DNA of 64,000 bases. Origin: Arsukibacterium sp. UBA5043. GTDB taxonomy: Bacteria; Pseudomonadota; Gammaproteobacteria; Enterobacterales; Alteromonadaceae. The position numbers were made by a program, and so were the translations under genes. Of the stretch, positions 1 through 64,000 are shown piece after piece. Under the pieces are notes generated by a model. The model did not search any database. It was not told where the DNA came from and worked only from the letters and a program-made list of their open reading frames with translations. Location of the stretch: positions 115,633 to 179,632 of the forward strand of contig DIBV01000016.1 of the NCBI GenBank assembly GCA_002415085.1, in the 5' to 3' direction. Each line of letters begins with the position of its first letter. The stretch's first letter is position 1.

Positions 1-1173
1 GACGCTATCGCCTTTGCCGATGAACACAGCGAATTGTTTGGCGAGCATAGCAAGCTCAGCGCGGTTGAATTAACAGACGGCGATCAAAACCTGGTTTTTA
101 GGATCGAGAATGATAAAGGTACCTCGCTGATTGTAAAACAAGCTCTACCTTACGCCCACCTGATGGGTGAAAGCTGGCCACTGACCACCGATCGGTCGCG
201 GATTGAAGCCGAAGTGCTGAAATTACACCGACGGTTTTGCCCGCAGCATACGGTTGAAGTACGTTATTTTGACCCGATAGCCTGCGCCATGCTAATGGAA
301 GACCTGGACGACTACCGGATATTACGTGCCGAACTGATCGACGGCAAAAAATTTAACCATCTAGCGCCACAAATGGCCAGCTATATGGCAAATACCTTAT
401 TTTACACCAGCGATTTTGTGCTGAGCAGCGAACATAAAAAAGCCGAAGTTGCCCGTTTTTTAAACCCGGAACTGTGCCTGATCACAGAAGATTTATTTTT
501 TACCGACCCTTACTGCAATCATGAACGCAATAACATTGAACCATCGATGCTGGAAAAAGCGAAAACACTTTGGCATGACGATGCCTTAAAAGCAGAGGTT
601 GCCGCATTAAAAGCCAGTTTTCTAAGTAAGCCTCAGGCGTTATTACATGGCGATTTACACAGTGGCAGCGTGTTTATTAACAGCGATAACTGCAAAGTAA
701 TTGATGCCGAATTTGGCTTTTTTGGCCCGATAGGCTTTGATGTTGGCAGCTTGCTGGGCAACTTACTTATTAACTATTTAGCCTGCCCTGGCTTACAGGA
801 CGCAGCTGATTGCACCAGCCAGCAGGCCTATTTACTGGAGCAAGCTGAACAGCTGTGGCTGGATTTCAGCGAGACATTTACTGAATTGATGAGCCGGGAG
901 ACCCAGGACCCGGCGCTGGAAAGCAGCTTGTATCAGCAACGCTTTTTACAGCAGGTATTTAGCGATACAGCCGGCTATGCCGGCTGTGAGCTGATTCGAC
1001 GGACGGTAGGCCTGGCGCATGCGGCAGATATTGACAGTATCAGCGATGCTGGTAAGCGGGCGCAGTGTCAGCGAAATGCGTTAAAGCTGGGTCGGGAGCT
1101 GATTATGCAGCGCTCAGATTTAAATAATATCAGCCAGTTACTTAATTTAGTGCGCTATCAGCAGTCTGACTGA
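1..1173 (+). CDS. mtnK: S-methyl-5-thioribose kinase, 5' end cut by window
   Basis: The reading frame is open from base 1, so the gene starts upstream; about 390 residues are visible and family members have about 400, so little is missing. MtnK phosphorylates methylthioribose at C1 in the methionine salvage pathway, in the cytoplasm. The family signature near the start (ELTDGDQNLVFRI) binds nucleotide. The kinase catalytic loop HGDLHSGSVFI (about residue 217) and the metal-binding segment IDAEFGFFGPIGFDVG (about residue 235) are intact. Its usual partner mtnA would be expected upstream, outside the window. A TTG at 34 is only an internal codon. Confidence 0.93.
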   Translation, partial: DAIAFADEHSELFGEHSKLSAVELTDGDQNLVFRIENDKGTSLIVKQALPYAHLMGESWPLTTDRSRIEAEVLKLHRRFCPQHTVEVRYFDPIACAMLMEDLDDYRILRAELIDGKKFNHLAPQMASYMANTLFYTSDFVLSSEHKKAEVARFLNPELCLITEDLFFTDPYCNHERNNIEPSMLEKAKTLWHDDALKAEVAALKASFLSKPQALLHGDLHSGSVFINSDNCKVIDAEFGFFGPIGFDVGSLLGNLLINYLACPGLQDAADCTSQQAYLLEQAEQLWLDFSETFTELMSRETQDPALESSLYQQRFLQQVFSDTAGYAGCELIRRTVGLAHAADIDSISDAGKRAQCQRNALKLGRELIMQRSDLNNISQLLNLVRYQQSD

Positions 1174-1240
1174 TCGCGCCAATTAGCCGTTGGGTCTAGC
1201 CCGCCTGACGTATTTTACATCTACTTACAATTAATCAACT

Positions 1241-1264
1241 CTGGCAGCCATAACCGGCTGTCAG
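1241..1264 (+). terminator. hairpin after mtnK, weak terminator candidate
   Basis: CTGGCAGCC (1241-1249) pairs with GGCTGTCAG (1256-1264) around a 6-base loop, nine pairs including one G-T wobble. No T-run follows, so it may stabilise the mtnK transcript end or lie in the leader of the efflux operon rather than act as an intrinsic terminator. Confidence 0.3.
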
Positions 1265-1319
1265 GCCAGTTTAGCTTGTGGCAAACTGGAGCGATTCTAA
1301 CCACAAGCAGGTTGAGCAG

Positions 1320-2012
1320 ATGATTACGGCGAAAGCCCTTTATAAAAACTTTGGCAGTGGCGATAGCCAGGTACAGGCGCTGCGTAATGTCAGCCTGGAC
1401 ATTGCTGAAAACGAATTTGTTGCCGTGATGGGTAGCTCAGGTTCAGGTAAGTCGACTCTGATGAATATTCTTGGTTGCCTGGACACGCCAAGTGCCGGCC
1501 AATATCAACTGGCAGGCCAGGTCATTGGCCAGTTGGATGATGTCAGCCTGTCGGCGATGCGTAATCAGCATATTGGTTTTATTTTTCAGTCGTTTCACTT
1601 ATTACCCAGACTTACCGCTGCCCAGAATGTGGCATTGCCATTACGCTACACTGATATTGCCCCGGAGCAGGCTATCGCCCGGGCCAATGATTTGCTGGAT
1701 CAGGTGGGGCTGGGCCATCGCAAAGACCATAAGCCCCATGAAATGTCAGGTGGTCAGCGCCAGCGCGTGGCCATTGCCCGGGCTCTGGTAAACCGGCCTA
1801 AAGTGATTTTTGCCGATGAACCTACCGGCAATCTGGATAGCAAAACCTCCAAAGAGATCATGCAGCTGCTGTGTGACTTACACCAGCAGGGCAATACTAT
1901 TGTTATGGTCACCCATGAAGATGAAATCGCTGCCTATGCCGGCCGCGTGATCCGGATGCGTGATGGTCAGATAACGGAGGACAGCGCATGTTCAAACGCA
2001 CGTTCAGCATAG
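1320..2012 (+). CDS. ABC transporter ATP-binding protein (MacB/LolD type)
   Basis: This cytoplasmic ATPase of about 230 residues is predicted to power the FtsX-type permease at the end of the operon. Walker A GSSGSGKS is near residues 38-45, the signature MSGGQRQR near 142 and Walker B FADEPTGNLD near 163-172, all intact. ATG at 1320 is preferred over the in-frame GTG at 1278 because an AGCAGG lies about 8 bases before it and family members begin with a short segment before the first strand. The 3' end overlaps the next gene by 25 bases. As a LolD/MacB-type ATPase paired with an FtsX permease, it probably drives periplasm-to-outside efflux (inference from family). Confidence 0.9.
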   Translation: MITAKALYKNFGSGDSQVQALRNVSLDIAENEFVAVMGSSGSGKSTLMNILGCLDTPSAGQYQLAGQVIGQLDDVSLSAMRNQHIGFIFQSFHLLPRLTAAQNVALPLRYTDIAPEQAIARANDLLDQVGLGHRKDHKPHEMSGGQRQRVAIARALVNRPKVIFADEPTGNLDSKTSKEIMQLLCDLHQQGNTIVMVTHEDEIAAYAGRVIRMRDGQITEDSACSNARSA

Positions 2013-2971
2013 TATTTCTGGCTGTCGGCCAGTTAAGTTTCAGTGCCTTCAGCACCGCGGACACCACCGGCAATAGTGAGTTACCGTTACTACTCACCGG
2101 AACCTTACAATCAGCTGACCGCCAGAGTGTGGTTGCCCCGATGAGTGATAACTGGCGGGTACAGGTGCAATGGCTGCAAAATGAAAGTGAGCCGGTGAAA
2201 ACCGGCGATTTGATTGCAGTATTTGACGCTGGTAATACCCAGGCCCAGATTGAACAGTTGAAAAGCAGCTTAGTTAACCATGAAGAGCGGCTAAATCAGT
2301 TGAAAAGTGAGCATAAACAAAGTGTGATGGAAGCAGAGTATGAGCTGAATCGCCGCCAGCTGCTGCTGGAAAAAGCCGGTATCGATGCCGGCGTACCTAA
2401 GGCAAATTTAAGCTTATACGACTTCGAGCAATATCAACTGGAACAAAAGCGGGCGCGCACGGAAGCCAGCAAGGCGGCAGAACAATTAGCCGTTGCCAGG
2501 ATCACCGCCGATGCCGCATTAACCAAGCAACAGTTGCTTATAAAACAAACCCAGGCTGAGCTAACGGACGCTGAAAATGTGCTAAGCCGGATGAGTGTTT
2601 ACGCTACCCAGGATGGCAATATCAGTTATGGCAACCACCCCTGGTATGGTACCAAAATATATGCCGGCGTTACGGCGCAGCCGGGTTGGCTGATTGCTGA
2701 ACTGAACCGCAAAGACAATTTATATATTGAAGCCTGGGTGCATGAAACGGATTTACCGCGCCTGCAGCAGGCCGATGCGCTGCAGGCACGGTTTGATATT
2801 GCCCCCGACCAACCTTTCACTGTTACTCTCAGTGAGTTAGCTAATCAGGGCGAGAAACGCCAGAGTTGGGGTAATGCCCTGTATTATAAAGCTTCATTTA
2901 CCGCCGCCCAGCTGCCTGTTACCAGTCCGATGCTGGGTATGGGCATGTTAATAGAGGTAGCGGCAAAGTGA
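1988..2971 (+). CDS. HlyD/MacA-like adaptor 1 of efflux operon
   Basis: Periplasmic membrane-fusion protein of 327 residues with an N-terminal signal or anchor segment (residues 1-25). A biotinyl-lipoyl-like half is followed by a Glu/Lys/Gln-rich alpha-helical hairpin (roughly 80-190) and beta-barrel segments toward the C-terminus. Adaptors of this family bridge an inner-membrane permease to a TolC-like outer-membrane channel. A strong GGAGG lies just before the ATG, which sits inside the end of the ATPase gene, indicating translational coupling. Unlike the next two adaptors it has no lipobox Cys. It is short for the family, and I cannot assign a substrate. Confidence 0.82.
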   Translation: MFKRTFSIVFLAVGQLSFSAFSTADTTGNSELPLLLTGTLQSADRQSVVAPMSDNWRVQVQWLQNESEPVKTGDLIAVFDAGNTQAQIEQLKSSLVNHEERLNQLKSEHKQSVMEAEYELNRRQLLLEKAGIDAGVPKANLSLYDFEQYQLEQKRARTEASKAAEQLAVARITADAALTKQQLLIKQTQAELTDAENVLSRMSVYATQDGNISYGNHPWYGTKIYAGVTAQPGWLIAELNRKDNLYIEAWVHETDLPRLQQADALQARFDIAPDQPFTVTLSELANQGEKRQSWGNALYYKASFTAAQLPVTSPMLGMGMLIEVAAK

Positions 2972-3999
2972 CTTTATCAAACCCAAAACCATACCAGTAC
3001 TGCCTTAGCGCGGTATTATGCACCTTGCTGCTGAGCGCTTGTCAGCCGGAACGCGTCCAGGATAGCACCAGTGCTGTTGTCAGCTATGTCCGTGCCACCG
3101 GCGAGTTAACCGCCGCTAATTCATTTAAAGCCTCGCCACCCAGCGTCAGCAATATGTGGCAATATAATATTAAGCAGTTAGCACCGGAAAGCAGCATGTT
3201 AACCGAAGGCACCGTAGTGGTGGCGTTTGACGGCCAGCGGCTGACCGACGAGCTGAATAACAAAAATATTGAACTGAAAAGTGCCGAGCAGGAACTGGCC
3301 AACCGTTTGCGCAGCGACGAGCAGACATTTGAAGAGTTGAAACTGACCCTGGCCGAGCGGAAAATGGAATATGATCGCGAGCAACGTAAAGCCGAGATTG
3401 TTGACCAGTCGACCTCTGCTAATGACCGGCGTAAAGCCCAAATAGACTTTACCATTGCCGACAACCAATACCAGCTGGCTCAGGCGAGGCTGGCCAGCCA
3501 TCAGCAACAGCGCCAGGCTGAAGAGCAAATGCTGCTGGCAAAAGTCAGTCGCTTGCAGTCAGAGGTTAGCCAGCTGCAACGCAATATCGCCAGTATGCAG
3601 GTTAAAGCCCCCTTTGCCGGTGTCATGGTCTACAGCATTGGTTTTGACGGCGAGAAATTTTCAGTTGGCGACAGTGCCCAGTTTGGTCAGCCGGTTGCCG
3701 AAGTTAGCCAGCTGGACAGCCTGTATGTTAAAGCCGAAATTGACGAGATCGATTTAAAACAGCTGCAACCAGGATTAGCGGTTGAAGTTACACTGGATGC
3801 TTATCCGGAGCGACGATTTAATGGCGTACTGCAAAGCCTGGGCAACGCAGTGCGGGATAAATCTAACGACAACCTGCGCCGGGTAGTCGATGCCAGTGTC
3901 AGCCTGACCAATCTGGATACCGAGCTGATGCGCCCTGGTATGTCGGCCCGTCTTAATATCAGTCTGGGCAACCTGCAGGGAGAGCCGAATGAAAACTAA
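2968..3999 (+). CDS. HlyD/MacA-like lipoprotein adaptor 2
   Basis: This 343-residue adaptor starts with GTG overlapping the previous stop by 4 bases (GTGA). The N-terminus has a lipobox ending LLLSAC (about residues 20-25), so it is probably a lipoprotein facing the periplasm. A lipoyl-like segment is followed by a long coiled-coil hairpin (about 85-205), then the second lipoyl half (QVKAPFAGVMVYS) and a barrel domain. It differs in sequence from the adaptors on either side. It probably forms part of a mixed adaptor ring or works with the same permease; substrate unknown. Confidence 0.82.
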   Translation: MTLSNPKPYQYCLSAVLCTLLLSACQPERVQDSTSAVVSYVRATGELTAANSFKASPPSVSNMWQYNIKQLAPESSMLTEGTVVVAFDGQRLTDELNNKNIELKSAEQELANRLRSDEQTFEELKLTLAERKMEYDREQRKAEIVDQSTSANDRRKAQIDFTIADNQYQLAQARLASHQQQRQAEEQMLLAKVSRLQSEVSQLQRNIASMQVKAPFAGVMVYSIGFDGEKFSVGDSAQFGQPVAEVSQLDSLYVKAEIDEIDLKQLQPGLAVEVTLDAYPERRFNGVLQSLGNAVRDKSNDNLRRVVDASVSLTNLDTELMRPGMSARLNISLGNLQGEPNEN

Positions 4000-5188
4000 G
4001 TGTTATCGACTGCTGCCGGCCACAGTTACCTTTGGCCTGCTCGTTTTATCGGGCTGTGCTGAGCCCGAGCTACAGGTACCGGTATATAAAGTAGCACCCG
4101 CCACTCTGGTGCATAAGGTGCATACTGAAGGTGAATTATTTGCGGTAAATTCGGTAACTATTAATGCGCCGCGTAATGTGCAGGGCCCACGTTTTATTGC
4201 CAGCTTGGCCCGCGAATACACCAGGGTTGAACCTGGTGATGTGGTGGTAACTTTCGATGCCACTCAGCTGGAGCGCTCGCAGCGTAAAGCCAGCTCCAGC
4301 CTTAGCAGTGTGCTGGCCGACGAGCAGCAAAAACTGGCTGAACAAAATAACGAGCAAAAAGGCCTGGGGCTGGATCAATCTCTGATAGCGCAGGAATTCC
4401 GTTTTGCCGATCAGTTCAGTATTGACGATGTGCAAATTCGTTCAAAGCTGGAAATTCTTGATTCGATGCAAAATAAAGAATATCTCGGCGAGAAAAAACA
4501 ATATCTGGGCTGGCAGGAACAAAGTTTCAGTCAGCGCAGTAGTGGCGAGCTAGAACTGCTTCAGCTGCAACGCGGCCAGCAACAAAGCCTGCTGCAACAG
4601 GCCGAAACTGGTTTAGCCGCGCTGGAAGTCAAAGCGCCACACGCTGGTATTTTGCTGTTCGATACCAACTGGCGCGGTGAAAAGCCAGAAGTAGGCGGCA
4701 TGGTGTTTCCTGGCTTTAAAATAGGCAGCATTCCCGATCTAAGCCTGCAGCATCTGAAATTACAGGTTATCGAACAAGAGGCCATTGGGCTGGCAGCAGA
4801 GCAGCGGGTGACATTTTATCTGGCCGCCTGGCCCGATACGGTGCTTAACGGTAAAATTGTTTCCGTTGGCGCGATAGCGCAATCGCGCGAGCGACGCGAC
4901 CCGCGTAAATATATCGAAGTCATTGTCGCACCCGAGCAACAAGACCCCCGCTTTATGCCTGGTATTAAAGCTATTGCCACTCTGTGGGTAAACGAAAAAC
5001 CTGAAATATTAAAAGTACCACTGCAAGCCATTTTTAGTGAACAACAGCAGCTGTATGTTTACAAACGCAATGGCAGCACTTTTGTCAGACAACCCATCAG
5101 TCTGGGTAGTAAAAGCCTGAGCCATGCTGAGATCAGCAGTGGTATCGCCGCCGGCGATGAAATTGCCCTTGTTAACCCGGAAAGCTGA
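3989..5188 (+). CDS. HlyD/MacA-like lipoprotein adaptor 3
   Basis: Third membrane-fusion protein of the operon, 399 residues and the longest. A lipobox LLVLSGCAEP (around residue 23) predicts a lipoprotein. The helical hairpin region is at about 95-205, followed by LEVKAPHAGILLFDTNWRGEKP, split lipoyl and barrel strands, and a C-terminal membrane-proximal domain ending in IAAGDEIALVNPES. GGAG precedes the ATG, which overlaps adaptor 2 by 11 bases. This one has the full MacA-like domain set, including the membrane-proximal domain, so it is the likeliest direct partner of the permease. Confidence 0.83.
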   Translation: MKTKCYRLLPATVTFGLLVLSGCAEPELQVPVYKVAPATLVHKVHTEGELFAVNSVTINAPRNVQGPRFIASLAREYTRVEPGDVVVTFDATQLERSQRKASSSLSSVLADEQQKLAEQNNEQKGLGLDQSLIAQEFRFADQFSIDDVQIRSKLEILDSMQNKEYLGEKKQYLGWQEQSFSQRSSGELELLQLQRGQQQSLLQQAETGLAALEVKAPHAGILLFDTNWRGEKPEVGGMVFPGFKIGSIPDLSLQHLKLQVIEQEAIGLAAEQRVTFYLAAWPDTVLNGKIVSVGAIAQSRERRDPRKYIEVIVAPEQQDPRFMPGIKAIATLWVNEKPEILKVPLQAIFSEQQQLYVYKRNGSTFVRQPISLGSKSLSHAEISSGIAAGDEIALVNPES

Positions 5189-5192
5189 AGCC

Positions 5193-6428
5193 ATGAAACA
5201 TACACCTCTGATTAAAGACACCCTGGCCGAACTGGCTCAGCATAAATTGCGCACTTTTCTGACCCTGCTGGGTATGATCTTCGGCGTGGGCGCTGTGATT
5301 GCGATGCTGAATATCGGTGAGGGTGCTGAACGTGAAGCATTAAAAACCATTGAAACCATGGGCTTGCGCAATCTAATTGTGGAAGGCCGCAAATTTGATG
5401 AAAAAACCCTGCAAGAGCAGCGCAAGCACTCGCTGGGCCTGAACCAAAGCGACATTGATGCTGCCGTAGCCACCATTCCCGGCGTAACCTCTTACAGCGC
5501 TGAGCGCACCCTGGATACCTACGGCATCTACGGCCACAAGGGCAAAAGTGATGGTATTGCGCTTGGGGTGTCACCCAGTTATATGGCGTTAAGTAAGCTG
5601 CAGTTTGTTGCCGGTCGCAACTTTACCGAACAGGAAAATCGCTACGCCGCCCAGGTGGCCATTTTAGGTGCCCGGGTGGCGCAAAGCTTATTTCCCGATG
5701 GCGATGCGCTTGGTAAGCCAGTAAAGGTTAACCATGTCTGGTTACAAGTTGTGGGTGTACTGGCCGAGCCCTATGCCGGCAGTAATGAATTTCAGGGCAT
5801 TAAACTGGGCGGCGAGCAAAATCAATTGTTTATGCCACTGAACACCGCCCAGACCCGCTTTAAAGCCGAGCCGCTAACTGCCGAGCTTACCTCATTCCGG
5901 CTGCAACTGAGCGAGGATGCCAATAATGCGTTAAGCGCCAGGGCGCTGGATTTTTTGCTAAAGCAGCGCCATAACGACATCGACGATTACAACATTATTG
6001 TGCCGGCTGCTTTACTGGCACAGCAAAAGCAAACCCAACAGATATTCAATATTGTGATGTCGTGCGTCGCTGGCATTTCACTATTAGTCGGCGGCATTGG
6101 CATTATGAATATCATGCTGGCGACGGTACTGGAGCGTACCAAGGAAATTGGCCTGCTACGGGCCATCGGTGCCACCCGGCGCGATATTAAAATTCAGTTT
6201 GTGGCCGAAAGCTTTGCTATCGCCATTCTTGGCGGCCTGCTCGGTATCGTATTTGGCATCTTGCTGTCGGAGCTTATCGCCTTTTACTCCGACTGGGCCG
6301 TTAGCTGGTCACTGTTAGCAATTGGTTTGTCATTTAGTATCTGCGCCCTGATTGGCGTGGCCTTTGGCGTGTATCCGGCCATTAAAGCCTCAGAACTGGA
6401 CCCGATAACGGCGCTGCAAAGTGAATAG
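5193..6428 (+). CDS. MacB/FtsX-family ABC transporter permease
   Basis: Inner-membrane permease of 411 residues. A transmembrane helix near residues 20-42 is followed by a large periplasmic MacB-type core domain (about 50-290). Three further helices follow (roughly 300-325, 345-375, 380-405), including the conserved FtsX segment around TVLERTKEIGLLRAIGATRRDI. The start is the ATG four bases after the adaptor 3 stop; an upstream in-frame start at 5124 would overlap that gene without a ribosome site. With the ATPase at 1320 it forms a two-component ABC transporter that acts on periplasmic substrates. A role in protecting the cell from the neighbouring lanthipeptide is possible but unproven. Confidence 0.88.
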   Translation: MKHTPLIKDTLAELAQHKLRTFLTLLGMIFGVGAVIAMLNIGEGAEREALKTIETMGLRNLIVEGRKFDEKTLQEQRKHSLGLNQSDIDAAVATIPGVTSYSAERTLDTYGIYGHKGKSDGIALGVSPSYMALSKLQFVAGRNFTEQENRYAAQVAILGARVAQSLFPDGDALGKPVKVNHVWLQVVGVLAEPYAGSNEFQGIKLGGEQNQLFMPLNTAQTRFKAEPLTAELTSFRLQLSEDANNALSARALDFLLKQRHNDIDDYNIIVPAALLAQQKQTQQIFNIVMSCVAGISLLVGGIGIMNIMLATVLERTKEIGLLRAIGATRRDIKIQFVAESFAIAILGGLLGIVFGILLSELIAFYSDWAVSWSLLAIGLSFSICALIGVAFGVYPAIKASELDPITALQSE

Positions 6429-6442
6429 CTAAGTGTAATAAT

Positions 6443-6516
6443 TTGCCAGTAGCACTATAATTCGGTTTTACAGGACGTACTGGCAACATATCAATCGTAA
6501 GTCGCTAATAGTGCTA
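6443..6516. repeat. two interleaved inverted repeats between convergent operons
   Basis: TTGCCAGTA (6443-6451) has its exact inverse TACTGGCAA at 6478-6486. The overlapping TAGCACTAT (6450-6458) has its exact inverse ATAGTGCTA at 6508-6516. The order A-B-A'-B' makes the two stems cross rather than nest. The last arm contains the stop codon of the peptide exporter gene on the minus strand. This may be the end structure for both convergent transcripts; there is no T-run. Confidence 0.55.
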
Positions 6517-8598
6517 GCCAAGTTCTATTACCCTATCAACAGAGGCTATGGTTTCCGGGCGATGAGCAATAACAATTCTTGTGATGTTTAAATTTTTAAT
6601 GGCATTACTGACATAGGATTCTGTTTTAGTATCCAGATGACTGGTAGCTTCATCCATAAATAAAATGCGTGGTTGGCGATAAAGTGCTCTGGCCAACAGG
6701 ATCCGCTGTTTCTGCCCTCCAGATAGGGCCGATCCCATATCGCCAATAAGGCTGTTATAGCCCATTGGCATCTGCTCGATATCCTGGTGCACCGCAGCCA
6801 TTTGAGCACACTCCAGTACTCTGGCCATATCTGGCTGCTCTTCAAAAAATACAATATTGTCGCGAATAGAGCCCGACAACAGCTGGTCATCCTGCATGAC
6901 GGCTGCAATTTGTCGACGATAATTGGCCAGCCCCAGCTGTTGCAGAGGCATACCATCAACCAATACTTCACCGTCACTGGGTAGCAGTAACCCCAGCATG
7001 ATTTTCATCAACGTAGTTTTGCCACAACCTGAAGGACCGACCAAGGCTATAGATTCACCTGCCTGAATCGTCAGGCTGACATTTTGTAATACAGGGCGCG
7101 TTGTATCGCTATAAGCGAATTGAATACCCCGAAGTTCCATATTACCAGCCAGTAGTTTCTGTTCACGCTCTTGCTCCGGATGTACATTTTCCTTTGTTGT
7201 CAGTGCGATATCACCTAAGCGTTCAAAGTGAAGACTAAGCATTCTAAACTCAATCAGTTTTTCAATTAGCCGCGCCATCCGATCCATAAACTGAGTTTTG
7301 TAAGCCATAAAAGCAAACAGCATACCCGTGCTAAAGCCACCTGCCAGAATTAGATGGGCGGCCAGATAAACAACCAATATATTTTCAATACCAAAAAGTA
7401 GCCGGTTCACTGTTTGATATGAGATATTGAATACGCCAAGCCTGATAGATTGATTTGTCGCTTCAACAAAATGATGTTGCCAGATACTTTCCCGCTTAAC
7501 CTCAGAACCAAATAGTTTTATGGTTTGAATACCGCGAACAGTCTCCATAAAATTTGAATTCTCTTTCGCCAAGGCAAGAATTTCTTGTTCTGATACAGCC
7601 CGCAGTGAATGATACATCGCCAATCTGAATAGGGCGTAAACTAACACCGCGGCCAACACTACCATGCTTAACATCGGGCTATAAATCAGAATAACCACCA
7701 AAATGGCCATTGCCATCAAGCCATCAATTAATGCTTCAATCATGCCTGTAGTCAGTAGTTCTCTAACCTGTCGCAGCGAACCAAAACGCGATACCACGTC
7801 ACCCATATGGCGCTTTTCAAAGTAATTTAATGGCAAGCGCACTAAGTGGTGGAACAGATTGCCGGACATTTGAATATTCATTAAATTGCTAAAATGCAGC
7901 ATGACAAAACCCCGCAACGCGCTTGTAGCAATTTCAAACAACAACACTAATGAAAAACCTAAGGCCAACACCAACAGCAGACTGGTGTCATTACTTAATA
8001 TCACATCGTCAATTACCAGTTGCATATAATAAGGAGCGATCAGGGTGAACACCTGCAGCAATATTGACAGCGTAAATAGCAAAACAAGGGAGCGTTTAAG
8101 TCCAGAAATTTTTGACCAGAAATTTGATAACCCTAACCTGCGTTGTCCCTCTTTCAGTTTAAATTCATTTGTAGGTGTTAACTCCAGAACGACGCCAGTA
8201 AAATGTTTTCCTGCCTCTGCCAGGCTCAGTTTGCGGATTCCGAATGCAGGATCTTGGATGACAATATGCTTAGCGTGTACTGCTTTAAGCACCACAAAAT
8301 GGTTGAGATCCCAATGCAAAATGCAAGGAAGCTTTAAGGCTGGCAGATCTTCTAATTCGATACGCAACGGCCGGGATGTTAGCTGTAGTCTTTCGGCAAA
8401 ATTCATCAAATCAAGCAGCGTGCAACCTTCAATCGATAGTGAAAACTTCTGCCGCAATTCATTTAAATTCGCTTTATAGCCGTAGAAGCCAGCCACCATC
8501 GCCATACAAGCCAGTCCACACTCAGCGGCTTCTGTCTGATGGATCATGGGCAAGCGGCTGCCTTGCCAAAAAGTCAGTTTTTCGGTCAATGCCTGCAC
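6514..8598 (-). CDS. peptidase-containing ABC exporter (C39 PCAT) for lanthipeptide
   Basis: This 694-residue inner-membrane protein both cleaves the leader and exports the peptide. The N-terminal C39 peptidase has oxyanion Gln21, catalytic Cys27 (in AAECGLACMAM), His100 (in NHFVVL) and Asp116 (in QDPAFG), all present. Six transmembrane helices lie at about 165-450. The nucleotide-binding domain has Walker A GPSGCGKT (about 520), signature LSGGQKQR (about 627) and Walker B ILFMDEATSHLD (about 645). The start is GTG sharing one base with the adaptor's TAG stop (TAGTG), with AAGGA 8 bases before it. C39 peptidases cut after double glycine, which matches the precursor leader in this cluster. Confidence 0.94.
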   Translation of the reverse strand: MQALTEKLTFWQGSRLPMIHQTEAAECGLACMAMVAGFYGYKANLNELRQKFSLSIEGCTLLDLMNFAERLQLTSRPLRIELEDLPALKLPCILHWDLNHFVVLKAVHAKHIVIQDPAFGIRKLSLAEAGKHFTGVVLELTPTNEFKLKEGQRRLGLSNFWSKISGLKRSLVLLFTLSILLQVFTLIAPYYMQLVIDDVILSNDTSLLLVLALGFSLVLLFEIATSALRGFVMLHFSNLMNIQMSGNLFHHLVRLPLNYFEKRHMGDVVSRFGSLRQVRELLTTGMIEALIDGLMAMAILVVILIYSPMLSMVVLAAVLVYALFRLAMYHSLRAVSEQEILALAKENSNFMETVRGIQTIKLFGSEVKRESIWQHHFVEATNQSIRLGVFNISYQTVNRLLFGIENILVVYLAAHLILAGGFSTGMLFAFMAYKTQFMDRMARLIEKLIEFRMLSLHFERLGDIALTTKENVHPEQEREQKLLAGNMELRGIQFAYSDTTRPVLQNVSLTIQAGESIALVGPSGCGKTTLMKIMLGLLLPSDGEVLVDGMPLQQLGLANYRRQIAAVMQDDQLLSGSIRDNIVFFEEQPDMARVLECAQMAAVHQDIEQMPMGYNSLIGDMGSALSGGQKQRILLARALYRQPRILFMDEATSHLDTKTESYVSNAIKNLNITRIVIAHRPETIASVDRVIELG

Positions 8599-9839
8599 TA
8601 CATCTGTCCTTTTATACTGTAAATCGGATCAAACAGCCATTGCAGCAAACTCCGGCGCTCGGTAATAACATCGCCATCTAGCGTCATGCCAGCCCTTAAC
8701 GGTAGCTCGCGGTTGTAAGCCTGTATCTGCTGCGAGCTCAGTTGCACCCGAACTCTATAACTTGGCTCCTGGAGAGTAATGTCCGCAACTTCTTCAGGCA
8801 TGAGTACCGTGTGGCTTACTTCATTCACCCGCCCTAATTGCACACCGAAACGCTCATAAGGAAAAGCGTGAAAACGCAGCCGGACATCCTGGCCGGGTTC
8901 AATAAAAGCAACGGCACTTGTGGGTACATAAACAATGGCTTCTAATTCAGCGCCCTCTGGAAGCAAGCTTAAAACAATACTACCAGCGTTAATGAAATAA
9001 CCTGGCCCAGGCAAAATACCACTGATCGTCCCCGCTTTAGGTGCTCTGATCATGCTGCTTTGTTCATGCTGCAGGCGTGTAAGTTGATTCCGAAGTTCTG
9101 AAATTTGGTTATCTAACTGTGCCACGGTAGCTTGATGGTCTATTGGTAGCTGTTTTTGCAGGCTTTGCTGCTGCTTTAATTGTTCTTCCAGCGTCAGTCG
9201 CTGACCTTGCAACACTTGCTCCTGCTGCTGCAATGCCAGCAACGTATCTTGTTGCCGGCTTAACTCCAGATTCGAAATAAAACCGGTACCTGAAAGCTGG
9301 GAAACCTGCTTAACTAACCGTTGATTTAACTCCAGCCGCTGTTGAAAAGTCGCTTGCTGCTGCAATACCTGGTTAAGCTGCAACTGCGCACTGACATTAC
9401 GCTCTATAATATCTTGCTCGCGGATACGCTGACTGGCGATTTCCTGTTGTTTTTGCCGTTGCAGATTTGACAGAATAGCGCCGAGCTCCTTTTTTAGTGA
9501 TGCATTCAGCTCAGTTTGTTCAGATGAAAAGTGCTGCATAGTTAGCTCTATCAGAGGTTGGCCCGCTTTCACCTTCTCCCCTTCTTTAACCAGAAGCTTT
9601 TGTACAGTGCCTGCCTGAGATGTTTGAATCCGAATTACACCTTGCTCAGGCTGCAAAACGCCAAACACAACCGTTTTGCGCGCATAACTTCCACTGAGTA
9701 GAAAAATGAATGAGCAGACCACAACAAAGAGGATCAAACCAGTTAGCCAGTAAAAAGCAGGTACCTGCACCAGGCTAACCTCGCCCTGCATTCGCGACGT
9801 TTGCTGATTGAGCACTTGTTCACGGAATAGAGATTTCAT
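8598..9839 (-). CDS. HlyD family secretion adaptor of the lanthipeptide exporter
   Basis: 413-residue periplasmic adaptor with one transmembrane helix (about 28-52), a lipoyl half around residues 75-100, a long Gln-rich coiled coil (about 105-265), a second lipoyl half (IRAPKAGTISGILPG) and a beta-barrel domain. It resembles adaptors of microcin and bacteriocin exporters such as CvaA. It should link the C39 exporter to a TolC-like channel, which is not encoded in this window. A 10-base direct repeat (9827-9836 and 9838-9847) straddles the start codon, and the ribosome site is weak. Its stop overlaps the exporter start by one base, so the two are co-translated. Confidence 0.9.
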   Translation of the reverse strand: MKSLFREQVLNQQTSRMQGEVSLVQVPAFYWLTGLILFVVVCSFIFLLSGSYARKTVVFGVLQPEQGVIRIQTSQAGTVQKLLVKEGEKVKAGQPLIELTMQHFSSEQTELNASLKKELGAILSNLQRQKQQEIASQRIREQDIIERNVSAQLQLNQVLQQQATFQQRLELNQRLVKQVSQLSGTGFISNLELSRQQDTLLALQQQEQVLQGQRLTLEEQLKQQQSLQKQLPIDHQATVAQLDNQISELRNQLTRLQHEQSSMIRAPKAGTISGILPGPGYFINAGSIVLSLLPEGAELEAIVYVPTSAVAFIEPGQDVRLRFHAFPYERFGVQLGRVNEVSHTVLMPEEVADITLQEPSYRVRVQLSSQQIQAYNRELPLRAGMTLDGDVITERRSLLQWLFDPIYSIKGQM

Positions 9840-9940
9840 AGAGATTTAATCGTGTTCAACAGAAATTTGCCCTTTGCCATCCTACCAGAAGGTTCAGCGA
9901 CACACGCAATGATTAACCCATTCAGGCGTATTACTGCCAT
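9836..9940 (-). CDS. possible 34-residue ORF between lanB and hlyD
   Basis: An ATG two codons after the lanB stop opens a 34-codon frame, the same frame as lanB. It ends in TGA that overlaps the hlyD ATG by 4 bases (ATGA). Such tight packing suggests a coupling peptide that helps translate hlyD, whose own ribosome site is poor. The predicted peptide is hydrophobic at the N-terminus and basic at the C-terminus, with one Cys and no double-Gly leader. No family is recognised, and the ribosome site before its ATG is weak, so it may not be a real protein. Confidence 0.3.
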   Translation of the reverse strand: MAVIRLNGLIIACVAEPSGRMAKGKFLLNTIKSL

Positions 9941-9943
9941 GCG

Positions 9944-12900
9944 CTAATGCAACTCTTGGCGGGACTGACAAGATAGATAGTATCGACGAAGAAAATCGTA
10001 CACCACGAACTCCTGCTCCCGACCATAAGCTTTAAAAATACGATTATTAAACATATGCAGTAAAGAATGCAGCAAAATGTCCAACGTACAGCTAAGTTGA
10101 TTGCTATTTTCTAGCGCTAAAAGCTGCAACACTGCTGGCTGCAATTGCTGCAAAAATTGTTGCCGGACTTTCAACATTTGTGGTCTCGGCTGTTCAGCAG
10201 AACCATATTCCATCGCCTGAAAGTCCTGGCGCAGCTGCTGCTGACAATCACGAAATTTCAAACCCAATTGACTACGCAATTTGGCGTGTTCCTGAAACTC
10301 CTGCCCAAAGCTTTCCCGTAAACCGCTTATCAATTTTAGCTTTTGGGACAAGTCATACCCAAAGGCATCCAGCATTGTATCAATTCCCAGCAGGGCCATG
10401 CGCCATCGCACTGATTCTCCATGTTCAGAAATTAATTGCAGACTACTGAGAACAAACTCACTGTCAGCTTGAAATATTTGTTCACAGTACAGCATCGCAA
10501 TGTCACCACCATAACGCTCGACTTCTCGCTGGTAAGTGAATACTTCAATTTTACTGATCCGCTGGCAACTCAGCCATGACGCTAACTGCTTTTGTAAAAG
10601 GGGAAGTAATTGACCGCACAGCGCCGCAGGCTCACCAAATAATCTCAACCTCAAGTGCCAATCTGGATCGGCATAACGAATGAAAAACCAGCTTTTAACA
10701 AGCCCCTGCTGACAATACTGGCGCAGGAACGGTGTTAAACTTTCAATAAGCACTAGCTCAGCGGTACTGTTTGCGGCATAGATTTTCAGGCTTAGCCATT
10801 CAGAACCGGGTGCAAAGTAGCGCTGCACAGTCATATCAAGCTGTTTTGCCGGATTCGGATGTAACGTTTCGAATGGAGCAGCCTGAGGATTCAACATGGG
10901 AACAAGAATTTCATGGGCAAAATTCCCTTCGTCGTTCACTACTGCACTTTCATATTGCATCGCCAACGACTCTTTTAGCTTAATCCGCGGTTGCCCTGCT
11001 GTTTCGCATAATAACAGGTCGATCATAGCCGGATTATGTAAATCGACTATCAAGACATTATCGCTAATCGCATAGCAAACATAACGGCAAAGCTGGTATC
11101 GTTGCGCAATAGCATCCCATGCTTCTCGCTGCCATTGATTATTTACCACTAACGCTTCCAGCATACTGCGATCTATTTGCCATTGCGCTTCGTGTAAAAT
11201 CACATTATCCAGTTGTATCCGCGGCTGATAATCCATCTGCGAAAAGTTTGCAGGGCTGCTAAAGTGCGGCAATCGTCCTTGCTGATGTTGTAGAACGCAT
11301 AGAAAACGGTATACGCCGAGACTTCGACCTGAATAGTTATGGGCAGACGTTAATCGAGGAACAATTTGCTTATTTAAACGCTTTGACCATAACTTAACCT
11401 GGCCTGCTTCGACAAATACATAAAGGTCCTGCACAGGGATTTGTCTTTCATCAGGTGAAACCGTATCCGCCAGAAAAACAATTTCATAATTTCGCAAAGG
11501 CGGCCTGGCTATAACATTACCAGGGCGGCCATCGGGCATATGCACAACTTCAGCAAAAATCACCGTTGGCGATAGCGCCTCTTCAGCGGCCAAGTATTGA
11601 CGGACCTGCTGCAGGAGCTCACTATTTAGGTGGCAAAAGCGCCCCAGTAAATTTGCACCGGAGGGACCGGAGCAACCATGAAAGTGGATTAAGGGCTGCC
11701 TGTTGTCATCTAAATAATAACTTATATTAAGTGCATATGATGACGGAAGCTTCTGCCAAAGAGCTACTCTATCGGTATCTTTTAGAATCTCGTTACTGCT
11801 CAGCTGAATACAATTCACTCTTCCCTGGTGCTGCATGGCATTTACCACAAGTTGCTCTAATGGGTTTTGAGGCTGGCCCGGGGACTCATGATGGCGGTTG
11901 GCAATATTTATTCCGGCAAGTAATGGCGTTTCATAGCCGGTTTCTGCCGAAAACGGAATGCCACTCTCTTCATCAAGCAACGGTAACAATGGTACGAATT
12001 GTCCTTCGAATCGCTGCTGGAAACTAGTAACAAATGCCTTAAAAGGACTATCTCTTTTCCCTGACTGGGCTTTTAAAGCAAGTACAGTGTTTTCCAATAT
12101 AGTCAGGAGGCTGCGATCGAGTTGGCAGTGCTTCATCGCACGCCAACTATCTGTTTGAAAAAGCTTATTTTCCGAAACAGGATATGGCAATTGCTTTAAT
12201 TGAGTTACTACGGTTTGATAATCGTTTGGCTCTGCAGCACCTTTTTGGTCAAGGACTTCCAGCTGGTCTAATACCGCCTGCAATAACTCTCCATCCCGCT
12301 TGTTTTCTACTTGCAATAACTGCCGTACAAATGCCTGATCTGGCTGCCCACTGGTGAGTGGCAATTTCAACTCAGCAACCAAAACTTGCTCTTTAATCAG
12401 CTGCTGGATGTAGTTTTCGATGTCTGCTTTGCTCGCCTCTGGATATTCCTGACCGAATAACTGTGCCAGTTTAGATTCCGATTGCCCCTCTCCAGATAGG
12501 CGAAGCATAGATTCTAAAGCTTCATCCAGCTCAACCGAGCTAAGACGATAGTGACGCTGTGAAGATTGGTAAGATTCAATATAGTGTAAATATGAACCCA
12601 ACCGATATAAGGTAGTGTTGGGTTTATAACATAACTGCCGTCTACCTTCCTCGCTTTGCGCCCATTGCTGTTGAATCGTACTCAGATAAAACATATCCAG
12701 CCGGGTTTTGCGGCTATCTTGTTGCAAATCTTCAGGCTTGAAATTACTTGAGTCAGACAAACTGCCGACGGCGACTCCGGAAAACAAGCCAAAAGGTGTC
12801 GGCCTGCTGCACATCCGAATCAGATATTTCAATAATGCAGTCGTTACCTTGCGACCTGATTTGCTTTCAGGCTTATCGCGCCAGATTTCAAGCCGTTCAG

Positions 12901-13075
12901 CTAAGGAAGGGCTAGCTAAATAAATAGCCTCTAAAATACCAGGAGTGGCAAGCCAGCCCGACAAGTAATCGTTCAAAGATAGCGCTGAACCAGGAAGATC
13001 TTTGATTTTATTCAAGCTCAGCCGTGGTACCCGAACTACAATAAAATCAGCCAAACATTCAGTTTTACTGCCCAT
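9944..13075 (-). CDS. lanB: class I lanthipeptide dehydratase, full length
   Basis: This 1043-residue enzyme is predicted to dehydrate Ser and Thr of the precursor at 14484-14672 by glutamylation (using Glu-tRNA) and glutamate elimination, in the cytoplasm. The N-terminal glutamylation domain shows the hallmark RPTPFGLFSG (91-100) and KTRLDMFYL soon after. The C-terminal elimination domain begins near 750 and shows SWFFIRYADPDWHLRLRLFG (about 780-800) and YQREVERYGG (about 845), typical of the SpaB C-terminal family. Both halves are in one chain, as in NisB (about 1000 residues). AAAGG precedes the ATG by 6 bases; the gap to lanC is only 24 bases. GC looks lower than in surrounding housekeeping genes. 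Confidence 0.95.
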   Translation of the reverse strand: MGSKTECLADFIVVRVPRLSLNKIKDLPGSALSLNDYLSGWLATPGILEAIYLASPSLAERLEIWRDKPESKSGRKVTTALLKYLIRMCSRPTPFGLFSGVAVGSLSDSSNFKPEDLQQDSRKTRLDMFYLSTIQQQWAQSEEGRRQLCYKPNTTLYRLGSYLHYIESYQSSQRHYRLSSVELDEALESMLRLSGEGQSESKLAQLFGQEYPEASKADIENYIQQLIKEQVLVAELKLPLTSGQPDQAFVRQLLQVENKRDGELLQAVLDQLEVLDQKGAAEPNDYQTVVTQLKQLPYPVSENKLFQTDSWRAMKHCQLDRSLLTILENTVLALKAQSGKRDSPFKAFVTSFQQRFEGQFVPLLPLLDEESGIPFSAETGYETPLLAGINIANRHHESPGQPQNPLEQLVVNAMQHQGRVNCIQLSSNEILKDTDRVALWQKLPSSYALNISYYLDDNRQPLIHFHGCSGPSGANLLGRFCHLNSELLQQVRQYLAAEEALSPTVIFAEVVHMPDGRPGNVIARPPLRNYEIVFLADTVSPDERQIPVQDLYVFVEAGQVKLWSKRLNKQIVPRLTSAHNYSGRSLGVYRFLCVLQHQQGRLPHFSSPANFSQMDYQPRIQLDNVILHEAQWQIDRSMLEALVVNNQWQREAWDAIAQRYQLCRYVCYAISDNVLIVDLHNPAMIDLLLCETAGQPRIKLKESLAMQYESAVVNDEGNFAHEILVPMLNPQAAPFETLHPNPAKQLDMTVQRYFAPGSEWLSLKIYAANSTAELVLIESLTPFLRQYCQQGLVKSWFFIRYADPDWHLRLRLFGEPAALCGQLLPLLQKQLASWLSCQRISKIEVFTYQREVERYGGDIAMLYCEQIFQADSEFVLSSLQLISEHGESVRWRMALLGIDTMLDAFGYDLSQKLKLISGLRESFGQEFQEHAKLRSQLGLKFRDCQQQLRQDFQAMEYGSAEQPRPQMLKVRQQFLQQLQPAVLQLLALENSNQLSCTLDILLHSLLHMFNNRIFKAYGREQEFVVYDFLRRYYLSCQSRQELH

Positions 13076-13099
13076 TTTATACCTTTCTTATTATTATTT

Positions 13100-14293
13100 T
13101 CAGGCTAGCAGTAGCGCGTCAGCCCAATCCGGTGCAATACCTTGTCTGGCGAGTAAACAAAGCCCAATTCCCGAATAACCTTCTAACAAACCTCTGTCCT
13201 CAACCAGCTGGCCAGCTTTATTAGCATAAAAGCCCTTCTTGTTATCTTTTTTTATCCGGGCTAAGGTATTTTCTAACCAGTAATCTGACGCAACTTTAAA
13301 CTCAGGCTTAGGGATGATGTCGTTAAGCAACTGAAATATTAACATTAACCCAGAACTGCCATGGCAAATCCCAGCGTCATGGACCATAGCACTATCTTCT
13401 CTGCGCTGCGCCGCATGAACACCTAAGTTGCAAGCAAAATCTATTAAATCCTGGCGTCCCAAGGCTTTTCCGGCTCTTGCCAAGGTAAGTGCGATAGTGA
13501 GGTCACCGTAGCACCATCCTAAACGACTTGGCTGATTCTCTTCAGCACAATTAGAAAAAAGGCTGCCTGTCTTTCCAGCGGGTAGCTGTTGTTGAATCAA
13601 CCAGTTACACCCGTCTGACACCAACTTCTTAGCCTTCTGACCAGAATCAGGATGAGCAACTGCAGGTAATAACGCGCATATTATTGCGGGTACACCATGC
13701 GCTAGTCCCAAATTGTGTTCAGGTTTGTCGGGATTCGCTTTATCAAAGCGATAAATTGACGTAGCGGGTGTTGACCAAGTACAGGTATCGGCGCTTTTGT
13801 ATATTGCGCATTCTGAGAGTCGATTGATAATAATCCGGTAAAGCTCCACCCCACGTTCGTGCCGGAGGCGCCGCTCTGCGAAAACAGCAATTCCGCTTAG
13901 CCCTAAAACAAATTCAATCTCACCGTGCCACACTGGGGTCTGTTTTAATACCGATGTGATGTATTCCTCTATCTCTTGATTAATCTCAGGATCATAACCT
14001 TCATTTTGTTCAGTAAGCAGCAACTCCATTAACCAGCCATAACCTGCTAAACCATAACCAAAATTAATATTATTTCCCATTAAAGGGATGCTATCTATCA
14101 ATTGATCGAGTTGCAGTTGGAATTGGGATGTTTCAAGCTGATATAGCGATGATTTCGCCGCATACCAATGAAACAGAAGATGTCCTGGCGTGCCCGTAAG
14201 CAATGATAAATTTTTTGTTATAGAAGCATCAGTAGATTGCGTAGCATCAATTAGCCTTTGAATAACACTCTGAATTTCAGATTCATACTTCAA
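13100..14293 (-). CDS. lanC: lanthionine synthetase C-family cyclase
   Basis: 397-residue zinc enzyme predicted to add Cys thiols to the dehydrated residues made by LanB, forming lanthionine rings. The alpha-toroid GxHG-type repeats are visible (GLAHGVPAII near 197-206). The zinc ligands Cys261 (WCYGD), Cys310 and His311 (ICHGSSG) are all present. The start is probably TTG at 14293; the only upstream codons before an in-frame stop are ATT, ATT, AGA, CTG and GTT, so a CTG start at 14305 is the main alternative. It lies between the precursor and lanB on the same strand, and is notably AT-rich at its 5' end. Confidence 0.94.
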   Translation of the reverse strand: MKYESEIQSVIQRLIDATQSTDASITKNLSLLTGTPGHLLFHWYAAKSSLYQLETSQFQLQLDQLIDSIPLMGNNINFGYGLAGYGWLMELLLTEQNEGYDPEINQEIEEYITSVLKQTPVWHGEIEFVLGLSGIAVFAERRLRHERGVELYRIIINRLSECAIYKSADTCTWSTPATSIYRFDKANPDKPEHNLGLAHGVPAIICALLPAVAHPDSGQKAKKLVSDGCNWLIQQQLPAGKTGSLFSNCAEENQPSRLGWCYGDLTIALTLARAGKALGRQDLIDFACNLGVHAAQRREDSAMVHDAGICHGSSGLMLIFQLLNDIIPKPEFKVASDYWLENTLARIKKDNKKGFYANKAGQLVEDRGLLEGYSGIGLCLLARQGIAPDWADALLLA

Positions 14294-14437
14294 AATAATT
14301 CTCAGAACTTACGTCTTGTTAATCACGGCGTTACCTAACGCGAATCAAATAATGTTAAATTATATGTACATTATTCGCTATAACTTACTTTTAAAACCCG
14401 CTTTGTAACCGTCCAGGTTATAGTCACTGAGCAAAAG

Positions 14438-14490
14438 CTGACATGCCTACATTGTGAACGTAAGCATGTCAGATACTAATTACTTAGTAT
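14438..14490 (-). terminator. two hairpins after the precursor gene, likely attenuator or mRNA stabiliser
   Basis: On the minus strand, directly after the precursor, ATACTAA/TTAGTAT (14484-14490 with 14473-14479) forms a 7-pair hairpin that includes the TAA stop. It is followed by CTGACATGC/GCATGTCAG (14464-14472 with 14438-14446), nine pairs around a 17-base loop, then CTTTTGCT. The T-run is short, so partial termination is likely. This would give more precursor than enzyme mRNA, a common arrangement in bacteriocin operons. Confidence 0.5.
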
Positions 14491-14672
14491 TGCTTACAAG
14501 TGTAAACAGTGGTGCAGTCATTGAAAGACATCAGCGTCAAAGTACCACCACCAGCTACCTGAGGAGTCAATTCGTTAGGAAGCACCTTGTTGTCAGGCGT
14601 CATATCCTGAGGCAATACTTTGTTATCATTAGATAAATTTGCAAGCTCAACTTTTTTGAAATTTAATTTCAT
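14484..14672 (-). CDS. lanA: lanthipeptide precursor with double-Gly leader
   Basis: 62-residue precursor. ATG at 14672 has AAGGA 7 bases upstream. The leader (1-42) has a basic start MKLNFKKVELANLSN, two tandem 11-residue units (DNKVLPQDMTP 16-26, DNKVLPNELTP 27-37) and ends QVAGG. The predicted core is residues 43-62 (bases 14487-14546). It holds Cys53 and Cys59 with Thr44, Thr46, Ser49, Thr54, Thr55 and Thr58. Ser49-Cys53 and Thr55-Cys59 are both i to i+4, so two equal five-residue rings are possible. It lies upstream of lanC, lanB, hlyD and the C39 exporter on the same strand. No nisin-type lipid II binding pattern is present; the target is unknown. Confidence 0.88.
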   Translation of the reverse strand: MKLNFKKVELANLSNDNKVLPQDMTPDNKVLPNELTPQVAGGGTLTLMSFNDCTTVYTCKQY

Positions 14673-14738
14673 AACATGTTCCTTCTTATAATTAGTTCTA
14701 AAATATTTATGTTGCAAATCGCTAAGCAACAAGAACTA

Positions 14739-14766
14739 ATAATACACAAATTTAAATCACTGGCAA
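14739..14766 (-). promoter_or_regulatory. sigma-70 promoter of the lanthipeptide cluster
   Basis: On the minus strand TTGCCA (14766-14761) and TATTAT (14744-14739) are separated by 16 bases, a good match to -35 and -10 elements. Transcription would start about 60 bases before the precursor ATG. The leader contains a small inverted repeat GTTGC/GCAAC (14711-14730). Confidence 0.5.
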
Positions 14767-14910
14767 CAAATTAGTATTTTGATAAAACAAGATAAACATC
14801 CGACGCCAAAACATCACCGCAATTCAACATAACTGATTAAATTACAAGCTTCGCACACCATTGCTCAGTATGGCGACATTAAACGCAGCACATCAATGCC
14901 ACACACTTGA

Positions 14911-15510
14911 CTAATATTTAACACTACAGCCATAAGGACGGGTAACGGCCGGGTCCGGTGTATTGCCGGCCAGTACGGCTTTGGCGGCGTTGGCAAAGTA
15001 CGGCGTAGCTTTGGCAATATCATCCACTTTAGCGGATGGGATACTGTCGATGCCGCCCATATACTGCAGTACACCGTTTTTATCGATAACATACATATGT
15101 GGCGTGGTCTTCGCGTCATACGCTTTGCCCATAACGCCCGTCTCATCGAACAGAATTGCGGTGGGCGCCGCCTTGCGATTGCTGGTTAGCTCTGCTGCTT
15201 TGGCGCTGTCTACATGGCCCTGCTTGCCCGGTGCTGACGAGATCACACTAAGCCAGACTACGTCTTTGGCCTGCATATCTTTTTGCAGCTGCTGCATATT
15301 GCCGCTGTAATGTTTGACCACAAACGGACAGTCGTGATTAGTCCATTCCAATACCACGTTTTTACCGGCAAAATCTTGCAGGCTATGGCTTTGGCCATTT
15401 GCATCTTTCACCGTAAAATCCGGCGCTGGCTGGCCAACTTGTGGCGCCGCAGCAAGTGTAGCGGCAAAAAGCATGGCACCAGCGGAAACAACGAGTTTTG
15501 CTAATTTCAT
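14911..15510 (-). CDS. secreted peroxiredoxin-like redoxin protein
   Basis: About 199 residues with a signal peptide (1-22, cut near AAAP) and a thioredoxin-fold redoxin domain: VGQPAPDFTVKDANG, LQDFAGKNVVLEW and a single active-site-like Cys in NHDCPFVVKHY. The family is the peroxiredoxin-like/TlpA-like group; the second Cys of a CxxC is replaced by Phe. ATG at 15510 is chosen because AGGAG lies 8 bases before it; the GTG at 15519 would fall inside that site. It follows dsbD on the same strand 48 bases later, so it probably receives electrons or is handled with DsbD in the periplasm (inference). Confidence 0.8.
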   Translation of the reverse strand: MKLAKLVVSAGAMLFAATLAAAPQVGQPAPDFTVKDANGQSHSLQDFAGKNVVLEWTNHDCPFVVKHYSGNMQQLQKDMQAKDVVWLSVISSAPGKQGHVDSAKAAELTSNRKAAPTAILFDETGVMGKAYDAKTTPHMYVIDKNGVLQYMGGIDSIPSAKVDDIAKATPYFANAAKAVLAGNTPDPAVTRPYGCSVKY

Positions 15511-15558
15511 AGATATCACTCCTGTTGTGTGATTGATTACAACTTAATTGTTGGCAGC

Positions 15559-17667
15559 TTATTGCTGACTTATCGACTCAAATGTTTGCCTGAGAGTATC
15601 AGGTGTTAAAATTTGCGGCAGCACTTGTGGCGGCTGCCCTGGCCAGTACAACACGTATAGCGGCACACCATCACGCTGATACTGCTGCAAATAAGCAGTA
15701 ATATCGCTGTCGCGGCGGGTCCAGTCACCCTTTAAGTAACTGACATTATATTGGCTGAGCGCTGCTTTGCTGCGCTCGGTATTCAATGCTACCCGCTCGT
15801 TTACCAGGCAGGTAATACACCAGTCGGCGGTCATGTTCACCAGTACCGGTTTACCCTGCTGGCGCAGTGCACTGAGTTTATCAGCAGACCAGCTTTGCCA
15901 GTGTTGCGCCTTATTATCGGCGTGCGAACTAATATTTGCTTCAGGGTGCAGCTTAGCCCCCTGCCACAGAATAACGAGCGCCAGTAATAACAAGCCCAGT
16001 GCCGTCAGCTTGTTGAACCCGCCAGCACCCAGTTGCACCCTGCCCCATAGCCATATCGCTGCAGCCAACGACACCATACCAATCATTAATATTGCCATAG
16101 CATCGATACCGGCCTGGCGGCCAAATACCCATAGCAACCACACTGCACTTAAATAAAGGGGCCAGGCCAACAGCTGCTTTAGCGTATCCATCCAGGCGCC
16201 GGGTTTGGGTAACAGCCGTGCCAGCGCCGGAATATATGCCAGCAATAAAAATGGTAATGCCATGCCAAGACCCAGCGCGGCAAATACCAGTAAAGCGACG
16301 AGCGGACTTTGGGTTACTGCATAACCGAGCGCGGTGCCCATAAACGGCGCCGTACAGGGGCTGGCGACCACCACTGCCAGTACTCCGGTAAAAAATGAGC
16401 CTTTGCCGCCACTTTTTGCAGTGAGAGCACCACCGGTATTCATTAAGCCCAGGCCAAACTGCACCAGGCCGGATAAGCTTAAGCCCAGCGCCAGTAATAA
16501 ATAGACCAGCAGAGCAACCAGTAACGGGCTTTGCAGCTGAAACCCCCAACCAATCACGTTGCCGGCCGCACGAAGTGCGATCAGCAAACCGGCTAATGCC
16601 AGAAAGCTTAGTACCACCCCTGCCGCATAAAATAAGGCGTCACGGCGCTGAAGTTGCCGTTGCTGGCTGTTAGCAGCGATACTTAGCGCTTTGAGCGACA
16701 ATACCGGAAACACACAAGGCATTAAATTCAGGATCAGGCCACCACCGGCGGCCATCAGTAAAATTAGCCAGAAGCTGTTTGGGCTGAGCGTGCCACCCGT
16801 CACCAGAATCTCGGTAGTACCGCTGGCCAGCAGATCCTGTTGCCGCTGCTGAAAATAAACGGTGTAACCCTGGCCAGTCGCATCGACCAGTACAACTTCG
16901 GCCTGCTCTGGTGCACTGCTAAAGTAGGTATTTAACGCCTGTTGCAATAATAGGCGGTCGTGTTGCGGTATCAGCTGCTGCGGTGCAGCATGGTCAACTA
17001 ACTCGCCAGCGGCCACAAAAAACGCCACTGGCGGTTGAGGCAGTTGATCATTTAACACGGCTGAGAACGCGCCACCACTTATACTGTAGTCGCCGGTAAA
17101 GCCGGTATCAATGGGCAGGGCCGCACGGGCCTTGTTAAATAGTGGCTGCTGGCTGGTTGCCAATTCGGTCTGGTCGGCAACGGCTATTGTCAGTTCAAAG
17201 CTGGCATCAGCCGGAATGCAAATTTCCTCACATACCAACCAGTCAACATCAGCCATGATGGTGAGCGTGTCGTGAGTATAATCAGGCGGTAGAGTGATAT
17301 TGCTCAGTAACAACGTCTGGCCGGCGTAACCATAATTAACCAGCGGCGGTATGAGAAAAGCTTCAGGCGTTGGCCACTGAATATCAGCAGTCTGGACCCC
17401 GGCAGGCACCTGCCAGTTAATAATGGAAGGCAACCCCGAGTCGCCGGGGTTTTGCCAGTAGGTATGCCAGCCAGGGTCGGGCTCAAAATGCAGCAGCACA
17501 GCAATAGTCTGGCCTGGTGCAACCGTGCGGTACTCGCTTACCAGCTCAGCTTTAATGTGCTTAGCTTGCTGCCAGCCGCTGCTGCTGGCATGCAATGAAA
17601 AACTTGCCAGTATGCTGCTCAACGCCAAAGCGGCGCTCAGTAGCAACCCGCTACGTAATCGGATCAT
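15559..17667 (-). CDS. dsbD: thiol:disulfide interchange protein DsbD/ScsB type
   Basis: 702-residue inner-membrane reductant conductor that moves electrons from cytoplasmic thioredoxin to periplasmic partners. After the signal peptide, the periplasmic domain contains CEEICIPA (about 145). The transmembrane domain (about 300-580, around eight helices) contains the redox Cys in MPCVFPVLSLKAL and SPCTAPFMGTALGY. The C-terminal thioredoxin domain has ADWCITC (about 612). The N-terminal domain organisation resembles the ScsB-like subfamily more than E. coli DsbD, which is shorter. It is transcribed ahead of the redoxin gene, the likely substrate. The gene is divergent from the TonB receptor at 17864. 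Confidence 0.9.
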   Translation of the reverse strand: MIRLRSGLLLSAALALSSILASFSLHASSSGWQQAKHIKAELVSEYRTVAPGQTIAVLLHFEPDPGWHTYWQNPGDSGLPSIINWQVPAGVQTADIQWPTPEAFLIPPLVNYGYAGQTLLLSNITLPPDYTHDTLTIMADVDWLVCEEICIPADASFELTIAVADQTELATSQQPLFNKARAALPIDTGFTGDYSISGGAFSAVLNDQLPQPPVAFFVAAGELVDHAAPQQLIPQHDRLLLQQALNTYFSSAPEQAEVVLVDATGQGYTVYFQQRQQDLLASGTTEILVTGGTLSPNSFWLILLMAAGGGLILNLMPCVFPVLSLKALSIAANSQQRQLQRRDALFYAAGVVLSFLALAGLLIALRAAGNVIGWGFQLQSPLLVALLVYLLLALGLSLSGLVQFGLGLMNTGGALTAKSGGKGSFFTGVLAVVVASPCTAPFMGTALGYAVTQSPLVALLVFAALGLGMALPFLLLAYIPALARLLPKPGAWMDTLKQLLAWPLYLSAVWLLWVFGRQAGIDAMAILMIGMVSLAAAIWLWGRVQLGAGGFNKLTALGLLLLALVILWQGAKLHPEANISSHADNKAQHWQSWSADKLSALRQQGKPVLVNMTADWCITCLVNERVALNTERSKAALSQYNVSYLKGDWTRRDSDITAYLQQYQRDGVPLYVLYWPGQPPQVLPQILTPDTLRQTFESISQQ

Positions 17668-17863
17668 TGTGTTACCTCTTTATCGGCCGTACGTTATTAA
17701 GCCACTAAAGTTCAAAAAAAGTGCACTGAATGCGGTTTTATTACGCCAAAAACAGCAAAATTTACGACAAAATGCTATATTGGTGCTGCTTTATTCTGTG
17801 GCCAGTCGTGATCACTCCGGCTAGTCTGAACCCACCCCAGTGATGATATGAAGGTTAAACTTA

Positions 17864-20113
17864 ATGAAAGGCATGAAAAAGTCTGCTCTGAATCTGGCAA
17901 TTTGCGCTGGTTTGTTTGGCGCTGCAAGTTTTGCTGCGATGGCACAAACTGAGGAAAATAACAGCGAGCAAAAAGATAATAAGCTGGAAACCATAACCAT
18001 TACGGCGCAGAAACGCAGCCAGAGTATCCAGGAAGTGCCTATTTCGGTAGCGACCATCAGCCAGGATCGTTTTAACGCCATTTTTTCCGGCGGCGATGAT
18101 ATTACCGCGCTGGCGGTAAAAGTTCCTGGTTTGTATGCTGAAACATCCAATGGCCGTGCTGCACCGCGCTTTTATATTCGTGGTTTAGGGAATACCGATT
18201 TTGATTTAGCGGCTTCCCAGCCAGTGTCTATTGTTATGGACGAAGTGGTAATGGAGAACGTGATATTAAAAAGCTTTCCATTATTTGACATGCAGGCAGT
18301 GGAAGTTATCCGCGGCCCGCAGGGCACCTTGTTTGGCCGTAACACCACTGCCGGTATTATTAAGTTTGATACGGTTAAGCCACGCCAGGAATTTGATGGT
18401 TACTTTAAGACCAGTGTGGGCAGCCTGGGCATGATGAATGCGGAAGGTGCCATCGGCGGCGGCTTGACCGATGAGTTATCTGCGCGGCTTTCGTTAATGT
18501 CTAACCACCGTGACGACTGGGTCAGCAATAGCTTCTACGGTAATAACGATGTCATGGGCGGCTACGATGAAAAAGCCGGCCGGGTACAGTTTTTATATGA
18601 AGGTGCTGGTTTTGATGCCCTGCTAAACCTGCATGCCCGCAATTATGACGGCACTTCCACCTTATTCCGGGCCAATATTTTAAGCCCGGGCAGTAACGAG
18701 CTCAATGACAACTATGATCGTGATTCGGTAGCGTACAACGAAGGGCGTAATAACCCGCAAAGCTATGATGGCTGGGGCGGTTCATTAAAAATGGACTTTG
18801 AGCTTAAGGATATGACCCTAACCAGTATTTCAGCGGTGGAGAAAGCCGATGGCGGTGGTATTGGCGATATTGACGGCGGCAACCCGACCGGCCCTGACTT
18901 TATTTTGTTTCAGGCGGTAACCGAAGACCAGTTAAAAGATTTAAAGCAATTCACGCAGGAAGTTCGCTTAGCCAGTGACACCCGTGATGCATTAAGTTGG
19001 CAGGTAGGTGGTTTCTATTTCGATTCATCATTTGGCGTAAACAGTATTGATGGTTACTTTGGTGCCACGGAAGTGTTCCATGGCAATACCAGCTGGGCTG
19101 TATTTGGCCAGAGCTCTTATAAAGTAGATGACAAACTGGATATCACTGCCGGTATCCGCTACACCGACGATGAAAAAACCTTTTACGTTGGCGAGCAAAA
19201 CGTTAATGGTTTTGCACTGGTAACCGGTGATGCAAGAGTTCAGCAGTATGATCCGATTAAAGTGTCTGACGATCAGATCAGCTGGGAGCTAAGTGCTAAC
19301 TATCGATTAACTGACAAAACCAGTTTATTTGCCCGCGCAGCTGATGGCTTCCGTGCCCAGTCTATTCAGGGTCGTGATGTCGCGTTTGAAGCGCCACCAT
19401 CAGTAGCTGAATCAGAAACCATTATGTCTTATGAAGTCGGTGCTAAGTCAGACTTACTGGATAACACCCTGCGCTTAAACGGCGCCTTGTTTTACTACAC
19501 CATAGACGACATTCAGCTGTCAGCAATTGGTGGTGAAACGCAGGGTAACCAGCTGATCAACGCTAACAAAGGCGTAGGCTACGGCTTTGAAATCGACTTT
19601 GACTGGCGTGCTACGCCGTACTTCACCCTTGGCGGTGGTTTCAGTTATAACCATACTGAACTACAAGATGACTCTTTAACAGTAGCCTACTGTGGCGCAC
19701 TAAATCAGAGCTTCCAACCATACTGTACGCCTCTGGACCCAAGCGCCGGTGACAATCTGGTATTTATTGATGGTAACCCGTTCCCACAGGCACCGGAAAC
19801 CATTCTGACCTTAAATGGCCGTTACGACTTCCCAATCGAAAGTGGTGAAATTTATATTTACGCCGATTATCAGTTACAGGGCGAAACTAACCTGTTTCTG
19901 TATGAATCAGCCGAGTTTAACTCGGACAATAACTTCGAAGCGGGCATAAGGGTGGCGTATATCAACTATGCACACAATTATGAAGTGGGCTTTTTTGGTC
20001 GCAATATTACCGATGAAGATAACCTCAAAGGTGCGATCGACTTCAACAACCTGACTGGTTTTGTTAATGAACCGCGGGTATTGGGCGTTGATTTCAGAAT
20101 CAGCTTCTACTAA
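17864..20113 (+). CDS. TonB-dependent outer-membrane receptor
   Basis: 749 residues with a signal peptide ending AAMAQ (about 28), an N-terminal TonB-box-like ETITITAQKR, a plug domain (about 45-165, with VEVIRGPQGTLFGRNTTAG) and a 22-strand barrel ending in the aromatic FRISFY typical of outer-membrane proteins. AAGG lies before the ATG. It resembles the large Fe-siderophore/vitamin/glycan receptor family seen in aquatic gammaproteobacteria, but no substrate can be assigned. No Fur-box-like sequence was noticed upstream. It stands alone between the divergent dsbD gene and its own strong terminator. Confidence 0.93.
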   Translation: MKGMKKSALNLAICAGLFGAASFAAMAQTEENNSEQKDNKLETITITAQKRSQSIQEVPISVATISQDRFNAIFSGGDDITALAVKVPGLYAETSNGRAAPRFYIRGLGNTDFDLAASQPVSIVMDEVVMENVILKSFPLFDMQAVEVIRGPQGTLFGRNTTAGIIKFDTVKPRQEFDGYFKTSVGSLGMMNAEGAIGGGLTDELSARLSLMSNHRDDWVSNSFYGNNDVMGGYDEKAGRVQFLYEGAGFDALLNLHARNYDGTSTLFRANILSPGSNELNDNYDRDSVAYNEGRNNPQSYDGWGGSLKMDFELKDMTLTSISAVEKADGGGIGDIDGGNPTGPDFILFQAVTEDQLKDLKQFTQEVRLASDTRDALSWQVGGFYFDSSFGVNSIDGYFGATEVFHGNTSWAVFGQSSYKVDDKLDITAGIRYTDDEKTFYVGEQNVNGFALVTGDARVQQYDPIKVSDDQISWELSANYRLTDKTSLFARAADGFRAQSIQGRDVAFEAPPSVAESETIMSYEVGAKSDLLDNTLRLNGALFYYTIDDIQLSAIGGETQGNQLINANKGVGYGFEIDFDWRATPYFTLGGGFSYNHTELQDDSLTVAYCGALNQSFQPYCTPLDPSAGDNLVFIDGNPFPQAPETILTLNGRYDFPIESGEIYIYADYQLQGETNLFLYESAEFNSDNNFEAGIRVAYINYAHNYEVGFFGRNITDEDNLKGAIDFNNLTGFVNEPRVLGVDFRISFY

Positions 20114-20130
20114 ATAGTACTCGCTTGATA

Positions 20131-20166
20131 AAAACCGCCCGGCGTTAACCGGGCGGTTTTTTTATT
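20131..20166 (+). terminator. intrinsic terminator after TonB receptor
   Basis: AAAACCGCCCGG and CCGGGCGGTTTT are perfectly complementary around the 6-base loop CGTTAA, followed by a T-run (TTTTTTTATTT). This is the clearest Rho-independent terminator in the window. Confidence 0.92.
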
Positions 20167-20275
20167 TCCTGTTTTAAGTGCTATCCGACGTTTCGAACTT
20201 GCTTTTCTCTGTATTGCCGTTTTAGCCTGAAGGTATCAGCGCAACTTTACAGAACTGACAACCCAGAGAACCTCA

Positions 20276-21352
20276 ATGGCCGATTTTCGCAGTGATACCG
20301 TAACCCAACCCAGCGCGGCAATGCGCCACGCCATGCATGATGCTGCGCTGGGCGATGATGTGTTTAACGACGACCCAACCACCCTTGAGCTGCAACGCTA
20401 TGCTGCTGAGCTGCTGGGCTTTGACGCCGCGCTGTTTGCGCCCAGTGGCACCCAGACTAACTTAATCGCCATGATGAGCCACTGCCAGCGTGGTGATGAG
20501 GCCATTGTTGGTCAGCAATGGCACACCTACAAATGGGAAGCGGGCGGTATGGCGGTACTGGGCTCCATTCAGCCACAGCCCCTGGAGTTACAAAGCGATG
20601 GCACGCTGGCGCTTGACGATATCGCCGCAGCTATCAAACCTGACGACCCTCATTTTGCCCGCACCCGCTTAATTGTGATTGAGAATACCGTCGGTGGTAA
20701 GGTATTACCGCTAGGTTATATGCGCGATGTCGCAGCACTAGCCAAAGAAAAAGGCCTGAAATGTCATATTGACGGGGCCCGGCTGATGAATGCGGCGGTG
20801 GCGCTGGCACCCGATCACCAGCTAAGCCCCTGGCAAATGGCCCGCCAATTATGTCAGGGTTATGACTCGGTATCTTTATGTTTATCTAAAGGCCTGGGCT
20901 GCCCGGTCGGTTCGCTACTGCTGGGCTCAACAGATTTTATTCAACAGGCAAAACGGGTCAGAAAAATGCTCGGCGGCGGCATGCGCCAGACCGGTGTGCT
21001 AACCGCTGCCGGCCTTTATGCGCTTAAACACAATATTGACAGGCTGGCCGACGACCATGGCAATGCTCAGCTTTTGGCTGACGGCTTAAGCCAGCTGGCC
21101 CGCCAATTGCCTACGCTGAGCTCGCTGACAGTGATCGCACCGCAAACCAATATCGTATTTACCGATGTGGATCCCGTGCTGGCTGATGGCTTGCTACCTT
21201 ATCTGGCTGATATGGGTATTAAGGTTACCGCCAGTCGTTATCATGCTGCCCGGGGGACGCTGATGCGGCTGCGCTGGGTATGTCATCTGGATATCAGCCG
21301 CCGCCAGATAGAGCAGACCTTAACGTTAGTTCGCCAATTTTCGATGAAATAA
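20276..21352 (+). CDS. ltaE: low-specificity L-threonine aldolase
   Basis: 358-residue PLP enzyme that cleaves L-threonine/allo-threonine to glycine and acetaldehyde in the cytoplasm. The N-terminal signature FRSDTVTQPSAAMRHAM, the substrate-loop GDDVFNDDPTT and the PLP-lysine segment SLCLSKGLGCPVGSLL (about residue 200) are all present, and the length is normal. It appears monocistronic, with the next gene 89 bases downstream. No regulatory element was noticed in the gap before it besides the receptor terminator. Confidence 0.95.
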   Translation: MADFRSDTVTQPSAAMRHAMHDAALGDDVFNDDPTTLELQRYAAELLGFDAALFAPSGTQTNLIAMMSHCQRGDEAIVGQQWHTYKWEAGGMAVLGSIQPQPLELQSDGTLALDDIAAAIKPDDPHFARTRLIVIENTVGGKVLPLGYMRDVAALAKEKGLKCHIDGARLMNAAVALAPDHQLSPWQMARQLCQGYDSVSLCLSKGLGCPVGSLLLGSTDFIQQAKRVRKMLGGGMRQTGVLTAAGLYALKHNIDRLADDHGNAQLLADGLSQLARQLPTLSSLTVIAPQTNIVFTDVDPVLADGLLPYLADMGIKVTASRYHAARGTLMRLRWVCHLDISRRQIEQTLTLVRQFSMK

Positions 21353-21441
21353 GCTTAGCACTTGAAAGCCTGCAGCGAGCTATCCGGTCTGCTTTAGTAA
21401 CCGAACAAGTTCAGTAGCCAAAGCAACTGCAGGAAAATTTG

Positions 21442-22758
21442 ATGAAATATCTGAGTTTTATTGTCGCATTATTACTATCCTTGCTGGTATTTTCAGCATT
21501 AAATGCCCCGGCGCGGGAATTACCCGCTGCCAGCCCGATTAAGCCAGAGCAACTGGCGTCGGACATGCCGCTTACTGCTCAGCTGGACACTATAGTACTG
21601 GGTTCAGGCTGCTTTTGGGGTGCTGAGATGCGCTACGAAAAGCTGGCTGGTGTCGTTGATGCCGTATCCGGTTATGCAGATGGTAAAGGAGTGGAGCCGA
21701 ATTATCGGGCTATTACAAAGCATAGTAATAAAATGAACCCCAACAACCATGCTGAAGTGGTACAGGTAACGTTTAATCCGCAACAAATCAGCCTTGAAAC
21801 CTTGCTGCAACATTACTTTGAAAGTCATGACCCGACCCAGCTTAACCGCCAGGGTAATGATGTCGGCACCCAGTACCGCTCCATTATTCTGACCAACAGC
21901 GCCGAGCAATACGCTCGGGCTGAGGCAGTGATGCAGCAGTATCAGCCGTTATTAACCGCCGCCGGCTATGGCCAGATTGTGACGCAGTTAAAACCGCTGT
22001 CAGAATTTTTTCCAGCCGAGGCGTATCATCAGGATTATATTGCCAAAAACCCGAATGGTTACTGCCCGGATCACTCCACCGGGGTGCGCTTTAACCGCGA
22101 TACGCCAGCACAGACTGCAGCAGTGGATAACAGCGCAATGCTAAACGGCAAGCACATTTTGGTGATCGATTCTGAAAGCTACTGTCCATATTGCGAAAAG
22201 TTTAAAGCAGAGGTTGCCAGCACCTACATGGGTGACATTCCGATGCATTTCCGGTTTGCCAGCCAGCTTAAGGACTTGTCAATTACATCACCAACCTGGG
22301 CTACACCTACTATTATATTGCTCCAAGATGGCCAAGAGGTTTATAGCCGACAGGGCTTCTTGTCTGCGGATGAGTTTTATTTGCTGTTAGGTAAATTTAA
22401 ACTGGGTGACAGTGAGGCATTCGATGTGGCTTTTGATGAGGGAACTGATCAGCGGTTTTGCAAAGAATATGAAATATTTAACAACACCCCCGATGGCGTT
22501 TTCATCGATAAACTCAGTGGTGCACCACTATTTGACACCCGCGATCGCTTTAACTCAAATAGTGGCTGGTTATCCTTTACCAGACCGGTTAAGGATGCCG
22601 TGGTCGAAAAACCGGATAACCGTTATGGCATACGCCGCACAGAGATCCGCGCTAAAGTTTCCGGCATTCATTTAGGCCACGTGTTTAATGACGGCCCCAA
22701 TGGTCGTCCCCGCTATTGCATCAACGCCACTGTGCTGGAGTTTAAACCACGGACATAA
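21442..22758 (+). CDS. msrAB: periplasmic MsrA-thioredoxin-MsrB fusion
   Basis: 438 residues that repair oxidised methionine, probably in the periplasm. After an N-terminal signal or anchor (1-25), an MsrA domain starts with the catalytic GCFWG (about 56). A thioredoxin-like domain with CPYC (about 250) follows, then an MsrB domain with catalytic Cys in RYCIN (about 424). The MsrB zinc CxxC is absent (DKLSGAPLF), as in other fused MsrB proteins. The usual resolving Cys in SGCGWPSF is replaced (SNSGWLSF). ATG at 21442 has AGGA 7 bases upstream; TTG one codon earlier is less likely. Neisseria fusions have the order Trx-MsrA-MsrB, so this order is different. Confidence 0.9.
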   Translation: MKYLSFIVALLLSLLVFSALNAPARELPAASPIKPEQLASDMPLTAQLDTIVLGSGCFWGAEMRYEKLAGVVDAVSGYADGKGVEPNYRAITKHSNKMNPNNHAEVVQVTFNPQQISLETLLQHYFESHDPTQLNRQGNDVGTQYRSIILTNSAEQYARAEAVMQQYQPLLTAAGYGQIVTQLKPLSEFFPAEAYHQDYIAKNPNGYCPDHSTGVRFNRDTPAQTAAVDNSAMLNGKHILVIDSESYCPYCEKFKAEVASTYMGDIPMHFRFASQLKDLSITSPTWATPTIILLQDGQEVYSRQGFLSADEFYLLLGKFKLGDSEAFDVAFDEGTDQRFCKEYEIFNNTPDGVFIDKLSGAPLFDTRDRFNSNSGWLSFTRPVKDAVVEKPDNRYGIRRTEIRAKVSGIHLGHVFNDGPNGRPRYCINATVLEFKPRT

Positions 22759-22760
22759 GA

Positions 22761-24116
22761 TCAGGCCCCGTTGCCAGCGGGGCTGTTGTTAGTGGCTGGC
22801 AGTAAGTTCTGCTCTGATGACTGGCTTAGCTCTTCATTCAGCTGCTGCTCAATAGTGGTGTCGGCGCTAACGTCTACCGCCGCGGCAACCGAGTCGGCTA
22901 CCACCGGGCTTTTCGCCATTTTTGCGGGTTCATTATTATTCTGCTCAGTGCTTTTTGCTGTCATATCAGCCATATGGATCCGGTAGATAGGCTCTGGCAT
23001 TTCAATACCGGCTTGATCAAAGGCGGTTTTCACCAGGCGAATTGCTTCGCTGCGGGCTTTTAAAAAATCGGTCTGCCGTTGGTCAATCCAGGCCAGCACC
23101 CGCACGGTTACTGCGCTGTCACCCAGCTCCAGCACCAGAACCCGGGGCCGGGGTTCAGCCAGAATGCCGGGCATATCGGCTAACGTGCTTATTGCCAACG
23201 CTCTTACCCTGACCAGATCAAGCTCTACCGATACACCAACATTAAATTCAAAGCGGCGCAGTGGATTGCGGGTGAAATTGGTCATCGGTGAGGTAATTAT
23301 CTGACTGTTAGGAATGCGTAAATGATTGCCGTCTAAGGTCATTAGCACCGTATCGCGCGAGGTTAGCCGCATCACTTTGCCGGTCATGTCGTCAACCTGA
23401 ATAAAATCACCAATGGCAAAAGGGTTGCGGGTGCTGAGCAGTACCCCGGCCAGATAGTTTTCGACAATATTGCGAAAAGCAAACCCCAGCGCGATACCAA
23501 TAACACCGGCTACTCCCAGCATGGCACTAACCAGTGCGGTGGCATCAAGCAGTTCCAGCGCAATTAAAATACCAATACTGGTAACAATCAACCGCACAAA
23601 ACGCATACCGAGGTTGGTGGCCAATTCGCTAAGGCCGACCCGGCGCAATAAAGCATTGCGCCTCGATAGCCAACTGCCCAGCAATGAAAACAGCACAACG
23701 GCCAGCACAGCGAGTAACAACAACGGTAACATTTGCACTGTAGTGCCGAGCATCTCCCGGAATTTTTCGGCAGCCGGCGCCAGGCGCGAGCGCACTGCCA
23801 ATTGTTCCTGTAACTGATTTTGAACATGAACCACCCCTTCCAGCCTGTTGGCAATGGTGGTTATTTCATTTCTCAGCTGAGCGCTGGCGACCTCACCCTG
23901 CAGGGTGACAACTCCGGCCTGCACCGTTATTTCAATATGCTCCAAACCAGAGATTGACCCGGTTATCTGTGTTAAGCGGGTGGCAATCTCTTGATCCTGC
24001 GGCGCATTAACAACTTTTATTTCCGTGGCAGGTTGCCCGTTGTCACTCTGCTGAGCAACAACGCCGGGGCATCCCCAGATGCCAATGAATAGTATCAGTA
24101 ATAACCATTGCCGCAT
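22761..24116 (-). CDS. mechanosensitive channel (MscS family) with periplasmic BON domain
   Basis: 451 residues. A signal peptide (1-21) is followed by a BON domain (about 33-105, with ITVQAGVVTLQGEV), a family that binds lipid or lets proteins dock at membranes. Three or so transmembrane helices follow (about 128-215), including the pore helix ATALVSAMLGVAGVIGIALG. The MscS beta and C-terminal domains come next (about 220-370), and the tail is Ser/Asn/Glu-rich and probably disordered. The protein should open under membrane tension to release solutes on osmotic downshock. It is convergent with the msrAB fusion, with 2 bases between the two genes. Confidence 0.9.
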   Translation of the reverse strand: MRQWLLLILFIGIWGCPGVVAQQSDNGQPATEIKVVNAPQDQEIATRLTQITGSISGLEHIEITVQAGVVTLQGEVASAQLRNEITTIANRLEGVVHVQNQLQEQLAVRSRLAPAAEKFREMLGTTVQMLPLLLLAVLAVVLFSLLGSWLSRRNALLRRVGLSELATNLGMRFVRLIVTSIGILIALELLDATALVSAMLGVAGVIGIALGFAFRNIVENYLAGVLLSTRNPFAIGDFIQVDDMTGKVMRLTSRDTVLMTLDGNHLRIPNSQIITSPMTNFTRNPLRRFEFNVGVSVELDLVRVRALAISTLADMPGILAEPRPRVLVLELGDSAVTVRVLAWIDQRQTDFLKARSEAIRLVKTAFDQAGIEMPEPIYRIHMADMTAKSTEQNNNEPAKMAKSPVVADSVAAAVDVSADTTIEQQLNEELSQSSEQNLLPATNNSPAGNGA

Positions 24117-24199
24117 TATCCCTCCGGCTTAAGCCTATTTTTCAGTAAGCTAACTATAGCAGCCTGTTGGCTACGGCTCACGGTTATAGCTGCAGCTGG

Positions 24200-26830
24200 T
24201 TATCCCGAGTTACGCATGCCTGCAGCGATACCGGCGATACTGACCATCAACGCCCGGCTGATCATCGGATTTACCCGCTCAGGCTGATGACGGACCCGGT
24301 TTAACAGTTCAGCCTGCAAAATATGCAGCGGGTCAACATAGGTATTGCGCAGCATAATCGACTCGCGGATCCAGCTCTCGTTGGCCATCAGGGTGTCGCT
24401 ATGGATAAGCTTTAACAGCAATTCACGGTCGGCGGTTAACTGTGACCTGAGCTCCTGCCCTAAATGCTGTAACTCTTCCGGCACCAGTACCTTGTCATAG
24501 TAGGCAGCAATTTCAACGTCGGCTTTTAAAAATACCATTTCCAGCATCGACATCCGGGTGGCGAAAAACGGCCATTGCTGCTGCATTTCATCCAGCAGTG
24601 CTGTTTTATTCTGTTCACTGGCTTTAGCCAGCGCTGAGCCGGCACCCAGCCAGGCTGGCAGCATTAAGCGGTTTTGCGACCAGGCAAATTGCCACGGTAT
24701 CGCCCGCAGGCTTTCCACGCCGCCAGTCGGGTTACGCTTGGCTGGCCGGCTGCCCAGCGGCAACTGGCCCAGCTCCTGCTCAGGTGTGGCGGCACGAAAA
24801 TAAGCCACAAAGTCTTTATTGTGGCGCACCACGGCACGATAAGCTTCACATGAGTCGTCGGCCAGCTGCTGCATCATTTCGCGCCAGCTTTGCCTAGGCA
24901 CCGGCGGCGGCAGCAATAAGCCTTCCAGCACAGCACTGGCATACAGCGCCAGGCTGCGCTGCGCTAGTTTTGGCAAACCAAATTTAAAGCGGATCATCTC
25001 GCCTTGTTCGGTAACCCGCAGCCCGCCGGCCAGCGAGCCCGGTGGTTGCGATAAAATAGCCGCATGGGCCGGGCCGCCGCCACGGCCAATAGTGCCGCCG
25101 CGGCCATGAAACAGGGTTAGTTGAACTTTGGCCTGCTGGCAAATGGCCACTAAGGCTTCCTGAGCGCTATACTGGGCCCAGGCGGCGGCAAAAACGCCAG
25201 CGTCTTTGGCCGAGTCAGAGTAACCAATCATTACTTCCTGTTTGCCGTTGATGTAACCGCGATACCAGTCGATACTGAGCAAGCGCTGCATGCAATCCGG
25301 TGCATTCTGCAAGTCGCTTAACGTTTCAAACAGTGGCGCTACCGGCATCGGGAAACTGCTACCGGCTTCTTTGAGCAATAATTGCACCGCCAGCACATCA
25401 GAGGGTTTTCCGGCCATCGAAATGACGTAGGTACTCAGGGCTTCGCTGCCATGGCGGGCCACGATGTCACAAGTGTCCAGTACCTCCTGAGCATCGTCAG
25501 ACGGCTGCCAGTGTTTTGGAAATAATGGCCGGCGGTTGGCCAGTTCAGCCAGCAAAAAGGCCTGGCGGGCGCTTTCGTCCCAGGCGCTGTAATCGCCCAA
25601 GCCAAGATGCCGGGTTAATTCAGCAAATACCTGAGCATGGCGGCCGGCATCCTGACGGATATCCAGCTTTAACAGGGTTAAACCAAACGCATAGGCGCGG
25701 CGGATGGTATCCAGCAAGCGGCCATTGGCGATCACAGCCATACCGCAGTCGAGCAATGACTGGTAACACAACAGTAAGGGTTGCAGCAGTTGTTTATTGT
25801 GCCAGATTAAGTTGTCTGGCCGCTGCAGCCGGTCATGTTTCAGCGCCTCGGTTAGCCAGTCGCGACTGCGCAGCAGGCCACTTTGCAACTGGTTCAGCAC
25901 CAGCCGATAAGGCTCACTGGCCTCACCCGCTGCTGCCCGCAGCGCATCATTAGCTTGCGACATCGACAATTCACTGCTGAGATTATCTAAATCTGCGGCA
26001 AATAAATCGGCAGCTTTCCAACGGCTTAGCAACAGCACCTGGCGGGTTACTTTGGCGGTAACAAAGGGGTTACCGTCACGATCGCCGCCCATCCAGGATG
26101 AAAACTTTACCGGCGCCGCGTCCGGTGCCAGGCCCAAACCTGTCGCGCTCAGCAGTTTCTGATCCAGCTCCCGTAAAAAGTCCGGAATGGCTTGCCATAA
26201 CGAGCTTTCGATCACCGCAAAACCTGATTTGGCTTCATCAACCGGCGTCGGTCGTTGCTCCCGAATTTCATTGGTGTGCCAGGCCTGAGCAATAAGTTCG
26301 CTTAATCTCATTTCTACTTGTTGTTGCCGGGTCGCAGGTAAATCCTGTTCCAGTTCAGTTAAGCAGCCGGCAATCTCCGTCAGTTTATGAATAAGCGTGC
26401 GGCGCGACACTTCAGTGGGGTGGGCGGTCAGCACCAGCTCAATGGACAAATCCGCTACTGCTTTCTTAACCTGGTCGCCGGCAATTTTTTTGTCGTCGAG
26501 CAAATTGAATAATTCGTGAAGTGGCTCCGGTTTCTCAATGCTGGCGTGGCCAATCCGACTGATGGTGTGATGCTGTTCGGCTAAATTAGCCAGGTTTAAA
26601 AACTGGGCAAAAGCGCGGGCCACTGGCAATAATTCATCGTCGCTCAGGCTACGCAGTACCTGTTTCAGCTTATCGGCCTGCAGCTCTTCTCCCTGGCGCG
26701 CCGCCTTGGAAAGCATCCGGATTTGCTCGACCCGTTCCAGTAAGGCATCACCCAGCTGGTTACGAATCGTGTCACCCAGCTGAGTACCCAGCAAGCCAAC
26801 ATTAGTTTTTAGTGCAGCGTAATGGTCCAT
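24200..26830 (-). CDS. ppc: phosphoenolpyruvate carboxylase
   Basis: 876-residue cytoplasmic enzyme that carboxylates PEP with bicarbonate to oxaloacetate, refilling the TCA cycle. The catalytic-His segment LVLTAHPTEVSRRT (about 130-143), WMGGDRDGNPFVTAKV and the C-terminal loop FHGRGGTIGRGGGPAHAAI (about 575-593) are intact. The C-terminus ends in RNSG, close to the usual RNTG. Length is normal for the family (E. coli 883). The coding strand is GC-rich with strong codon bias, typical of a well-expressed core gene in this genome. It is a single-gene unit divergent from the Ala-rich protein gene. Confidence 0.97.
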   Translation of the reverse strand: MDHYAALKTNVGLLGTQLGDTIRNQLGDALLERVEQIRMLSKAARQGEELQADKLKQVLRSLSDDELLPVARAFAQFLNLANLAEQHHTISRIGHASIEKPEPLHELFNLLDDKKIAGDQVKKAVADLSIELVLTAHPTEVSRRTLIHKLTEIAGCLTELEQDLPATRQQQVEMRLSELIAQAWHTNEIREQRPTPVDEAKSGFAVIESSLWQAIPDFLRELDQKLLSATGLGLAPDAAPVKFSSWMGGDRDGNPFVTAKVTRQVLLLSRWKAADLFAADLDNLSSELSMSQANDALRAAAGEASEPYRLVLNQLQSGLLRSRDWLTEALKHDRLQRPDNLIWHNKQLLQPLLLCYQSLLDCGMAVIANGRLLDTIRRAYAFGLTLLKLDIRQDAGRHAQVFAELTRHLGLGDYSAWDESARQAFLLAELANRRPLFPKHWQPSDDAQEVLDTCDIVARHGSEALSTYVISMAGKPSDVLAVQLLLKEAGSSFPMPVAPLFETLSDLQNAPDCMQRLLSIDWYRGYINGKQEVMIGYSDSAKDAGVFAAAWAQYSAQEALVAICQQAKVQLTLFHGRGGTIGRGGGPAHAAILSQPPGSLAGGLRVTEQGEMIRFKFGLPKLAQRSLALYASAVLEGLLLPPPVPRQSWREMMQQLADDSCEAYRAVVRHNKDFVAYFRAATPEQELGQLPLGSRPAKRNPTGGVESLRAIPWQFAWSQNRLMLPAWLGAGSALAKASEQNKTALLDEMQQQWPFFATRMSMLEMVFLKADVEIAAYYDKVLVPEELQHLGQELRSQLTADRELLLKLIHSDTLMANESWIRESIMLRNTYVDPLHILQAELLNRVRHQPERVNPMISRALMVSIAGIAAGMRNSG

Positions 26831-26969
26831 TAGGTTGTCTCCATGGTGACAGTTAGCACTACCCTAGCCTGTTCTTAATTGGTACTCAACACTGATAGAT
26901 TACCAAAGCAGCAACGAGATTGGTCAGACCAAATTACCAGGACGATTTAAATCATTTTGCTAATGAGCG

Positions 26970-26998
26970 GGAATAAATCGTCAGGCTGGGCCGTTATC
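26970..26998 (+). promoter_or_regulatory. ECF-type promoter before the Ala-rich secreted protein
   Basis: GGAATAA (26970-26976) and CGTTATC (26992-26998) are separated by exactly 15 bases, 35 bases before the start codon. The identical two-part motif with the same spacing precedes the ECF sigma gene at 30127-30155. GGAA with CGT elements is the typical layout for ECF sigma promoters. Confidence 0.65.
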
Positions 26999-27033
26999 GC
27001 TATGTCAATCACGACAAAACGAGGAACATGACC

Positions 27034-27765
27034 ATGAAAAAGATATTAACCCCTACTTTAATTGCCTTAGCGTGTTTGTCAGCCTTTGGCCACGCAGCAG
27101 ATGTTGCCGTTGCCGCGCAAAGCAATAACGATGTTCAGTTAAGCGTTAGTCAGCAACCAATGGCCACCAGCCCACTGCAGGTATCCGGTTCAGCCAGCAG
27201 CAACCAGCAAGCCCAGGCACAAGCGAGCCCGGCGCCTGCGCCGGTGGCCGGTTCGGCAGAAACTGACAACAGCGGCGAAACCGATGCTGAAGTTGATACC
27301 ACTGCCCAAAATGAGTCAGACGACAGCGAATCAGCAACCATGCCTGAAACCTCGTTAGCCAGCAATGTTAACAGCACTACCACCAATCTGGTTGCCAACC
27401 TTGGCAATAGTAGCACAGCTCTATTAACCGACAGCTCGGCTCTGGTCGACCAAACCGTCGCCGTGGCCGCGACTTTAACCGGCGCAACCTCTGCAGCAGT
27501 CAATGCTAATACTGAATTGGCCAGCGCTGTGAGCGGCAATGCCAACAGCGCCCTGAGCTCGGTCGCTGCCCAAGCCAGTAACCAGTTGTCCGCTGCGTTA
27601 ACAACCGACACCAGCGGTGCCGTTCAGCAGCAGATTATGGCTGACGCCAGCCAAATGCTGCAACAAAGCGCAAACGCTGAAGTTGCCCAAAGCGTTACTC
27701 AGGCAGTAAATGCCCAAGTCAGCAACACGGTGCGTAACACCATTAATTTATCAACCGGACTGTAA
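27034..27765 (+). CDS. secreted Ala/Ser/Thr/Asn-rich protein, function unknown
   Basis: About 243 residues with a Sec signal peptide (1-21, cut after GHA). A low-complexity Gln/Ala/Pro and acidic linker (about 45-100) is followed by a repetitive Ala/Asn/Thr/Val-rich region (about 105-235) without Cys or Trp, which may form a helical coiled or fibre-like structure. I recognise no family. ATG at 27034 has AGGA 8 bases upstream, while ATG at 27028 is only 2 bases away. It sits behind an ECF-type promoter and just before an outer-membrane barrel gene, so it may be a surface-exposed or exported partner of that barrel (inference). Confidence 0.75.
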   Translation: MKKILTPTLIALACLSAFGHAADVAVAAQSNNDVQLSVSQQPMATSPLQVSGSASSNQQAQAQASPAPAPVAGSAETDNSGETDAEVDTTAQNESDDSESATMPETSLASNVNSTTTNLVANLGNSSTALLTDSSALVDQTVAVAATLTGATSAAVNANTELASAVSGNANSALSSVAAQASNQLSAALTTDTSGAVQQQIMADASQMLQQSANAEVAQSVTQAVNAQVSNTVRNTINLSTGL

Positions 27766-27770
27766 GGCTT

Positions 27771-27798
27771 AATAAGCGCCGCTTGTGCGGCGCTTATT
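27771..27798 (+). terminator. strong hairpin between secreted protein and barrel genes
   Basis: AATAAGCGCCGC and GCGGCGCTTATT pair perfectly (12 pairs) around TTGT. Only GTATG follows, with no T-run, so it may act as a partial terminator or 3' stabiliser. It would set a higher level of the Ala-rich protein than of the barrel 18 bases downstream. Confidence 0.6.
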
Positions 27799-27816
27799 GT
27801 ATGCAGGAGAGAAATT

Positions 27817-28716
27817 ATGGCGCTTATTCAACGATGCGTACTGATCACCTTAGCGCACACGGCAATTTTTGGCAGTGGGTTAAGTCATGGTGCTGAGCCA
27901 CTTAGTGTTACGGGCAAAGCCCGGCTTGGCGGTGAATATCAGTCAAATGTTAATGTCAGTGCATTGCAGCAAGCCAGTGGCCAGGCAGACAGTGCCACAT
28001 TACTGGAAGCGGAACTGGCAGCAAGCTGGCAGGCAAGCGCTAACATTAAACTTGATGCCGGTTACAGTATCCAAAATAAAGCTTATCGGCAGGCGAGTGA
28101 CTTTAATACCCGTTTGCAGCTGGCTTATGTCGATGCCAGTTACCAACTGGGCCAGCATAGTGTTGGCGCCAATATTTATCATGCCAACGCTCAGCTGGAT
28201 AGCGCAGCGTTTCTTAAGCTTAATCAGGCGAGTTTATACACAATGGTAAGTGGCAGTGACACCTGGTTTATCCGCCCGGCACTGACCATGGCCAAAAAAG
28301 AGTTTGCCCGCAATGATGAGCGTGACGCCAGCACATTCAGTGCCAGTGCTGACAGCTTCTGGTTTTCTGAGTCTGGCCAGCATTTTTTTTCGATAGGTCT
28401 GGTATGGGAAGATGAAAGCAGCCGCGATAATGTGTTCAGCTATACCGCACCAGGGGCAAGAGCTAAACTCTCCAATCGTTTTACACTTTGGCAATATCAG
28501 CAGCAGCTACAACTTGGCGCCAGGGTAAGTCAACGCGACTATCAAACTGCTGAGCGCGCTGATACCCAGGCTGTCGTAGAGGCAAGCTGGCAAGTCAGTC
28601 TAAATCAGCATTTTGCAGTCATAGGTAAAGTTGAACATGGTGATTTCAGCTCTACCATAGACAGTGCAGATTACCGGGAAACCCGCACCGCTTTATTACT
28701 TCAGCTCGGTTTTTAA
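27817..28716 (+). CDS. predicted outer-membrane beta-barrel protein
   Basis: 299 residues. A signal peptide (1-26, cut near SHGA) is followed by alternating amphipathic strands rich in Gln, Ser, Tyr and Ala. It ends in LLLQLGF, the aromatic C-terminus recognised by the BAM machinery. The strand pattern (about 12-14 segments) and lack of internal Cys support a barrel. No specific family is recognised. AGGAG precedes the ATG by about 8 bases. The last 21 bases overlap the convergent subtilase gene. It is probably expressed with the upstream Ala-rich protein. Confidence 0.72.
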   Translation: MALIQRCVLITLAHTAIFGSGLSHGAEPLSVTGKARLGGEYQSNVNVSALQQASGQADSATLLEAELAASWQASANIKLDAGYSIQNKAYRQASDFNTRLQLAYVDASYQLGQHSVGANIYHANAQLDSAAFLKLNQASLYTMVSGSDTWFIRPALTMAKKEFARNDERDASTFSASADSFWFSESGQHFFSIGLVWEDESSRDNVFSYTAPGARAKLSNRFTLWQYQQQLQLGARVSQRDYQTAERADTQAVVEASWQVSLNQHFAVIGKVEHGDFSSTIDSADYRETRTALLLQLGF

Positions 28717-30054
28717 TGGCGCAGCAATTAAGCCATATCCAAACTGAGGATCCTTACCTTGCCCGCCTAAATCGCGGGCTTGTGCAATTAATCGCTGGCG
28801 AATTTGTGCCAACGTTATTGTTGGTTGCTGCGCCCGTAAACAGGCTATTGCAGCACTAACCACAGGCGTAGCTATTGACGTACCACTTTGCGCAGCGACA
28901 TCGCCACCTGCTCGCAGTGCGCTCACTTTTACTCCTGGTGCGGCAAAATCAATATAATCTCCCTGATTGGCCCAACGATACAGTTGCAGCTGCTGATCAA
29001 CCGCTGTTACTGCCAGCACATCAGCATAGGCGGCTGGAAACAATGGCGCAGCGGCTGGGCCACCATTGCCTGCTGCCGCCACCAGTATTATCTGCTGCGC
29101 TGCTAACTGCCTTACCACTGCCGCCAGCACCGGGTTATCAGGCCCGGTCAGGCTCATATTAATCACCGTTACCTGTTCACTGGCAAGCCAGTTTAGCGCC
29201 TTAACAATATGAGAAAGCGTCGCTGATTGCTGATAAAGGTTGCTTGGATAGAATGCGCCAGCACTGTATAAGTGCAATTGAGGCAACAACGGCGAATTAT
29301 TATGCTGCCCGGCCAATACCCCGGCTATCGCCGTGCCATGACCATAACTTTGTGCCATATCAGCAGGGAGGAAGTTATGCTGCGCAATGGTTAACTGACC
29401 GGACTGCTGTTGCAATGCCGGATGGCCCAGCGCAATTGCTGTATCCACCATGCCCAGTGTCACCGGTATATTGCACATCGCCGCACGATCATTTGCCGAT
29501 GTTGACTGCTCGTTCGATAGGGCTAGCTGGGGTTGGTACACATGGTTTCGCCCGGCCAGGGTTGTCAGCTCGGTTTTTAGTTTATGGTCTAAGGCGGTGG
29601 CTGAATCCAGTTCTGCTGGCACCTTAATATTGACCAGCCGTAAGCCCAATGCTTCCAGATGATCTTCAGATTGCACCAGAGCCGGCACCTGCGGCCAGCG
29701 AGCAATTAATTGCTGCCACTCGCTAATGCTGACTAATAACAACCATTCCCGCTCTATTGCCCGAAACCCATGCTCTACCTCAACTTCACGCCAGCGAACT
29801 TCGCCGCTTTGATTCAATACCTCCAGGGTTTGGGGTAGTACAGTTAACGGATCAGGTAAGGCTGCTTTTTCAGCTAACTGCTGTGTTAACTTATGCTGTT
29901 GCAATACCCGTTGCTGAGCCTGCGCTGCTGCCCGCTGTACAGGATCAGTGATTTGCGGCAATATCTGTGGCAACGTTTCTGTTGGCAATATCTGGCTATG
30001 GGTTTGCAACCCAACCATCAGCATAATAGCGCTAAAAATAAAATGTCGTTGCAT
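28696..30054 (-). CDS. secreted S8 (subtilisin-like) serine protease
   Basis: 452 residues with a signal peptide (1-20), a Gln-rich prodomain (about 25-165) and a subtilase domain. The catalytic triad is present: Asp in MVDTAIALGHPAL (about 203), His in SYGHGTAIAGVLAG (about 238) and Ser in SGTSIATPVVSAAIA (about 392), with the oxyanion Asn in AAAGNGGPAAAP. It is divergent from the ECF sigma gene (127 bases between starts) and convergent with the barrel gene. It may process the neighbouring secreted or outer-membrane proteins, or the anti-sigma factor; this is inference. No GGAATAA-N15-CGTTATC motif was seen on its own strand. Confidence 0.88.
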   Translation of the reverse strand: MQRHFIFSAIMLMVGLQTHSQILPTETLPQILPQITDPVQRAAAQAQQRVLQQHKLTQQLAEKAALPDPLTVLPQTLEVLNQSGEVRWREVEVEHGFRAIEREWLLLVSISEWQQLIARWPQVPALVQSEDHLEALGLRLVNIKVPAELDSATALDHKLKTELTTLAGRNHVYQPQLALSNEQSTSANDRAAMCNIPVTLGMVDTAIALGHPALQQQSGQLTIAQHNFLPADMAQSYGHGTAIAGVLAGQHNNSPLLPQLHLYSAGAFYPSNLYQQSATLSHIVKALNWLASEQVTVINMSLTGPDNPVLAAVVRQLAAQQIILVAAAGNGGPAAAPLFPAAYADVLAVTAVDQQLQLYRWANQGDYIDFAAPGVKVSALRAGGDVAAQSGTSIATPVVSAAIACLRAQQPTITLAQIRQRLIAQARDLGGQGKDPQFGYGLIAAPLKTELK

Positions 30055-30126
30055 GATAATCCCTGTAACTTAAGCCTGTTGTTACAACATTAAACGGCTG
30101 GCATCAAAAAAAATTCCCTGGATGAT

Positions 30127-30155
30127 GGAATAACTTTTCCTGCTGAACCGTTATC
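30127..30155 (+). promoter_or_regulatory. ECF-type promoter before the sigma factor gene
   Basis: GGAATAA (30127-30133) and CGTTATC (30149-30155) are separated by 15 bases, 26 bases before the sigma ATG. The identity with the motif at 26970-26998 points to autoregulation by the sigma factor encoded here. Confidence 0.65.
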
Positions 30156-30181
30156 AGGGTAAACAGGAGTATAACCTAACC

Positions 30182-30667
30182 ATGAAAGCAGAACTAAAAC
30201 TACTATTGCCAGCACTACGTCGCTTTGCTTACTCGCTGACAGGCAGTATGGCCGACGCCGACGACCTGCTGCAAAACACCGTGCTGCGCTTACTGGATTC
30301 GCCGCCTGCTACCGGAATCCCCCTGCCACAATGGGCCTTTAAAATTTGCCGTAATATCTGGATAGATGATTACCGGGCCCAAAAAGTCAGGCAGCAGGCC
30401 GCAAATAAAACCGAGCTCCAGCAGGAAAACTTTACTGACGGTGAGCAGGACATGCTTAACGATATTCAATTGGCTGAGGTCAATACCGCGATGAACACGC
30501 TGCCGGATGAACAACGCGAAGTGTTGTCATTGGTCGCGGTGCAGGGTTTGAGTTATAACGAGGCAGCAAACATACTGGCTATTCCGGCAGGAACGATTAT
30601 GAGCCGGTTAGCCAGAGCCCGGGTAGCCATGGTTAACGCCTTACAACAAAAAGGAACCCTGGCATGA
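30182..30667 (+). CDS. ECF-family RNA polymerase sigma factor
   Basis: 161 residues with sigma region 2 (about 10-70; DADDLLQNTVLRLL and KICRNIWIDDYR) and region 4 (about 100-155; LPDEQREVLSLVAVQGLSYNEAANILAIPAGTIMSRLARAR, the helix-turn-helix that reads the -35). There is no region 1 or 3, as expected for ECF factors. It directs RNA polymerase to promoters such as those at 26970 and 30127 (inference from the shared motif). AGGAG lies 12 bases before the ATG. It overlaps the anti-sigma gene by 4 bases (ATGA). Confidence 0.92.
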   Translation: MKAELKLLLPALRRFAYSLTGSMADADDLLQNTVLRLLDSPPATGIPLPQWAFKICRNIWIDDYRAQKVRQQAANKTELQQENFTDGEQDMLNDIQLAEVNTAMNTLPDEQREVLSLVAVQGLSYNEAANILAIPAGTIMSRLARARVAMVNALQQKGTLA

Positions 30668-31383
30668 AAATTTCTGATGAAATGCTATCTGCTTTTTTAG
30701 ATGCGGCGTTACCCGAGCACGAAATGGAGCAGGTAAGACAACAGCTAATGCACGATGAGCAACTGACAGAACGCATGGCCGACTTGGCGATGGTTGACAG
30801 CCTGGTGTTGCAGCATTACCAGCAAATTGACCAGCAGCCCATGCCAGCAGGCGTGCTACAGCTACTGGATAATAATGAAAAACCCGCAAGCGCTAATGTC
30901 GTGGCGTTTCCATGGTGGCGCCGGGCACAACAGCATGTGCAGCAACACGCAGCCGCCGTAGCCTGTATCGCCTTATTTGCCGGTTATGGCCTGTCGCAAC
31001 TAAGCGAGCAACGGCAAGGTACGTTGACCACACTTAATAGTGAGGTAGCACAGTTGTTAAGCAGCGCGCCTAGTGGCCACTCTTATGCTATTGCCCAACA
31101 GCAATTCATTCCACAATTAAGCTTTATCAGTCAGCAAGGTGATTTTTGCCGGCAATATACGCTGCAAGATAACAAGGTACAAAGCGAGAATATTGCCTGT
31201 CGCACTCAAGATAAATGGGTACTGCAAGCGTCGCTGAGCACTGAACGGAACCTCGCTGCTGGCAATTATCAGACGGCAACGGGCGGACATGCTCTGGATA
31301 ACGTTCTGGATAGCCTAATGGCCGGCCCGGCACTAAGCCAGGCGGCAGAAAAGCAATATTTAACTGACCGTAACACTCAATAA
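30664..31383 (+). CDS. membrane anti-sigma factor
   Basis: 239 residues. The cytoplasmic N-terminus (ISDEMLSAFLDAALPEHEMEQVRQQL) has the helical anti-sigma fold seen in ECF inhibitors. A single transmembrane helix lies near 96-115 (AAAVACIALFAGYGLSQL), followed by a periplasmic domain of about 120 residues with two Cys (FCRQY and IACRT). It should hold the sigma factor at the inner membrane and release it on a periplasmic signal. The paired Cys could make it redox-sensitive (inference). Translationally coupled to the sigma gene. Confidence 0.82.
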   Translation: MKISDEMLSAFLDAALPEHEMEQVRQQLMHDEQLTERMADLAMVDSLVLQHYQQIDQQPMPAGVLQLLDNNEKPASANVVAFPWWRRAQQHVQQHAAAVACIALFAGYGLSQLSEQRQGTLTTLNSEVAQLLSSAPSGHSYAIAQQQFIPQLSFISQQGDFCRQYTLQDNKVQSENIACRTQDKWVLQASLSTERNLAAGNYQTATGGHALDNVLDSLMAGPALSQAAEKQYLTDRNTQ

Positions 31384-31398
31384 AAGCAGAGGTATATA

Positions 31399-31881
31399 AT
31401 GAAACAACTAATGAGCGTTTTAATGATATTTACTGCGTTATTATTATCGGCTTGCAGCAGCCAGCCCGATTACCGGGCGGCCCGCGGCAGTGGCTATGGT
31501 TATAGCGAGCAACAAATTAATGATAATTATTACCGTGTGGTATTTAAAGCCCGTGGCGACGACAGTGGTAAAGCCAAAGCATATGCACTTCGCCGCGCCG
31601 CCGAACTTACAGCGGAGCAAGGTTATGACTGGTTTGTGGTGGTGGACAAAGAAACCATGACTGAGCGGCAACGTGATAGCGATAACCGGCTGGGTGCCAG
31701 TTATCAAACCACCACAGTACAGGATTGCGGCCTGCTGGGATGTCGCAGCCGCACCGTGCAACAACCCTCTTATGAGATGGGTTTAGCTGCCAATACCCAT
31801 GATCAGGTTGAGTCTGTACTGGAGATCAGGATGGGTAAAGGCATCATGCCTGCAGGAGCAAACAGCTATCCGGCCAGATAA
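31399..31881 (+). CDS. CC0125/CC1285-like lipoprotein
   Basis: 160 residues with a lipobox LLLSACSSQP (Cys about 19), so an outer- or inner-membrane lipoprotein. The conserved segment YRVVFKARGDDSGKAKAYALRRAAELTAEQGYDWFVVVDKE is typical of the CC0125/CC1285 lipoprotein family, which has no assigned function. GAGG is about 7 bases before the ATG. It follows the anti-sigma gene by 15 bases and is probably part of the same transcript. Confidence 0.75.
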   Translation: MKQLMSVLMIFTALLLSACSSQPDYRAARGSGYGYSEQQINDNYYRVVFKARGDDSGKAKAYALRRAAELTAEQGYDWFVVVDKETMTERQRDSDNRLGASYQTTTVQDCGLLGCRSRTVQQPSYEMGLAANTHDQVESVLEIRMGKGIMPAGANSYPAR

Positions 31882-31892
31882 ATGCTGGGTTA

Positions 31893-33320
31893 TTACTGCT
31901 GGTCTTGATAGACCATAACAGCATTTTTACCCTGTTGTTTTACCTGATACAACGCATTGTCGGCACATTTTAATAGGTCGTCCAGTTCTACGTCCTGCTC
32001 TGAGTCGACAATGCAAACGCCAATACTAATGGTGAATGGTTGTATCGCAATACCTTCTACGGGCGGCTTCACCTTGCTAAATTGCTCTGCCAGTTTTTGC
32101 CGAAAGCGATTGAGTGTCATAACAACATCGTCTGCTTTGTCAAACAGCATAGCTAAGCCAAATTCTTCACCTCCGAGCCGACCAATAATATCTTCTGCCC
32201 GAAAGAAATCTTTCATGCAGCTCGCCAGTAAATTTAATGAACTATCCCCTGCCGCATGACCATATTGGTCGTTAATTTTCTTAAAATCGTCAACATCAAT
32301 CATTGCTACCGCCAGTTGCTGACGCTTTCGCCTGGCCAGACTAAGAATTGCAGCACTCATCTCCAAAAAGTAGCGACGGTTGGGAATGTTCGTCAGCGCG
32401 TCGTAATAAGCTAACCGTTGTAATTTGGTATTGGCATTTTTTAATTCAATTGTTCGCTGCCGGACAGCATTTTGCAGATTTTCTTTTAATTGTTTCAGGT
32501 CTCTATTACGCTTTTCAAGTTGCTCAGCATAAAACGTTTGCTCTGTTACGTCCCGTTGGATAGCGGCAAAGTGAGTTACCACCCCATCCCGGTTTTTTAG
32601 CGGAATGATGTTCATATCCAGAAAATAGGGCTTACCTGTTTTAGAATAATTTAGCAGCACCTCCCGTACTGGAAGCTTTTGGCGTAGCGCGGATTTGATG
32701 CGAACTCTGGTCGCCTGATCAGTGAATTTACCCTGCAACAACCGTGGTGTTTCACCAATCACTTCTTGCGCCGTGTATCCGGTCAGGTTTTCAAAAGCTT
32801 TATTAACGTAAACGATAGCTGGGCCAGCCGGCTCATCCAGTTCATCAGCGTCAGTAACAATAACGATGTCTTCCGCATTCTGAACTATTTGTTCAAAAGA
32901 AAATAATGTCGTGACATCTTCCATCTCAAATAACGTGACAACGATAAAAGCCATCTTTGATTCTTCAGACTTTTCAATGACGGCATTTACTTTAAACCAG
33001 TTAGTTTCATCATGATCAAAATCAATTACCCCAATCACATAGTTATAAAGTGATGACTCAGAGGCTTTTACTTTATTGACCGGAAACTCAGACACATGCA
33101 GTTGCCGGTGGTGCTCATCAAGCATATGCCAGCGCGGATCCATCGCTGTTGAACCAATAAGCTGTTCATAAGTTAAATGCAACATCGATAATGCGGTCGG
33201 ATTGGCGTACACCACTGTGGTATCCCATTGGTGGACAATAACGCCGATGCCCACTGAATCGATTAAACGGGCAAAGTCGATATTACTCAGTTCAGGCTGA
33301 TTTTGCTTTCCCTGCACCAT
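31893..33320 (-). CDS. PAS-PAS diguanylate cyclase
   Basis: 475 residues that make cyclic di-GMP from two GTP. Two PAS sensor domains (about 10-120 and 145-265, the second with VYVNKAFENLTGYTAQEVIGETPRLLQG) are followed by a coiled coil (about 275-310) and a GGDEF domain with the active GGEEF motif (about 380). An RxxD inhibitory site is not clear. No membrane segment, so it is cytoplasmic. The ATG at 33320 with GAG upstream is preferred over a TTG at 33380. It is convergent with the lipoprotein gene, 11 bases apart. Confidence 0.9.
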   Translation of the reverse strand: MVQGKQNQPELSNIDFARLIDSVGIGVIVHQWDTTVVYANPTALSMLHLTYEQLIGSTAMDPRWHMLDEHHRQLHVSEFPVNKVKASESSLYNYVIGVIDFDHDETNWFKVNAVIEKSEESKMAFIVVTLFEMEDVTTLFSFEQIVQNAEDIVIVTDADELDEPAGPAIVYVNKAFENLTGYTAQEVIGETPRLLQGKFTDQATRVRIKSALRQKLPVREVLLNYSKTGKPYFLDMNIIPLKNRDGVVTHFAAIQRDVTEQTFYAEQLEKRNRDLKQLKENLQNAVRQRTIELKNANTKLQRLAYYDALTNIPNRRYFLEMSAAILSLARRKRQQLAVAMIDVDDFKKINDQYGHAAGDSSLNLLASCMKDFFRAEDIIGRLGGEEFGLAMLFDKADDVVMTLNRFRQKLAEQFSKVKPPVEGIAIQPFTISIGVCIVDSEQDVELDDLLKCADNALYQVKQQGKNAVMVYQDQQ

Positions 33321-33501
33321 GATCTCAACATCGCTGCTTAGGTTTATGTACTTAAGTATAAGGTGTAGTACAAAAATCAACTAATGTCAGTGTCATGCGT
33401 TTCTGGCACTGTTTTCATCTGCAAGACCAACCTTATGGGTCGCTGGGCAAAACACTATTCCTTGGTATACTGTTGCCAGACTAACACCTGGAACATGACT
33501 A

Positions 33502-34218
33502 ATGCGCACACCAGCTACTACCCCACACCGCCCGGCTAAACAGAAAAAGTCTGGTTTTTTCAGCAATATGATTTTTAATATTGTGTTGCCAGCAGTAATA
33601 CTCAGCCGCTTCAGCAGCGAAGAAACATTGGGTCCGGTTTGGGGGGTGGTGGTTGCACTGGCCTTCCCGCTATTGTTTGGCTTATGGGAGCTACTGCAGT
33701 CTGGCAAGGTTAATTTTTATTCAATACTCGGCATTATCAGCGTATTACTGACCGGTGGCATCAGCTTATTGCAGCTGGACCCGTCCTATATCGCCGTTAA
33801 AGAGGCCATGATCCCGGCAATTATTGGCATTATTGTGCTGATAAGCCAGTACACACCCTACCCGCTGGTGAAAAAACTGCTGATTAACCCCGATTTGCTG
33901 GATACCGACAAGCTGTATCAGGCACTGGCGGCCCGACAAAACCGCGAGCTGTTTGAGCAGCGCGTAGCCCGCGCCGGTTATATCGTGGCGTCGGCGTTTT
34001 TTGTCTCAGCCGTGCTTAATTATGTGCTGGCCAAAGCCATTGTCGTCAGCCAACCGGGCACCACGGCTTATGCCGAGGAGCTGGGCCGGATGACCTGGCT
34101 CAGCTACCCGGTTATTATGCTGCCGGTCATGGTAATGCTGATGGGTGCCATTATTTATATGTTCAGCCAGATTGGTAAATTAACCCGGCAATCACTGGAA
34201 GACTTTATTCTGCAGTAG
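33502..34218 (+). CDS. VC0807-family inner-membrane protein
   Basis: 238 residues with six or so transmembrane helices (about 22-40, 50-65, 72-90, 100-118, 155-175, 205-228). The pattern and motifs (NIVLPAVILSRFS, FPLLFGLWELLQSGKVNFYSILG) match the VC0807 family of unknown function, distantly like septation protein A. The N-terminus is basic and cytoplasmic. It shares 14 bases at the 3' end with the convergent sodium channel gene. I can offer no activity. Confidence 0.7.
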   Translation: MRTPATTPHRPAKQKKSGFFSNMIFNIVLPAVILSRFSSEETLGPVWGVVVALAFPLLFGLWELLQSGKVNFYSILGIISVLLTGGISLLQLDPSYIAVKEAMIPAIIGIIVLISQYTPYPLVKKLLINPDLLDTDKLYQALAARQNRELFEQRVARAGYIVASAFFVSAVLNYVLAKAIVVSQPGTTAYAEELGRMTWLSYPVIMLPVMVMLMGAIIYMFSQIGKLTRQSLEDFILQ

Positions 34219-35041
34219 GCTTTTTCAGCTCGCTGCGAAGCTGTTGCAACTCCTGTTGCAGCTGCTGCATTTGTTGCAATAACTGCTGTTGAGTAGCCTG
34301 CTCGGCATCATGCTCCACTTTATGCTCTTCATCGTGCATGCTTTGTACGGCATTGACGATAACGGCAATAAACAGGTTAAGCATGGTAAAGGTGGCAATA
34401 AGAATAAAGGGGACAAAAAACGCCCAGGCATAGGGAAACTCAGCAATCACCGGCCGGGCAATGCCCATTGACCAGCTTTCCAGGGTCATGATCTGAAACA
34501 GGGTATAGAGCGACGCGCCGAGACTGCCAAACCAGTCTGGAAAGGCCTCACCAAATAACTTGGTTACCATTACCGCCGCCACGTAATAAATGAGCCCCAG
34601 CACCATGGCGATAGACAACATACCGTTCAGTGACTTTATTAAGGCCCCGACAATTTTGCGCATCGACGGTACAAAAGTCAGTACCCTTAGCACCCTTAAT
34701 ACCCGCAGCGCCCGCAATACCGCAAAAGGCCCGCTGGCCGGTACCAGTGCAATACCCACCACGATGAAATCAAAAATGCTCCAGCCATCTTTAAAAAACG
34801 CCAGCCGGTGGACATAAATCCGCGAGCCAATTTCCAGCACAAACACCGCCAGAATAATTTTATCAAACAGCAACAGCGCCGGGCCAACGGCCTGCATAAT
34901 GGCGGCTGAGGTCTCCAGCCCCAGAATTAAGGCATTAATTAAAATCAGCGTCAGTAGCGTACGTTGCACACTGGTACGCTGCAGAAAATGGCCTACTTTA
35001 TGACGAAATGGACTTATTGCGGGTAAAGCATTGTTACTCAT
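34205..35041 (-). CDS. bacterial voltage-gated sodium channel (NavBac type)
   Basis: 278-residue six-helix subunit that should form a homotetrameric Na+ channel. The S4 voltage sensor LRALRVLRVLRVLTFVPSMR (about 105-125) has Arg every third residue, and the selectivity filter FQIMTLESWSMG (about 180-190) resembles the NaChBac TLESWAS. The C-terminus is a long Gln/Leu heptad coiled coil (about 235-275), as in tetramerising NavBac tails. ATG at 35041 has GAGG 7 bases upstream; TTG at 35083 is rejected. Such channels aid sodium-dependent motility and pH homeostasis in salt-living bacteria (known for relatives). Confidence 0.9.
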   Translation of the reverse strand: MSNNALPAISPFRHKVGHFLQRTSVQRTLLTLILINALILGLETSAAIMQAVGPALLLFDKIILAVFVLEIGSRIYVHRLAFFKDGWSIFDFIVVGIALVPASGPFAVLRALRVLRVLRVLTFVPSMRKIVGALIKSLNGMLSIAMVLGLIYYVAAVMVTKLFGEAFPDWFGSLGASLYTLFQIMTLESWSMGIARPVIAEFPYAWAFFVPFILIATFTMLNLFIAVIVNAVQSMHDEEHKVEHDAEQATQQQLLQQMQQLQQELQQLRSELKKPTAE

Positions 35042-35310
35042 ACTGCACCTCAGAAATACACTGGCGCTATTGTATGCCAGCATTGCCCGCCGTCAATCGC
35101 TGAATGCAGGTTTGAAAAGATGCAGCAGAAATAACCAAACCGTAAAATTAGCCTAATGTCAGTAGATGACAGCTACCAACCTGGTAATTTTTCGCAATAG
35201 AAAACTTGCCAGTCAAGAAAAGCTTACATAACCTTAAGCGGTAAATTTCAGCTTAAAAGCACCATTAACCCTAAACTTTTATTGCAAAATAATGCAGAAG
35301 GAAGCTTACG

Positions 35311-36009
35311 GTGAGAAATTGTTTAGCCTGGCTTGGGAAGCGGGAAAAATCGTTCTGGTTGTTACTGGCGCTGGTAACGATGTCACTGTGGCTGTTTATG
35401 ATCATTGCTACAGAAGTAGTAGCTGGCGGAAGCTTCAAATTGGATGAAACCATTCTGCTGCTGATGCGAGACGCCAATAACCTTGAAGACACCATTGGCC
35501 CCCCCTGGCTAAAGCAGGTAGGGCAGGATATTACCGCGCTGGGTGGCAACGCAGTATTAACCCTGGCGAGTATCTGGGTAATAATTTTTTTATTGCTTAC
35601 CAATAAGGCTAAGTTAGCCCTGGTGGTGTTGCTGGCCACGGGCGGAGCTTTATTGGGTAGTCTGCTGTTAAAAAGCGGCTTTGATCGACCCAGGCCCGAT
35701 CTGGTTACGCACGCGACACTTGTTTATACCTCAAGCTTTCCCAGTGGGCATTCCATGTTAGCAGCGAGTGCTTATCTCACCATGGGTGCGTTGCTGGCCC
35801 AATCGCAACCGCGCAGAAGAGTTAAAGCACTTATCATCATCAGCTCAGTTTTCCTGACGTTGCTAATTGGGGTAAGCCGGGTTTATCTGGGCGTGCACTG
35901 GCCAACCGACGTGGTAGCAGGTTGGGCTGCTGGTTCTGTATGGGCAGTAGCCTGCTCTTATCTGGCGCGCCACACAACCAGAAAACCTTTGGAAACTGAC
36001 TCAAACTAA
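35311..36009 (+). CDS. PAP2-family lipid phosphatase
   Basis: 232-residue membrane phosphatase (about six helices) with the three active-site motifs: KSGFDRPRPDL (about 118-128), FPSGHSM (about 145) and SRVYLGVHWPTDV (about 188-200). Family members remove phosphate from phosphatidic acid, phosphatidylglycerophosphate or undecaprenyl diphosphate. The start is GTG with AAGGA about 9 bases upstream. It is followed 43 bases later by a DUF1206 gene and then a lipid kinase, so it may act on the kinase product. Confidence 0.88.
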   Translation: MRNCLAWLGKREKSFWLLLALVTMSLWLFMIIATEVVAGGSFKLDETILLLMRDANNLEDTIGPPWLKQVGQDITALGGNAVLTLASIWVIIFLLLTNKAKLALVVLLATGGALLGSLLLKSGFDRPRPDLVTHATLVYTSSFPSGHSMLAASAYLTMGALLAQSQPRRRVKALIIISSVFLTLLIGVSRVYLGVHWPTDVVAGWAAGSVWAVACSYLARHTTRKPLETDSN

Positions 36010-36052
36010 ATAGTCGACGAATATTAATAGCTAATTAATAGAGGACACTAAA

Positions 36053-36838
36053 ATGGTTAAACTTGCACACCCCGAGCCGTGGGCCAAAATGGGCTACGCC
36101 GCGCGGGGCGTAATTTATTTAACAATAGGTCTGTTAGCTTTTCTTTCTGCCATGGGCTGGCAAGGAGAAAAAACCGGTAGCAAAGGTGCTATTTTAAGCA
36201 TTAACGAGCAGCCTTTTGGTGAGCTTCTGTTACTGGTCTTGGTTGTCGGACTGTTTGGTTATATTGTCTGGCGTTTTATTCAGGGTATAACCGACACCGA
36301 TAACCATGGTAGTTCTTTTAAAGGGCTGGCAATAAGAGCTGGACTTATTATCAGTGCAATATCCCATAGCGTGCTGGCGTTTTGGGTTATTAAGCTGTTA
36401 TTCCACGAAACAGACGATAGTTCGGGGCAATCAGCTTCATCAACCGCCTCTGAGTACCTGAGCTCAGATCGTGTTACCGTGCTTTTTGCCATTATAGGTG
36501 TCGCAGTTGTGGTTGTGGGTATTGCCCATCTGATAAAAGGTTTCAAGTCTGGCTTTAAAAAATATATCGATTTTCCAGCCGAAAAAAAACAGTGGCTTGT
36601 GCCCATCTGCAGGTTCGGTCTTATTTCTCGTGGCGTAGTCTGGTGTATAATTGGCTGGATTATTTTGCGTTCAACTTTTGTCGCAGGCAGCAGCGAGGAC
36701 AAAGGTATCAGCGAAGCGTTTGAGTGGCTTAGTAGCGCGCCTTATGGCAGCTGGTTAATTATTATTGTTTCTATAGGCTTGTTTGCGTTCGGTATATACA
36801 GTTTTATCGAGGCGCTTTATCGTCGAATTGAGACATAA
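36053..36838 (+). CDS. DUF1206 inner-membrane protein
   Basis: 261 residues with six predicted helices arranged as three similar two-helix units, each beginning with a GYAARGVIYLTIG-like or SRGVVWCIIGWI motif, the signature of DUF1206. The function of the family is unknown. AGAGGAC precedes the ATG. It sits between the PAP2 phosphatase and the lipid kinase, which suggests a role in membrane lipid handling (context only). Confidence 0.82.
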   Translation: MVKLAHPEPWAKMGYAARGVIYLTIGLLAFLSAMGWQGEKTGSKGAILSINEQPFGELLLLVLVVGLFGYIVWRFIQGITDTDNHGSSFKGLAIRAGLIISAISHSVLAFWVIKLLFHETDDSSGQSASSTASEYLSSDRVTVLFAIIGVAVVVVGIAHLIKGFKSGFKKYIDFPAEKKQWLVPICRFGLISRGVVWCIIGWIILRSTFVAGSSEDKGISEAFEWLSSAPYGSWLIIIVSIGLFAFGIYSFIEALYRRIET

Positions 36839-36895
36839 CACGGGCGTTTAAAGCACAACTTTTTTCAAGGTCGCTTTCACAAAAGGAATATATCG

Positions 36896-37795
36896 TTGCA
36901 GCACGCTCTGTTAATTGTCAATCCAAAAAGCCGCAATGGTCAGGCCGAGGAGCTGGAAGCAGTTATTCAATTACTCAGAGCTTCTGGCTTTGATATTCAG
37001 GTTTATCTGTCTGAAAACGAAGCTCAGATGGATGCCCAAATTGCGAACTATCAGCACGACGATGGTATCGTTATTATTGCTGGCGGAGATGGCACCATTA
37101 GTTCGGCGTTGCAGGCCATTTATACTCACCAGCGCACACTGGCCATCTTACCATTAGGAACCGCCAACGATTTGGCACGTTCGCTCGGCGTACCGCAGGA
37201 TCTTGCCGGCGCTGCCCAGGTTATTATTAATGCTAAGCGAGAGCGTATAAACCTGGCAAAGGTTAACGACAAACTTTTTATCAATGTTGCCCATATCGGT
37301 CTGGGTGTTGATGTAACACACGAACTGACACCGGAAACTAAAAAATATTTCGGCGTGTTTGCTTATCTGGGTGCCTTTTTCAGTGCCATTAAGCGCAACA
37401 GAAGTTTTAAAATAAACTTAAAAGCAGATGATTGGAATTATTCGGTCAGGGCCATTCATTTGGCCGTTGGCAACGGCCGCTTTTACGGGGGTGGCAATAT
37501 TGTTGATAATGCCTCAACTTTACTGGACGGGCAGCTGAGTCTATTCTGCATTAAACCACAGCGTTGGTGGCAGCTGTTACTGTTAGGGCCCAGTTTGCGC
37601 AATGGCGACCTACGAACAGCAGAGCGGGTTATCTGTAAAACCGCCAGAAAAATTAGCATTAACACCACTAAGCCAATTGAACTCAACGCTGATGGTGAAT
37701 ATAAAACGAAAACACCTGCGGAGTTTGCAGTAATCCCAGAGGCTATCGAAGTAATTGCAGGATCGATACCGCAACCAACGACTAATAAGGTTTAA
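36896..37795 (+). CDS. diacylglycerol/sphingosine-kinase-like lipid kinase (YegS/BmrU type)
   Basis: 299 residues. The nucleotide-binding motif AGGDGT (about 62-67) and LPLGTANDLARSLGVP (about 84-99) are conserved, as are the C-terminal metal and substrate segments around ELNADGEYK. The enzyme should phosphorylate a lipid such as diacylglycerol or phosphatidylglycerol in the cytoplasm at the membrane. The start is TTG, with AGGA 9 bases upstream and no better in-frame codon. Placement next to a PAP2 phosphatase suggests a kinase/phosphatase pair acting on the same lipids. Confidence 0.9.
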   Translation: MQHALLIVNPKSRNGQAEELEAVIQLLRASGFDIQVYLSENEAQMDAQIANYQHDDGIVIIAGGDGTISSALQAIYTHQRTLAILPLGTANDLARSLGVPQDLAGAAQVIINAKRERINLAKVNDKLFINVAHIGLGVDVTHELTPETKKYFGVFAYLGAFFSAIKRNRSFKINLKADDWNYSVRAIHLAVGNGRFYGGGNIVDNASTLLDGQLSLFCIKPQRWWQLLLLGPSLRNGDLRTAERVICKTARKISINTTKPIELNADGEYKTKTPAEFAVIPEAIEVIAGSIPQPTTNKV

Positions 37796-37796
37796 C

Positions 37797-38237
37797 ATGT
37801 CAATTATACGCACTGATAACGAGGTTGATAGCCTGGAAATTCTGAAATTGGTCAGAGAAACAGCTGACTACTATCGACAGATGGCTGAGTTGTTAGTAGA
37901 AGAGAATCTTGATAAGCGCTTAACTAAACTTGCCCGCGAACGGGAAACGTTCATTGCGCCATTTGAAAAAGTGGTTAAGCAGCTGGATGAATTGCCTGCC
38001 AGGCCCGACCCTGACAAAGAGCTGATGCAACAGTTTGGTGGCAAGCTAACCCAACTGTTCTCATCTGATGCCAGAAATGCCATTTTGGACAAATGTCTGG
38101 AACAAGACCACAAGCTGGCGGATCTGGTCAGACATACCAAGCTCGGCGAGTTGTCAGCAGACATTCAGCAACTACTGGATCAGTTGGCTGACAACCTTAG
38201 CGACAGTAAGAAAACACTCCAGGCGCTGAAAGATTAA
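37797..38237 (+). CDS. small helical cytoplasmic protein, unknown function
   Basis: 146 residues, almost entirely charged helix (Leu/Glu/Lys/Asp with heptad-like spacing), no signal peptide or membrane segment. ATG at 37797 with AAGG 6 bases upstream is preferred over an upstream in-frame start at 37755 inside the kinase gene. One base separates it from the kinase stop, so it is co-translated and may be a regulatory partner of the lipid kinase. I do not recognise the family. Confidence 0.75.
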   Translation: MSIIRTDNEVDSLEILKLVRETADYYRQMAELLVEENLDKRLTKLARERETFIAPFEKVVKQLDELPARPDPDKELMQQFGGKLTQLFSSDARNAILDKCLEQDHKLADLVRHTKLGELSADIQQLLDQLADNLSDSKKTLQALKD

Positions 38238-38264
38238 ACTGATTTGGCGCTACCAGCCAGTTTA
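38235..38264. terminator. inverted repeat between convergent genes
   Basis: TAAACTG (38235-38241, including the stop codon) pairs with CAGTTTA (38258-38264) around a 16-base loop that itself holds TTGG/CCAG. It lies between the small helical protein and metC, both ending here; it may end both transcripts. There is no long T-run. Confidence 0.35.
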
Positions 38265-39440
38265 GTCACCGGCCGCCTGATTAAATCGCTCGAACGCATC
38301 AGTCAGATCGGCCAGTAAATCATCAACATGTTCCAGGCCGATATGCAGCCGGATCAGCGGCCCGCTGTAGGGCCAGCTGCTGGCCGTGCGTTGTTTTTGC
38401 AGCTGCATGGTAGCGGTGATCAGGCTTTCGTAGCCGCCCCAGGAAAAACCCATTTTAAAATGGCGCATGCCTTCGATAAAAGCAGCGACCTGCTGTTGGT
38501 TACCCTGCTTTAACACAAACGAGAATAAACCATTGCTGCCGGAAAAATCGCGCTGAAAAATAGCATGTCCCGGATGCGACGGTAAGGCCGGATGCAGCAC
38601 AGTCTCAACCTCTGGCCGTTGCTGCAGCCAGTGAGCAATGCGAAGCGCACTTTGCTCGTGCTGCTGCAATCGCACGGCTAAGGTACGCAGGCCACGCAGC
38701 GCGGTATAGGCATCATCCGCTGAAGCACAGTACCCCATTAAATAGCTGTGTTCACGAAGCTGTGGCCAGTGTTTATCATTAGCGCTGGCGGTTCCCAGCA
38801 TTACATCAGAATGGCCAACAATATATTTGGTCGCCGCCTGAATAGAAATATCCACTCCCAGCGTAAAGGGCTGACACAAAATGGGCGATGCCCAGGTATT
38901 ATCTAAAATGGTAACAATGTTATGTTGCTGCGCCACCGCACAAATGGCCGGTATGTCCTGCATCTCAAAGGTTAAGGAACCTGGTGATTCCAGAAATATT
39001 ACTTTGGTATTGGCTTGAATTAGCCCGGCAATACCAGCGCCGAGTTGCGGATCATAATAGGTGGTTTCAATACCGAAGCCTTTTAGTAACTTATCGCACA
39101 GCGCCCGGGTAGGCTCGTAGACACTGTCGACCATCAGCAGATGATCGCCGCTTTGCAAAAATGCCAGCAAGGCACCGCTTACCGCCGCAGCACCACAAGG
39201 ATATAAGGCACAACCGGCACCGCCTTCCAGCTCACAAATTGCCTCCTGCAGGGCAAAATGGGTATCGGTACCCCGCCGGCCATAAAACGGTACCCGGTTG
39301 CCGCGCTGTAAAGTCGCTTGCTTAAGTTCACTAAAGGTATCAAACACAATAGTAGAAGCCCGGATTAGCGGCGGATTAACCGCGTAGCCAGTATATTTTC
39401 TGCTCCGGCCAGCATCAATAAGTTTGGTGTTTTTATGCAT
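38262..39440 (-). CDS. metC: cystathionine beta-lyase
   Basis: 392-residue PLP enzyme that splits cystathionine to homocysteine, pyruvate and ammonia in methionine synthesis. The PLP-lysine motif AATKYIVGHSDVMLGTA (about 198-214) and the glycine-rich YPCGAAAVSGALLAF loop are present. The MetC-type start (GRSRKYTGYAVNPPLIRASTIVFD) argues for this enzyme over cystathionine gamma-synthase. It is divergent from a TonB receptor gene. I looked for MetJ boxes in the 216-base gap before it and found only weak partial matches (see rejected). Confidence 0.9.
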   Translation of the reverse strand: MHKNTKLIDAGRSRKYTGYAVNPPLIRASTIVFDTFSELKQATLQRGNRVPFYGRRGTDTHFALQEAICELEGGAGCALYPCGAAAVSGALLAFLQSGDHLLMVDSVYEPTRALCDKLLKGFGIETTYYDPQLGAGIAGLIQANTKVIFLESPGSLTFEMQDIPAICAVAQQHNIVTILDNTWASPILCQPFTLGVDISIQAATKYIVGHSDVMLGTASANDKHWPQLREHSYLMGYCASADDAYTALRGLRTLAVRLQQHEQSALRIAHWLQQRPEVETVLHPALPSHPGHAIFQRDFSGSNGLFSFVLKQGNQQQVAAFIEGMRHFKMGFSWGGYESLITATMQLQKQRTASSWPYSGPLIRLHIGLEHVDDLLADLTDAFERFNQAAGD

Positions 39441-39656
39441 AAGTACGCCTCGCTGCGACCTTAATTGAACAGAGAAGACTTCTGGATGTCTGTACCATGC
39501 TAACCTGTTTTTAGCAAAAAATCACGATACTAAAACGCGGCCCGCTGATCGCTTCGCTGTTAACAGTAGTATTGCATCATACAAACATAGTTTGCGTAAG
39601 TTTGACAAGCGTTCGGCCGCCACCTACGGTTTAAGGATTACAACAAGGAGTCAATT

Positions 39657-42158
39657 ATGCGCAGTGCTGCTCTACACCCCCTGGTACTGGCGATCAGTAC
39701 TGCTTTACTTAGCCCCGGCTTGCTGGCGCAAGCTCAAGATAACAGTAAGCAACAAGCAGATGAGCAAAAGATTGAGCAAATTGTGGTTACCGGTACCCGG
39801 GTAGCCGGTCGCTCAGTCGATGATACTGCTGTGCCCATTGATATTGTTGGCGTCGAAACGCTGGAGCGGTCTGGCTCGAGCGAGCTTAACCAGGTGTTAT
39901 CCGTAGCATTACCATCGTTTAACTTTCCTCGCCCGGGCCTGGCTGATGGCACAGATACCATTCGTCCGGCCACGTTGCGCGGCCTTGGACCGGACCAATC
40001 GCTGGTACTGGTAAACTCCAAGCGACGGCATGCTGCTTCGCTGGTAAATGTTAATGGCACCGTAGGTCGCGGCAGTTCAGCAGTCGATTTAAACACCATA
40101 CCTACTGCCGCCATCCGCAGTGTCGAAGTGCTGCGCGATGGCGCGTCAGCGCAATACGGTTCAGATGCCATCGCTGGGGTAATTAACGTCAGGCTTCGCG
40201 ACGCCAGCGAAGGTGGCAGTGTTACCTTCTCGTATGGCTATCGCGACTCAGCGTATACGGTGCCCGTCACCCCACCGCCAGCGGATGCCACCTGGAACGC
40301 GCCGGCAGAGATTAAACGTAGTGTAAGTGATGGTGAAACGATTAATTTATCTGGCTGGAAAGGCTTTGCATTGCCGAACAATGGTTACCTGACCTTAGCC
40401 GCAGAAATTAAAGATGCTGAACGCACCGAACGCGGCGGTTATGATTATCGTCAGCAATACCCATTGGTTGGCGGTGAATACGACCCACGCGAGCAAACTA
40501 TCGAACGTTTTAACGCCTGGTATGGCGAACCAGAACTGCAACAATTTACCCTGTTTGCCAATGCCGGCATGATGTTAAAAGGTGGTAAGCTTTACAGCTG
40601 GGCCAGCTTTCAGGATCGATCAGCCCGCTCTGGCGGTTTTTATCGCCGGGCACAGGATGACCGTAATGTTATCGAAGTACACCCGGATGGATTTTTACCC
40701 ATTATCGCACCTGAGGTAACCGACACCAGTTTTGCGCTCGGTTATGAATGGGAACTGGCGCAGTGGAGTATGGACGCCTCTGTCGTTTACGGCATGAATG
40801 AAATGGCCTTTACCATTGAAAATACGGTAAACCGTTCAATTGGCCCAACCAGTAAAACGGAATTCGATGCCGGCGGGTTTGACTATGACCAATGGGTATT
40901 TAACTTTTCAGGGGTGACCTCTTTCGATATTGCCAGCTTTGCCTCACCGGTAAATATGGCCACCGGCATTGAAATCCGGCGGGAAGGGTATTCGATTTTT
41001 GCAGGTGAACCTGACTCCTATCGTAATGGTGGCGTGCTGCTGCCAAATGGTAACCCAACCCAATCCGGCGCCCAGGTATTTCCTGGTTTTCGGCCTGCCA
41101 ATGCTGTAGACGAGAGTCGGCGGGCTGTCGGCGTATATATTGATTTAGAAGCCAATATTACAGACAACCTGTTGGGGTCGGTGGCGTTCAGAGCAGAAGA
41201 TTATTCAGATTTTGGCAGTAACGTTACCGGCAAACTGGCCCTGCGTTATGACGTGAATGACAGTGTCGGCCTGCGTGGCAGCGTTCAGAACGGTTTCAGA
41301 GCGCCCTCATTGCAGCAACAATACTTTACCAGCACCTCAACTAACTTTATTGGTGGTGTGCCGTTTGATATCACCACCTTCCCGGTTAATGATCCGGCGG
41401 CGATTGCATTAGGTTCCAGCCCCTTGGATGCTGAAGAGTCCGTTAACCTGTCGTTGGGTGCAGTATTCCGGCTTGGTGATTTAACCTTAACCATTGATGG
41501 CTACCAGATTAATATTGACGACAGAATCGTGCTGTCCGAAAATCTGACCCAGCCTAACGTTCGTGCTTATCTGGAGTCGCTTGGTTTAATTGGTATTGGT
41601 GGTGGCCGCTTCTTTATTAATGGTGTGGATACGGAAACACAGGGCATTGATATTGTGGCTAATTATCCGGTATTTACTGCAGATATTGGTCGCTTTGATT
41701 TAATCCTGGTAGCCAATGTTAATAGTACAGACGTCACCAGAACACCGGCGACCGCCGAGTTATCGGCTCTTGACCCCGCTCCGGAACTGTTCGGCAGGGT
41801 AAATGTTCTTACTTTTGAAGAAGGTAACCCGAAGAACAAATTGGGTGCACATGTTAACTGGAGTTTAGAGCGCTTTGGTGCCACCTTCCGTGCTACCCGT
41901 TACGGAGAGGTCTTAACGCCGAACGCCAACCCCGCAAATGACTTTACCCTGGATGCAAAAACACTGCTTGATGTGGAGGCGCGTTATCAGCTTACCGCAA
42001 AAATGCGGCTGGCGTTTGGTGCCGATAACCTGTTAGACGAGTACCCGGATGCCTTTCCAATTAATTTAAATGGTACCGGCAATACGCCATTTTCAAATTA
42101 CTCGCCCTACGGTCGTTCTGGCCGGCTGGTGTATGGCAGGGTCAGCTACGATTTTTAA
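39657..42158 (+). CDS. TonB-dependent outer-membrane receptor
   Basis: 833 residues. A signal peptide (1-23, cut near LAQA) is followed by a TonB-box-like segment IEQIVVTGTRVAG, a plug domain (about 50-160, with SVEVLRDGASAQYGSDAIAGVINVRL) and a 22-strand barrel ending in YGRVSYDF. The plug shows the SxDLNTIPTAAI pattern of the larger TonB receptors in aquatic bacteria, whose substrates include siderophores and complex organics. No substrate can be assigned. It starts with ATG behind AAGGAG and is ended by a hairpin shared with the convergent EAL gene. Confidence 0.92.
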   Translation: MRSAALHPLVLAISTALLSPGLLAQAQDNSKQQADEQKIEQIVVTGTRVAGRSVDDTAVPIDIVGVETLERSGSSELNQVLSVALPSFNFPRPGLADGTDTIRPATLRGLGPDQSLVLVNSKRRHAASLVNVNGTVGRGSSAVDLNTIPTAAIRSVEVLRDGASAQYGSDAIAGVINVRLRDASEGGSVTFSYGYRDSAYTVPVTPPPADATWNAPAEIKRSVSDGETINLSGWKGFALPNNGYLTLAAEIKDAERTERGGYDYRQQYPLVGGEYDPREQTIERFNAWYGEPELQQFTLFANAGMMLKGGKLYSWASFQDRSARSGGFYRRAQDDRNVIEVHPDGFLPIIAPEVTDTSFALGYEWELAQWSMDASVVYGMNEMAFTIENTVNRSIGPTSKTEFDAGGFDYDQWVFNFSGVTSFDIASFASPVNMATGIEIRREGYSIFAGEPDSYRNGGVLLPNGNPTQSGAQVFPGFRPANAVDESRRAVGVYIDLEANITDNLLGSVAFRAEDYSDFGSNVTGKLALRYDVNDSVGLRGSVQNGFRAPSLQQQYFTSTSTNFIGGVPFDITTFPVNDPAAIALGSSPLDAEESVNLSLGAVFRLGDLTLTIDGYQINIDDRIVLSENLTQPNVRAYLESLGLIGIGGGRFFINGVDTETQGIDIVANYPVFTADIGRFDLILVANVNSTDVTRTPATAELSALDPAPELFGRVNVLTFEEGNPKNKLGAHVNWSLERFGATFRATRYGEVLTPNANPANDFTLDAKTLLDVEARYQLTAKMRLAFGADNLLDEYPDAFPINLNGTGNTPFSNYSPYGRSGRLVYGRVSYDF

Positions 42159-42184
42159 TACAAGAGTCGGGGTTGTCTGGCAGC

Positions 42185-42214
42185 AACCCGGACGCAGCAA
42201 GGTCCGGGTTATTT
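42185..42214. terminator. hairpin terminator after TonB receptor
   Basis: AACCCGGAC (42185-42193) pairs perfectly with GTCCGGGTT (42202-42210) around an 8-base loop, followed on the plus strand by ATTTC. The right arm overlaps the stop codon of the minus-strand EAL gene, so it may serve both directions. Confidence 0.5.
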
Positions 42215-42979
42215 CATGCCGTTAAGCTCAGCGGTGGTAATTAACCGCTCCAGCTCAGGCCGGGCAAAATAGTAACCCTGATAATAACGAATACCCAGGC
42301 CAAGCAGACATTCCAGCTCTGCCTTGGTCTCCACCCCCTCGGCCAGCACCAGGGTGCCCTGCACTTCACATTGCGCGATAGTTTGTTCAATAATAAACTG
42401 TTTGGCTGGGTTGCTCTGGATATTGCGGATCAGCTCCATATCCAGCTTTAAAATATGTGGTTTAAGTTCAACCAGCCAGTCGAGCGTGGCGTAACCCGCA
42501 CCGTAGTCATCAATAGCGGTTTTAAAACCACGTTTTGCATAACTGCGGAATATCCGGTTTAAATGTTCTTTATCCGGAATTTGTTCGCCCTCGGTAACTT
42601 CAAATACCAGCTTGGTTAAGTCAAAACCATATATATCAGCAGCTTCAATGGTGGCTTTAATGCAGGTTTCCGGATTGTAGACGGCATTGGGTAAAAAATT
42701 GATATTCAAATATGTGCTGCAGCCTAACTTAGCGGCCGTTTCAATTGCTTTTACCCGGCAAGCCTGATCAAAATAATATTTATTAGTGTCATTTATATGC
42801 TCGAATACCCAGCCGGCGCCCTGCCCCTCGGGACCGCGAACTAAGGCTTCATATCCGCATATAACCTGATATTTCCAATCAATTATCGGCTGAAAGGCCA
42901 TTCGGATTTGAAAACCTAACGACTGACCACTTAAACAGTCGCTGCATGTTTGTTGTTTAATTTGTGCCGGAAAATCCAT
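42209..42979 (-). CDS. EAL-domain cyclic-di-GMP phosphodiesterase
   Basis: 256 residues that are a single EAL domain with no sensor region. Key residues for hydrolysis are present: EALVRG (about 46-51), NINFLP, FEVTEGE, IDDYGAGY, LKLDMELI and EGVETKAELE. It should linearise cyclic di-GMP to pGpG and oppose the GGDEF protein at 31893. The N-terminal CSDCLSG Cys pair before the domain is unusual and may bind a metal. ATG at 42979 has AAGG 6 bases upstream; TTG at 42985 falls too close to it. Confidence 0.9.
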   Translation of the reverse strand: MDFPAQIKQQTCSDCLSGQSLGFQIRMAFQPIIDWKYQVICGYEALVRGPEGQGAGWVFEHINDTNKYYFDQACRVKAIETAAKLGCSTYLNINFLPNAVYNPETCIKATIEAADIYGFDLTKLVFEVTEGEQIPDKEHLNRIFRSYAKRGFKTAIDDYGAGYATLDWLVELKPHILKLDMELIRNIQSNPAKQFIIEQTIAQCEVQGTLVLAEGVETKAELECLLGLGIRYYQGYYFARPELERLITTAELNGMK

Positions 42980-43318
42980 CAACAACCTTATATTGCTATT
43001 ACTACCTGGCTAAACTCTAGCGATTATCATTCATTTTTGCCAACGTTTAATCGATGATTGCCGTTAATCAGCGATCGTGGCACGACCAAGCGCTGCCGCT
43101 AAGCAGGATATCAGCCAAGCCTGCTGTCGTTGCGGCTGATATTTTAACTGTTATATAACCCTTTTCTGCTTAGTCATCGTATAACACTGCTTAAATTAAT
43201 CTGCCGCTATTATAAAGCCAGCAATATGGCAAGCCCGCCGCATAGCTGGCCAAAACTGGCAAGCGCAAGCCAGAGCTGTATAATAGCAGGCAATACCCCA
43301 CAGGGCCTGATGCCAAGC
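42980..43318. other. 339-base intergenic region with pseudoknot-like inverted repeats
   Basis: This gap lies between the divergent EAL and ubiD genes and should hold both promoters. AGCAGG (43102-43107) pairs with CCTGCT (43120-43125), and ATATCAGCC (43108-43116) pairs with GGCTGATAT (43134-43142). The stems cross in the order A-B-A'-B', and TTTT follows soon after. I see no coding frame and no recognised riboswitch. Candidate -10-like AT-rich sequence (TATTATAAA near 43207) lies about 110 bases before ubiD. Confidence 0.5.
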
Positions 43319-44809
43319 ATGAAATATAAAGACTTACGTGATTTTATCAGCCAGTTAGAGCAGCGCGGTGAACTGGTGCGGGTAACCGCAGAAGTAGACC
43401 CGGTACTGGAAATGACCGAAATTGCCGACCGCACCTTGCGTGCCGGCGGCCCGGCTATTTTATTTGAAAACCCGAAAGGCTATAACATGCCGGTACTGGC
43501 CAACCTGTTTGGCACACCCCAACGGGTGGCGCTGGGCATGGGCCAGGAAAATGTATCAGCGCTGCGTGAAGTGGGCAAGTTACTGGCTTTTCTCAAAGAA
43601 CCTGAGCCACCTAAAGGCCTGAAGGATGCTTTTAGCAAGCTACCGTTATTCAAACAAGTGCTGAACATGTCACCTAAGCAGGTGAAAAAAGCCCCCTGCC
43701 AACAAATTGTGCTTACCGGTGAGCAAGTTGACCTTAGCCAGCTGCCGGTAATGACCTGCTGGCCGGGCGATGCGGCACCACTTATTACCTGGGGTTTAAC
43801 GGTAACCAAAGGGCCGCACAAAGAGCGGCAAAATCTGGGTATTTATCGCCAGCAAGTGCTGACCAAAAATAAACTGATTATGCGCTGGTTATCGCACCGT
43901 GGTGGTGCGCTGGATTTTTATGAGTTTCAAAAGGCCAATCCGGGGCAGAATTATCCGGTATCTGTGGCGTTAGGTGCCGATCCGGCGACGATTCTCGGTG
44001 CCGTGACGCCAGTGCCTGATACGTTGTCTGAATACGGTTTTGCCGGTTTGCTACGCGGTGACAATACCGAAGTGGTGAAATGCATCAGCAATGATTTGCA
44101 GGTACCAGCCAGTGCCGAGATTGTGCTTGAAGGCTATATTGCACCTGGTGAAATGGCGCCCGAAGGCCCTTATGGCGACCATACCGGCTACTATAATGAA
44201 GTGGACAATTTTCCGGTGTTTACCGTCACCCATATTACGATGCGTAAAGACCCGATTTATCACAGTACCTATACCGGTCGGCCCCCGGATGAGCCGGCTA
44301 TTCTGGGAGTGGCGCTGAATGAAGTGTTTGTACCAATCCTGCAGAAACAGTTTCCGGAGATCACCGACTTTTATCTGCCACCGGAAGGCTGCTCTTACCG
44401 GCTGGCCGTGGTAACCATGAAAAAGCAATACCCCGGCCATGCTAAGCGGGTAATGATGGGAGTCTGGTCTTATTTACGTCAGTTTATGTATACCAAATTT
44501 GTGATTGTCTGTGATGACGATATTAATGCCCGCGACTGGCAGGATGTTATCTGGGCCATTACCACCCGGATGGACCCGGCGCGTGACACCACCCTGGTAG
44601 AAAACACGCCAATAGATTATCTCGACTTTGCCTCGCCGGTGTCCGGACTTGGCTCTAAAATGGGCATGGACGCAACCAATAAATGGCCGGGCGAAACCAC
44701 GCGCGAATGGGGCGAACCCATTGTTATGGATCAGCAGACTAAACAACGGGTAGATTCCATCTGGGATAGTCTGGGCATTCCGTTGCCAGCAAAGGAAACC
44801 CGGCTGTGA
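43319..44809 (+). CDS. ubiD: 4-hydroxy-3-polyprenylbenzoate decarboxylase
   Basis: 496-residue prenyl-FMN-dependent decarboxylase of ubiquinone synthesis in the cytoplasm. The N-terminus [22 protein letters not shown] matches E. coli UbiD closely and fixes the ATG at 43319; longer in-frame starts at 43226 or 43310 add unrelated residues. The conserved active-site region ([20 protein letters not shown] with Glu and Asp residues) and metal-binding segments are intact, and the length is normal. It overlaps the ferredoxin gene by 4 bases (GTGA). The UbiX partner that makes prenyl-FMN is not in the window. Confidence 0.96.
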
Positions 44810-45084
44810 ATTATCAGGTAACGGTACTGCCGGCACAGCTTAGCTTTGCCGTGCAACCGGACGAGACCATACTGGATGCTGCACTGCGCAGCGGTATTGA
44901 TTTCCCGAACCGTTGCCGTCAGGGCGTCTGCACCAGCTGCGTCTGCAAATTAAAAAGTGGTGAAGTGCGCTATAACGAGCCACAGCCTCTGACTGAAGTG
45001 GACAAACAACAGCAGTTTACTTATTGTTGCCTGGCGTACCCGGTAAGCGATGTAGTTTTGCACCATCCTTTTATCAGTGGCTAA
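44806..45084 (+). CDS. plant-type [2Fe-2S] ferredoxin
   Basis: 92 residues with the four cluster ligands: [11 protein letters not shown] (Cys at +0, +5, +8 of the motif) and a distant Cys in TYCCLAYP. The fold is the 2Fe-2S ferredoxin domain used with ferredoxin/flavin reductases. The start is GTG overlapping the ubiD stop by 4 bases. The flavin reductase gene follows 40 bases later. In some proteobacteria these two domains are fused in one reductase next to ubiD, so this pair may be the split form (family knowledge). Confidence 0.88.
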
Positions 45085-45123
45085 TCACCCTTAAACATTA
45101 AGCCACCAGAATATGAGAGTTTT

Positions 45124-45849
45124 ATGACCAACACTGCCAACAGCTCTGCGATTGCCTGTCAGGTAATTTCTGTCGACGCACTGAGCCCTGGGATCAGCAA
45201 AGTTGTGCTGCGTCCAGATCAGACCACTGATTATAGCGCAGGACAATATTTGCAACTGGTGTTAAGCGCTGAAGACAAAAGACCTTTTTCGATTGCCAGC
45301 ATTGCCAGTAGCAAGCTGCTGGAGCTGCATATTGGTACACCTGCCGGCGATAGCTGGTCGAGCGCTGCCCTTACCCATATTGAACAGCAATTTCGCGCTG
45401 GCATGCCGGTGATGGCTGAAATTGGCCTGGGCCAGGCACAGCTGCGTCAGGAGAGCACAAGGCCAGTTATTTTAATGGCCGGTGGTACTGGTTTTTCTTA
45501 CGTATATGCGATTGCCCAGGCACTGAGTGCGGCTAACGCCAGCCAGCCGGTGTTTTTATATTGGGGCGTGCGCCATGAAGATGCGTTGTACTATCTGCCA
45601 CAGTTACAACAATGGGCCAGTCAGCACAAGCAGTTCCGCTTTGTCCCGGTAGTACAGCAACCCGGCGCGAACTGGCAGGGCCGCAATGGGCTGGTACACG
45701 AAGCGGTTCTGGCAGATTTTGTCTCACTGGAAGCCTACGATATCTATATCGCCGGCCCCTTTGCCATGGCCGGAGTAGCCCGCGAAGCCTTCACAGAGCA
45801 AGGCGCTCACCGCGAGCATATGTTTGCCGATGCCTTTGCCTATATTTAA
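45124..45849 (+). CDS. fre: NAD(P)H-flavin reductase
   Basis: 241-residue FNR-fold enzyme. The flavin-binding motif RPFSIASIAS (about 59-68) and the nucleotide-binding segment VILMAGGTGFSYVYAIAQ (about 118-135) are present. The C-terminus ends in EHMFADAFAYI, the FADAF-type tail typical of Fre/LuxG. It reduces free flavins with NAD(P)H and could reduce the ferredoxin encoded just upstream, giving an electron path beside UbiD. GAG precedes the ATG by about 6 bases. A terminator-like hairpin follows the gene. Confidence 0.9.
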   Translation: MTNTANSSAIACQVISVDALSPGISKVVLRPDQTTDYSAGQYLQLVLSAEDKRPFSIASIASSKLLELHIGTPAGDSWSSAALTHIEQQFRAGMPVMAEIGLGQAQLRQESTRPVILMAGGTGFSYVYAIAQALSAANASQPVFLYWGVRHEDALYYLPQLQQWASQHKQFRFVPVVQQPGANWQGRNGLVHEAVLADFVSLEAYDIYIAGPFAMAGVAREAFTEQGAHREHMFADAFAYI

Positions 45850-45872
45850 ACTGGTTTGGCCAGTAAAACTAT

Positions 45873-45894
45873 GCCACAATCTGTGGCTTGTTTT
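45873..45894 (+). terminator. intrinsic terminator after fre
   Basis: GCCACA and TGTGGC pair around ATC, followed by TTGTTTT. A second small hairpin (ACTGG/CCAGT) lies just before it. This would end the ubiD-ferredoxin-fre transcript before the thioesterase gene. Confidence 0.55.
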
Positions 45895-45911
45895 CCAATA
45901 GGATCAGTAAC

Positions 45912-46319
45912 ATGCAACATAAAACCCTGATTAAAGTTCGTGGCTATCATTTAGATATTTATCAGCACGTCAATAATGCTCGTTACCTGGAATTTCTGGA
46001 AGAAGCCCGCTGGGGTTATCTGGAAGACAGCGGTGATATTGAATGGTTTGCCAAACATAAACTGGCCTGGATTATCGTCAATATTAATATTAACTATCGG
46101 GTGGCTGCCACCATGGGCGATACCCTGGAAATATTTACCCGCTTTAGCAAAATTGGCGGTAAAAGTGCGGTGGTAACCCAGGAAGTGCGGATTGCCGGCA
46201 AAGACGCATTGGCAACAGATGCGGAAGTGACCATTGTCTGCTTAGATCAGAAAACCAGCAAGCCGGTGGTTATTGAAGGTGAATTAAAATCCCGCCTGGA
46301 GCAGCATATCGCTGAGTAA
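45912..46319 (+). CDS. YbgC/FadM-like acyl-CoA thioesterase
   Basis: 135-residue hot-dog-fold enzyme. The motif YHLDIYQHVNNARYLEFLEEARW carries the catalytic Asp and the family His-Val-Asn-Asn segment. It should hydrolyse acyl-CoA or acyl-ACP thioesters, as FadM does for long chains. ATG at 45912 has AGGAT 8 bases upstream; the in-frame start at 45888 is upstream of that site. It converges with the TonB-like gene, 3 bases apart. Confidence 0.88.
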   Translation: MQHKTLIKVRGYHLDIYQHVNNARYLEFLEEARWGYLEDSGDIEWFAKHKLAWIIVNININYRVAATMGDTLEIFTRFSKIGGKSAVVTQEVRIAGKDALATDAEVTIVCLDQKTSKPVVIEGELKSRLEQHIAE

Positions 46320-46322
46320 TAG

Positions 46323-47108
46323 TCAGCGCTTACTATGTTTTTCCAGCGCTTGCTTTAGCAACGCGCTGGTGCTGACTTCATCGCCGCAAGGCACCCTTTT
46401 TGCCGCCATCAGTGCCTCAAAACCATCCAGCGTCGGGTCGCCGAAAACACAAACTCCTTTGCTGATACGAACGATATGCCGGCCATCATTTAGCTGGGCA
46501 ACAACCTGCTGCGCCGGGCCCTGACTAACCGGCCAATACTTCCTATCCACCGTTAACCGGGGCTGTTGCTGCTTCTGCAAAAACTGCTGGTAACTGCCAC
46601 TGGCTGCTTGCTCAATTGCTGCCTGATCCGGTTTTGCCACTTGGTGCAGTGCACGTTGCGCCAGGCTTTGTCCCTGAACTAACCTTGTGTTATTTGCTGA
46701 ACGGGTCTTTTGGTCAGCGTCATCTGGCATTATCGTGGCCGGTTTGAATTCTGGCGGCAAGTCTTCTGAACTACCATCACTGGTAAGAGTCTGGTCAATC
46801 ACTTCATCGGCCATTCTTTGTTCGTTTGGCAATGAATTAGCCGGCAGAGTGGCTTTAGGGGGCGGTTTTGCAGCGGGCGGCGGTTGATACAGGAAGGATA
46901 TTATTGGCTCAGCTACCGGTTGCGACACAGGCTGGCTGAATTTTGTTGTTAGCAGCAACGCCAGAATGACGATGTGCAGTAAAACGGCCAGCAGAACAGC
47001 GTTACCATATTCAGTGCTGAAGCGCTGTAAGGGGTGTATAACAGCTGCCAAAAATTGCTGCCCCGAGGCTATTATTGTTAAGTCTGTATCAGACCCTGAG
47101 GGCAGCAA
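46323..47108 (-). CDS. TonB-like single-pass periplasmic protein, unknown function
   Basis: 261 residues. One transmembrane helix near 37-55 (AVLLAVLLHIVILALLL) is followed by a Pro/Ala/Lys-rich stretch (about 60-95; PPPAAKPPPK), a layout like the energy transducer TonB. The C-terminal part (about 195-245) has two Cys (VCVFGDP, VPCGDE) and does not match the TonB C-terminal domain as far as I can see. No exbB or exbD is adjacent. The start is probably TTG at 47108, with GGA just upstream, and is uncertain. Confidence 0.6.
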   Translation of the reverse strand: MLPSGSDTDLTIIASGQQFLAAVIHPLQRFSTEYGNAVLLAVLLHIVILALLLTTKFSQPVSQPVAEPIISFLYQPPPAAKPPPKATLPANSLPNEQRMADEVIDQTLTSDGSSEDLPPEFKPATIMPDDADQKTRSANNTRLVQGQSLAQRALHQVAKPDQAAIEQAASGSYQQFLQKQQQPRLTVDRKYWPVSQGPAQQVVAQLNDGRHIVRISKGVCVFGDPTLDGFEALMAAKRVPCGDEVSTSALLKQALEKHSKR

Positions 47109-47186
47109 ATAATTCCGCTTTAGTAATAACTTACTCCGTAAACTGTTTTTTCATTTCAGCCGCGGGCTTATAGTTTTTCGCTTTTA

Positions 47187-47696
47187 TTAACAGGGGATAT
47201 ATCGGGTTATCTCACTCCATCGTTCCAGCTTTTCAGCTAAGCTCTGGCGGGCATGGGCCGGGCTGGTGGAGGGTAGCGGGATCAGTTGCAGCGTTGCCGG
47301 CAATTGCTGTTTTTTGATAACGTGGCGTTGGAAACTTTGCCAGGCTTTCGCTCCATTAAAAGCAATGGCGATAATTTGGCTGTGGTGCTGCATAAAATCA
47401 GTGAAATCGTTGGCCTGCTCTGCCGTAATCGCACTGTCCAGACTACCCTGGCGCTGACAACAGCCAAGCACGTCCCACAGCGCTACCTGTCGTGTTAACA
47501 AGGCCTGCAATCGCCCAGGATAACTTAACCCGGGTTCAAGCCCGAGCAAGCGGGTCATTACCGGCCAGAATGCATTGCGGGGGTGGGCATAGTACTGCTG
47601 CTGTTGCAGCGACTTTGCACCGGGCATACTACCCAGAATTAACAGCCTGGCATCTGGCCTCGATATCGCCGCCAGGCCGGATATTGCTGCGGCCAT
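47187..47696 (-). CDS. DNA-deoxyinosine/uracil glycosylase family protein
   Basis: 169 residues of the uracil-DNA glycosylase superfamily, removing deaminated bases from DNA. The N-terminal motif LILGSMPGAKSLQQQQYYAHPRNAFWPVM and the C-terminal PLPSTSPAHARQ loop (substrate and catalytic region) match the DNA-deoxyinosine glycosylase (Mug-like) group. Its ATG overlaps the hemY stop by one base (TAATG), so it is the last gene of the hem operon. It is convergent with nothing and is followed by a short gap before the TonB-like gene on the same strand. Confidence 0.85.
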   Translation of the reverse strand: MAAAISGLAAISRPDARLLILGSMPGAKSLQQQQYYAHPRNAFWPVMTRLLGLEPGLSYPGRLQALLTRQVALWDVLGCCQRQGSLDSAITAEQANDFTDFMQHHSQIIAIAFNGAKAWQSFQRHVIKKQQLPATLQLIPLPSTSPAHARQSLAEKLERWSEITRYIPC

Positions 47697-48775
47697 TAGC
47701 GCAGCTCGGGTTGGTACTGACGGGCTTTTTGCCAGGCTTGCTGTGCCTGTTGTGGCTCACCTTCCTGCTCAGCCAGATAGGCCAGCACGGCATAAAGATA
47801 ACCATTGCTTGGGTTGTCACGCAGCCAGTGCTGAATCTGCTTGCGTAGCCTTAGTACCGAGCGGCCCAGTTGGATCTGCCGTAAATGCGGCCATGCCGGC
47901 GCCACATCGGCCAGCGACAATGCCGCCACCAGTCGCTTTTCTGCCGCGTCAGGCTGGCCCGCGTTTGCTTCAGCCCAGGCTAAGCCCACTGCCGCTGCCG
48001 CCGACTTGCGCTCTTTTGCCGGTAGCACCTGCCAGAAGTCCTGTTGCTGCTCAAAGCCGGCTTCTCCTGCTAAATGACGCAGTGCCTGTGGATAAATAGC
48101 AAATCGCTGCAGCCGCCAGCTGTTTTTATCAAACCAATGCTCTGTAGCAGCCCGTCCTGCAGCCGTTAGCACCTGTTGCCAGAGGCCCGCCTGTTGCAAA
48201 GCACGCAAGTATAACTGGCCGAGCGCGGCGTCAAACGGCGGATGCTGCAGTAACGCCTCAAGAATAACAACCGCCTGGCGAGTGTGGCCCTGATGCAATA
48301 ACATGTCGGCTTCAAGATACTGTCGGTTCGGGTCATCTTCAGCTAAATCTGCTATCAGGGTTTTAGCCTGTTGGTACTCTCCAGCATAAAATGCGGCATA
48401 AGCTGCCAGAAAACGCTTCTCGCCGTTAAAGCCTCCGGCTTGCAGCGCTTGTTGTAGCTCGCTGGCAGCCTTTGGCCACTGCCGCCTCGCGTAGGCATTT
48501 AAGCCATTGGCAAAGGCCTGCTGCGCTTTTTTCTGGCGCCGTGAGCGGAAAAAATTAAAGGAGCCATGCTGGATGCGTAACAGGTGCTTTAGTAACTTTA
48601 CCATTAGCACTATTGCCACCAACACAACTGTTAGCACGATCCCAAAACCCAGTGCGGTCATTTCAATTACGTACCCGGCCAGCACCAGTTTAATATATCC
48701 CGGGTTATTGGTTACCACTGGCCCTAAAAACATTGCCAGCGCCAGCACAACAATCAGTAAAATGGCTTTGATCAT
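47696..48775 (-). CDS. hemY: haem biosynthesis operon protein HemY
   Basis: 359 residues with two N-terminal transmembrane helices (about 4-22 and 38-60) and a C-terminal TPR-like helical region (about 95-350). HemY is a conserved inner-membrane protein of the hemCDXY operon; its precise job is not settled, though it is linked to porphyrin metabolism. It overlaps hemX by 4 bases and the glycosylase by 1. Confidence 0.9.
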   Translation of the reverse strand: MIKAILLIVVLALAMFLGPVVTNNPGYIKLVLAGYVIEMTALGFGIVLTVVLVAIVLMVKLLKHLLRIQHGSFNFFRSRRQKKAQQAFANGLNAYARRQWPKAASELQQALQAGGFNGEKRFLAAYAAFYAGEYQQAKTLIADLAEDDPNRQYLEADMLLHQGHTRQAVVILEALLQHPPFDAALGQLYLRALQQAGLWQQVLTAAGRAATEHWFDKNSWRLQRFAIYPQALRHLAGEAGFEQQQDFWQVLPAKERKSAAAAVGLAWAEANAGQPDAAEKRLVAALSLADVAPAWPHLRQIQLGRSVLRLRKQIQHWLRDNPSNGYLYAVLAYLAEQEGEPQQAQQAWQKARQYQPELR

Positions 48776-49902
48776 ATGTCAGTCTCCGCCAGGTTCTGCA
48801 GATAGCCTTCTAACTTGGCAGCACTTTGCAATGTTGGTAGTTGCTGCGCGCTGATTTCAATGGCAGCCAGCGCCAGCAGTTGTTCACTCAGTTGTTGCAC
48901 GGCAGGCTCAGTTGCCTGAAAATGACGTTGCAATTGATCACTGGCTTGTTGCAATGCACTGCGATACACCACAGGCTCGCCCTGCAAGGCCGCCAATTGT
49001 GCCAGCAGCAATTGCTGGTTCAGAGCAACCCGCACCATCAGCTGTTGCTCAGCCGTTAAACTGAAATAATCTTCTGGCATGGCCACCCGGGCTGAAAATA
49101 ATTTTTGTAAGCTGTTGTCCCAATAATACTTTAAGGTACTGCGCCAATTTTTCAGATCTCCCTCTGGCTCAGACACGGTAACACTTAGCTCGGTTTGTTG
49201 CTGTTTTAACGGCAAACGCATACTGGTTTTACGCATTTGTGCCAACTCGACATGCACGGCGCTCAGATCGGGCGTTTTTAATGTGGTCAGCACTGCTAAA
49301 TCATCAGCAATGGCTTGGCGCACATTAATCAGTGATGCGTCATCCAGTTCAGCAAGCTGTTGCCCGGCACGCTGCAGCAGTAACCTGGCAGTGTTGATAT
49401 CCTGATTTAACCACAGACTGTAATCAGCCCGTTTTAACAAAAACTGAATTTCAGCCAATGCCCAGTGCCGTGGAGGCGCCCCATCGCTTTGCTGTACCAG
49501 TTCTCGTACACTTTGCATTTGTTGCTGTAATTGCTGCTGCTGGCGTTGTTGCTGCGCCGTTATTTGCTGCTCTGTTTCGCTCAGGCTCTGCTGCTGGCGG
49601 TTCAGGCTTTGCTGTAATTGATTTTCATTGCTGCTTAGCAGCTCAGCATTTTGCCGGCTAATATCCTGCTGCGCTTGTTGCAACTGCTGTTGCTGGGTTT
49701 GTAAATATTGCCACTGCGGCCATAACCAGTATGTTGCCCAAGCCAGGCCTGCCACCACCAGTAATGAGCATAGCAATGCCAGCGCGGCTAAAGCGCGACC
49801 ACCACGAACCGGCCGTTGCTCTTGCTCAGCAATTTGTTGTTTTAATTGCTCCAGTGGTGCATCTGATTCTTCAGCCGGGGTTAACGCTGCCTGTTCACTC
49901 AT
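48772..49902 (-). CDS. hemX: HemX family protein
   Basis: 376 residues. A Glu/Gln-rich cytoplasmic start is followed by one transmembrane helix (about 38-60), a long Gln-rich coiled coil (about 65-140) and a helical periplasmic domain. It is often annotated as uroporphyrinogen-III C-methyltransferase, but it lacks an obvious SAM-binding fold, so that name is doubtful. It overlaps hemD and hemY by 4 bases on each side. Regulation of the pathway is one proposed role. Confidence 0.88.
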   Translation of the reverse strand: MSEQAALTPAEESDAPLEQLKQQIAEQEQRPVRGGRALAALALLCSLLVVAGLAWATYWLWPQWQYLQTQQQQLQQAQQDISRQNAELLSSNENQLQQSLNRQQQSLSETEQQITAQQQRQQQQLQQQMQSVRELVQQSDGAPPRHWALAEIQFLLKRADYSLWLNQDINTARLLLQRAGQQLAELDDASLINVRQAIADDLAVLTTLKTPDLSAVHVELAQMRKTSMRLPLKQQQTELSVTVSEPEGDLKNWRSTLKYYWDNSLQKLFSARVAMPEDYFSLTAEQQLMVRVALNQQLLLAQLAALQGEPVVYRSALQQASDQLQRHFQATEPAVQQLSEQLLALAAIEISAQQLPTLQSAAKLEGYLQNLAETDI

Positions 49903-50651
49903 AATATTTCCTTCTTAAGCTGAATAATTTGCTGTAACAACGCCTGATCGTTAGCATTCTCTGCCAGACTTATTCGCTGGCGGTTAATCCCCAGAGCGAG
50001 CGCTTGCTCCTGCATCCGCGGGCTGACCAGCAACCAGTGTCGTTGCTGCAACCAGGGTACTCCGGCCTCTGGGATTATCGCAAACAACTGCTGCAAAATT
50101 TCATTACTGGTGGCTACAATACAACGTACTTGCTGCTGCTGCCACAACTGCCAAAGCTGTGCCCCATCCAGGGGAAGTGGTAATCGGCTATAGCTCTGCA
50201 CATATTTAACGGTAGCACCCCGGGCAATTAATTGCTGCTTAATCAGCTCCCGACCACTGTTGCCCCGCACCACCACGATCTGCTTGCCTATCACCTGCTG
50301 AAGCTGAGGCAGTGCCAGCAAACCTTCACTGCGCTGATCTTGCGGCACAATAACTTCACGTCCACTCCAGCGCTGCAACAAGCTTGCAGTGGTGCTACCA
50401 ACGGCAAACAAATGGCCCGACAGTTGCTCCGGCTTAATTTGCTGTTCCAGCGCATGTACCGCACTAACACTGACAAAAATAAGCAGCTCTGCCTGTTCAA
50501 GCAATGTTACTTCTTTGGCTTTTAAGGTAACTTGCTGAGTGGTAATTAACGGCTGATAACTATAAGCAATACCTTGTTCATCCAGGCTGGCCAGCAGATT
50601 GTCGGCCTTGCCAGCTGGCCGGGTAATTAAAAAAGGGGTGGCCATTGTCAT
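49899..50651 (-). CDS. hemD: uroporphyrinogen-III synthase
   Basis: 250 residues. It cyclises and rearranges hydroxymethylbilane to uroporphyrinogen III. The sequence is diverged as usual for HemD, but has [16 protein letters not shown] at the start, the conserved [29 protein letters not shown] region (about 120-150) and [13 protein letters not shown] later. The start is the ATG whose TGA overlap with hemC is 4 bases; a second ATG two codons later is an alternative. Position between hemC and hemX supports the call. Confidence 0.92.
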
Positions 50652-51580
50652 GCGTTTGCCTGATATACCTGTTGTAAAATGGCACCCGCCCCCTGGGCCA
50701 GTAGCTGTTCGGCTACGATCAGGCCTATCTGCTCTGCGTGTGTGGCACTACCTGTGTGCTCAGCCCGGATAATCTGGCCACCGTCCAGTGATCCCACCAG
50801 GCCGCGCAAATGCAATTGCTCACCATTAAGGGTAGCAAAGGCGCCAATGGGCACCTGACACCCGCCCTGCAAGCGGCGGTTCATCGCCCGCTCAGCCAGT
50901 ACACAATAACGCGTTGCCTGATGTTCCAGTGGCGCCAGAAGTTGCTGGATTGCACTATCTGCACTGCGACATTCAATACCGACTGCCCCCTGGCCATTGG
51001 CGGGTAGGCTTTGCTCAGGTTCAATATAGCTGGCAATCCGGCCGGCGAAACCGAGCCTGATTAACCCCGCAGCGGCCAGAATAATGGCCGCAAACTCGCC
51101 GTTATCCAGCTTGGCCAGCCGGGTATTAACATTGCCCCGTAAATCGCGTACGGTTAAATCGGGCCGTAACGCTTTTAACTGGCATTGCCGGCGTAAACTT
51201 GAGGTGCCCACTACAGCGCCATAGGGTAATTGGGAAAGCCGCTGAAACTGGTTTGATACAAAAGCATCGCGCGGGTCTTCACGCTGGCAAATGGTTTGCA
51301 GCACCAGACCATCGGGAAAGGCCACCGGCACATCCTTAATACTGTGCACAGCAATATCAGCCCGACCATCCAAAATGGCCGTCTCCAGCTCTTTAACAAA
51401 CAATCCTTTACCGCCTATTTTTGCCAGCGGGGTATCAAGAATTTTGTCACCCTGAGTCGACATCGGCACCAACTCTACCTGCAAAGCAGGGTGATGGCGG
51501 ATAAGTTCTGCCTTAACAAATTCGGCCTGCCACAACGCCAGCGCGCTTTTACGAGTGGCAATACGTACAATCTGGCTCAT
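50648..51580 (-). CDS. hemC: hydroxymethylbilane synthase
   Basis: 310-residue cytoplasmic enzyme that joins four porphobilinogens into hydroxymethylbilane. The N-terminus [20 protein letters not shown] and the dipyrromethane-cofactor Cys in [13 protein letters not shown] (about 238-250) are intact, as are the substrate Arg motifs ([20 protein letters not shown]). It follows the esterase gene by a single base and overlaps hemD by 4. E. coli transcribes hemC away from cyaA; no cyaA is present here. Confidence 0.97.
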
Positions 51581-51581
51581 C

Positions 51582-52262
51582 CTAATTATCCTTTGCCTGC
51601 ATTAACCGGCGTTGTAAAAAGCTACTGATATCCGCCACTTCCTGAGCACAAACGCTATGCTCCATCCGGTAATCGTGCCAACTTACGTTGAAGCCCTGAT
51701 TTTTAAGCGCATGAAACGCTTGCTGACCAGCGGCTAACGGTACGACCGGGTCCTGGCTGCCATGGCCGATAAATACCGGCGTGGCTTTATTACTGTTGGT
51801 TGCCTCTGCGGCGAGTTTATCCGGCGCGCACATATAGGTTGATAACGCCATAACGCCGGCCAGTTTATAAGGTAGCCGCGCCAGTAAATGCAGTGCGATT
51901 ACTCCGCCCTGGCTGAAGCCAGCCAGCACAATTTGCTCACTATTCAGACCATCGGCAATCAGTTTATCGAGCAACTGTTGCACTGCTACTGCCGACTCAC
52001 GCACCCCGGTCTCATCAGCGCGATGGGCCAAGTCCATGGTTTTAATATCGTACCAGGCGCGCATTCTCATACCGGCGTTAACTGTTACCGGCCGTTCGGG
52101 GGCATGCGGAAATAAAAACCGGATGCCGGCATCTGTTGGCAACCGCAGCTCGGGCACGATAGGCGCAAAACCATGGCCTGAGTCGCCCAGGCCATGCAGC
52201 CACACTACTGCAGCCTTCACCGGACCGTTAGGTTTTACATCAACAAAAGGGAGTAATGCCAT
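51582..52262 (-). CDS. alpha/beta-hydrolase carboxylesterase
   Basis: 226 residues of the carboxylesterase/phospholipase family. The triad is visible: Ser in [11 protein letters not shown] (about 118), Asp in GSQDPVVPL (about 173) and His in [10 protein letters not shown] (about 207); the oxyanion loop is [11 protein letters not shown]. It should hydrolyse short acyl esters in the cytoplasm. It is coupled to cyaY (TAATG overlap) and runs into hemC. It occupies the place where cyaA lies in E. coli. Confidence 0.9.
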
Positions 52263-52597
52263 TATTCTGTTCCGGATTGCGGTGGCGTCAGCACTACCGG
52301 GCTGCCCGCCTGTTTAGAGGCTGCATCTGACAACAGTTGCCAGAATTCACTGCCGGTGCGGTTATCGATCCATTGCTGATTGCGCCATTCAAAGTGATGG
52401 CCATTAAACTTGGTCGCCAGCCAAAGCTGCTGCAGTGGCGGCTGTTTGTTAATAATAATCTTGCTTTGATCCGGAAAGGTTATCGACAATAAACCACCAT
52501 TCGATTCGTAGTCTAAATCAAGCTCCAGTTGTTCAATTGCCTCTTCTACCGCTAACAGGGTATTGTCGGTCAGTTCTTCATATTCTAAGTCATTCAT
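52262..52597 (-). CDS. cyaY: frataxin-like iron-sulfur assembly protein
   Basis: 111-residue CyaY that modulates iron-sulfur cluster assembly by the Isc machinery. The acidic first helix (MNDLEYEELTDNTLLAVEEAIEQLE), the GGLLSITFPDQSKIIINKQPPLQQLWLA strands and the WRNQQWIDNRTGSEFW segment are typical. ATG at 52597 with AGGTG upstream fits the family start; a longer frame to 52675 would overlap the lptM start. It is divergent from lptM, as in E. coli, and coupled downstream to the esterase. Confidence 0.93.
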   Translation of the reverse strand: MNDLEYEELTDNTLLAVEEAIEQLELDLDYESNGGLLSITFPDQSKIIINKQPPLQQLWLATKFNGHHFEWRNQQWIDNRTGSEFWQLLSDAASKQAGSPVVLTPPQSGTE

Positions 52598-52669
52598 CTG
52601 CGTCACCTGTTTGCTTTTATCGCTAAGGATGCGATTATAGAGCGTCAAGCCGTTAAAGAAATAGAAACC

Positions 52670-52873
52670 ATGCAAACGAAGCGCACTTTATCCCAGTTTC
52701 TTTTGCCTGCCTGCTTATTGCTGGGCAGCATTATGCTAGCCGCCTGTGGTCAAAAAGGGCCTCTTACCTTACCACAAGCTGCACCAGAAGTGGCAGAGCC
52801 AGCACCAGAAAAGCCAGAGCAGCCCAACCCAGCTGAGCGTAGCAGCGAGGAGCAAATTCGTGGACCACTTTAA
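52670..52873 (+). CDS. lptM: LPS translocon lipoprotein LptM (YifL)
   Basis: 67 residues with a lipobox LAACGQKGPL (Cys about 26), the signature of LptM, which helps mature the LptD/LptE outer-membrane LPS translocon. The tail is Pro/Glu/Ala-rich. It precedes lysA, whose GTG start lies inside its 3' end. Its place ahead of dapF in E. coli (yifL-dapF) supports the call. Confidence 0.9.
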   Translation: MQTKRTLSQFLLPACLLLGSIMLAACGQKGPLTLPQAAPEVAEPAPEKPEQPNPAERSSEEQIRGPL

Positions 52874-54116
52874 TTATCAGCACGATAGCCTGTATGCTGA
52901 ACAGGTCGATCTAAATGCATTGGCAGCAGAATTTGGTACCCCTTGTTATGTCTACTCCAGAGCGACCATCGAGCGCCATTATCAGGCTTTTGCCTCTGCC
53001 GCGTCGGCGCATCCGCACAGCCTGGTGTGTTATGCGGTTAAAGCTAACAGCAATCTGGCGGTGCTGAATGTATTGAGTAAATTGGGCAGTGGCTTTGATA
53101 TCGTGTCCGGTGGCGAACTGCGCCGGGTCATTGCGGCAGGCGGCGACCCGGCCAAAGTGGTGTTTTCCGGCGTTGCCAAAACCGCTGAAGATATGCGATT
53201 TGCCCTGCAGCTGGGTATTAAGTGTTTTAATGTCGAATCTGAGGCTGAACTGGAGCGTCTGCAACAGGTCGCCAGCAGTTTAAATATTAAGGCGCCGGTC
53301 TCCTTGCGGGTAAACCCGGATATTGACGCTAAAACCCACCCTTATATTTCCACCGGTTTAAAAGCCAATAAATTTGGCATTGATATTTTAACCGCACCCG
53401 CAATATACCGGATGGCCAGCCAGATGAGCCACCTTAAGCTGGTGGGGGTAGATTGCCACATAGGTTCCCAGCTAACTGAAACCCAACCGTTTTTAGAAGC
53501 GCTGGAAAAATTGCTCAGTTTAATTGAGACACTGAAACAAGAGGGTATTGTGCTAAGCCATATCGATATCGGCGGTGGCCTTGGCGTAACTTATGATAAA
53601 GAAACGCCGCCGGCGCCGTATACCTACATCAGCAAAGTCGTCGAACGGTTACGAGGCTACCCTGAGCTGGAACTGATCATGGAACCTGGCCGGGCCATTA
53701 TGGCCAATGCGGGTATCTTGTTGACCCGGGTAGAATATTTAAAGCCGGGCCAGGAAAAGAACTTCGCCATCGTTGATGCCGCCATGAACGATTTAATCCG
53801 GCCGGCATTATACAGCGCCTGGCAGAATATCGTGCCGGTAAAGCAGCAGAGCAGCGAAACCACACAGCTTTATGATGTAGTAGGACCGGTGTGCGAGACC
53901 GGCGATTTTCTGGGTAAAGACCGCATGCTGGCCATAACTCAGGGTGATTTACTGGCGGTACGCTCAGCGGGCGCTTATGGCTTTACCATGAGCTCGAACT
54001 ACAACAGCCGGCCGCGGGTGGCCGAAGTCATGGTAGCGGGTGATCGCAGCCACCTTATCCGGGCCCGCGAACAATGGCAGGATTTATGGCGCGGCGAACA
54101 GCTGCTAACTGAATAG
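52860..54116 (+). CDS. lysA: diaminopimelate decarboxylase
   Basis: 418-residue PLP enzyme that makes L-lysine from meso-diaminopimelate. The PLP-lysine motif [12 protein letters not shown] (about 58-69), the HIGSQL and GGGLGVTY phosphate-binding segments, the [11 protein letters not shown] loop and the active-site CETGDF are present. GTG at 52860 with GAGGAG 7 bases upstream is chosen; the resulting N-terminus ([17 protein letters not shown]) matches the family. It overlaps lptM by 14 bases. Inserted between lptM and dapF, it groups lysine and peptidoglycan precursor genes. Confidence 0.96.
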
Positions 54117-54129
54117 TAATAAGGCGCCA

Positions 54130-54960
54130 ATGATCATTAACTTTTCAAAAATGCAGGGCCTTGGCAACGATTTTATGATGGTCGACAGCGTCAGCCAGAA
54201 TATTTTCCTGACCAAAGAACAAATCCGCCAGCTGGCCGATCGTAATTTTGGCATTGGTTTCGACCAATTACTGATGGTAGAGCCGCCGTATGATCCGGAA
54301 CTGGATTTTCATTACCGGATTTTTAATGCCGATGGCAGCGAAGTAGAACAATGCGGCAATGGTGCGCGCTGCTTTGCTAAATTTGTCCGCCACCGCGGCC
54401 TGACCAATAAAAGCAAAATTCAGGTAAGCACCAAATCGGCCAGAATAACCCTGTATGTGGAGCAGGATGGCCAGGTCACGGTAAATATGGGTATTCCCCA
54501 GCTTGACCCGGCGCTGGTGCCATTTAAAGCCCAGAAGCAGGAAGCTACCTATATTATGCGAGCTGAAGAACACACGGTACTTTGCGGTGTGGCCTCGATG
54601 GGTAACCCGCATGCCGTGCTTGAAGTAGACGATGTTGCCAGTGCCAACGTTGCAGAGTTGGGGCCGCTGCTGGAAGTGCATGAACGCTTTCCGCAAAAAG
54701 CCAATATTGGCTTTATGCAGGTAATATCGCCCTCACACATTAAATTGCGGGTATGGGAGCGCGGGGCGGGCGAAACACTGGCCTGCGGTACCGGCGCCTG
54801 TGCCGCGGTGGTCGTTGGCCAGCTGCAAAAAAAACTGGGGCCGCAGGTGCAGGTAGACTTGCCCGGTGGCAGCTTACATATTCGCTGGAATGGTCCGGGC
54901 CAGATAGTTAAAATGACCGGCCCGGCTGAACACGTATTCGATGGACAACTTTCGTTATGA
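54130..54960 (+). CDS. dapF: diaminopimelate epimerase
   Basis: 276-residue PLP-independent epimerase that converts LL- to meso-diaminopimelate. Both catalytic Cys are present: [16 protein letters not shown] (about 65-80) and [16 protein letters not shown] (about 215-230). It supplies the substrate of the lysA product and of cell-wall synthesis. It starts 13 bases after lysA and overlaps the DUF484 gene by 4 bases (ATGA). Confidence 0.97.
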
Positions 54961-55613
54961 ATGACACCCTGACCCAGGACAAAGAAGCAATAGCCGTCAG
55001 CGTGGTGCTGGATTATTTACAAGATCATCCGGAGTTTTTTCAGCTGCATCCGCAGTTGTTACAACAGATGCGTCTGCCACATCAGCAACGGGGCAGCGTG
55101 TCGCTGGTAGAGCGCCAGCTGGAATTACAGCGCACTAAAATTGCCGCCCTGGAAGATGATATTACCCGCTTAATGTCTGTTGCCCGGCAGAACGAGCATA
55201 TTTTTCATGCGCTGAACACGCTGCATTTAAGTCTGCTGCATAAACCTACCCTGGAAGATGCTGAGCAGGCGCTACAACAGTTTGCTAAAAGTATGCCGCA
55301 AGTTCATGCCTGTCGCCTGGTTTGCCTGCAGCCCGATAGTAGCGCCATCAGCCAATATCAACTGTTATTGTCGCGCCGTCTAAGCAGCGACAATGTTTAT
55401 CTGGGCCGGTTGAACAAAGAAGAACAGCAGCCGCTGTTTGGCGACGCCATTCATTCGGTTGCGCTGGTACAGATTGGTAGCGGCCCTGGCTTGGCGCTAT
55501 TGGCGTTTGGCAGTGAGCAGGACGACCATTTTCAGCCGGCGATGGACCGCTTATTTATCCGCCATCTGGCCAAACTACTGGGCGAGGTTTTACCTGGTAA
55601 TGACCCTAGCTGA
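54957..55613 (+). CDS. DUF484 family protein
   Basis: 218 residues, cytoplasmic. It has the N-terminal [48 protein letters not shown] region and a GAF-like C-terminal domain that define DUF484 (YigA in E. coli). Function unknown, though the dapF-DUF484-xerC arrangement is highly conserved. It overlaps dapF and xerC, so all are translated from one mRNA. Confidence 0.92.
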
Positions 55614-56556
55614 GCCACGCTGGCAAAAAGATCTTGATGCCTACCTAAGCTACCTGCGCTTCGAGCGCGGTTATGCCAGTCGTACGTTACAAACTTACCG
55701 CCAACAGCTTGGCCTGGTTGCCAATAGCCAGGCTAACACGGCCAGCCAGAGCATAGCTGATGACGGTGTCACTTTTAGTTGGCACAGCCAAACTGAAAGC
55801 AGCTTACAACACTATCTGGCTAATGGCCGACGTCGCGGCTTAAGTGCCCGCAGTCTGGCCCTTGCCGTTGCAGCGCTGCGAGGCCTTTATCGTTACCTGC
55901 AACAACAACAGCAGGTTACTGATAATCCGGCACAGTACCTGACTGTACCAAAGCCAAAACAAAAGCTGCCAAAAAACCTTGATATAGACGCGTTGCAGCA
56001 TTTGCTCAGCTTCGACAGTAGCAGTGATGTGCTGGCTTGCCGCGATAAAGCGATGCTCGAGCTATTTTATTCTTCCGGCCTGCGCCTGGCAGAATTAGTG
56101 GGCAGCAATATTAACGATATCGATTGGCGTGAGAAGTTAATCAGGGTGCGCGGTAAAGGCAGTAAAGAACGGCAAATACCCATCGGTTCTGTTGCTTTGA
56201 ATGCGTTGCAACATTGGCTAAGTCAGCGCCATTTGTTGCTGGGCGATGCTACACCGCAACAGGATCACCACGCGCTGTTCTTAAGTAAACAGCAGCAACG
56301 CATCTCAGCGCGTCAGGTCAGGCAGCGGGTAAACCACTGGGCGAAACAACAGGGTCTGGGCCAGCAATTACACCCGCATATGTTGCGTCACTCGTTTGCC
56401 AGCCATCTGCTGCAATCAAGCTCAGATCTGCGCGCTGTGCAGGACTTACTGGGCCATGCCAACGTTAGTACCACCCAGGTTTACACCCATCTTGATTTTC
56501 AGCATCTGGCGGCGGTGTACGACAACGCTCACCCAAGGGCCAGGAAAAAGCCGTAA
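55600..56556 (+). CDS. xerC: tyrosine recombinase XerC
   Basis: 318-residue recombinase that, with XerD, resolves chromosome dimers at dif. The N-terminal SAM-like core-binding domain (about 8-110) is followed by a catalytic domain with Arg in SSGLRLAELVG (about 165), Lys in VRGKGSKERQIP, HMLRHSFASHLL (about 260, His and Arg), His in LGHANVSTTQ and the nucleophile Tyr in VYTHLD (about 293). The ATG at 55600 overlaps the DUF484 gene by 14 bases; the long upstream frame is a shadow. Somewhat longer than E. coli XerC (298). Confidence 0.95.
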   Translation: MTLAEPRWQKDLDAYLSYLRFERGYASRTLQTYRQQLGLVANSQANTASQSIADDGVTFSWHSQTESSLQHYLANGRRRGLSARSLALAVAALRGLYRYLQQQQQVTDNPAQYLTVPKPKQKLPKNLDIDALQHLLSFDSSSDVLACRDKAMLELFYSSGLRLAELVGSNINDIDWREKLIRVRGKGSKERQIPIGSVALNALQHWLSQRHLLLGDATPQQDHHALFLSKQQQRISARQVRQRVNHWAKQQGLGQQLHPHMLRHSFASHLLQSSSDLRAVQDLLGHANVSTTQVYTHLDFQHLAAVYDNAHPRARKKP

Positions 56557-56651
56557 TCTTTCACCACAAACCATAAAAGGTGTAATGCCGTATTGTTACA
56601 GTGAAGCGGTTTAATCTGCGCTCTTGCCGGATTTTGATTTGGGGAAAATAC

Positions 56652-57356
56652 ATGCAAATTTTTAAAGCTCTCTCTGATATTAAGGCGTTGTCATTCGATT
56701 TAGATGACACCTTATATGACAATAAACCGATTATCGAAGCAGCAGAGCAGGCGATGCTTAGTGCTTTGCTTAAACACGCACCGGCGAGTAAGGGTAGAGA
56801 TAGTAATTTCTGGTGGCAACATCGTTTAAAACTGGCCAAAGTTGAACCGGAACTGCGGCATGATATTGGCCGCTGGCGCCTGCTGGGTATTGAGGCAGGG
56901 CTGGTCGAGCTGGGCATAGCGCGCAACGAGGCTAAAAAAGTGGCGCAGCAGGGGTATGACGCGTTTCTCGACGCCCGCACCAGAATAAGCTTAACAGCAG
57001 AGGTCAATGAGCTGCTAACTGCTCTCGCTGAACGTTACCAGCTAATTGCGATTACCAACGGTAACGCCTGTATTAACAAAATGGGCTTGGGTGAGGTGTT
57101 TGAATTCAGCCTGCAGGCTGGTCCTGGTGGCAAGATGAAACCCTATCCGGATATGTTTCAGGCAGCGGCAGAGCGCCTTAAGCTGGCCCCTGCGCAAATT
57201 CTGCATATTGGTGATAGCCATCGCGCCGATGTAATGGGCGCCTTAGCCGCAGGCTGCCAGGCAGCCTGGCTCGATCACCATCGGCAACCGGTCAGCATCT
57301 TACCGCATATCCGACTAACCGATGTGCGGCAGTTAGGGGCTTTAATTACAGCTTAA
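56652..57356 (+). CDS. yigB: HAD hydrolase, FMN/5-amino-ribitylamino-uracil-phosphate phosphatase type
   Basis: 234 residues of the HAD superfamily. Motif I FDLDDTLYDN (about 15-24) contains both Asp nucleophile and acid, motif II ITNGN (about 135) the Thr/Ser, and motif III/IV GDSHRADVMGALAAG (about 190-204) the acidic residues. E. coli YigB, in the same xerC-yigB-uvrD position, dephosphorylates FMN and a riboflavin intermediate. ATG at 56652 preferred over 56601, where the extra residues are unrelated. Confidence 0.9.
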   Translation: MQIFKALSDIKALSFDLDDTLYDNKPIIEAAEQAMLSALLKHAPASKGRDSNFWWQHRLKLAKVEPELRHDIGRWRLLGIEAGLVELGIARNEAKKVAQQGYDAFLDARTRISLTAEVNELLTALAERYQLIAITNGNACINKMGLGEVFEFSLQAGPGGKMKPYPDMFQAAAERLKLAPAQILHIGDSHRADVMGALAAGCQAAWLDHHRQPVSILPHIRLTDVRQLGALITA

Positions 57357-57727
57357 CTGGCTGCCGGGGCTGATGACCTGAAACCGGCAACTACCCAGAT
57401 AATAATTAAGTAGATGAGGACCGGCGGCACTACTGCTAAAAATAACGCTGTGGTTATAGTGGTTGTTTTAGATTGTTGCACCTGATTTAACTGCTGCTGA
57501 TATCGCTCAGCTAATTGCGCTGGGCTGTGCCCGTTAAGATGGTGTGTAATTGAGCCTGCCAGGGTGCCGTCCGGTTCCGGCTGTGCTTCCATTCGCTGTA
57601 CCGCTGCAGTAAGTTCCACAATGCGTTCATCTGCAAAACTAAGGTCCGAATGAGCTGCAAATGCCAGATAGCCGACCCACCCAACAACGAGAATACAATA
57701 AAGCCGTTGCCAACCATTTAACCGCAT
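57353..57727 (-). CDS. small two-helix membrane protein, unknown
   Basis: 124 residues with transmembrane helices near 8-24 and 92-114, joined by a charged periplasmic or cytoplasmic loop with a coiled-coil-like stretch (LAERYQQQLNQVQQSK). AGGAAAA lies before the ATG. It overlaps the HAD gene end by 4 bases on the opposite strand. The next gene on the same strand (57793) is also a membrane-anchored unknown; the two may be one unit inserted between yigB and uvrD. No family recognised. Confidence 0.65.
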   Translation of the reverse strand: MRLNGWQRLYCILVVGWVGYLAFAAHSDLSFADERIVELTAAVQRMEAQPEPDGTLAGSITHHLNGHSPAQLAERYQQQLNQVQQSKTTTITTALFLAVVPPVLIYLIIIWVVAGFRSSAPAAS

Positions 57728-57792
57728 ACCATTTTCCTAATTCCACACCAGAAATTGTTTTAACACGCAAATAGCCGTTGAGCAACAAATAA

Positions 57793-58542
57793 TCAAACTA
57801 ATGAAACCTGACAGTTGATATAAAAATCGATAACCGGTTTAGAATTATGCAGGCCATTCAACCTGCAATAAGGCTTTCCAGCAATTTCAGTGGTTTGCCA
57901 GCTTAATTCTGGTAGCAGAATCGGTAGTACTGCTACAGCACAATCGGAAACACTGCCGCCATTAACTAGCTTAGTTGCGCTAATAAACGGCTTGTTTTTA
58001 ATTAACCCAACCGGAATAGTCAGGCTGTGTCTTTCAGCCAATTTATTGGCAATAACGTCTATCTCGCCCGCAGCTGAAATTCGCAGGTCATAACTTAAAT
58101 AAACGCTGGTGCTGTCAGTACGCTCAGGGTAATTCACGGTTATGCGCTTAACCTGGCGATTAACCTCGACTGCATTCTCAGAGTAGCCAACCGTGAAATC
58201 GGCAGGGTTAAGCCAAATCGATTTGGGTTTAAACAAGTCAACCAACGGTTGCCAGAAAGGATCGGCAGTTCTGTTATGCAATGTTTGCATTGCGATATTC
58301 AGTTGACCCAGTCTGGTGCTATCGAAAGTATGCTCAATAGCCAGTAACTCATTACTATCCTGGCAGCTGGCCGGCGCTGCATCGGCAAACCGCTTAAGTG
58401 CCATATCAGGTAGCAGTTCAATGCTTAGCTGCTTATGCGCCGTGCCGGTTACCGGTTGATCCTCACCGCCGATCGCCAGCGATAGTAAAACCACCGCTAT
58501 AGCAACCATCCCCACAAGACTTACAATCAATTTATAGGGCAT
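57793..58542 (-). CDS. membrane-anchored periplasmic protein, unknown
   Basis: 249 residues. An N-terminal anchor (about 4-25) is followed by a mostly beta-strand domain with four Cys (about 60, 202, 224 and 244), which may form disulfides in the periplasm. AGGATAG precedes the ATG. It is followed by the small two-helix gene on the same strand and is divergent from uvrD. The sequence gives no family I know. Confidence 0.65.
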   Translation of the reverse strand: MPYKLIVSLVGMVAIAVVLLSLAIGGEDQPVTGTAHKQLSIELLPDMALKRFADAAPASCQDSNELLAIEHTFDSTRLGQLNIAMQTLHNRTADPFWQPLVDLFKPKSIWLNPADFTVGYSENAVEVNRQVKRITVNYPERTDSTSVYLSYDLRISAAGEIDVIANKLAERHSLTIPVGLIKNKPFISATKLVNGGSVSDCAVAVLPILLPELSWQTTEIAGKPYCRLNGLHNSKPVIDFYINCQVSLV

Positions 58543-58625
58543 GCGGCTATCCTGATGATTGTTTTTTAAGCAAAATATAACCAGTTCCTGAATTAAATAC
58601 CAGTTATTTATCTGGACAAAAAGGC

Positions 58626-58651
58626 AATAACCACTCCAGACACTGGTTATT
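58626..58651. promoter_or_regulatory. operator-like dyad upstream of uvrD
   Basis: AATAACCA (58626-58633) and TGGTTATT (58644-58651) form a perfect 8-base inverted repeat spaced by 10. The right arm lies in GGTTATTTATCCA, and a related GTTATTTATC occurs at about 58602-58611. No LexA box (CTGT-N8-ACAG), the usual control of uvrD, was found here. Confidence 0.35.
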
Positions 58652-58734
58652 TATCCACTAAAATTCTGTTGCTTTACTTGGCGCTTACCGCAGGGCTGTT
58701 ATAATGGCCGCAAATGGTTTACTGAGATGTGCTG

Positions 58735-60906
58735 ATGGATGTATCCAACCTGCTGGATGGCTTAAACGATAAACAACGTGACGCGGTGGCTGCGCCTGCG
58801 CAGCATATGCTGATTTTAGCCGGTGCCGGTAGTGGTAAAACCCGGGTTCTGGTGCATCGTTTAGCCTGGTTAATGCAGGTAGAAACCGTCGCACCCTATA
58901 GCTTACTGGCGGTAACCTTTACCAATAAAGCGGCGCAGGAAATGCGTGGCCGGATTGAAAGTACTATCGGTGTCAGCTTAAACAACCTGTGGATGGGTAC
59001 CTTTCACGGCTTGTCCCACCGGATGCTGCGGGCGCATTATCAGCAGGCCGGTTTGCCGCAGGGCTTTCAGATCATTGACTCGGATGATCAGTACCGTTTG
59101 GTGAAGCGGGTACTAAAAGCGCTGAACCTGGATGAAAAGCACTGGCCAGCCAAACAAATTCAGTGGTTTATTAATGGCCGCAAAGACGATGGTCAGCGCC
59201 CGGGTATGATTGATGCCGGCGGTGATTTCAGCCTGCAACAAATGGTTAAAATTTATGCTGCCTATCAGGAAATGTGTGACCGCGCAGGCTTAGTCGACTT
59301 TGCCGAAATTCTGCTACGCAGCTTTGAGCTGCTTAAAAACCATGCTGATGTGCGCGGCCATTATCAGCAGCGGTTCCGGCATATTCTGGTAGACGAGTTT
59401 CAGGACACCAATGCTATTCAATATAACTGGCTGAGGTTACTGGCCGGTACCGCGGCTAAAGTGATGATCGTTGGCGATGATGATCAATCCATTTACGGCT
59501 GGCGTGGTGCCAGAGTTGAGAATATTCAGCAGTTTTTGCGCGACTTTGATGGCGCAGAAACTATTCGTCTAGAACAGAACTACCGTTCTACTGCCACTAT
59601 CTTAAAAGCCGCCAACGCGGTGATTGCCAATAACAGTGGCCGGCTGGGTAAAGACTTATGGACTGACGGCAGTGACGGTGAAACCATTTCACTGTATACC
59701 GCCTTTAATGAACTGGACGAAGCCCGCTTTATAGTCAGCCGTATTCGTAGCTGGCATAACCAGGGCGGCAGCCTGACCGAAAGCGCTATTTTATACCGTA
59801 ACAATGCCCAGTCGCGGGTACTGGAAGAAGCGCTTATTCAGGAAGGCCTGCATTATCGTATTTATGGCGGTTTACGCTTTTATGAGCGACAGGAAATTAA
59901 AGATGCGCTGGCTTATTTACGCTTGATCAGCAACCGCCAGGATGATGCGGCGATGGAGCGGATTATCAATACCCCGGCCCGCGGCATTGGCGATACCACG
60001 ATGAATAAGGTGCGACTACACGCCCGCAGTGAACAGCAGACTCTGTGGCAGGCGCTGCAGCAGATGTTACAGCAAAAGCAACTCAGTGGCCGCGCCGCCA
60101 ATGCCATTGAACAGTTTATGCAGCTAGTTGATAAGTTAGAGCAGGAGCTAACTGATTTGCCGTTGTTTGAACAGGCTGAGCACATTATTAAACAATCTGG
60201 CTTATATGCGATGTATCAGGCCGAGAAAGGCGAGAAAGCCCAGACCCGGATAGAGAACTTAAATGAGCTGGTAACGGCCTGTCAGAACTTTAACAGCAAC
60301 ACCGTAGAAGATATGACACCGCTGGCGGCTTTTTTATCGCAAGCCGCGTTGGAAGCAGGTGATTATCAGGCTGAAGAGCATTCAGACGCGGTGCAATTAA
60401 TGACCCTGCACAGCGCCAAAGGGCTGGAATTTCCGCTGGTGTTTATTTGTGGTCTGGAAGAAGGCATGTTCCCCAGCCAGCAAAGCGGTGATGACCCGAC
60501 CCGCTTAGAAGAAGAGCGCCGGCTTTGTTATGTCGGCATGACTCGTGCCATGCAAAAGCTATATTTATGTCACGCCGAGAGTCGTCGTTTATATGGCCAG
60601 GAGCAATATCATAAAGCATCCCGCTTTATCCGCGAGATCCCGGTTGAATATCTTGAAGAAATTCGCTTAACCACCCAGGTTAGCCGGCCCACCCAGACTA
60701 ATCGTTTTGGTAGTGCTGCCAGTCATGTTGCCTTTGAAAATACCGGTTTTCAGCTGGGTCAGCGGGTACTACATGAAAAGTTTGGTGAAGGTACCGTGCT
60801 AAATTATGAAGGCGTCGGCGCGCAATCACGCATTCAGGTTAATTTTGATCAGCTGGGTAGCAAATGGCTGATGACCGGCTACGCTAAGTTACAGGCCATT
60901 AGCTAA
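58735..60906 (+). CDS. uvrD: DNA helicase II
   Basis: 723-residue superfamily 1 helicase for nucleotide excision and mismatch repair. Walker A GAGSGKTRVL (about 29-38), motif II VDEFQDTN (about 220), motif III GDDDQSIYGWRGA, motif IV EQNYRSTATIL, and motif V/VI TLHSAKGLEFPLVF and VGMTRAMQKLYL are all present. The C-terminal tail VLHEKFGEGTVLNYEG is the RNA-polymerase-binding Tudor-like domain of UvrD. ATG at 58735 (MDVSNLLDGLNDKQRDAV) matches E. coli; GTG two codons earlier is rejected. It directly abuts tmcA. Confidence 0.97.
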   Translation: MDVSNLLDGLNDKQRDAVAAPAQHMLILAGAGSGKTRVLVHRLAWLMQVETVAPYSLLAVTFTNKAAQEMRGRIESTIGVSLNNLWMGTFHGLSHRMLRAHYQQAGLPQGFQIIDSDDQYRLVKRVLKALNLDEKHWPAKQIQWFINGRKDDGQRPGMIDAGGDFSLQQMVKIYAAYQEMCDRAGLVDFAEILLRSFELLKNHADVRGHYQQRFRHILVDEFQDTNAIQYNWLRLLAGTAAKVMIVGDDDQSIYGWRGARVENIQQFLRDFDGAETIRLEQNYRSTATILKAANAVIANNSGRLGKDLWTDGSDGETISLYTAFNELDEARFIVSRIRSWHNQGGSLTESAILYRNNAQSRVLEEALIQEGLHYRIYGGLRFYERQEIKDALAYLRLISNRQDDAAMERIINTPARGIGDTTMNKVRLHARSEQQTLWQALQQMLQQKQLSGRAANAIEQFMQLVDKLEQELTDLPLFEQAEHIIKQSGLYAMYQAEKGEKAQTRIENLNELVTACQNFNSNTVEDMTPLAAFLSQAALEAGDYQAEEHSDAVQLMTLHSAKGLEFPLVFICGLEEGMFPSQQSGDDPTRLEEERRLCYVGMTRAMQKLYLCHAESRRLYGQEQYHKASRFIREIPVEYLEEIRLTTQVSRPTQTNRFGSAASHVAFENTGFQLGQRVLHEKFGEGTVLNYEGVGAQSRIQVNFDQLGSKWLMTGYAKLQAIS

Positions 60907-62970
60907 ATGTCGCTAACGGCTTATTTGCAGCCGCTACTGGCGCAAGCAGCCACTCAGCATTGTCGGCTGCCAGTGCTGCTGCAGGGCGATGCTGAGCCCC
61001 TGCTAAACCAGGTTACGACGTTGCTGGCGCAGTTAAAACCAGAAAAACTATATTGGCTGGGCGACCAGGCGCCGGTTAACAGCATAGCCCTGCAAGCTGG
61101 CAATAATTATCAGCTGCTAGGCAGCGAATGCGATATGCTGATCATTAATGCGTTCAATGGATTTAATGCTGATCTCATCGCCGCCAGTGCAGGTTGTTTA
61201 AAAGCCGGTTGCTTGTGGCTAATTATGGCGCCAACTGATCAGAATTGGTGGCAGCAGCCTAACCCTGCTCATGCCAGACTTCTACCCTATCCACTGGATG
61301 CAGCTGCACATCAGGGACAGTTTATTGCGTTCTGGTTGGCCCGTCTGCAAGATTGCCCAATTGTTAAATTACAATTTAGTGATAACCAGCTTACGGTTAC
61401 CCAAGCACTTGCGTTGCCTGACTTCACCAGCCCTGCATCAGTACAGGTACCTTATGCCAGCGCTGAGCAGCAATTAGCCGTAAACGCTATATTAAAAGTT
61501 GTATCCGGCCACCGTAAACGTCCACTGGTATTAGTAGCCGATCGGGGACGCGGTAAATCTGCGGCTCTAGGTCTGGCTGCAGCATTACTGGTGCAGCAGG
61601 GGAAAAAACAACTGGTGATCACTGCCGCCAGCCCAAATGCTGTGGTTACGGCAATTACTCATTATCAGAGCCAGATGGCGGATACGCCAGGCCTGCGCTT
61701 TATACCAGTAGACACCTTGTTGTCGGAAAAACCAGAACTTGATTTGCTGCTGATTGACGAAGCGGCAGCTCTGCCTACCGCCGTATTAAAGCAACTTGCC
61801 GATAACTACAGCAGAATTGTCTTTGCCACTACTGAGCATGGCTATGAAGGAACAGGCCGCGGCTTCCAACTGCGTTTTCAACGTTATCTTGAACAAACAC
61901 AAAGTGGCTGGAAGCGCCTTCAGTTAACGCAGCCAGTGCGCTATCAGCAGCATGACCCGCTGGAGCAGCTTATTTTTGAAAGCTTTCTGTTGCGCCAGCC
62001 TGTAACAGCTTCGAGCTATCAACCAGATCAGCCCGTACAGCTGCGTCAATATAAGTGCAATGACTGGCTGGCAGCACCTGAGCAACTTGCCGCAGTATTT
62101 CATCTGCTTAGCCAGGCCCATTACCAGACTCAGGTAAAGGACCTGGCTGCACTACTTGATAATCCGCAGCTTAGTGTGATTGCGCTGTATCAGCACAATC
62201 GGTTATTAGCATGCGCTTTACTAAGCCATGAAGGTGATTTAGAACCAGAACTATGTACGCTGATTTATCATGGTAAACGGCGGGTTCAGGGACATTTGCT
62301 GGCACAAAGCCTGGCGTTTCATCTGGCAAAACCGCAACTTGCCGCTGATCGTTTGGTCAGGGTAATGCGGATCGCCGTCGAGCAGAACCTACAACGCCAT
62401 GGGCTGGGCAGTCTATTATTAGCGGAACTGGCCAACAAATTAAAGCAACAGGGTATCAACTGGCTGGGTACCAGCTTTGGGGTAAGTCAGGGCCTGATAA
62501 GGTTTTGGCTGCAGGCAAAGTATATTCCAGTCAGGCTTAGTCATTTTGCTGACAACGCCAGCAGCGAACCCTCACTTCTGATGCTTCAGTCTCTTTCTGG
62601 TAAGGACGAAATTGTTCAACAGCTTTGCAAGCAGTTAGGTGAAGAGCTGTATCACTGCATATCGGAATATCCAGCAAATCTGAATTTTAAAGTGATTAGC
62701 GAGCTAATTCAGCCACCCGCGCGAGCGATCACTGAAAACGAGATTGCACAGCTGCAGCTATTTGCCCATGGCCAACGCCCTTACGAGCTTGTCGCTGGCT
62801 TACTGTTAAACTGGTTTAATCTGCATTTCCAGCAACTTGATCTTACTTCAGCAAGCATTTTAGCAGCCCGCTTATGGCACAAACAAAGCTGGCAGCAGAT
62901 CTGCCAACGGTTTAACCTGGATGGCAAAGCTGCATGTATTAAACTTATCAGACAATCTATTTACGATTAG
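60907..62970 (+). CDS. tmcA: tRNA(Met) cytidine acetyltransferase
   Basis: 687-residue enzyme that makes N4-acetylcytidine at the wobble base of elongator tRNA(Met), using acetyl-CoA and ATP. The DEAD-like RNA helicase domain has Walker A RGRGKSAALG (about 213-222) and LLIDEAAALPTAVL, with TTEHGYEGTGRGFQLRF. The GNAT domain follows (about 430-530; IAVEQNLQRHGLGSLLLAEL) and then a C-terminal tRNA-binding tail. The ATG follows the uvrD stop immediately, so the genes are probably co-transcribed. Confidence 0.95.
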   Translation: MSLTAYLQPLLAQAATQHCRLPVLLQGDAEPLLNQVTTLLAQLKPEKLYWLGDQAPVNSIALQAGNNYQLLGSECDMLIINAFNGFNADLIAASAGCLKAGCLWLIMAPTDQNWWQQPNPAHARLLPYPLDAAAHQGQFIAFWLARLQDCPIVKLQFSDNQLTVTQALALPDFTSPASVQVPYASAEQQLAVNAILKVVSGHRKRPLVLVADRGRGKSAALGLAAALLVQQGKKQLVITAASPNAVVTAITHYQSQMADTPGLRFIPVDTLLSEKPELDLLLIDEAAALPTAVLKQLADNYSRIVFATTEHGYEGTGRGFQLRFQRYLEQTQSGWKRLQLTQPVRYQQHDPLEQLIFESFLLRQPVTASSYQPDQPVQLRQYKCNDWLAAPEQLAAVFHLLSQAHYQTQVKDLAALLDNPQLSVIALYQHNRLLACALLSHEGDLEPELCTLIYHGKRRVQGHLLAQSLAFHLAKPQLAADRLVRVMRIAVEQNLQRHGLGSLLLAELANKLKQQGINWLGTSFGVSQGLIRFWLQAKYIPVRLSHFADNASSEPSLLMLQSLSGKDEIVQQLCKQLGEELYHCISEYPANLNFKVISELIQPPARAITENEIAQLQLFAHGQRPYELVAGLLLNWFNLHFQQLDLTSASILAARLWHKQSWQQICQRFNLDGKAACIKLIRQSIYD

Positions 62971-63063
62971 TTGAAACTGGTCTTGCCAGCAACACTGTTT
63001 TAACGATTAAAAAAGTGCTAATGTTCCGCGATTTTTATTTAATGCTGATAGTTAAACTCTTCT

Positions 63064-63861
63064 ATGACGATAATAGCACCTTTATTACTTAGCCTTGCTG
63101 TCAACAGCACAGCAGGCTATAGCCAGACAGAATTGCGTACCTTGCAGTATGCAGTAAACAGTTATGCTTACAGCGCAGCGCTGGAGCAATTTTACCACCG
63201 CTGTGTTGAGCTTAACCCAGAGCAATACATGGTCAAAAAGCCAGACAATACACGTTTTCATAGCCTGTTGCAGCTGCAGCTGCAGCTTAACCCAGAGCAA
63301 TTTATCAGCAATGTTGCCGCCAACCCTAAGTTTCAGCAGCGGGTTCCTGATGATATCGGCCTGACTGATTGTGCTAACCATGCCAGTTATCAGCGGGTTT
63401 TAGATAAGTATGAACTTGAATTATTTGCACTTGAAATTGCTTCTCCGGTTAAAGTAAATAAACAAAGCCCTGAAAGCCAGCGCAAACAATCGCAGCAGCT
63501 GAAAGTTAAACAAGCTAAGCAATTGCTTGAACGAAGTAAAGCCGTGGCAATGGTTAGCATTATCGACCGCAATAGCTTAAGCACGCTGGAACAGAGTGAT
63601 TTTTTACATCCGGAATATAAAGGGCGCTACATATATAAAGTCGAGCTGGGCTGGCGTAATATTCCCGCCAGATATATGGGAATGCAAAACTACCTGACCG
63701 AACAGCAGTTTGCTGCAAGTCCGAAAAGCTCGCTGCTTTTGCTGGACCAGCATAATCAGTTTCTTAAGGTTTTCGACGAAGCGGAAGCCAAAGTTTATCT
63801 TAACCTGTTAGGTAAACCAGAATGGCATTTCGATAATCAGGGCAACCTGCAGCGTAAGTAA
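63064..63861 (+). CDS. secreted protein of unknown function
   Basis: 265 residues with a signal peptide (about 1-19, cut near AGYS). The rest is Gln/Lys-rich and mainly helical, with two Cys (about 43 and 101). Two short segments, ELNPEQYM and LNPEQFIS, come from an 18-base exact DNA repeat (AGCTTAACCCAGAGCAAT, near 63209 and 63282), so part of the gene may be duplicated. The family is not recognised. It is 94 bases after tmcA and followed by a palindromic repeat. Confidence 0.7.
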   Translation: MTIIAPLLLSLAVNSTAGYSQTELRTLQYAVNSYAYSAALEQFYHRCVELNPEQYMVKKPDNTRFHSLLQLQLQLNPEQFISNVAANPKFQQRVPDDIGLTDCANHASYQRVLDKYELELFALEIASPVKVNKQSPESQRKQSQQLKVKQAKQLLERSKAVAMVSIIDRNSLSTLEQSDFLHPEYKGRYIYKVELGWRNIPARYMGMQNYLTEQQFAASPKSSLLLLDQHNQFLKVFDEAEAKVYLNLLGKPEWHFDNQGNLQRK

Positions 63862-63885
63862 AACCTTAAGACTAACTCCTCCTCA

Positions 63886-63908
63886 ATCCCCCTTTCTCAA
63901 AGGGGGAT
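63886..63908. repeat. REP-like palindrome
   Basis: ATCCCCCTTT and AAAGGGGGAT form a perfect ten-pair hairpin with the 3-base loop CTC, lying 25 bases after the previous gene. Short C-run/G-run palindromes of this type are common as dispersed intergenic repeats in related gammaproteobacteria (general knowledge). A T-run is missing, so it is not a clear terminator. Only one copy lies in this window. Confidence 0.55.
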
Positions 63909-63969
63909 GCCAAAACGCACTCCGATATAGCATGACGATATAAACTCAGTAATAATCTCGGAGCTATAG

Positions 63970-63984
63970 AGTCGCATGGCGACT
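63970..63984. other. short hairpin near the window end
   Basis: AGTCGC (63970-63975) and GCGACT (63979-63984) form a perfect six-pair hairpin around ATG. The ATG could begin a reading frame that leaves the window (ATG GCG ACT AAA ...), but only eight codons are visible and no family can be assigned. Confidence 0.3.
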
Positions 63985-64000
63985 AAAACGCCGGGAGCGT

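Follow-up and report, generated by a model that had tools for sequence, protein, structure and literature searches.

An apparently intact class I lanthipeptide gene cluster in a relative of Rheinheimera and a possible many-precursor counterpart in Pseudoalteromonas

Five genes on the minus strand (positions 6514–14672) of the 64,000-nucleotide stretch of DNA analysed here, referred to as the window, very probably form an intact biosynthetic set for one class I lanthipeptide. They encode a 62-aa precursor, LanC, a full-length LanB, HlyD and a C39 peptidase-exporter; this set, with its order, place and strand, is as an earlier note had described it, and the note's reading of a class I lanthipeptide cluster with intact enzymes was upheld in every sequence test made. 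The source bacterium is related to Rheinheimera, and its genome (99.96% complete) holds a single LanB match and a single LANC_like match above cut-off. Relatives of the cluster point further, and we lean slightly towards the view that one tolerant Pseudoalteromonas LanB–LanC pair acts on dozens of precursors, up to at least 50, which are scattered and have a common leader but different cores, the window cluster being the single-precursor form, with a mixed ancestry that shows exchange of cores and enzymes behind a constant exporter. The wider family of clusters matters more than the window cluster alone, whose own contribution is a short two-cysteine core, new among the few class I lanthipeptides known from gammaproteobacteria.

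Biosynthetic enzymes and exporter

The LanC cyclase (13100–14293, minus strand, 397 aa, TTG start) matches the LANC_like profile (PF05147, E 1.8e-34). Its zinc ligands C261, C310 and H311, which had been described as intact, are present together with H199 and are invariant across 15 LanC proteins. The catalytic positions examined in the cluster are kept with one conservative change, Glu127 at the position of NisC Asp141, where 13 of the 15 LanC proteins have Glu and two have Asp; in NisC, the D141N substitution abolished cyclisation (PMC7296275).

Both the glutamylation and the elimination domain of the LanB dehydratase (9944–13075, minus strand, 1043 aa) are found in a single chain (PF04738 and PF14028; Lant_dehydr_N E 1.4e-127, Lant_dehydr_C E 3.6e-61). 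Its hallmark residues had likewise been called intact, and indeed nine catalytic positions of NisB (K79, R83, R87, T89, D121, R464, R786, E823 and R826), placed on the window LanB by alignment, are identical there and in 11 of 11 LanB proteins. NisB H961 falls outside the alignment, with H1007 as the invariant candidate. LanC is conserved beside LanB in most relatives among the loci listed.

Downstream lie genes for an HlyD-type membrane fusion protein (8598–9839, minus strand, 413 aa; PF13437, HlyD_3 E 2.9e-15) and a C39 peptidase-ABC exporter (6514–8598, minus strand, 694 aa), which combines a Peptidase_C39 domain (PF03412, E 1.8e-36) with ABC domains (PF00664/PF00005) and in which C27, H100 and D116 align with the peptidase residues of the PCAT transporter 4ry2. 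No immunity gene was recognised in the cluster and no outer-membrane channel gene was found in it. A MacB-type operon (1278–6428) was considered for immunity or export and rejected, as the operon is convergent and neither its adaptor nor its permease group is among those shared with other loci. DsbD and redoxin genes beside the precursor (14911–17667) were also set aside as pathway genes; they adjoin Alkalimonas clusters too and look like an insertion site. A scan of viral contigs with the LanB profile gave no match, so nothing in that collection points to a cluster carried by phage.

A precursor with a conserved leader and a two-cysteine core

The precursor gene (14484–14672, minus strand) runs from an ATG at 14672 to a stop ending at 14484, with AAGAAGGA immediately upstream. 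Its leader carries an LxFxKx5L motif, in which Phe replaces the second Leu, followed by GG(G), and includes an 11-aa near-repeat (DNKVLPQDMTP/DNKVLPNELTP). The predicted core, GTLTLMSFNDCTTVYTCKQY, contains six Ser/Thr and two Cys. Checked against curated families, the precursor had no match in Pfam (82-aa reading, E ≤ 0.01) or NCBIfam (62 aa, E ≤ 1), and the NCBIfam leader models L1a and L1b returned 0 families for it; across 21 leader sequences, L1a matched four (best E 0.00027) and L1b eight (best E 0.0013). The open reading frame is nevertheless not a chance one, because it has a counterpart in Alkalimonas and because L3, K7, L13, S14 and GG are invariant across the leader alignment of 21 sequences. 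In the Alkalimonas genome, a LanC 60% identical to that of the window is preceded by a peptide with this leader and a related core, and the two cores have in common the motif SFxDCTTxx[ST]CKQ[YF]. The leader and GG site are common to 20 relatives beside LanB clusters.

With the C39 peptidase-exporter, leader motif and GG site all found within the window cluster, its sequence places it in the class I, double-glycine, LxLxKx5L-leader type, with a two-cysteine core that is new. The core lacks the strict nisin pattern SxxxCTP(G/S)C; the earlier note was correct that no nisin-type lipid II motif is present, but such an absence is little guide to the target, which the note suggested could be new. 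SxxxCT is present, and its spacing resembles nisin ring A.

Between the precursor and lanC, a terminator-like hairpin followed by CTTTTGC (14438–14472, minus strand), found as a consensus match only (one against 0.5 expected in shuffled sequence), possibly limits read-through into lanC. A promoter-like TTGCCA-16-TATTAT upstream of the precursor (14739–14766, minus strand) is at chance level (three found, 3.2 expected).

Predicted product and role

The chemistry, rings, export and activity of the product can be predicted from these genes. LanB would dehydrate Ser/Thr residues of the core with glutamyl-tRNA, and LanC would then couple each of the two cysteines to a dehydrated residue. The likeliest rings are Ser7–Cys11 and Thr13–Cys17, favoured because both pairs are four residues apart and both recur in the Alkalimonas relative. 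The C39 domain would cleave after Gly-Gly, and the ABC/HlyD exporter, together with an outer-membrane channel encoded elsewhere, would release a product some 20 residues long. The calculated [M+H]+ is 2289.02 for the unmodified core, 2253.00 after loss of two waters and 2180.96 after loss of six.

The least certain step is the role, which would most likely be competition with other bacteria, as for thalassomonasin A. A signal or another non-antibiotic role is possible, though the less probable reading; it would suit the patchy occurrence of the cluster and the lack of a recognised immunity gene, and PMC11433236 reports only minor activity for thalassomonasin B and leaves that of viridisin undetermined. 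The same source, however, reports thalassomonasin A to be active against Gram-positive and Gram-negative species, and hypervariable cores and swapped precursor-side genes fit competition better.

Exporter and peptide-making genes differ in history

The trees indicate that the peptide-making genes and the exporting genes differ in history, because the exporter genes of the window pair with those of Arsukibacterium (support 100/100) while the same pairing is rejected for LanC (AU p 0.00024). A starred clade in the LanC tree comprises the window and Alkalimonas proteins. For LanB, the Arsukibacterium pair is rejected more weakly (p 0.015) and the Alkalimonas pair is not rejected (p 0.48). Whether these contrasts reflect rate differences only, with no exchange of gene modules, must be considered: LanC is faster everywhere (where ABC identity is 85–90%, as in 239 of 990 pairs, median LanC identity is 58%), the program flagged the long Arsukibacterium LanC branch (2.09), and the LanB results are the less clear-cut. 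We regard this explanation as unlikely given the strength of the exporter clade against the LanC rejection and the starred clade, and given two Alkalimonas genomes in which identity is 89–96% for the flanks and 94–97% for the exporter but 67–68% for LanB and 57% or 42% for LanC. Module exchange near the window, our preferred reading, would allow peptide–enzyme co-evolution to be tested by comparing close relatives in pairs. We rejected strict co-inheritance of LanC and core, as the A. amylolytica LanC groups with that of the window yet its precursor core differs; the leader of that precursor is interrupted by a stop codon.

Relation to known lanthipeptides

The earlier note called such clusters much less studied in gammaproteobacteria, which is fair, but they are not new: a related LanB is present in 26 of the 295 genomes of the family and several products are published. 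Thalassomonasins and viridisins (PMC11433236) and pseudorosins (PMC12819058) have been described, and PciA of Pseudoalteromonas citrea has been modified in E. coli (PMC9993889). The window cluster joins these known gammaproteobacterial class I lanthipeptides with a new core, and no characterised product was found for its Rheinheimera-type family partners. The Thalassomonas clusters share its class and GG-type leader family, with a LanB (L083) 44% identical, but are described as having two or three precursors per cluster and other cores (PMC11433236). Pseudorosins A–C (Pseudoalteromonas flavipulchra S16) and PciA are, like the predicted window product, class I peptides of marine gammaproteobacteria made with LanB and LanC; their cores differ, however, and their exporter genes precede LanC–LanB, whereas those of the window come after. 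The P. flavipulchra NCIMB 2033 cluster (L072), whose genes we assume to be the pseudorosin genes, has a leader of the window type, and its LanB is 46% identical to the window LanB.

This relationship bears on a further reading, that the enzymes act but leave residues dehydrated or also convert Cys, so that something other than a two-ring lanthipeptide results. In its favour, thiol removal by related LanB enzymes is possible, as reported for the P. flavipulchra dehydratase PsfB, the window LanC carries Glu where NisC has Asp141, and with six Ser/Thr to two Cys up to four would stay unringed; but the reading is very unlikely given the intact zinc ligands, the retention of LanC beside LanB in most listed relatives and the spacing of the two Ser/Thr–Cys pairs kept in Alkalimonas.

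Nisin has the same LanB catalytic residues and LanC zinc ligands as the two-ring lanthipeptide predicted here, but combines an FNLD leader with NisP in place of a GG leader with C39, and its CTP(G/S)C is missing in the window. Leader motif and C39 processing are shared with Bacteroidetes class I precursors, described with LxLxKx5L/GG leaders (PMC7268733). Beyond the alteromonads, the next LanB relatives include Chitinophaga and other Bacteroidota (31–34% identity). The LanB of pinensin (Chitinophaga) is split, in contrast to the single-chain window LanB.

Scattered precursors in Pseudoalteromonas

Leader matches in the source genome occur only at the precursor (14484–14672), hence its one precursor does not follow the prochlorosin-like many-precursor pattern. 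Genomes of the Pseudoalteromonas genus, by contrast with this single-precursor form, hold up to at least 50 scattered leader peptides, generally alongside a single LanB and a single LanC. These precursors have a common leader and variable Cys/Ser/Thr cores. In prochlorosin systems, 29 precursors for ProcM and 79 for SyncM, likewise scattered, are given in PMC10783134. The likeness to prochlorosins, in many scattered precursors, a common leader and few synthetases, concerns the Pseudoalteromonas relatives only, and these use LanB plus LanC where prochlorosins use LanM (class II) and another leader family; the scattered system is possibly a class I counterpart. If one class I pair does serve dozens of precursors, ProcM-like substrate tolerance would not be restricted to class II, tRNA-dependent dehydration would be no obstacle to it, and a ready library for peptide engineering would exist.

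Leader and LanB coincide closely. In the family, the leader was found in 26/26 LanB-positive and 0/269 LanB-negative genomes (at most 21 candidates scored per genome), the hits in positive genomes being partly by construction as the alignment was built from precursors beside LanB. Of the 21 rows in that alignment, only three (genomes G267 and G147) are from the Pseudoalteromonas genus. Among 108 genomes of that genus, the leader was present in 51/51 LanB-positive and 0/57 LanB-negative genomes (at most 57 candidates per genome; 20 of the negatives listed by name and 37 as a number only). The equality of the leader-positive and LanB-positive sets was checked from the genome lists. Many of the matches listed continue through a stop codon, and broken genes may be among them.

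An odd Cys number in 28 of 59 cores, with even numbers thus not favoured, makes it less likely that the scattered peptides carry disulfides only. Nor is every leader peptide likely to be a lanthipeptide, since some encoded close to LanB in loci of the P. luteoviolacea group (L068, L074, L090 and L101) have no Cys. Thalassomonas genomes possess extra leader peptides, additional LanC and LanM-sized LANC_like proteins, hence the one-pair reading is not claimed for them. In an order-wide draw, the leader matched in five of 394 genomes (at most 15 candidates per genome), one of which (G478) belongs to another family.

The lanthipeptide cluster and its residues

The five genes that an earlier note had proposed as a lanthipeptide cluster were borne out in position and order, all on the minus strand. 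The precursor (14672–14484) comes first, followed by LanC (14293–13100), LanB (13075–9944), HlyD (9839–8598) and the C39-ABC exporter (8598–6514), each of these four with a clear Pfam match. Nine NisB positions that we take to be important in that enzyme are kept in the window LanB when aligned to NisB, and none of the nine varies among 11 LanB. LanC retains His199 as well as all three zinc ligands. Glu127 stands at the NisC Asp141 position, as located by counting along the alignment, and across 15 relatives this position is Glu in 13 and Asp in two. In NisC, Cys284, Cys330 and His331 mutants are reported as inactive, with H212 and D141N mutants retaining zinc and losing cyclisation (PMC7296275). 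The exporter's C39 domain keeps Cys27, His100 and Asp116.

The cluster is sound and intact, of a kind already known, with this member new. Thalassomonasins and viridisins (PMC11433236) and pseudorosins A–C (PMC12819058, which also cites work on PsfB) have been described, P. citrea PciA was modified in E. coli (PMC9993889), and P. viridis has a class I cluster (PMC11015633). GC content is 42–47% in the cluster, falling to 38% near the precursor, and mostly 46–57% in both flanks, which fits acquisition of the cluster. A MacB-type efflux operon (1278–6428; ATPase, three HlyD-like adaptors and permease) lies convergent with it.

The 62-aa precursor had no Pfam match at E ≤ 0.01 (searched as an 82-aa ORF) and no NCBIfam match at E ≤ 1. 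Its leader carries LxFxKx5L and GGG; Bacteroidetes class I precursors with LxLxKx5L leaders, a GG end and C39 peptidases were described by Walker et al. 2020 (PMC7268733). An 11-residue near-repeat inside the leader is identical at 8/11 residues and 23/33 bases, and of the 21 aligned precursors only one further sequence, from one of the two found in Alkalimonas sp., shows a similar extension. The predicted core contains five Thr, one Ser and two Cys, with Ser7–Cys11 and Thr13–Cys17 spacing the same as in the Alkalimonas core.

Distribution of LanB

LanB was detected in 26 of 295 family genomes and 11 of 52 genera, including four of the 16 genomes listed for the window's own genus (E ≤ 1e-10). 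One of the 26 (G040) has fragments only, one with an internal stop. From a scan of named genomes we retained the best 80 of 240 relatives, at 79 loci. Among these 80, identity to the window LanB was 63–74% in Alkalimonas, 56–69% in Rheinheimera and Arsukibacterium, and mostly 44–48% in Pseudoalteromonas (35–41% for the most distant); others came from Shewanella, Thalassomonas, Colwellia and Bowmanella, and at 31–34% from Myxococcales and Bacteroidota such as Chitinophaga. Locus L044 (genome G186) has LanB in a degraded neighbourhood and a genome lacking any match to LANC_like, the Pfam model for LanC; it is a decaying cluster.

Scattered leader peptides in relatives

Searching the leader alignment against the same 295 genomes returned 26 positives, identical to the LanB genomes. 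The window's genome has one LanB match, one LANC_like match above the cut-off, and leader matches only at the window precursor. In the Pseudoalteromonas genus, LanB occurs in 51 of 108 genomes, and the identical 51 have leader matches (E ≤ 1e-6); the other 57 have neither. Leader matches in the 51 total 996 (median 15, maximum 50), with at least five in 43 genomes. LanB is single in 49 of the 51, and LANC_like is found exactly once in 36, two or three times in 14 and not at all in one; G315 combines 50 leader matches with one LanB and one LANC_like. Such scattered leader-sharing peptide genes, up to 50 per genome, were seen in the Pseudoalteromonas-genus genomes G315, G321, G348, G305, G243, G267 and others. 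Going by the gene pattern alone, one class I enzyme pair possibly serves many scattered precursors in these relatives. Prochlorosin precursors are reported as scattered, 29 for ProcM and 79 for SyncM (PMC10783134). Searches of the open literature turned up no account of scattered class I precursors; the original descriptions of thalassomonasins, viridisins and pseudorosins may include one.

We took 55 loci from three genomes (17 regions from G267, 20 from G243, a genome with 32 matches, and 18 from the Thalassomonas-group genome G061), and the leader model identified 61 peptides in 53 of them. Two peptides at the LanB cluster were set aside, leaving 59 for core statistics; the other 53 loci showed no LanB or LanC match inside the 2–3 kb taken per side, and weak ABC matches at two. 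Cys is present in all 59 cores, at least twice in 53 and in odd number in 28. Compared pairwise, the leaders are on average 53% identical and the cores 29%. Some cores are common to different genera with Cys positions kept (68% between G267 and G061). G061 has several candidate enzymes for its peptides, as it encodes three proteins of the LANC_like type, including one 1117 aa long. The leader of this family may also serve class II enzymes, since in another Thalassomonas-group genome (G124:C2:376805–378996) a same-family leader peptide lies close to a 1112-aa LANC_like protein of LanM size.

P. luteoviolacea-group loci include Cys-free leader peptides. Near 1.1–2.0 kb of L068, L074, L090 and L101, three to four tandem leader peptides, mostly Cys-free, carry a repeated SSDTSVT core. 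In Bowmanella denitrificans (L099:7253–7645), a 130-aa precursor has a long CGST-type repeat in its core.

Histories of the exporter and LanC/LanB

Exporter and LanC identities were contrasted over 990 cluster pairs having all four genes. The biggest gaps at ABC ≥85% were between two Alkalimonas genomes, and between the window and Arsukibacterium. The latter pair shares 88% identity in ABC, 84% in HlyD, 67% in LanB and 37% in LanC; median LanC identity for pairs at ABC 85–90% was 58%. The Alkalimonas pair shares 97%, 94%, 67% and 42%, respectively, or 57% using its other LanC, with four flanking genes 89–96% identical.

The HlyD+ABC tree unites the window with Arsukibacterium (support 100/100). 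This pair is rejected in the LanC tree (p 0.00024), where the window groups with LanC of both Alkalimonas (support 100/99), and less strongly in the LanB tree (p 0.015), in which the Alkalimonas pair is not rejected (p 0.48). Two observations count against a simple story: LanC of Arsukibacterium sits on a long branch, and A. amylolytica has a precursor whose core differs from that of the window. The A. amylolytica precursor (L031:5326–5574) also has a TAG within its leader, with LanB, LanC and exporter open. At the Alkalimonas sp. loci L034 and L087, two additional genes lie between LanB and HlyD (one without a Pfam match, the other with a weak one), and one LanB serves two precursor–LanC pairs.
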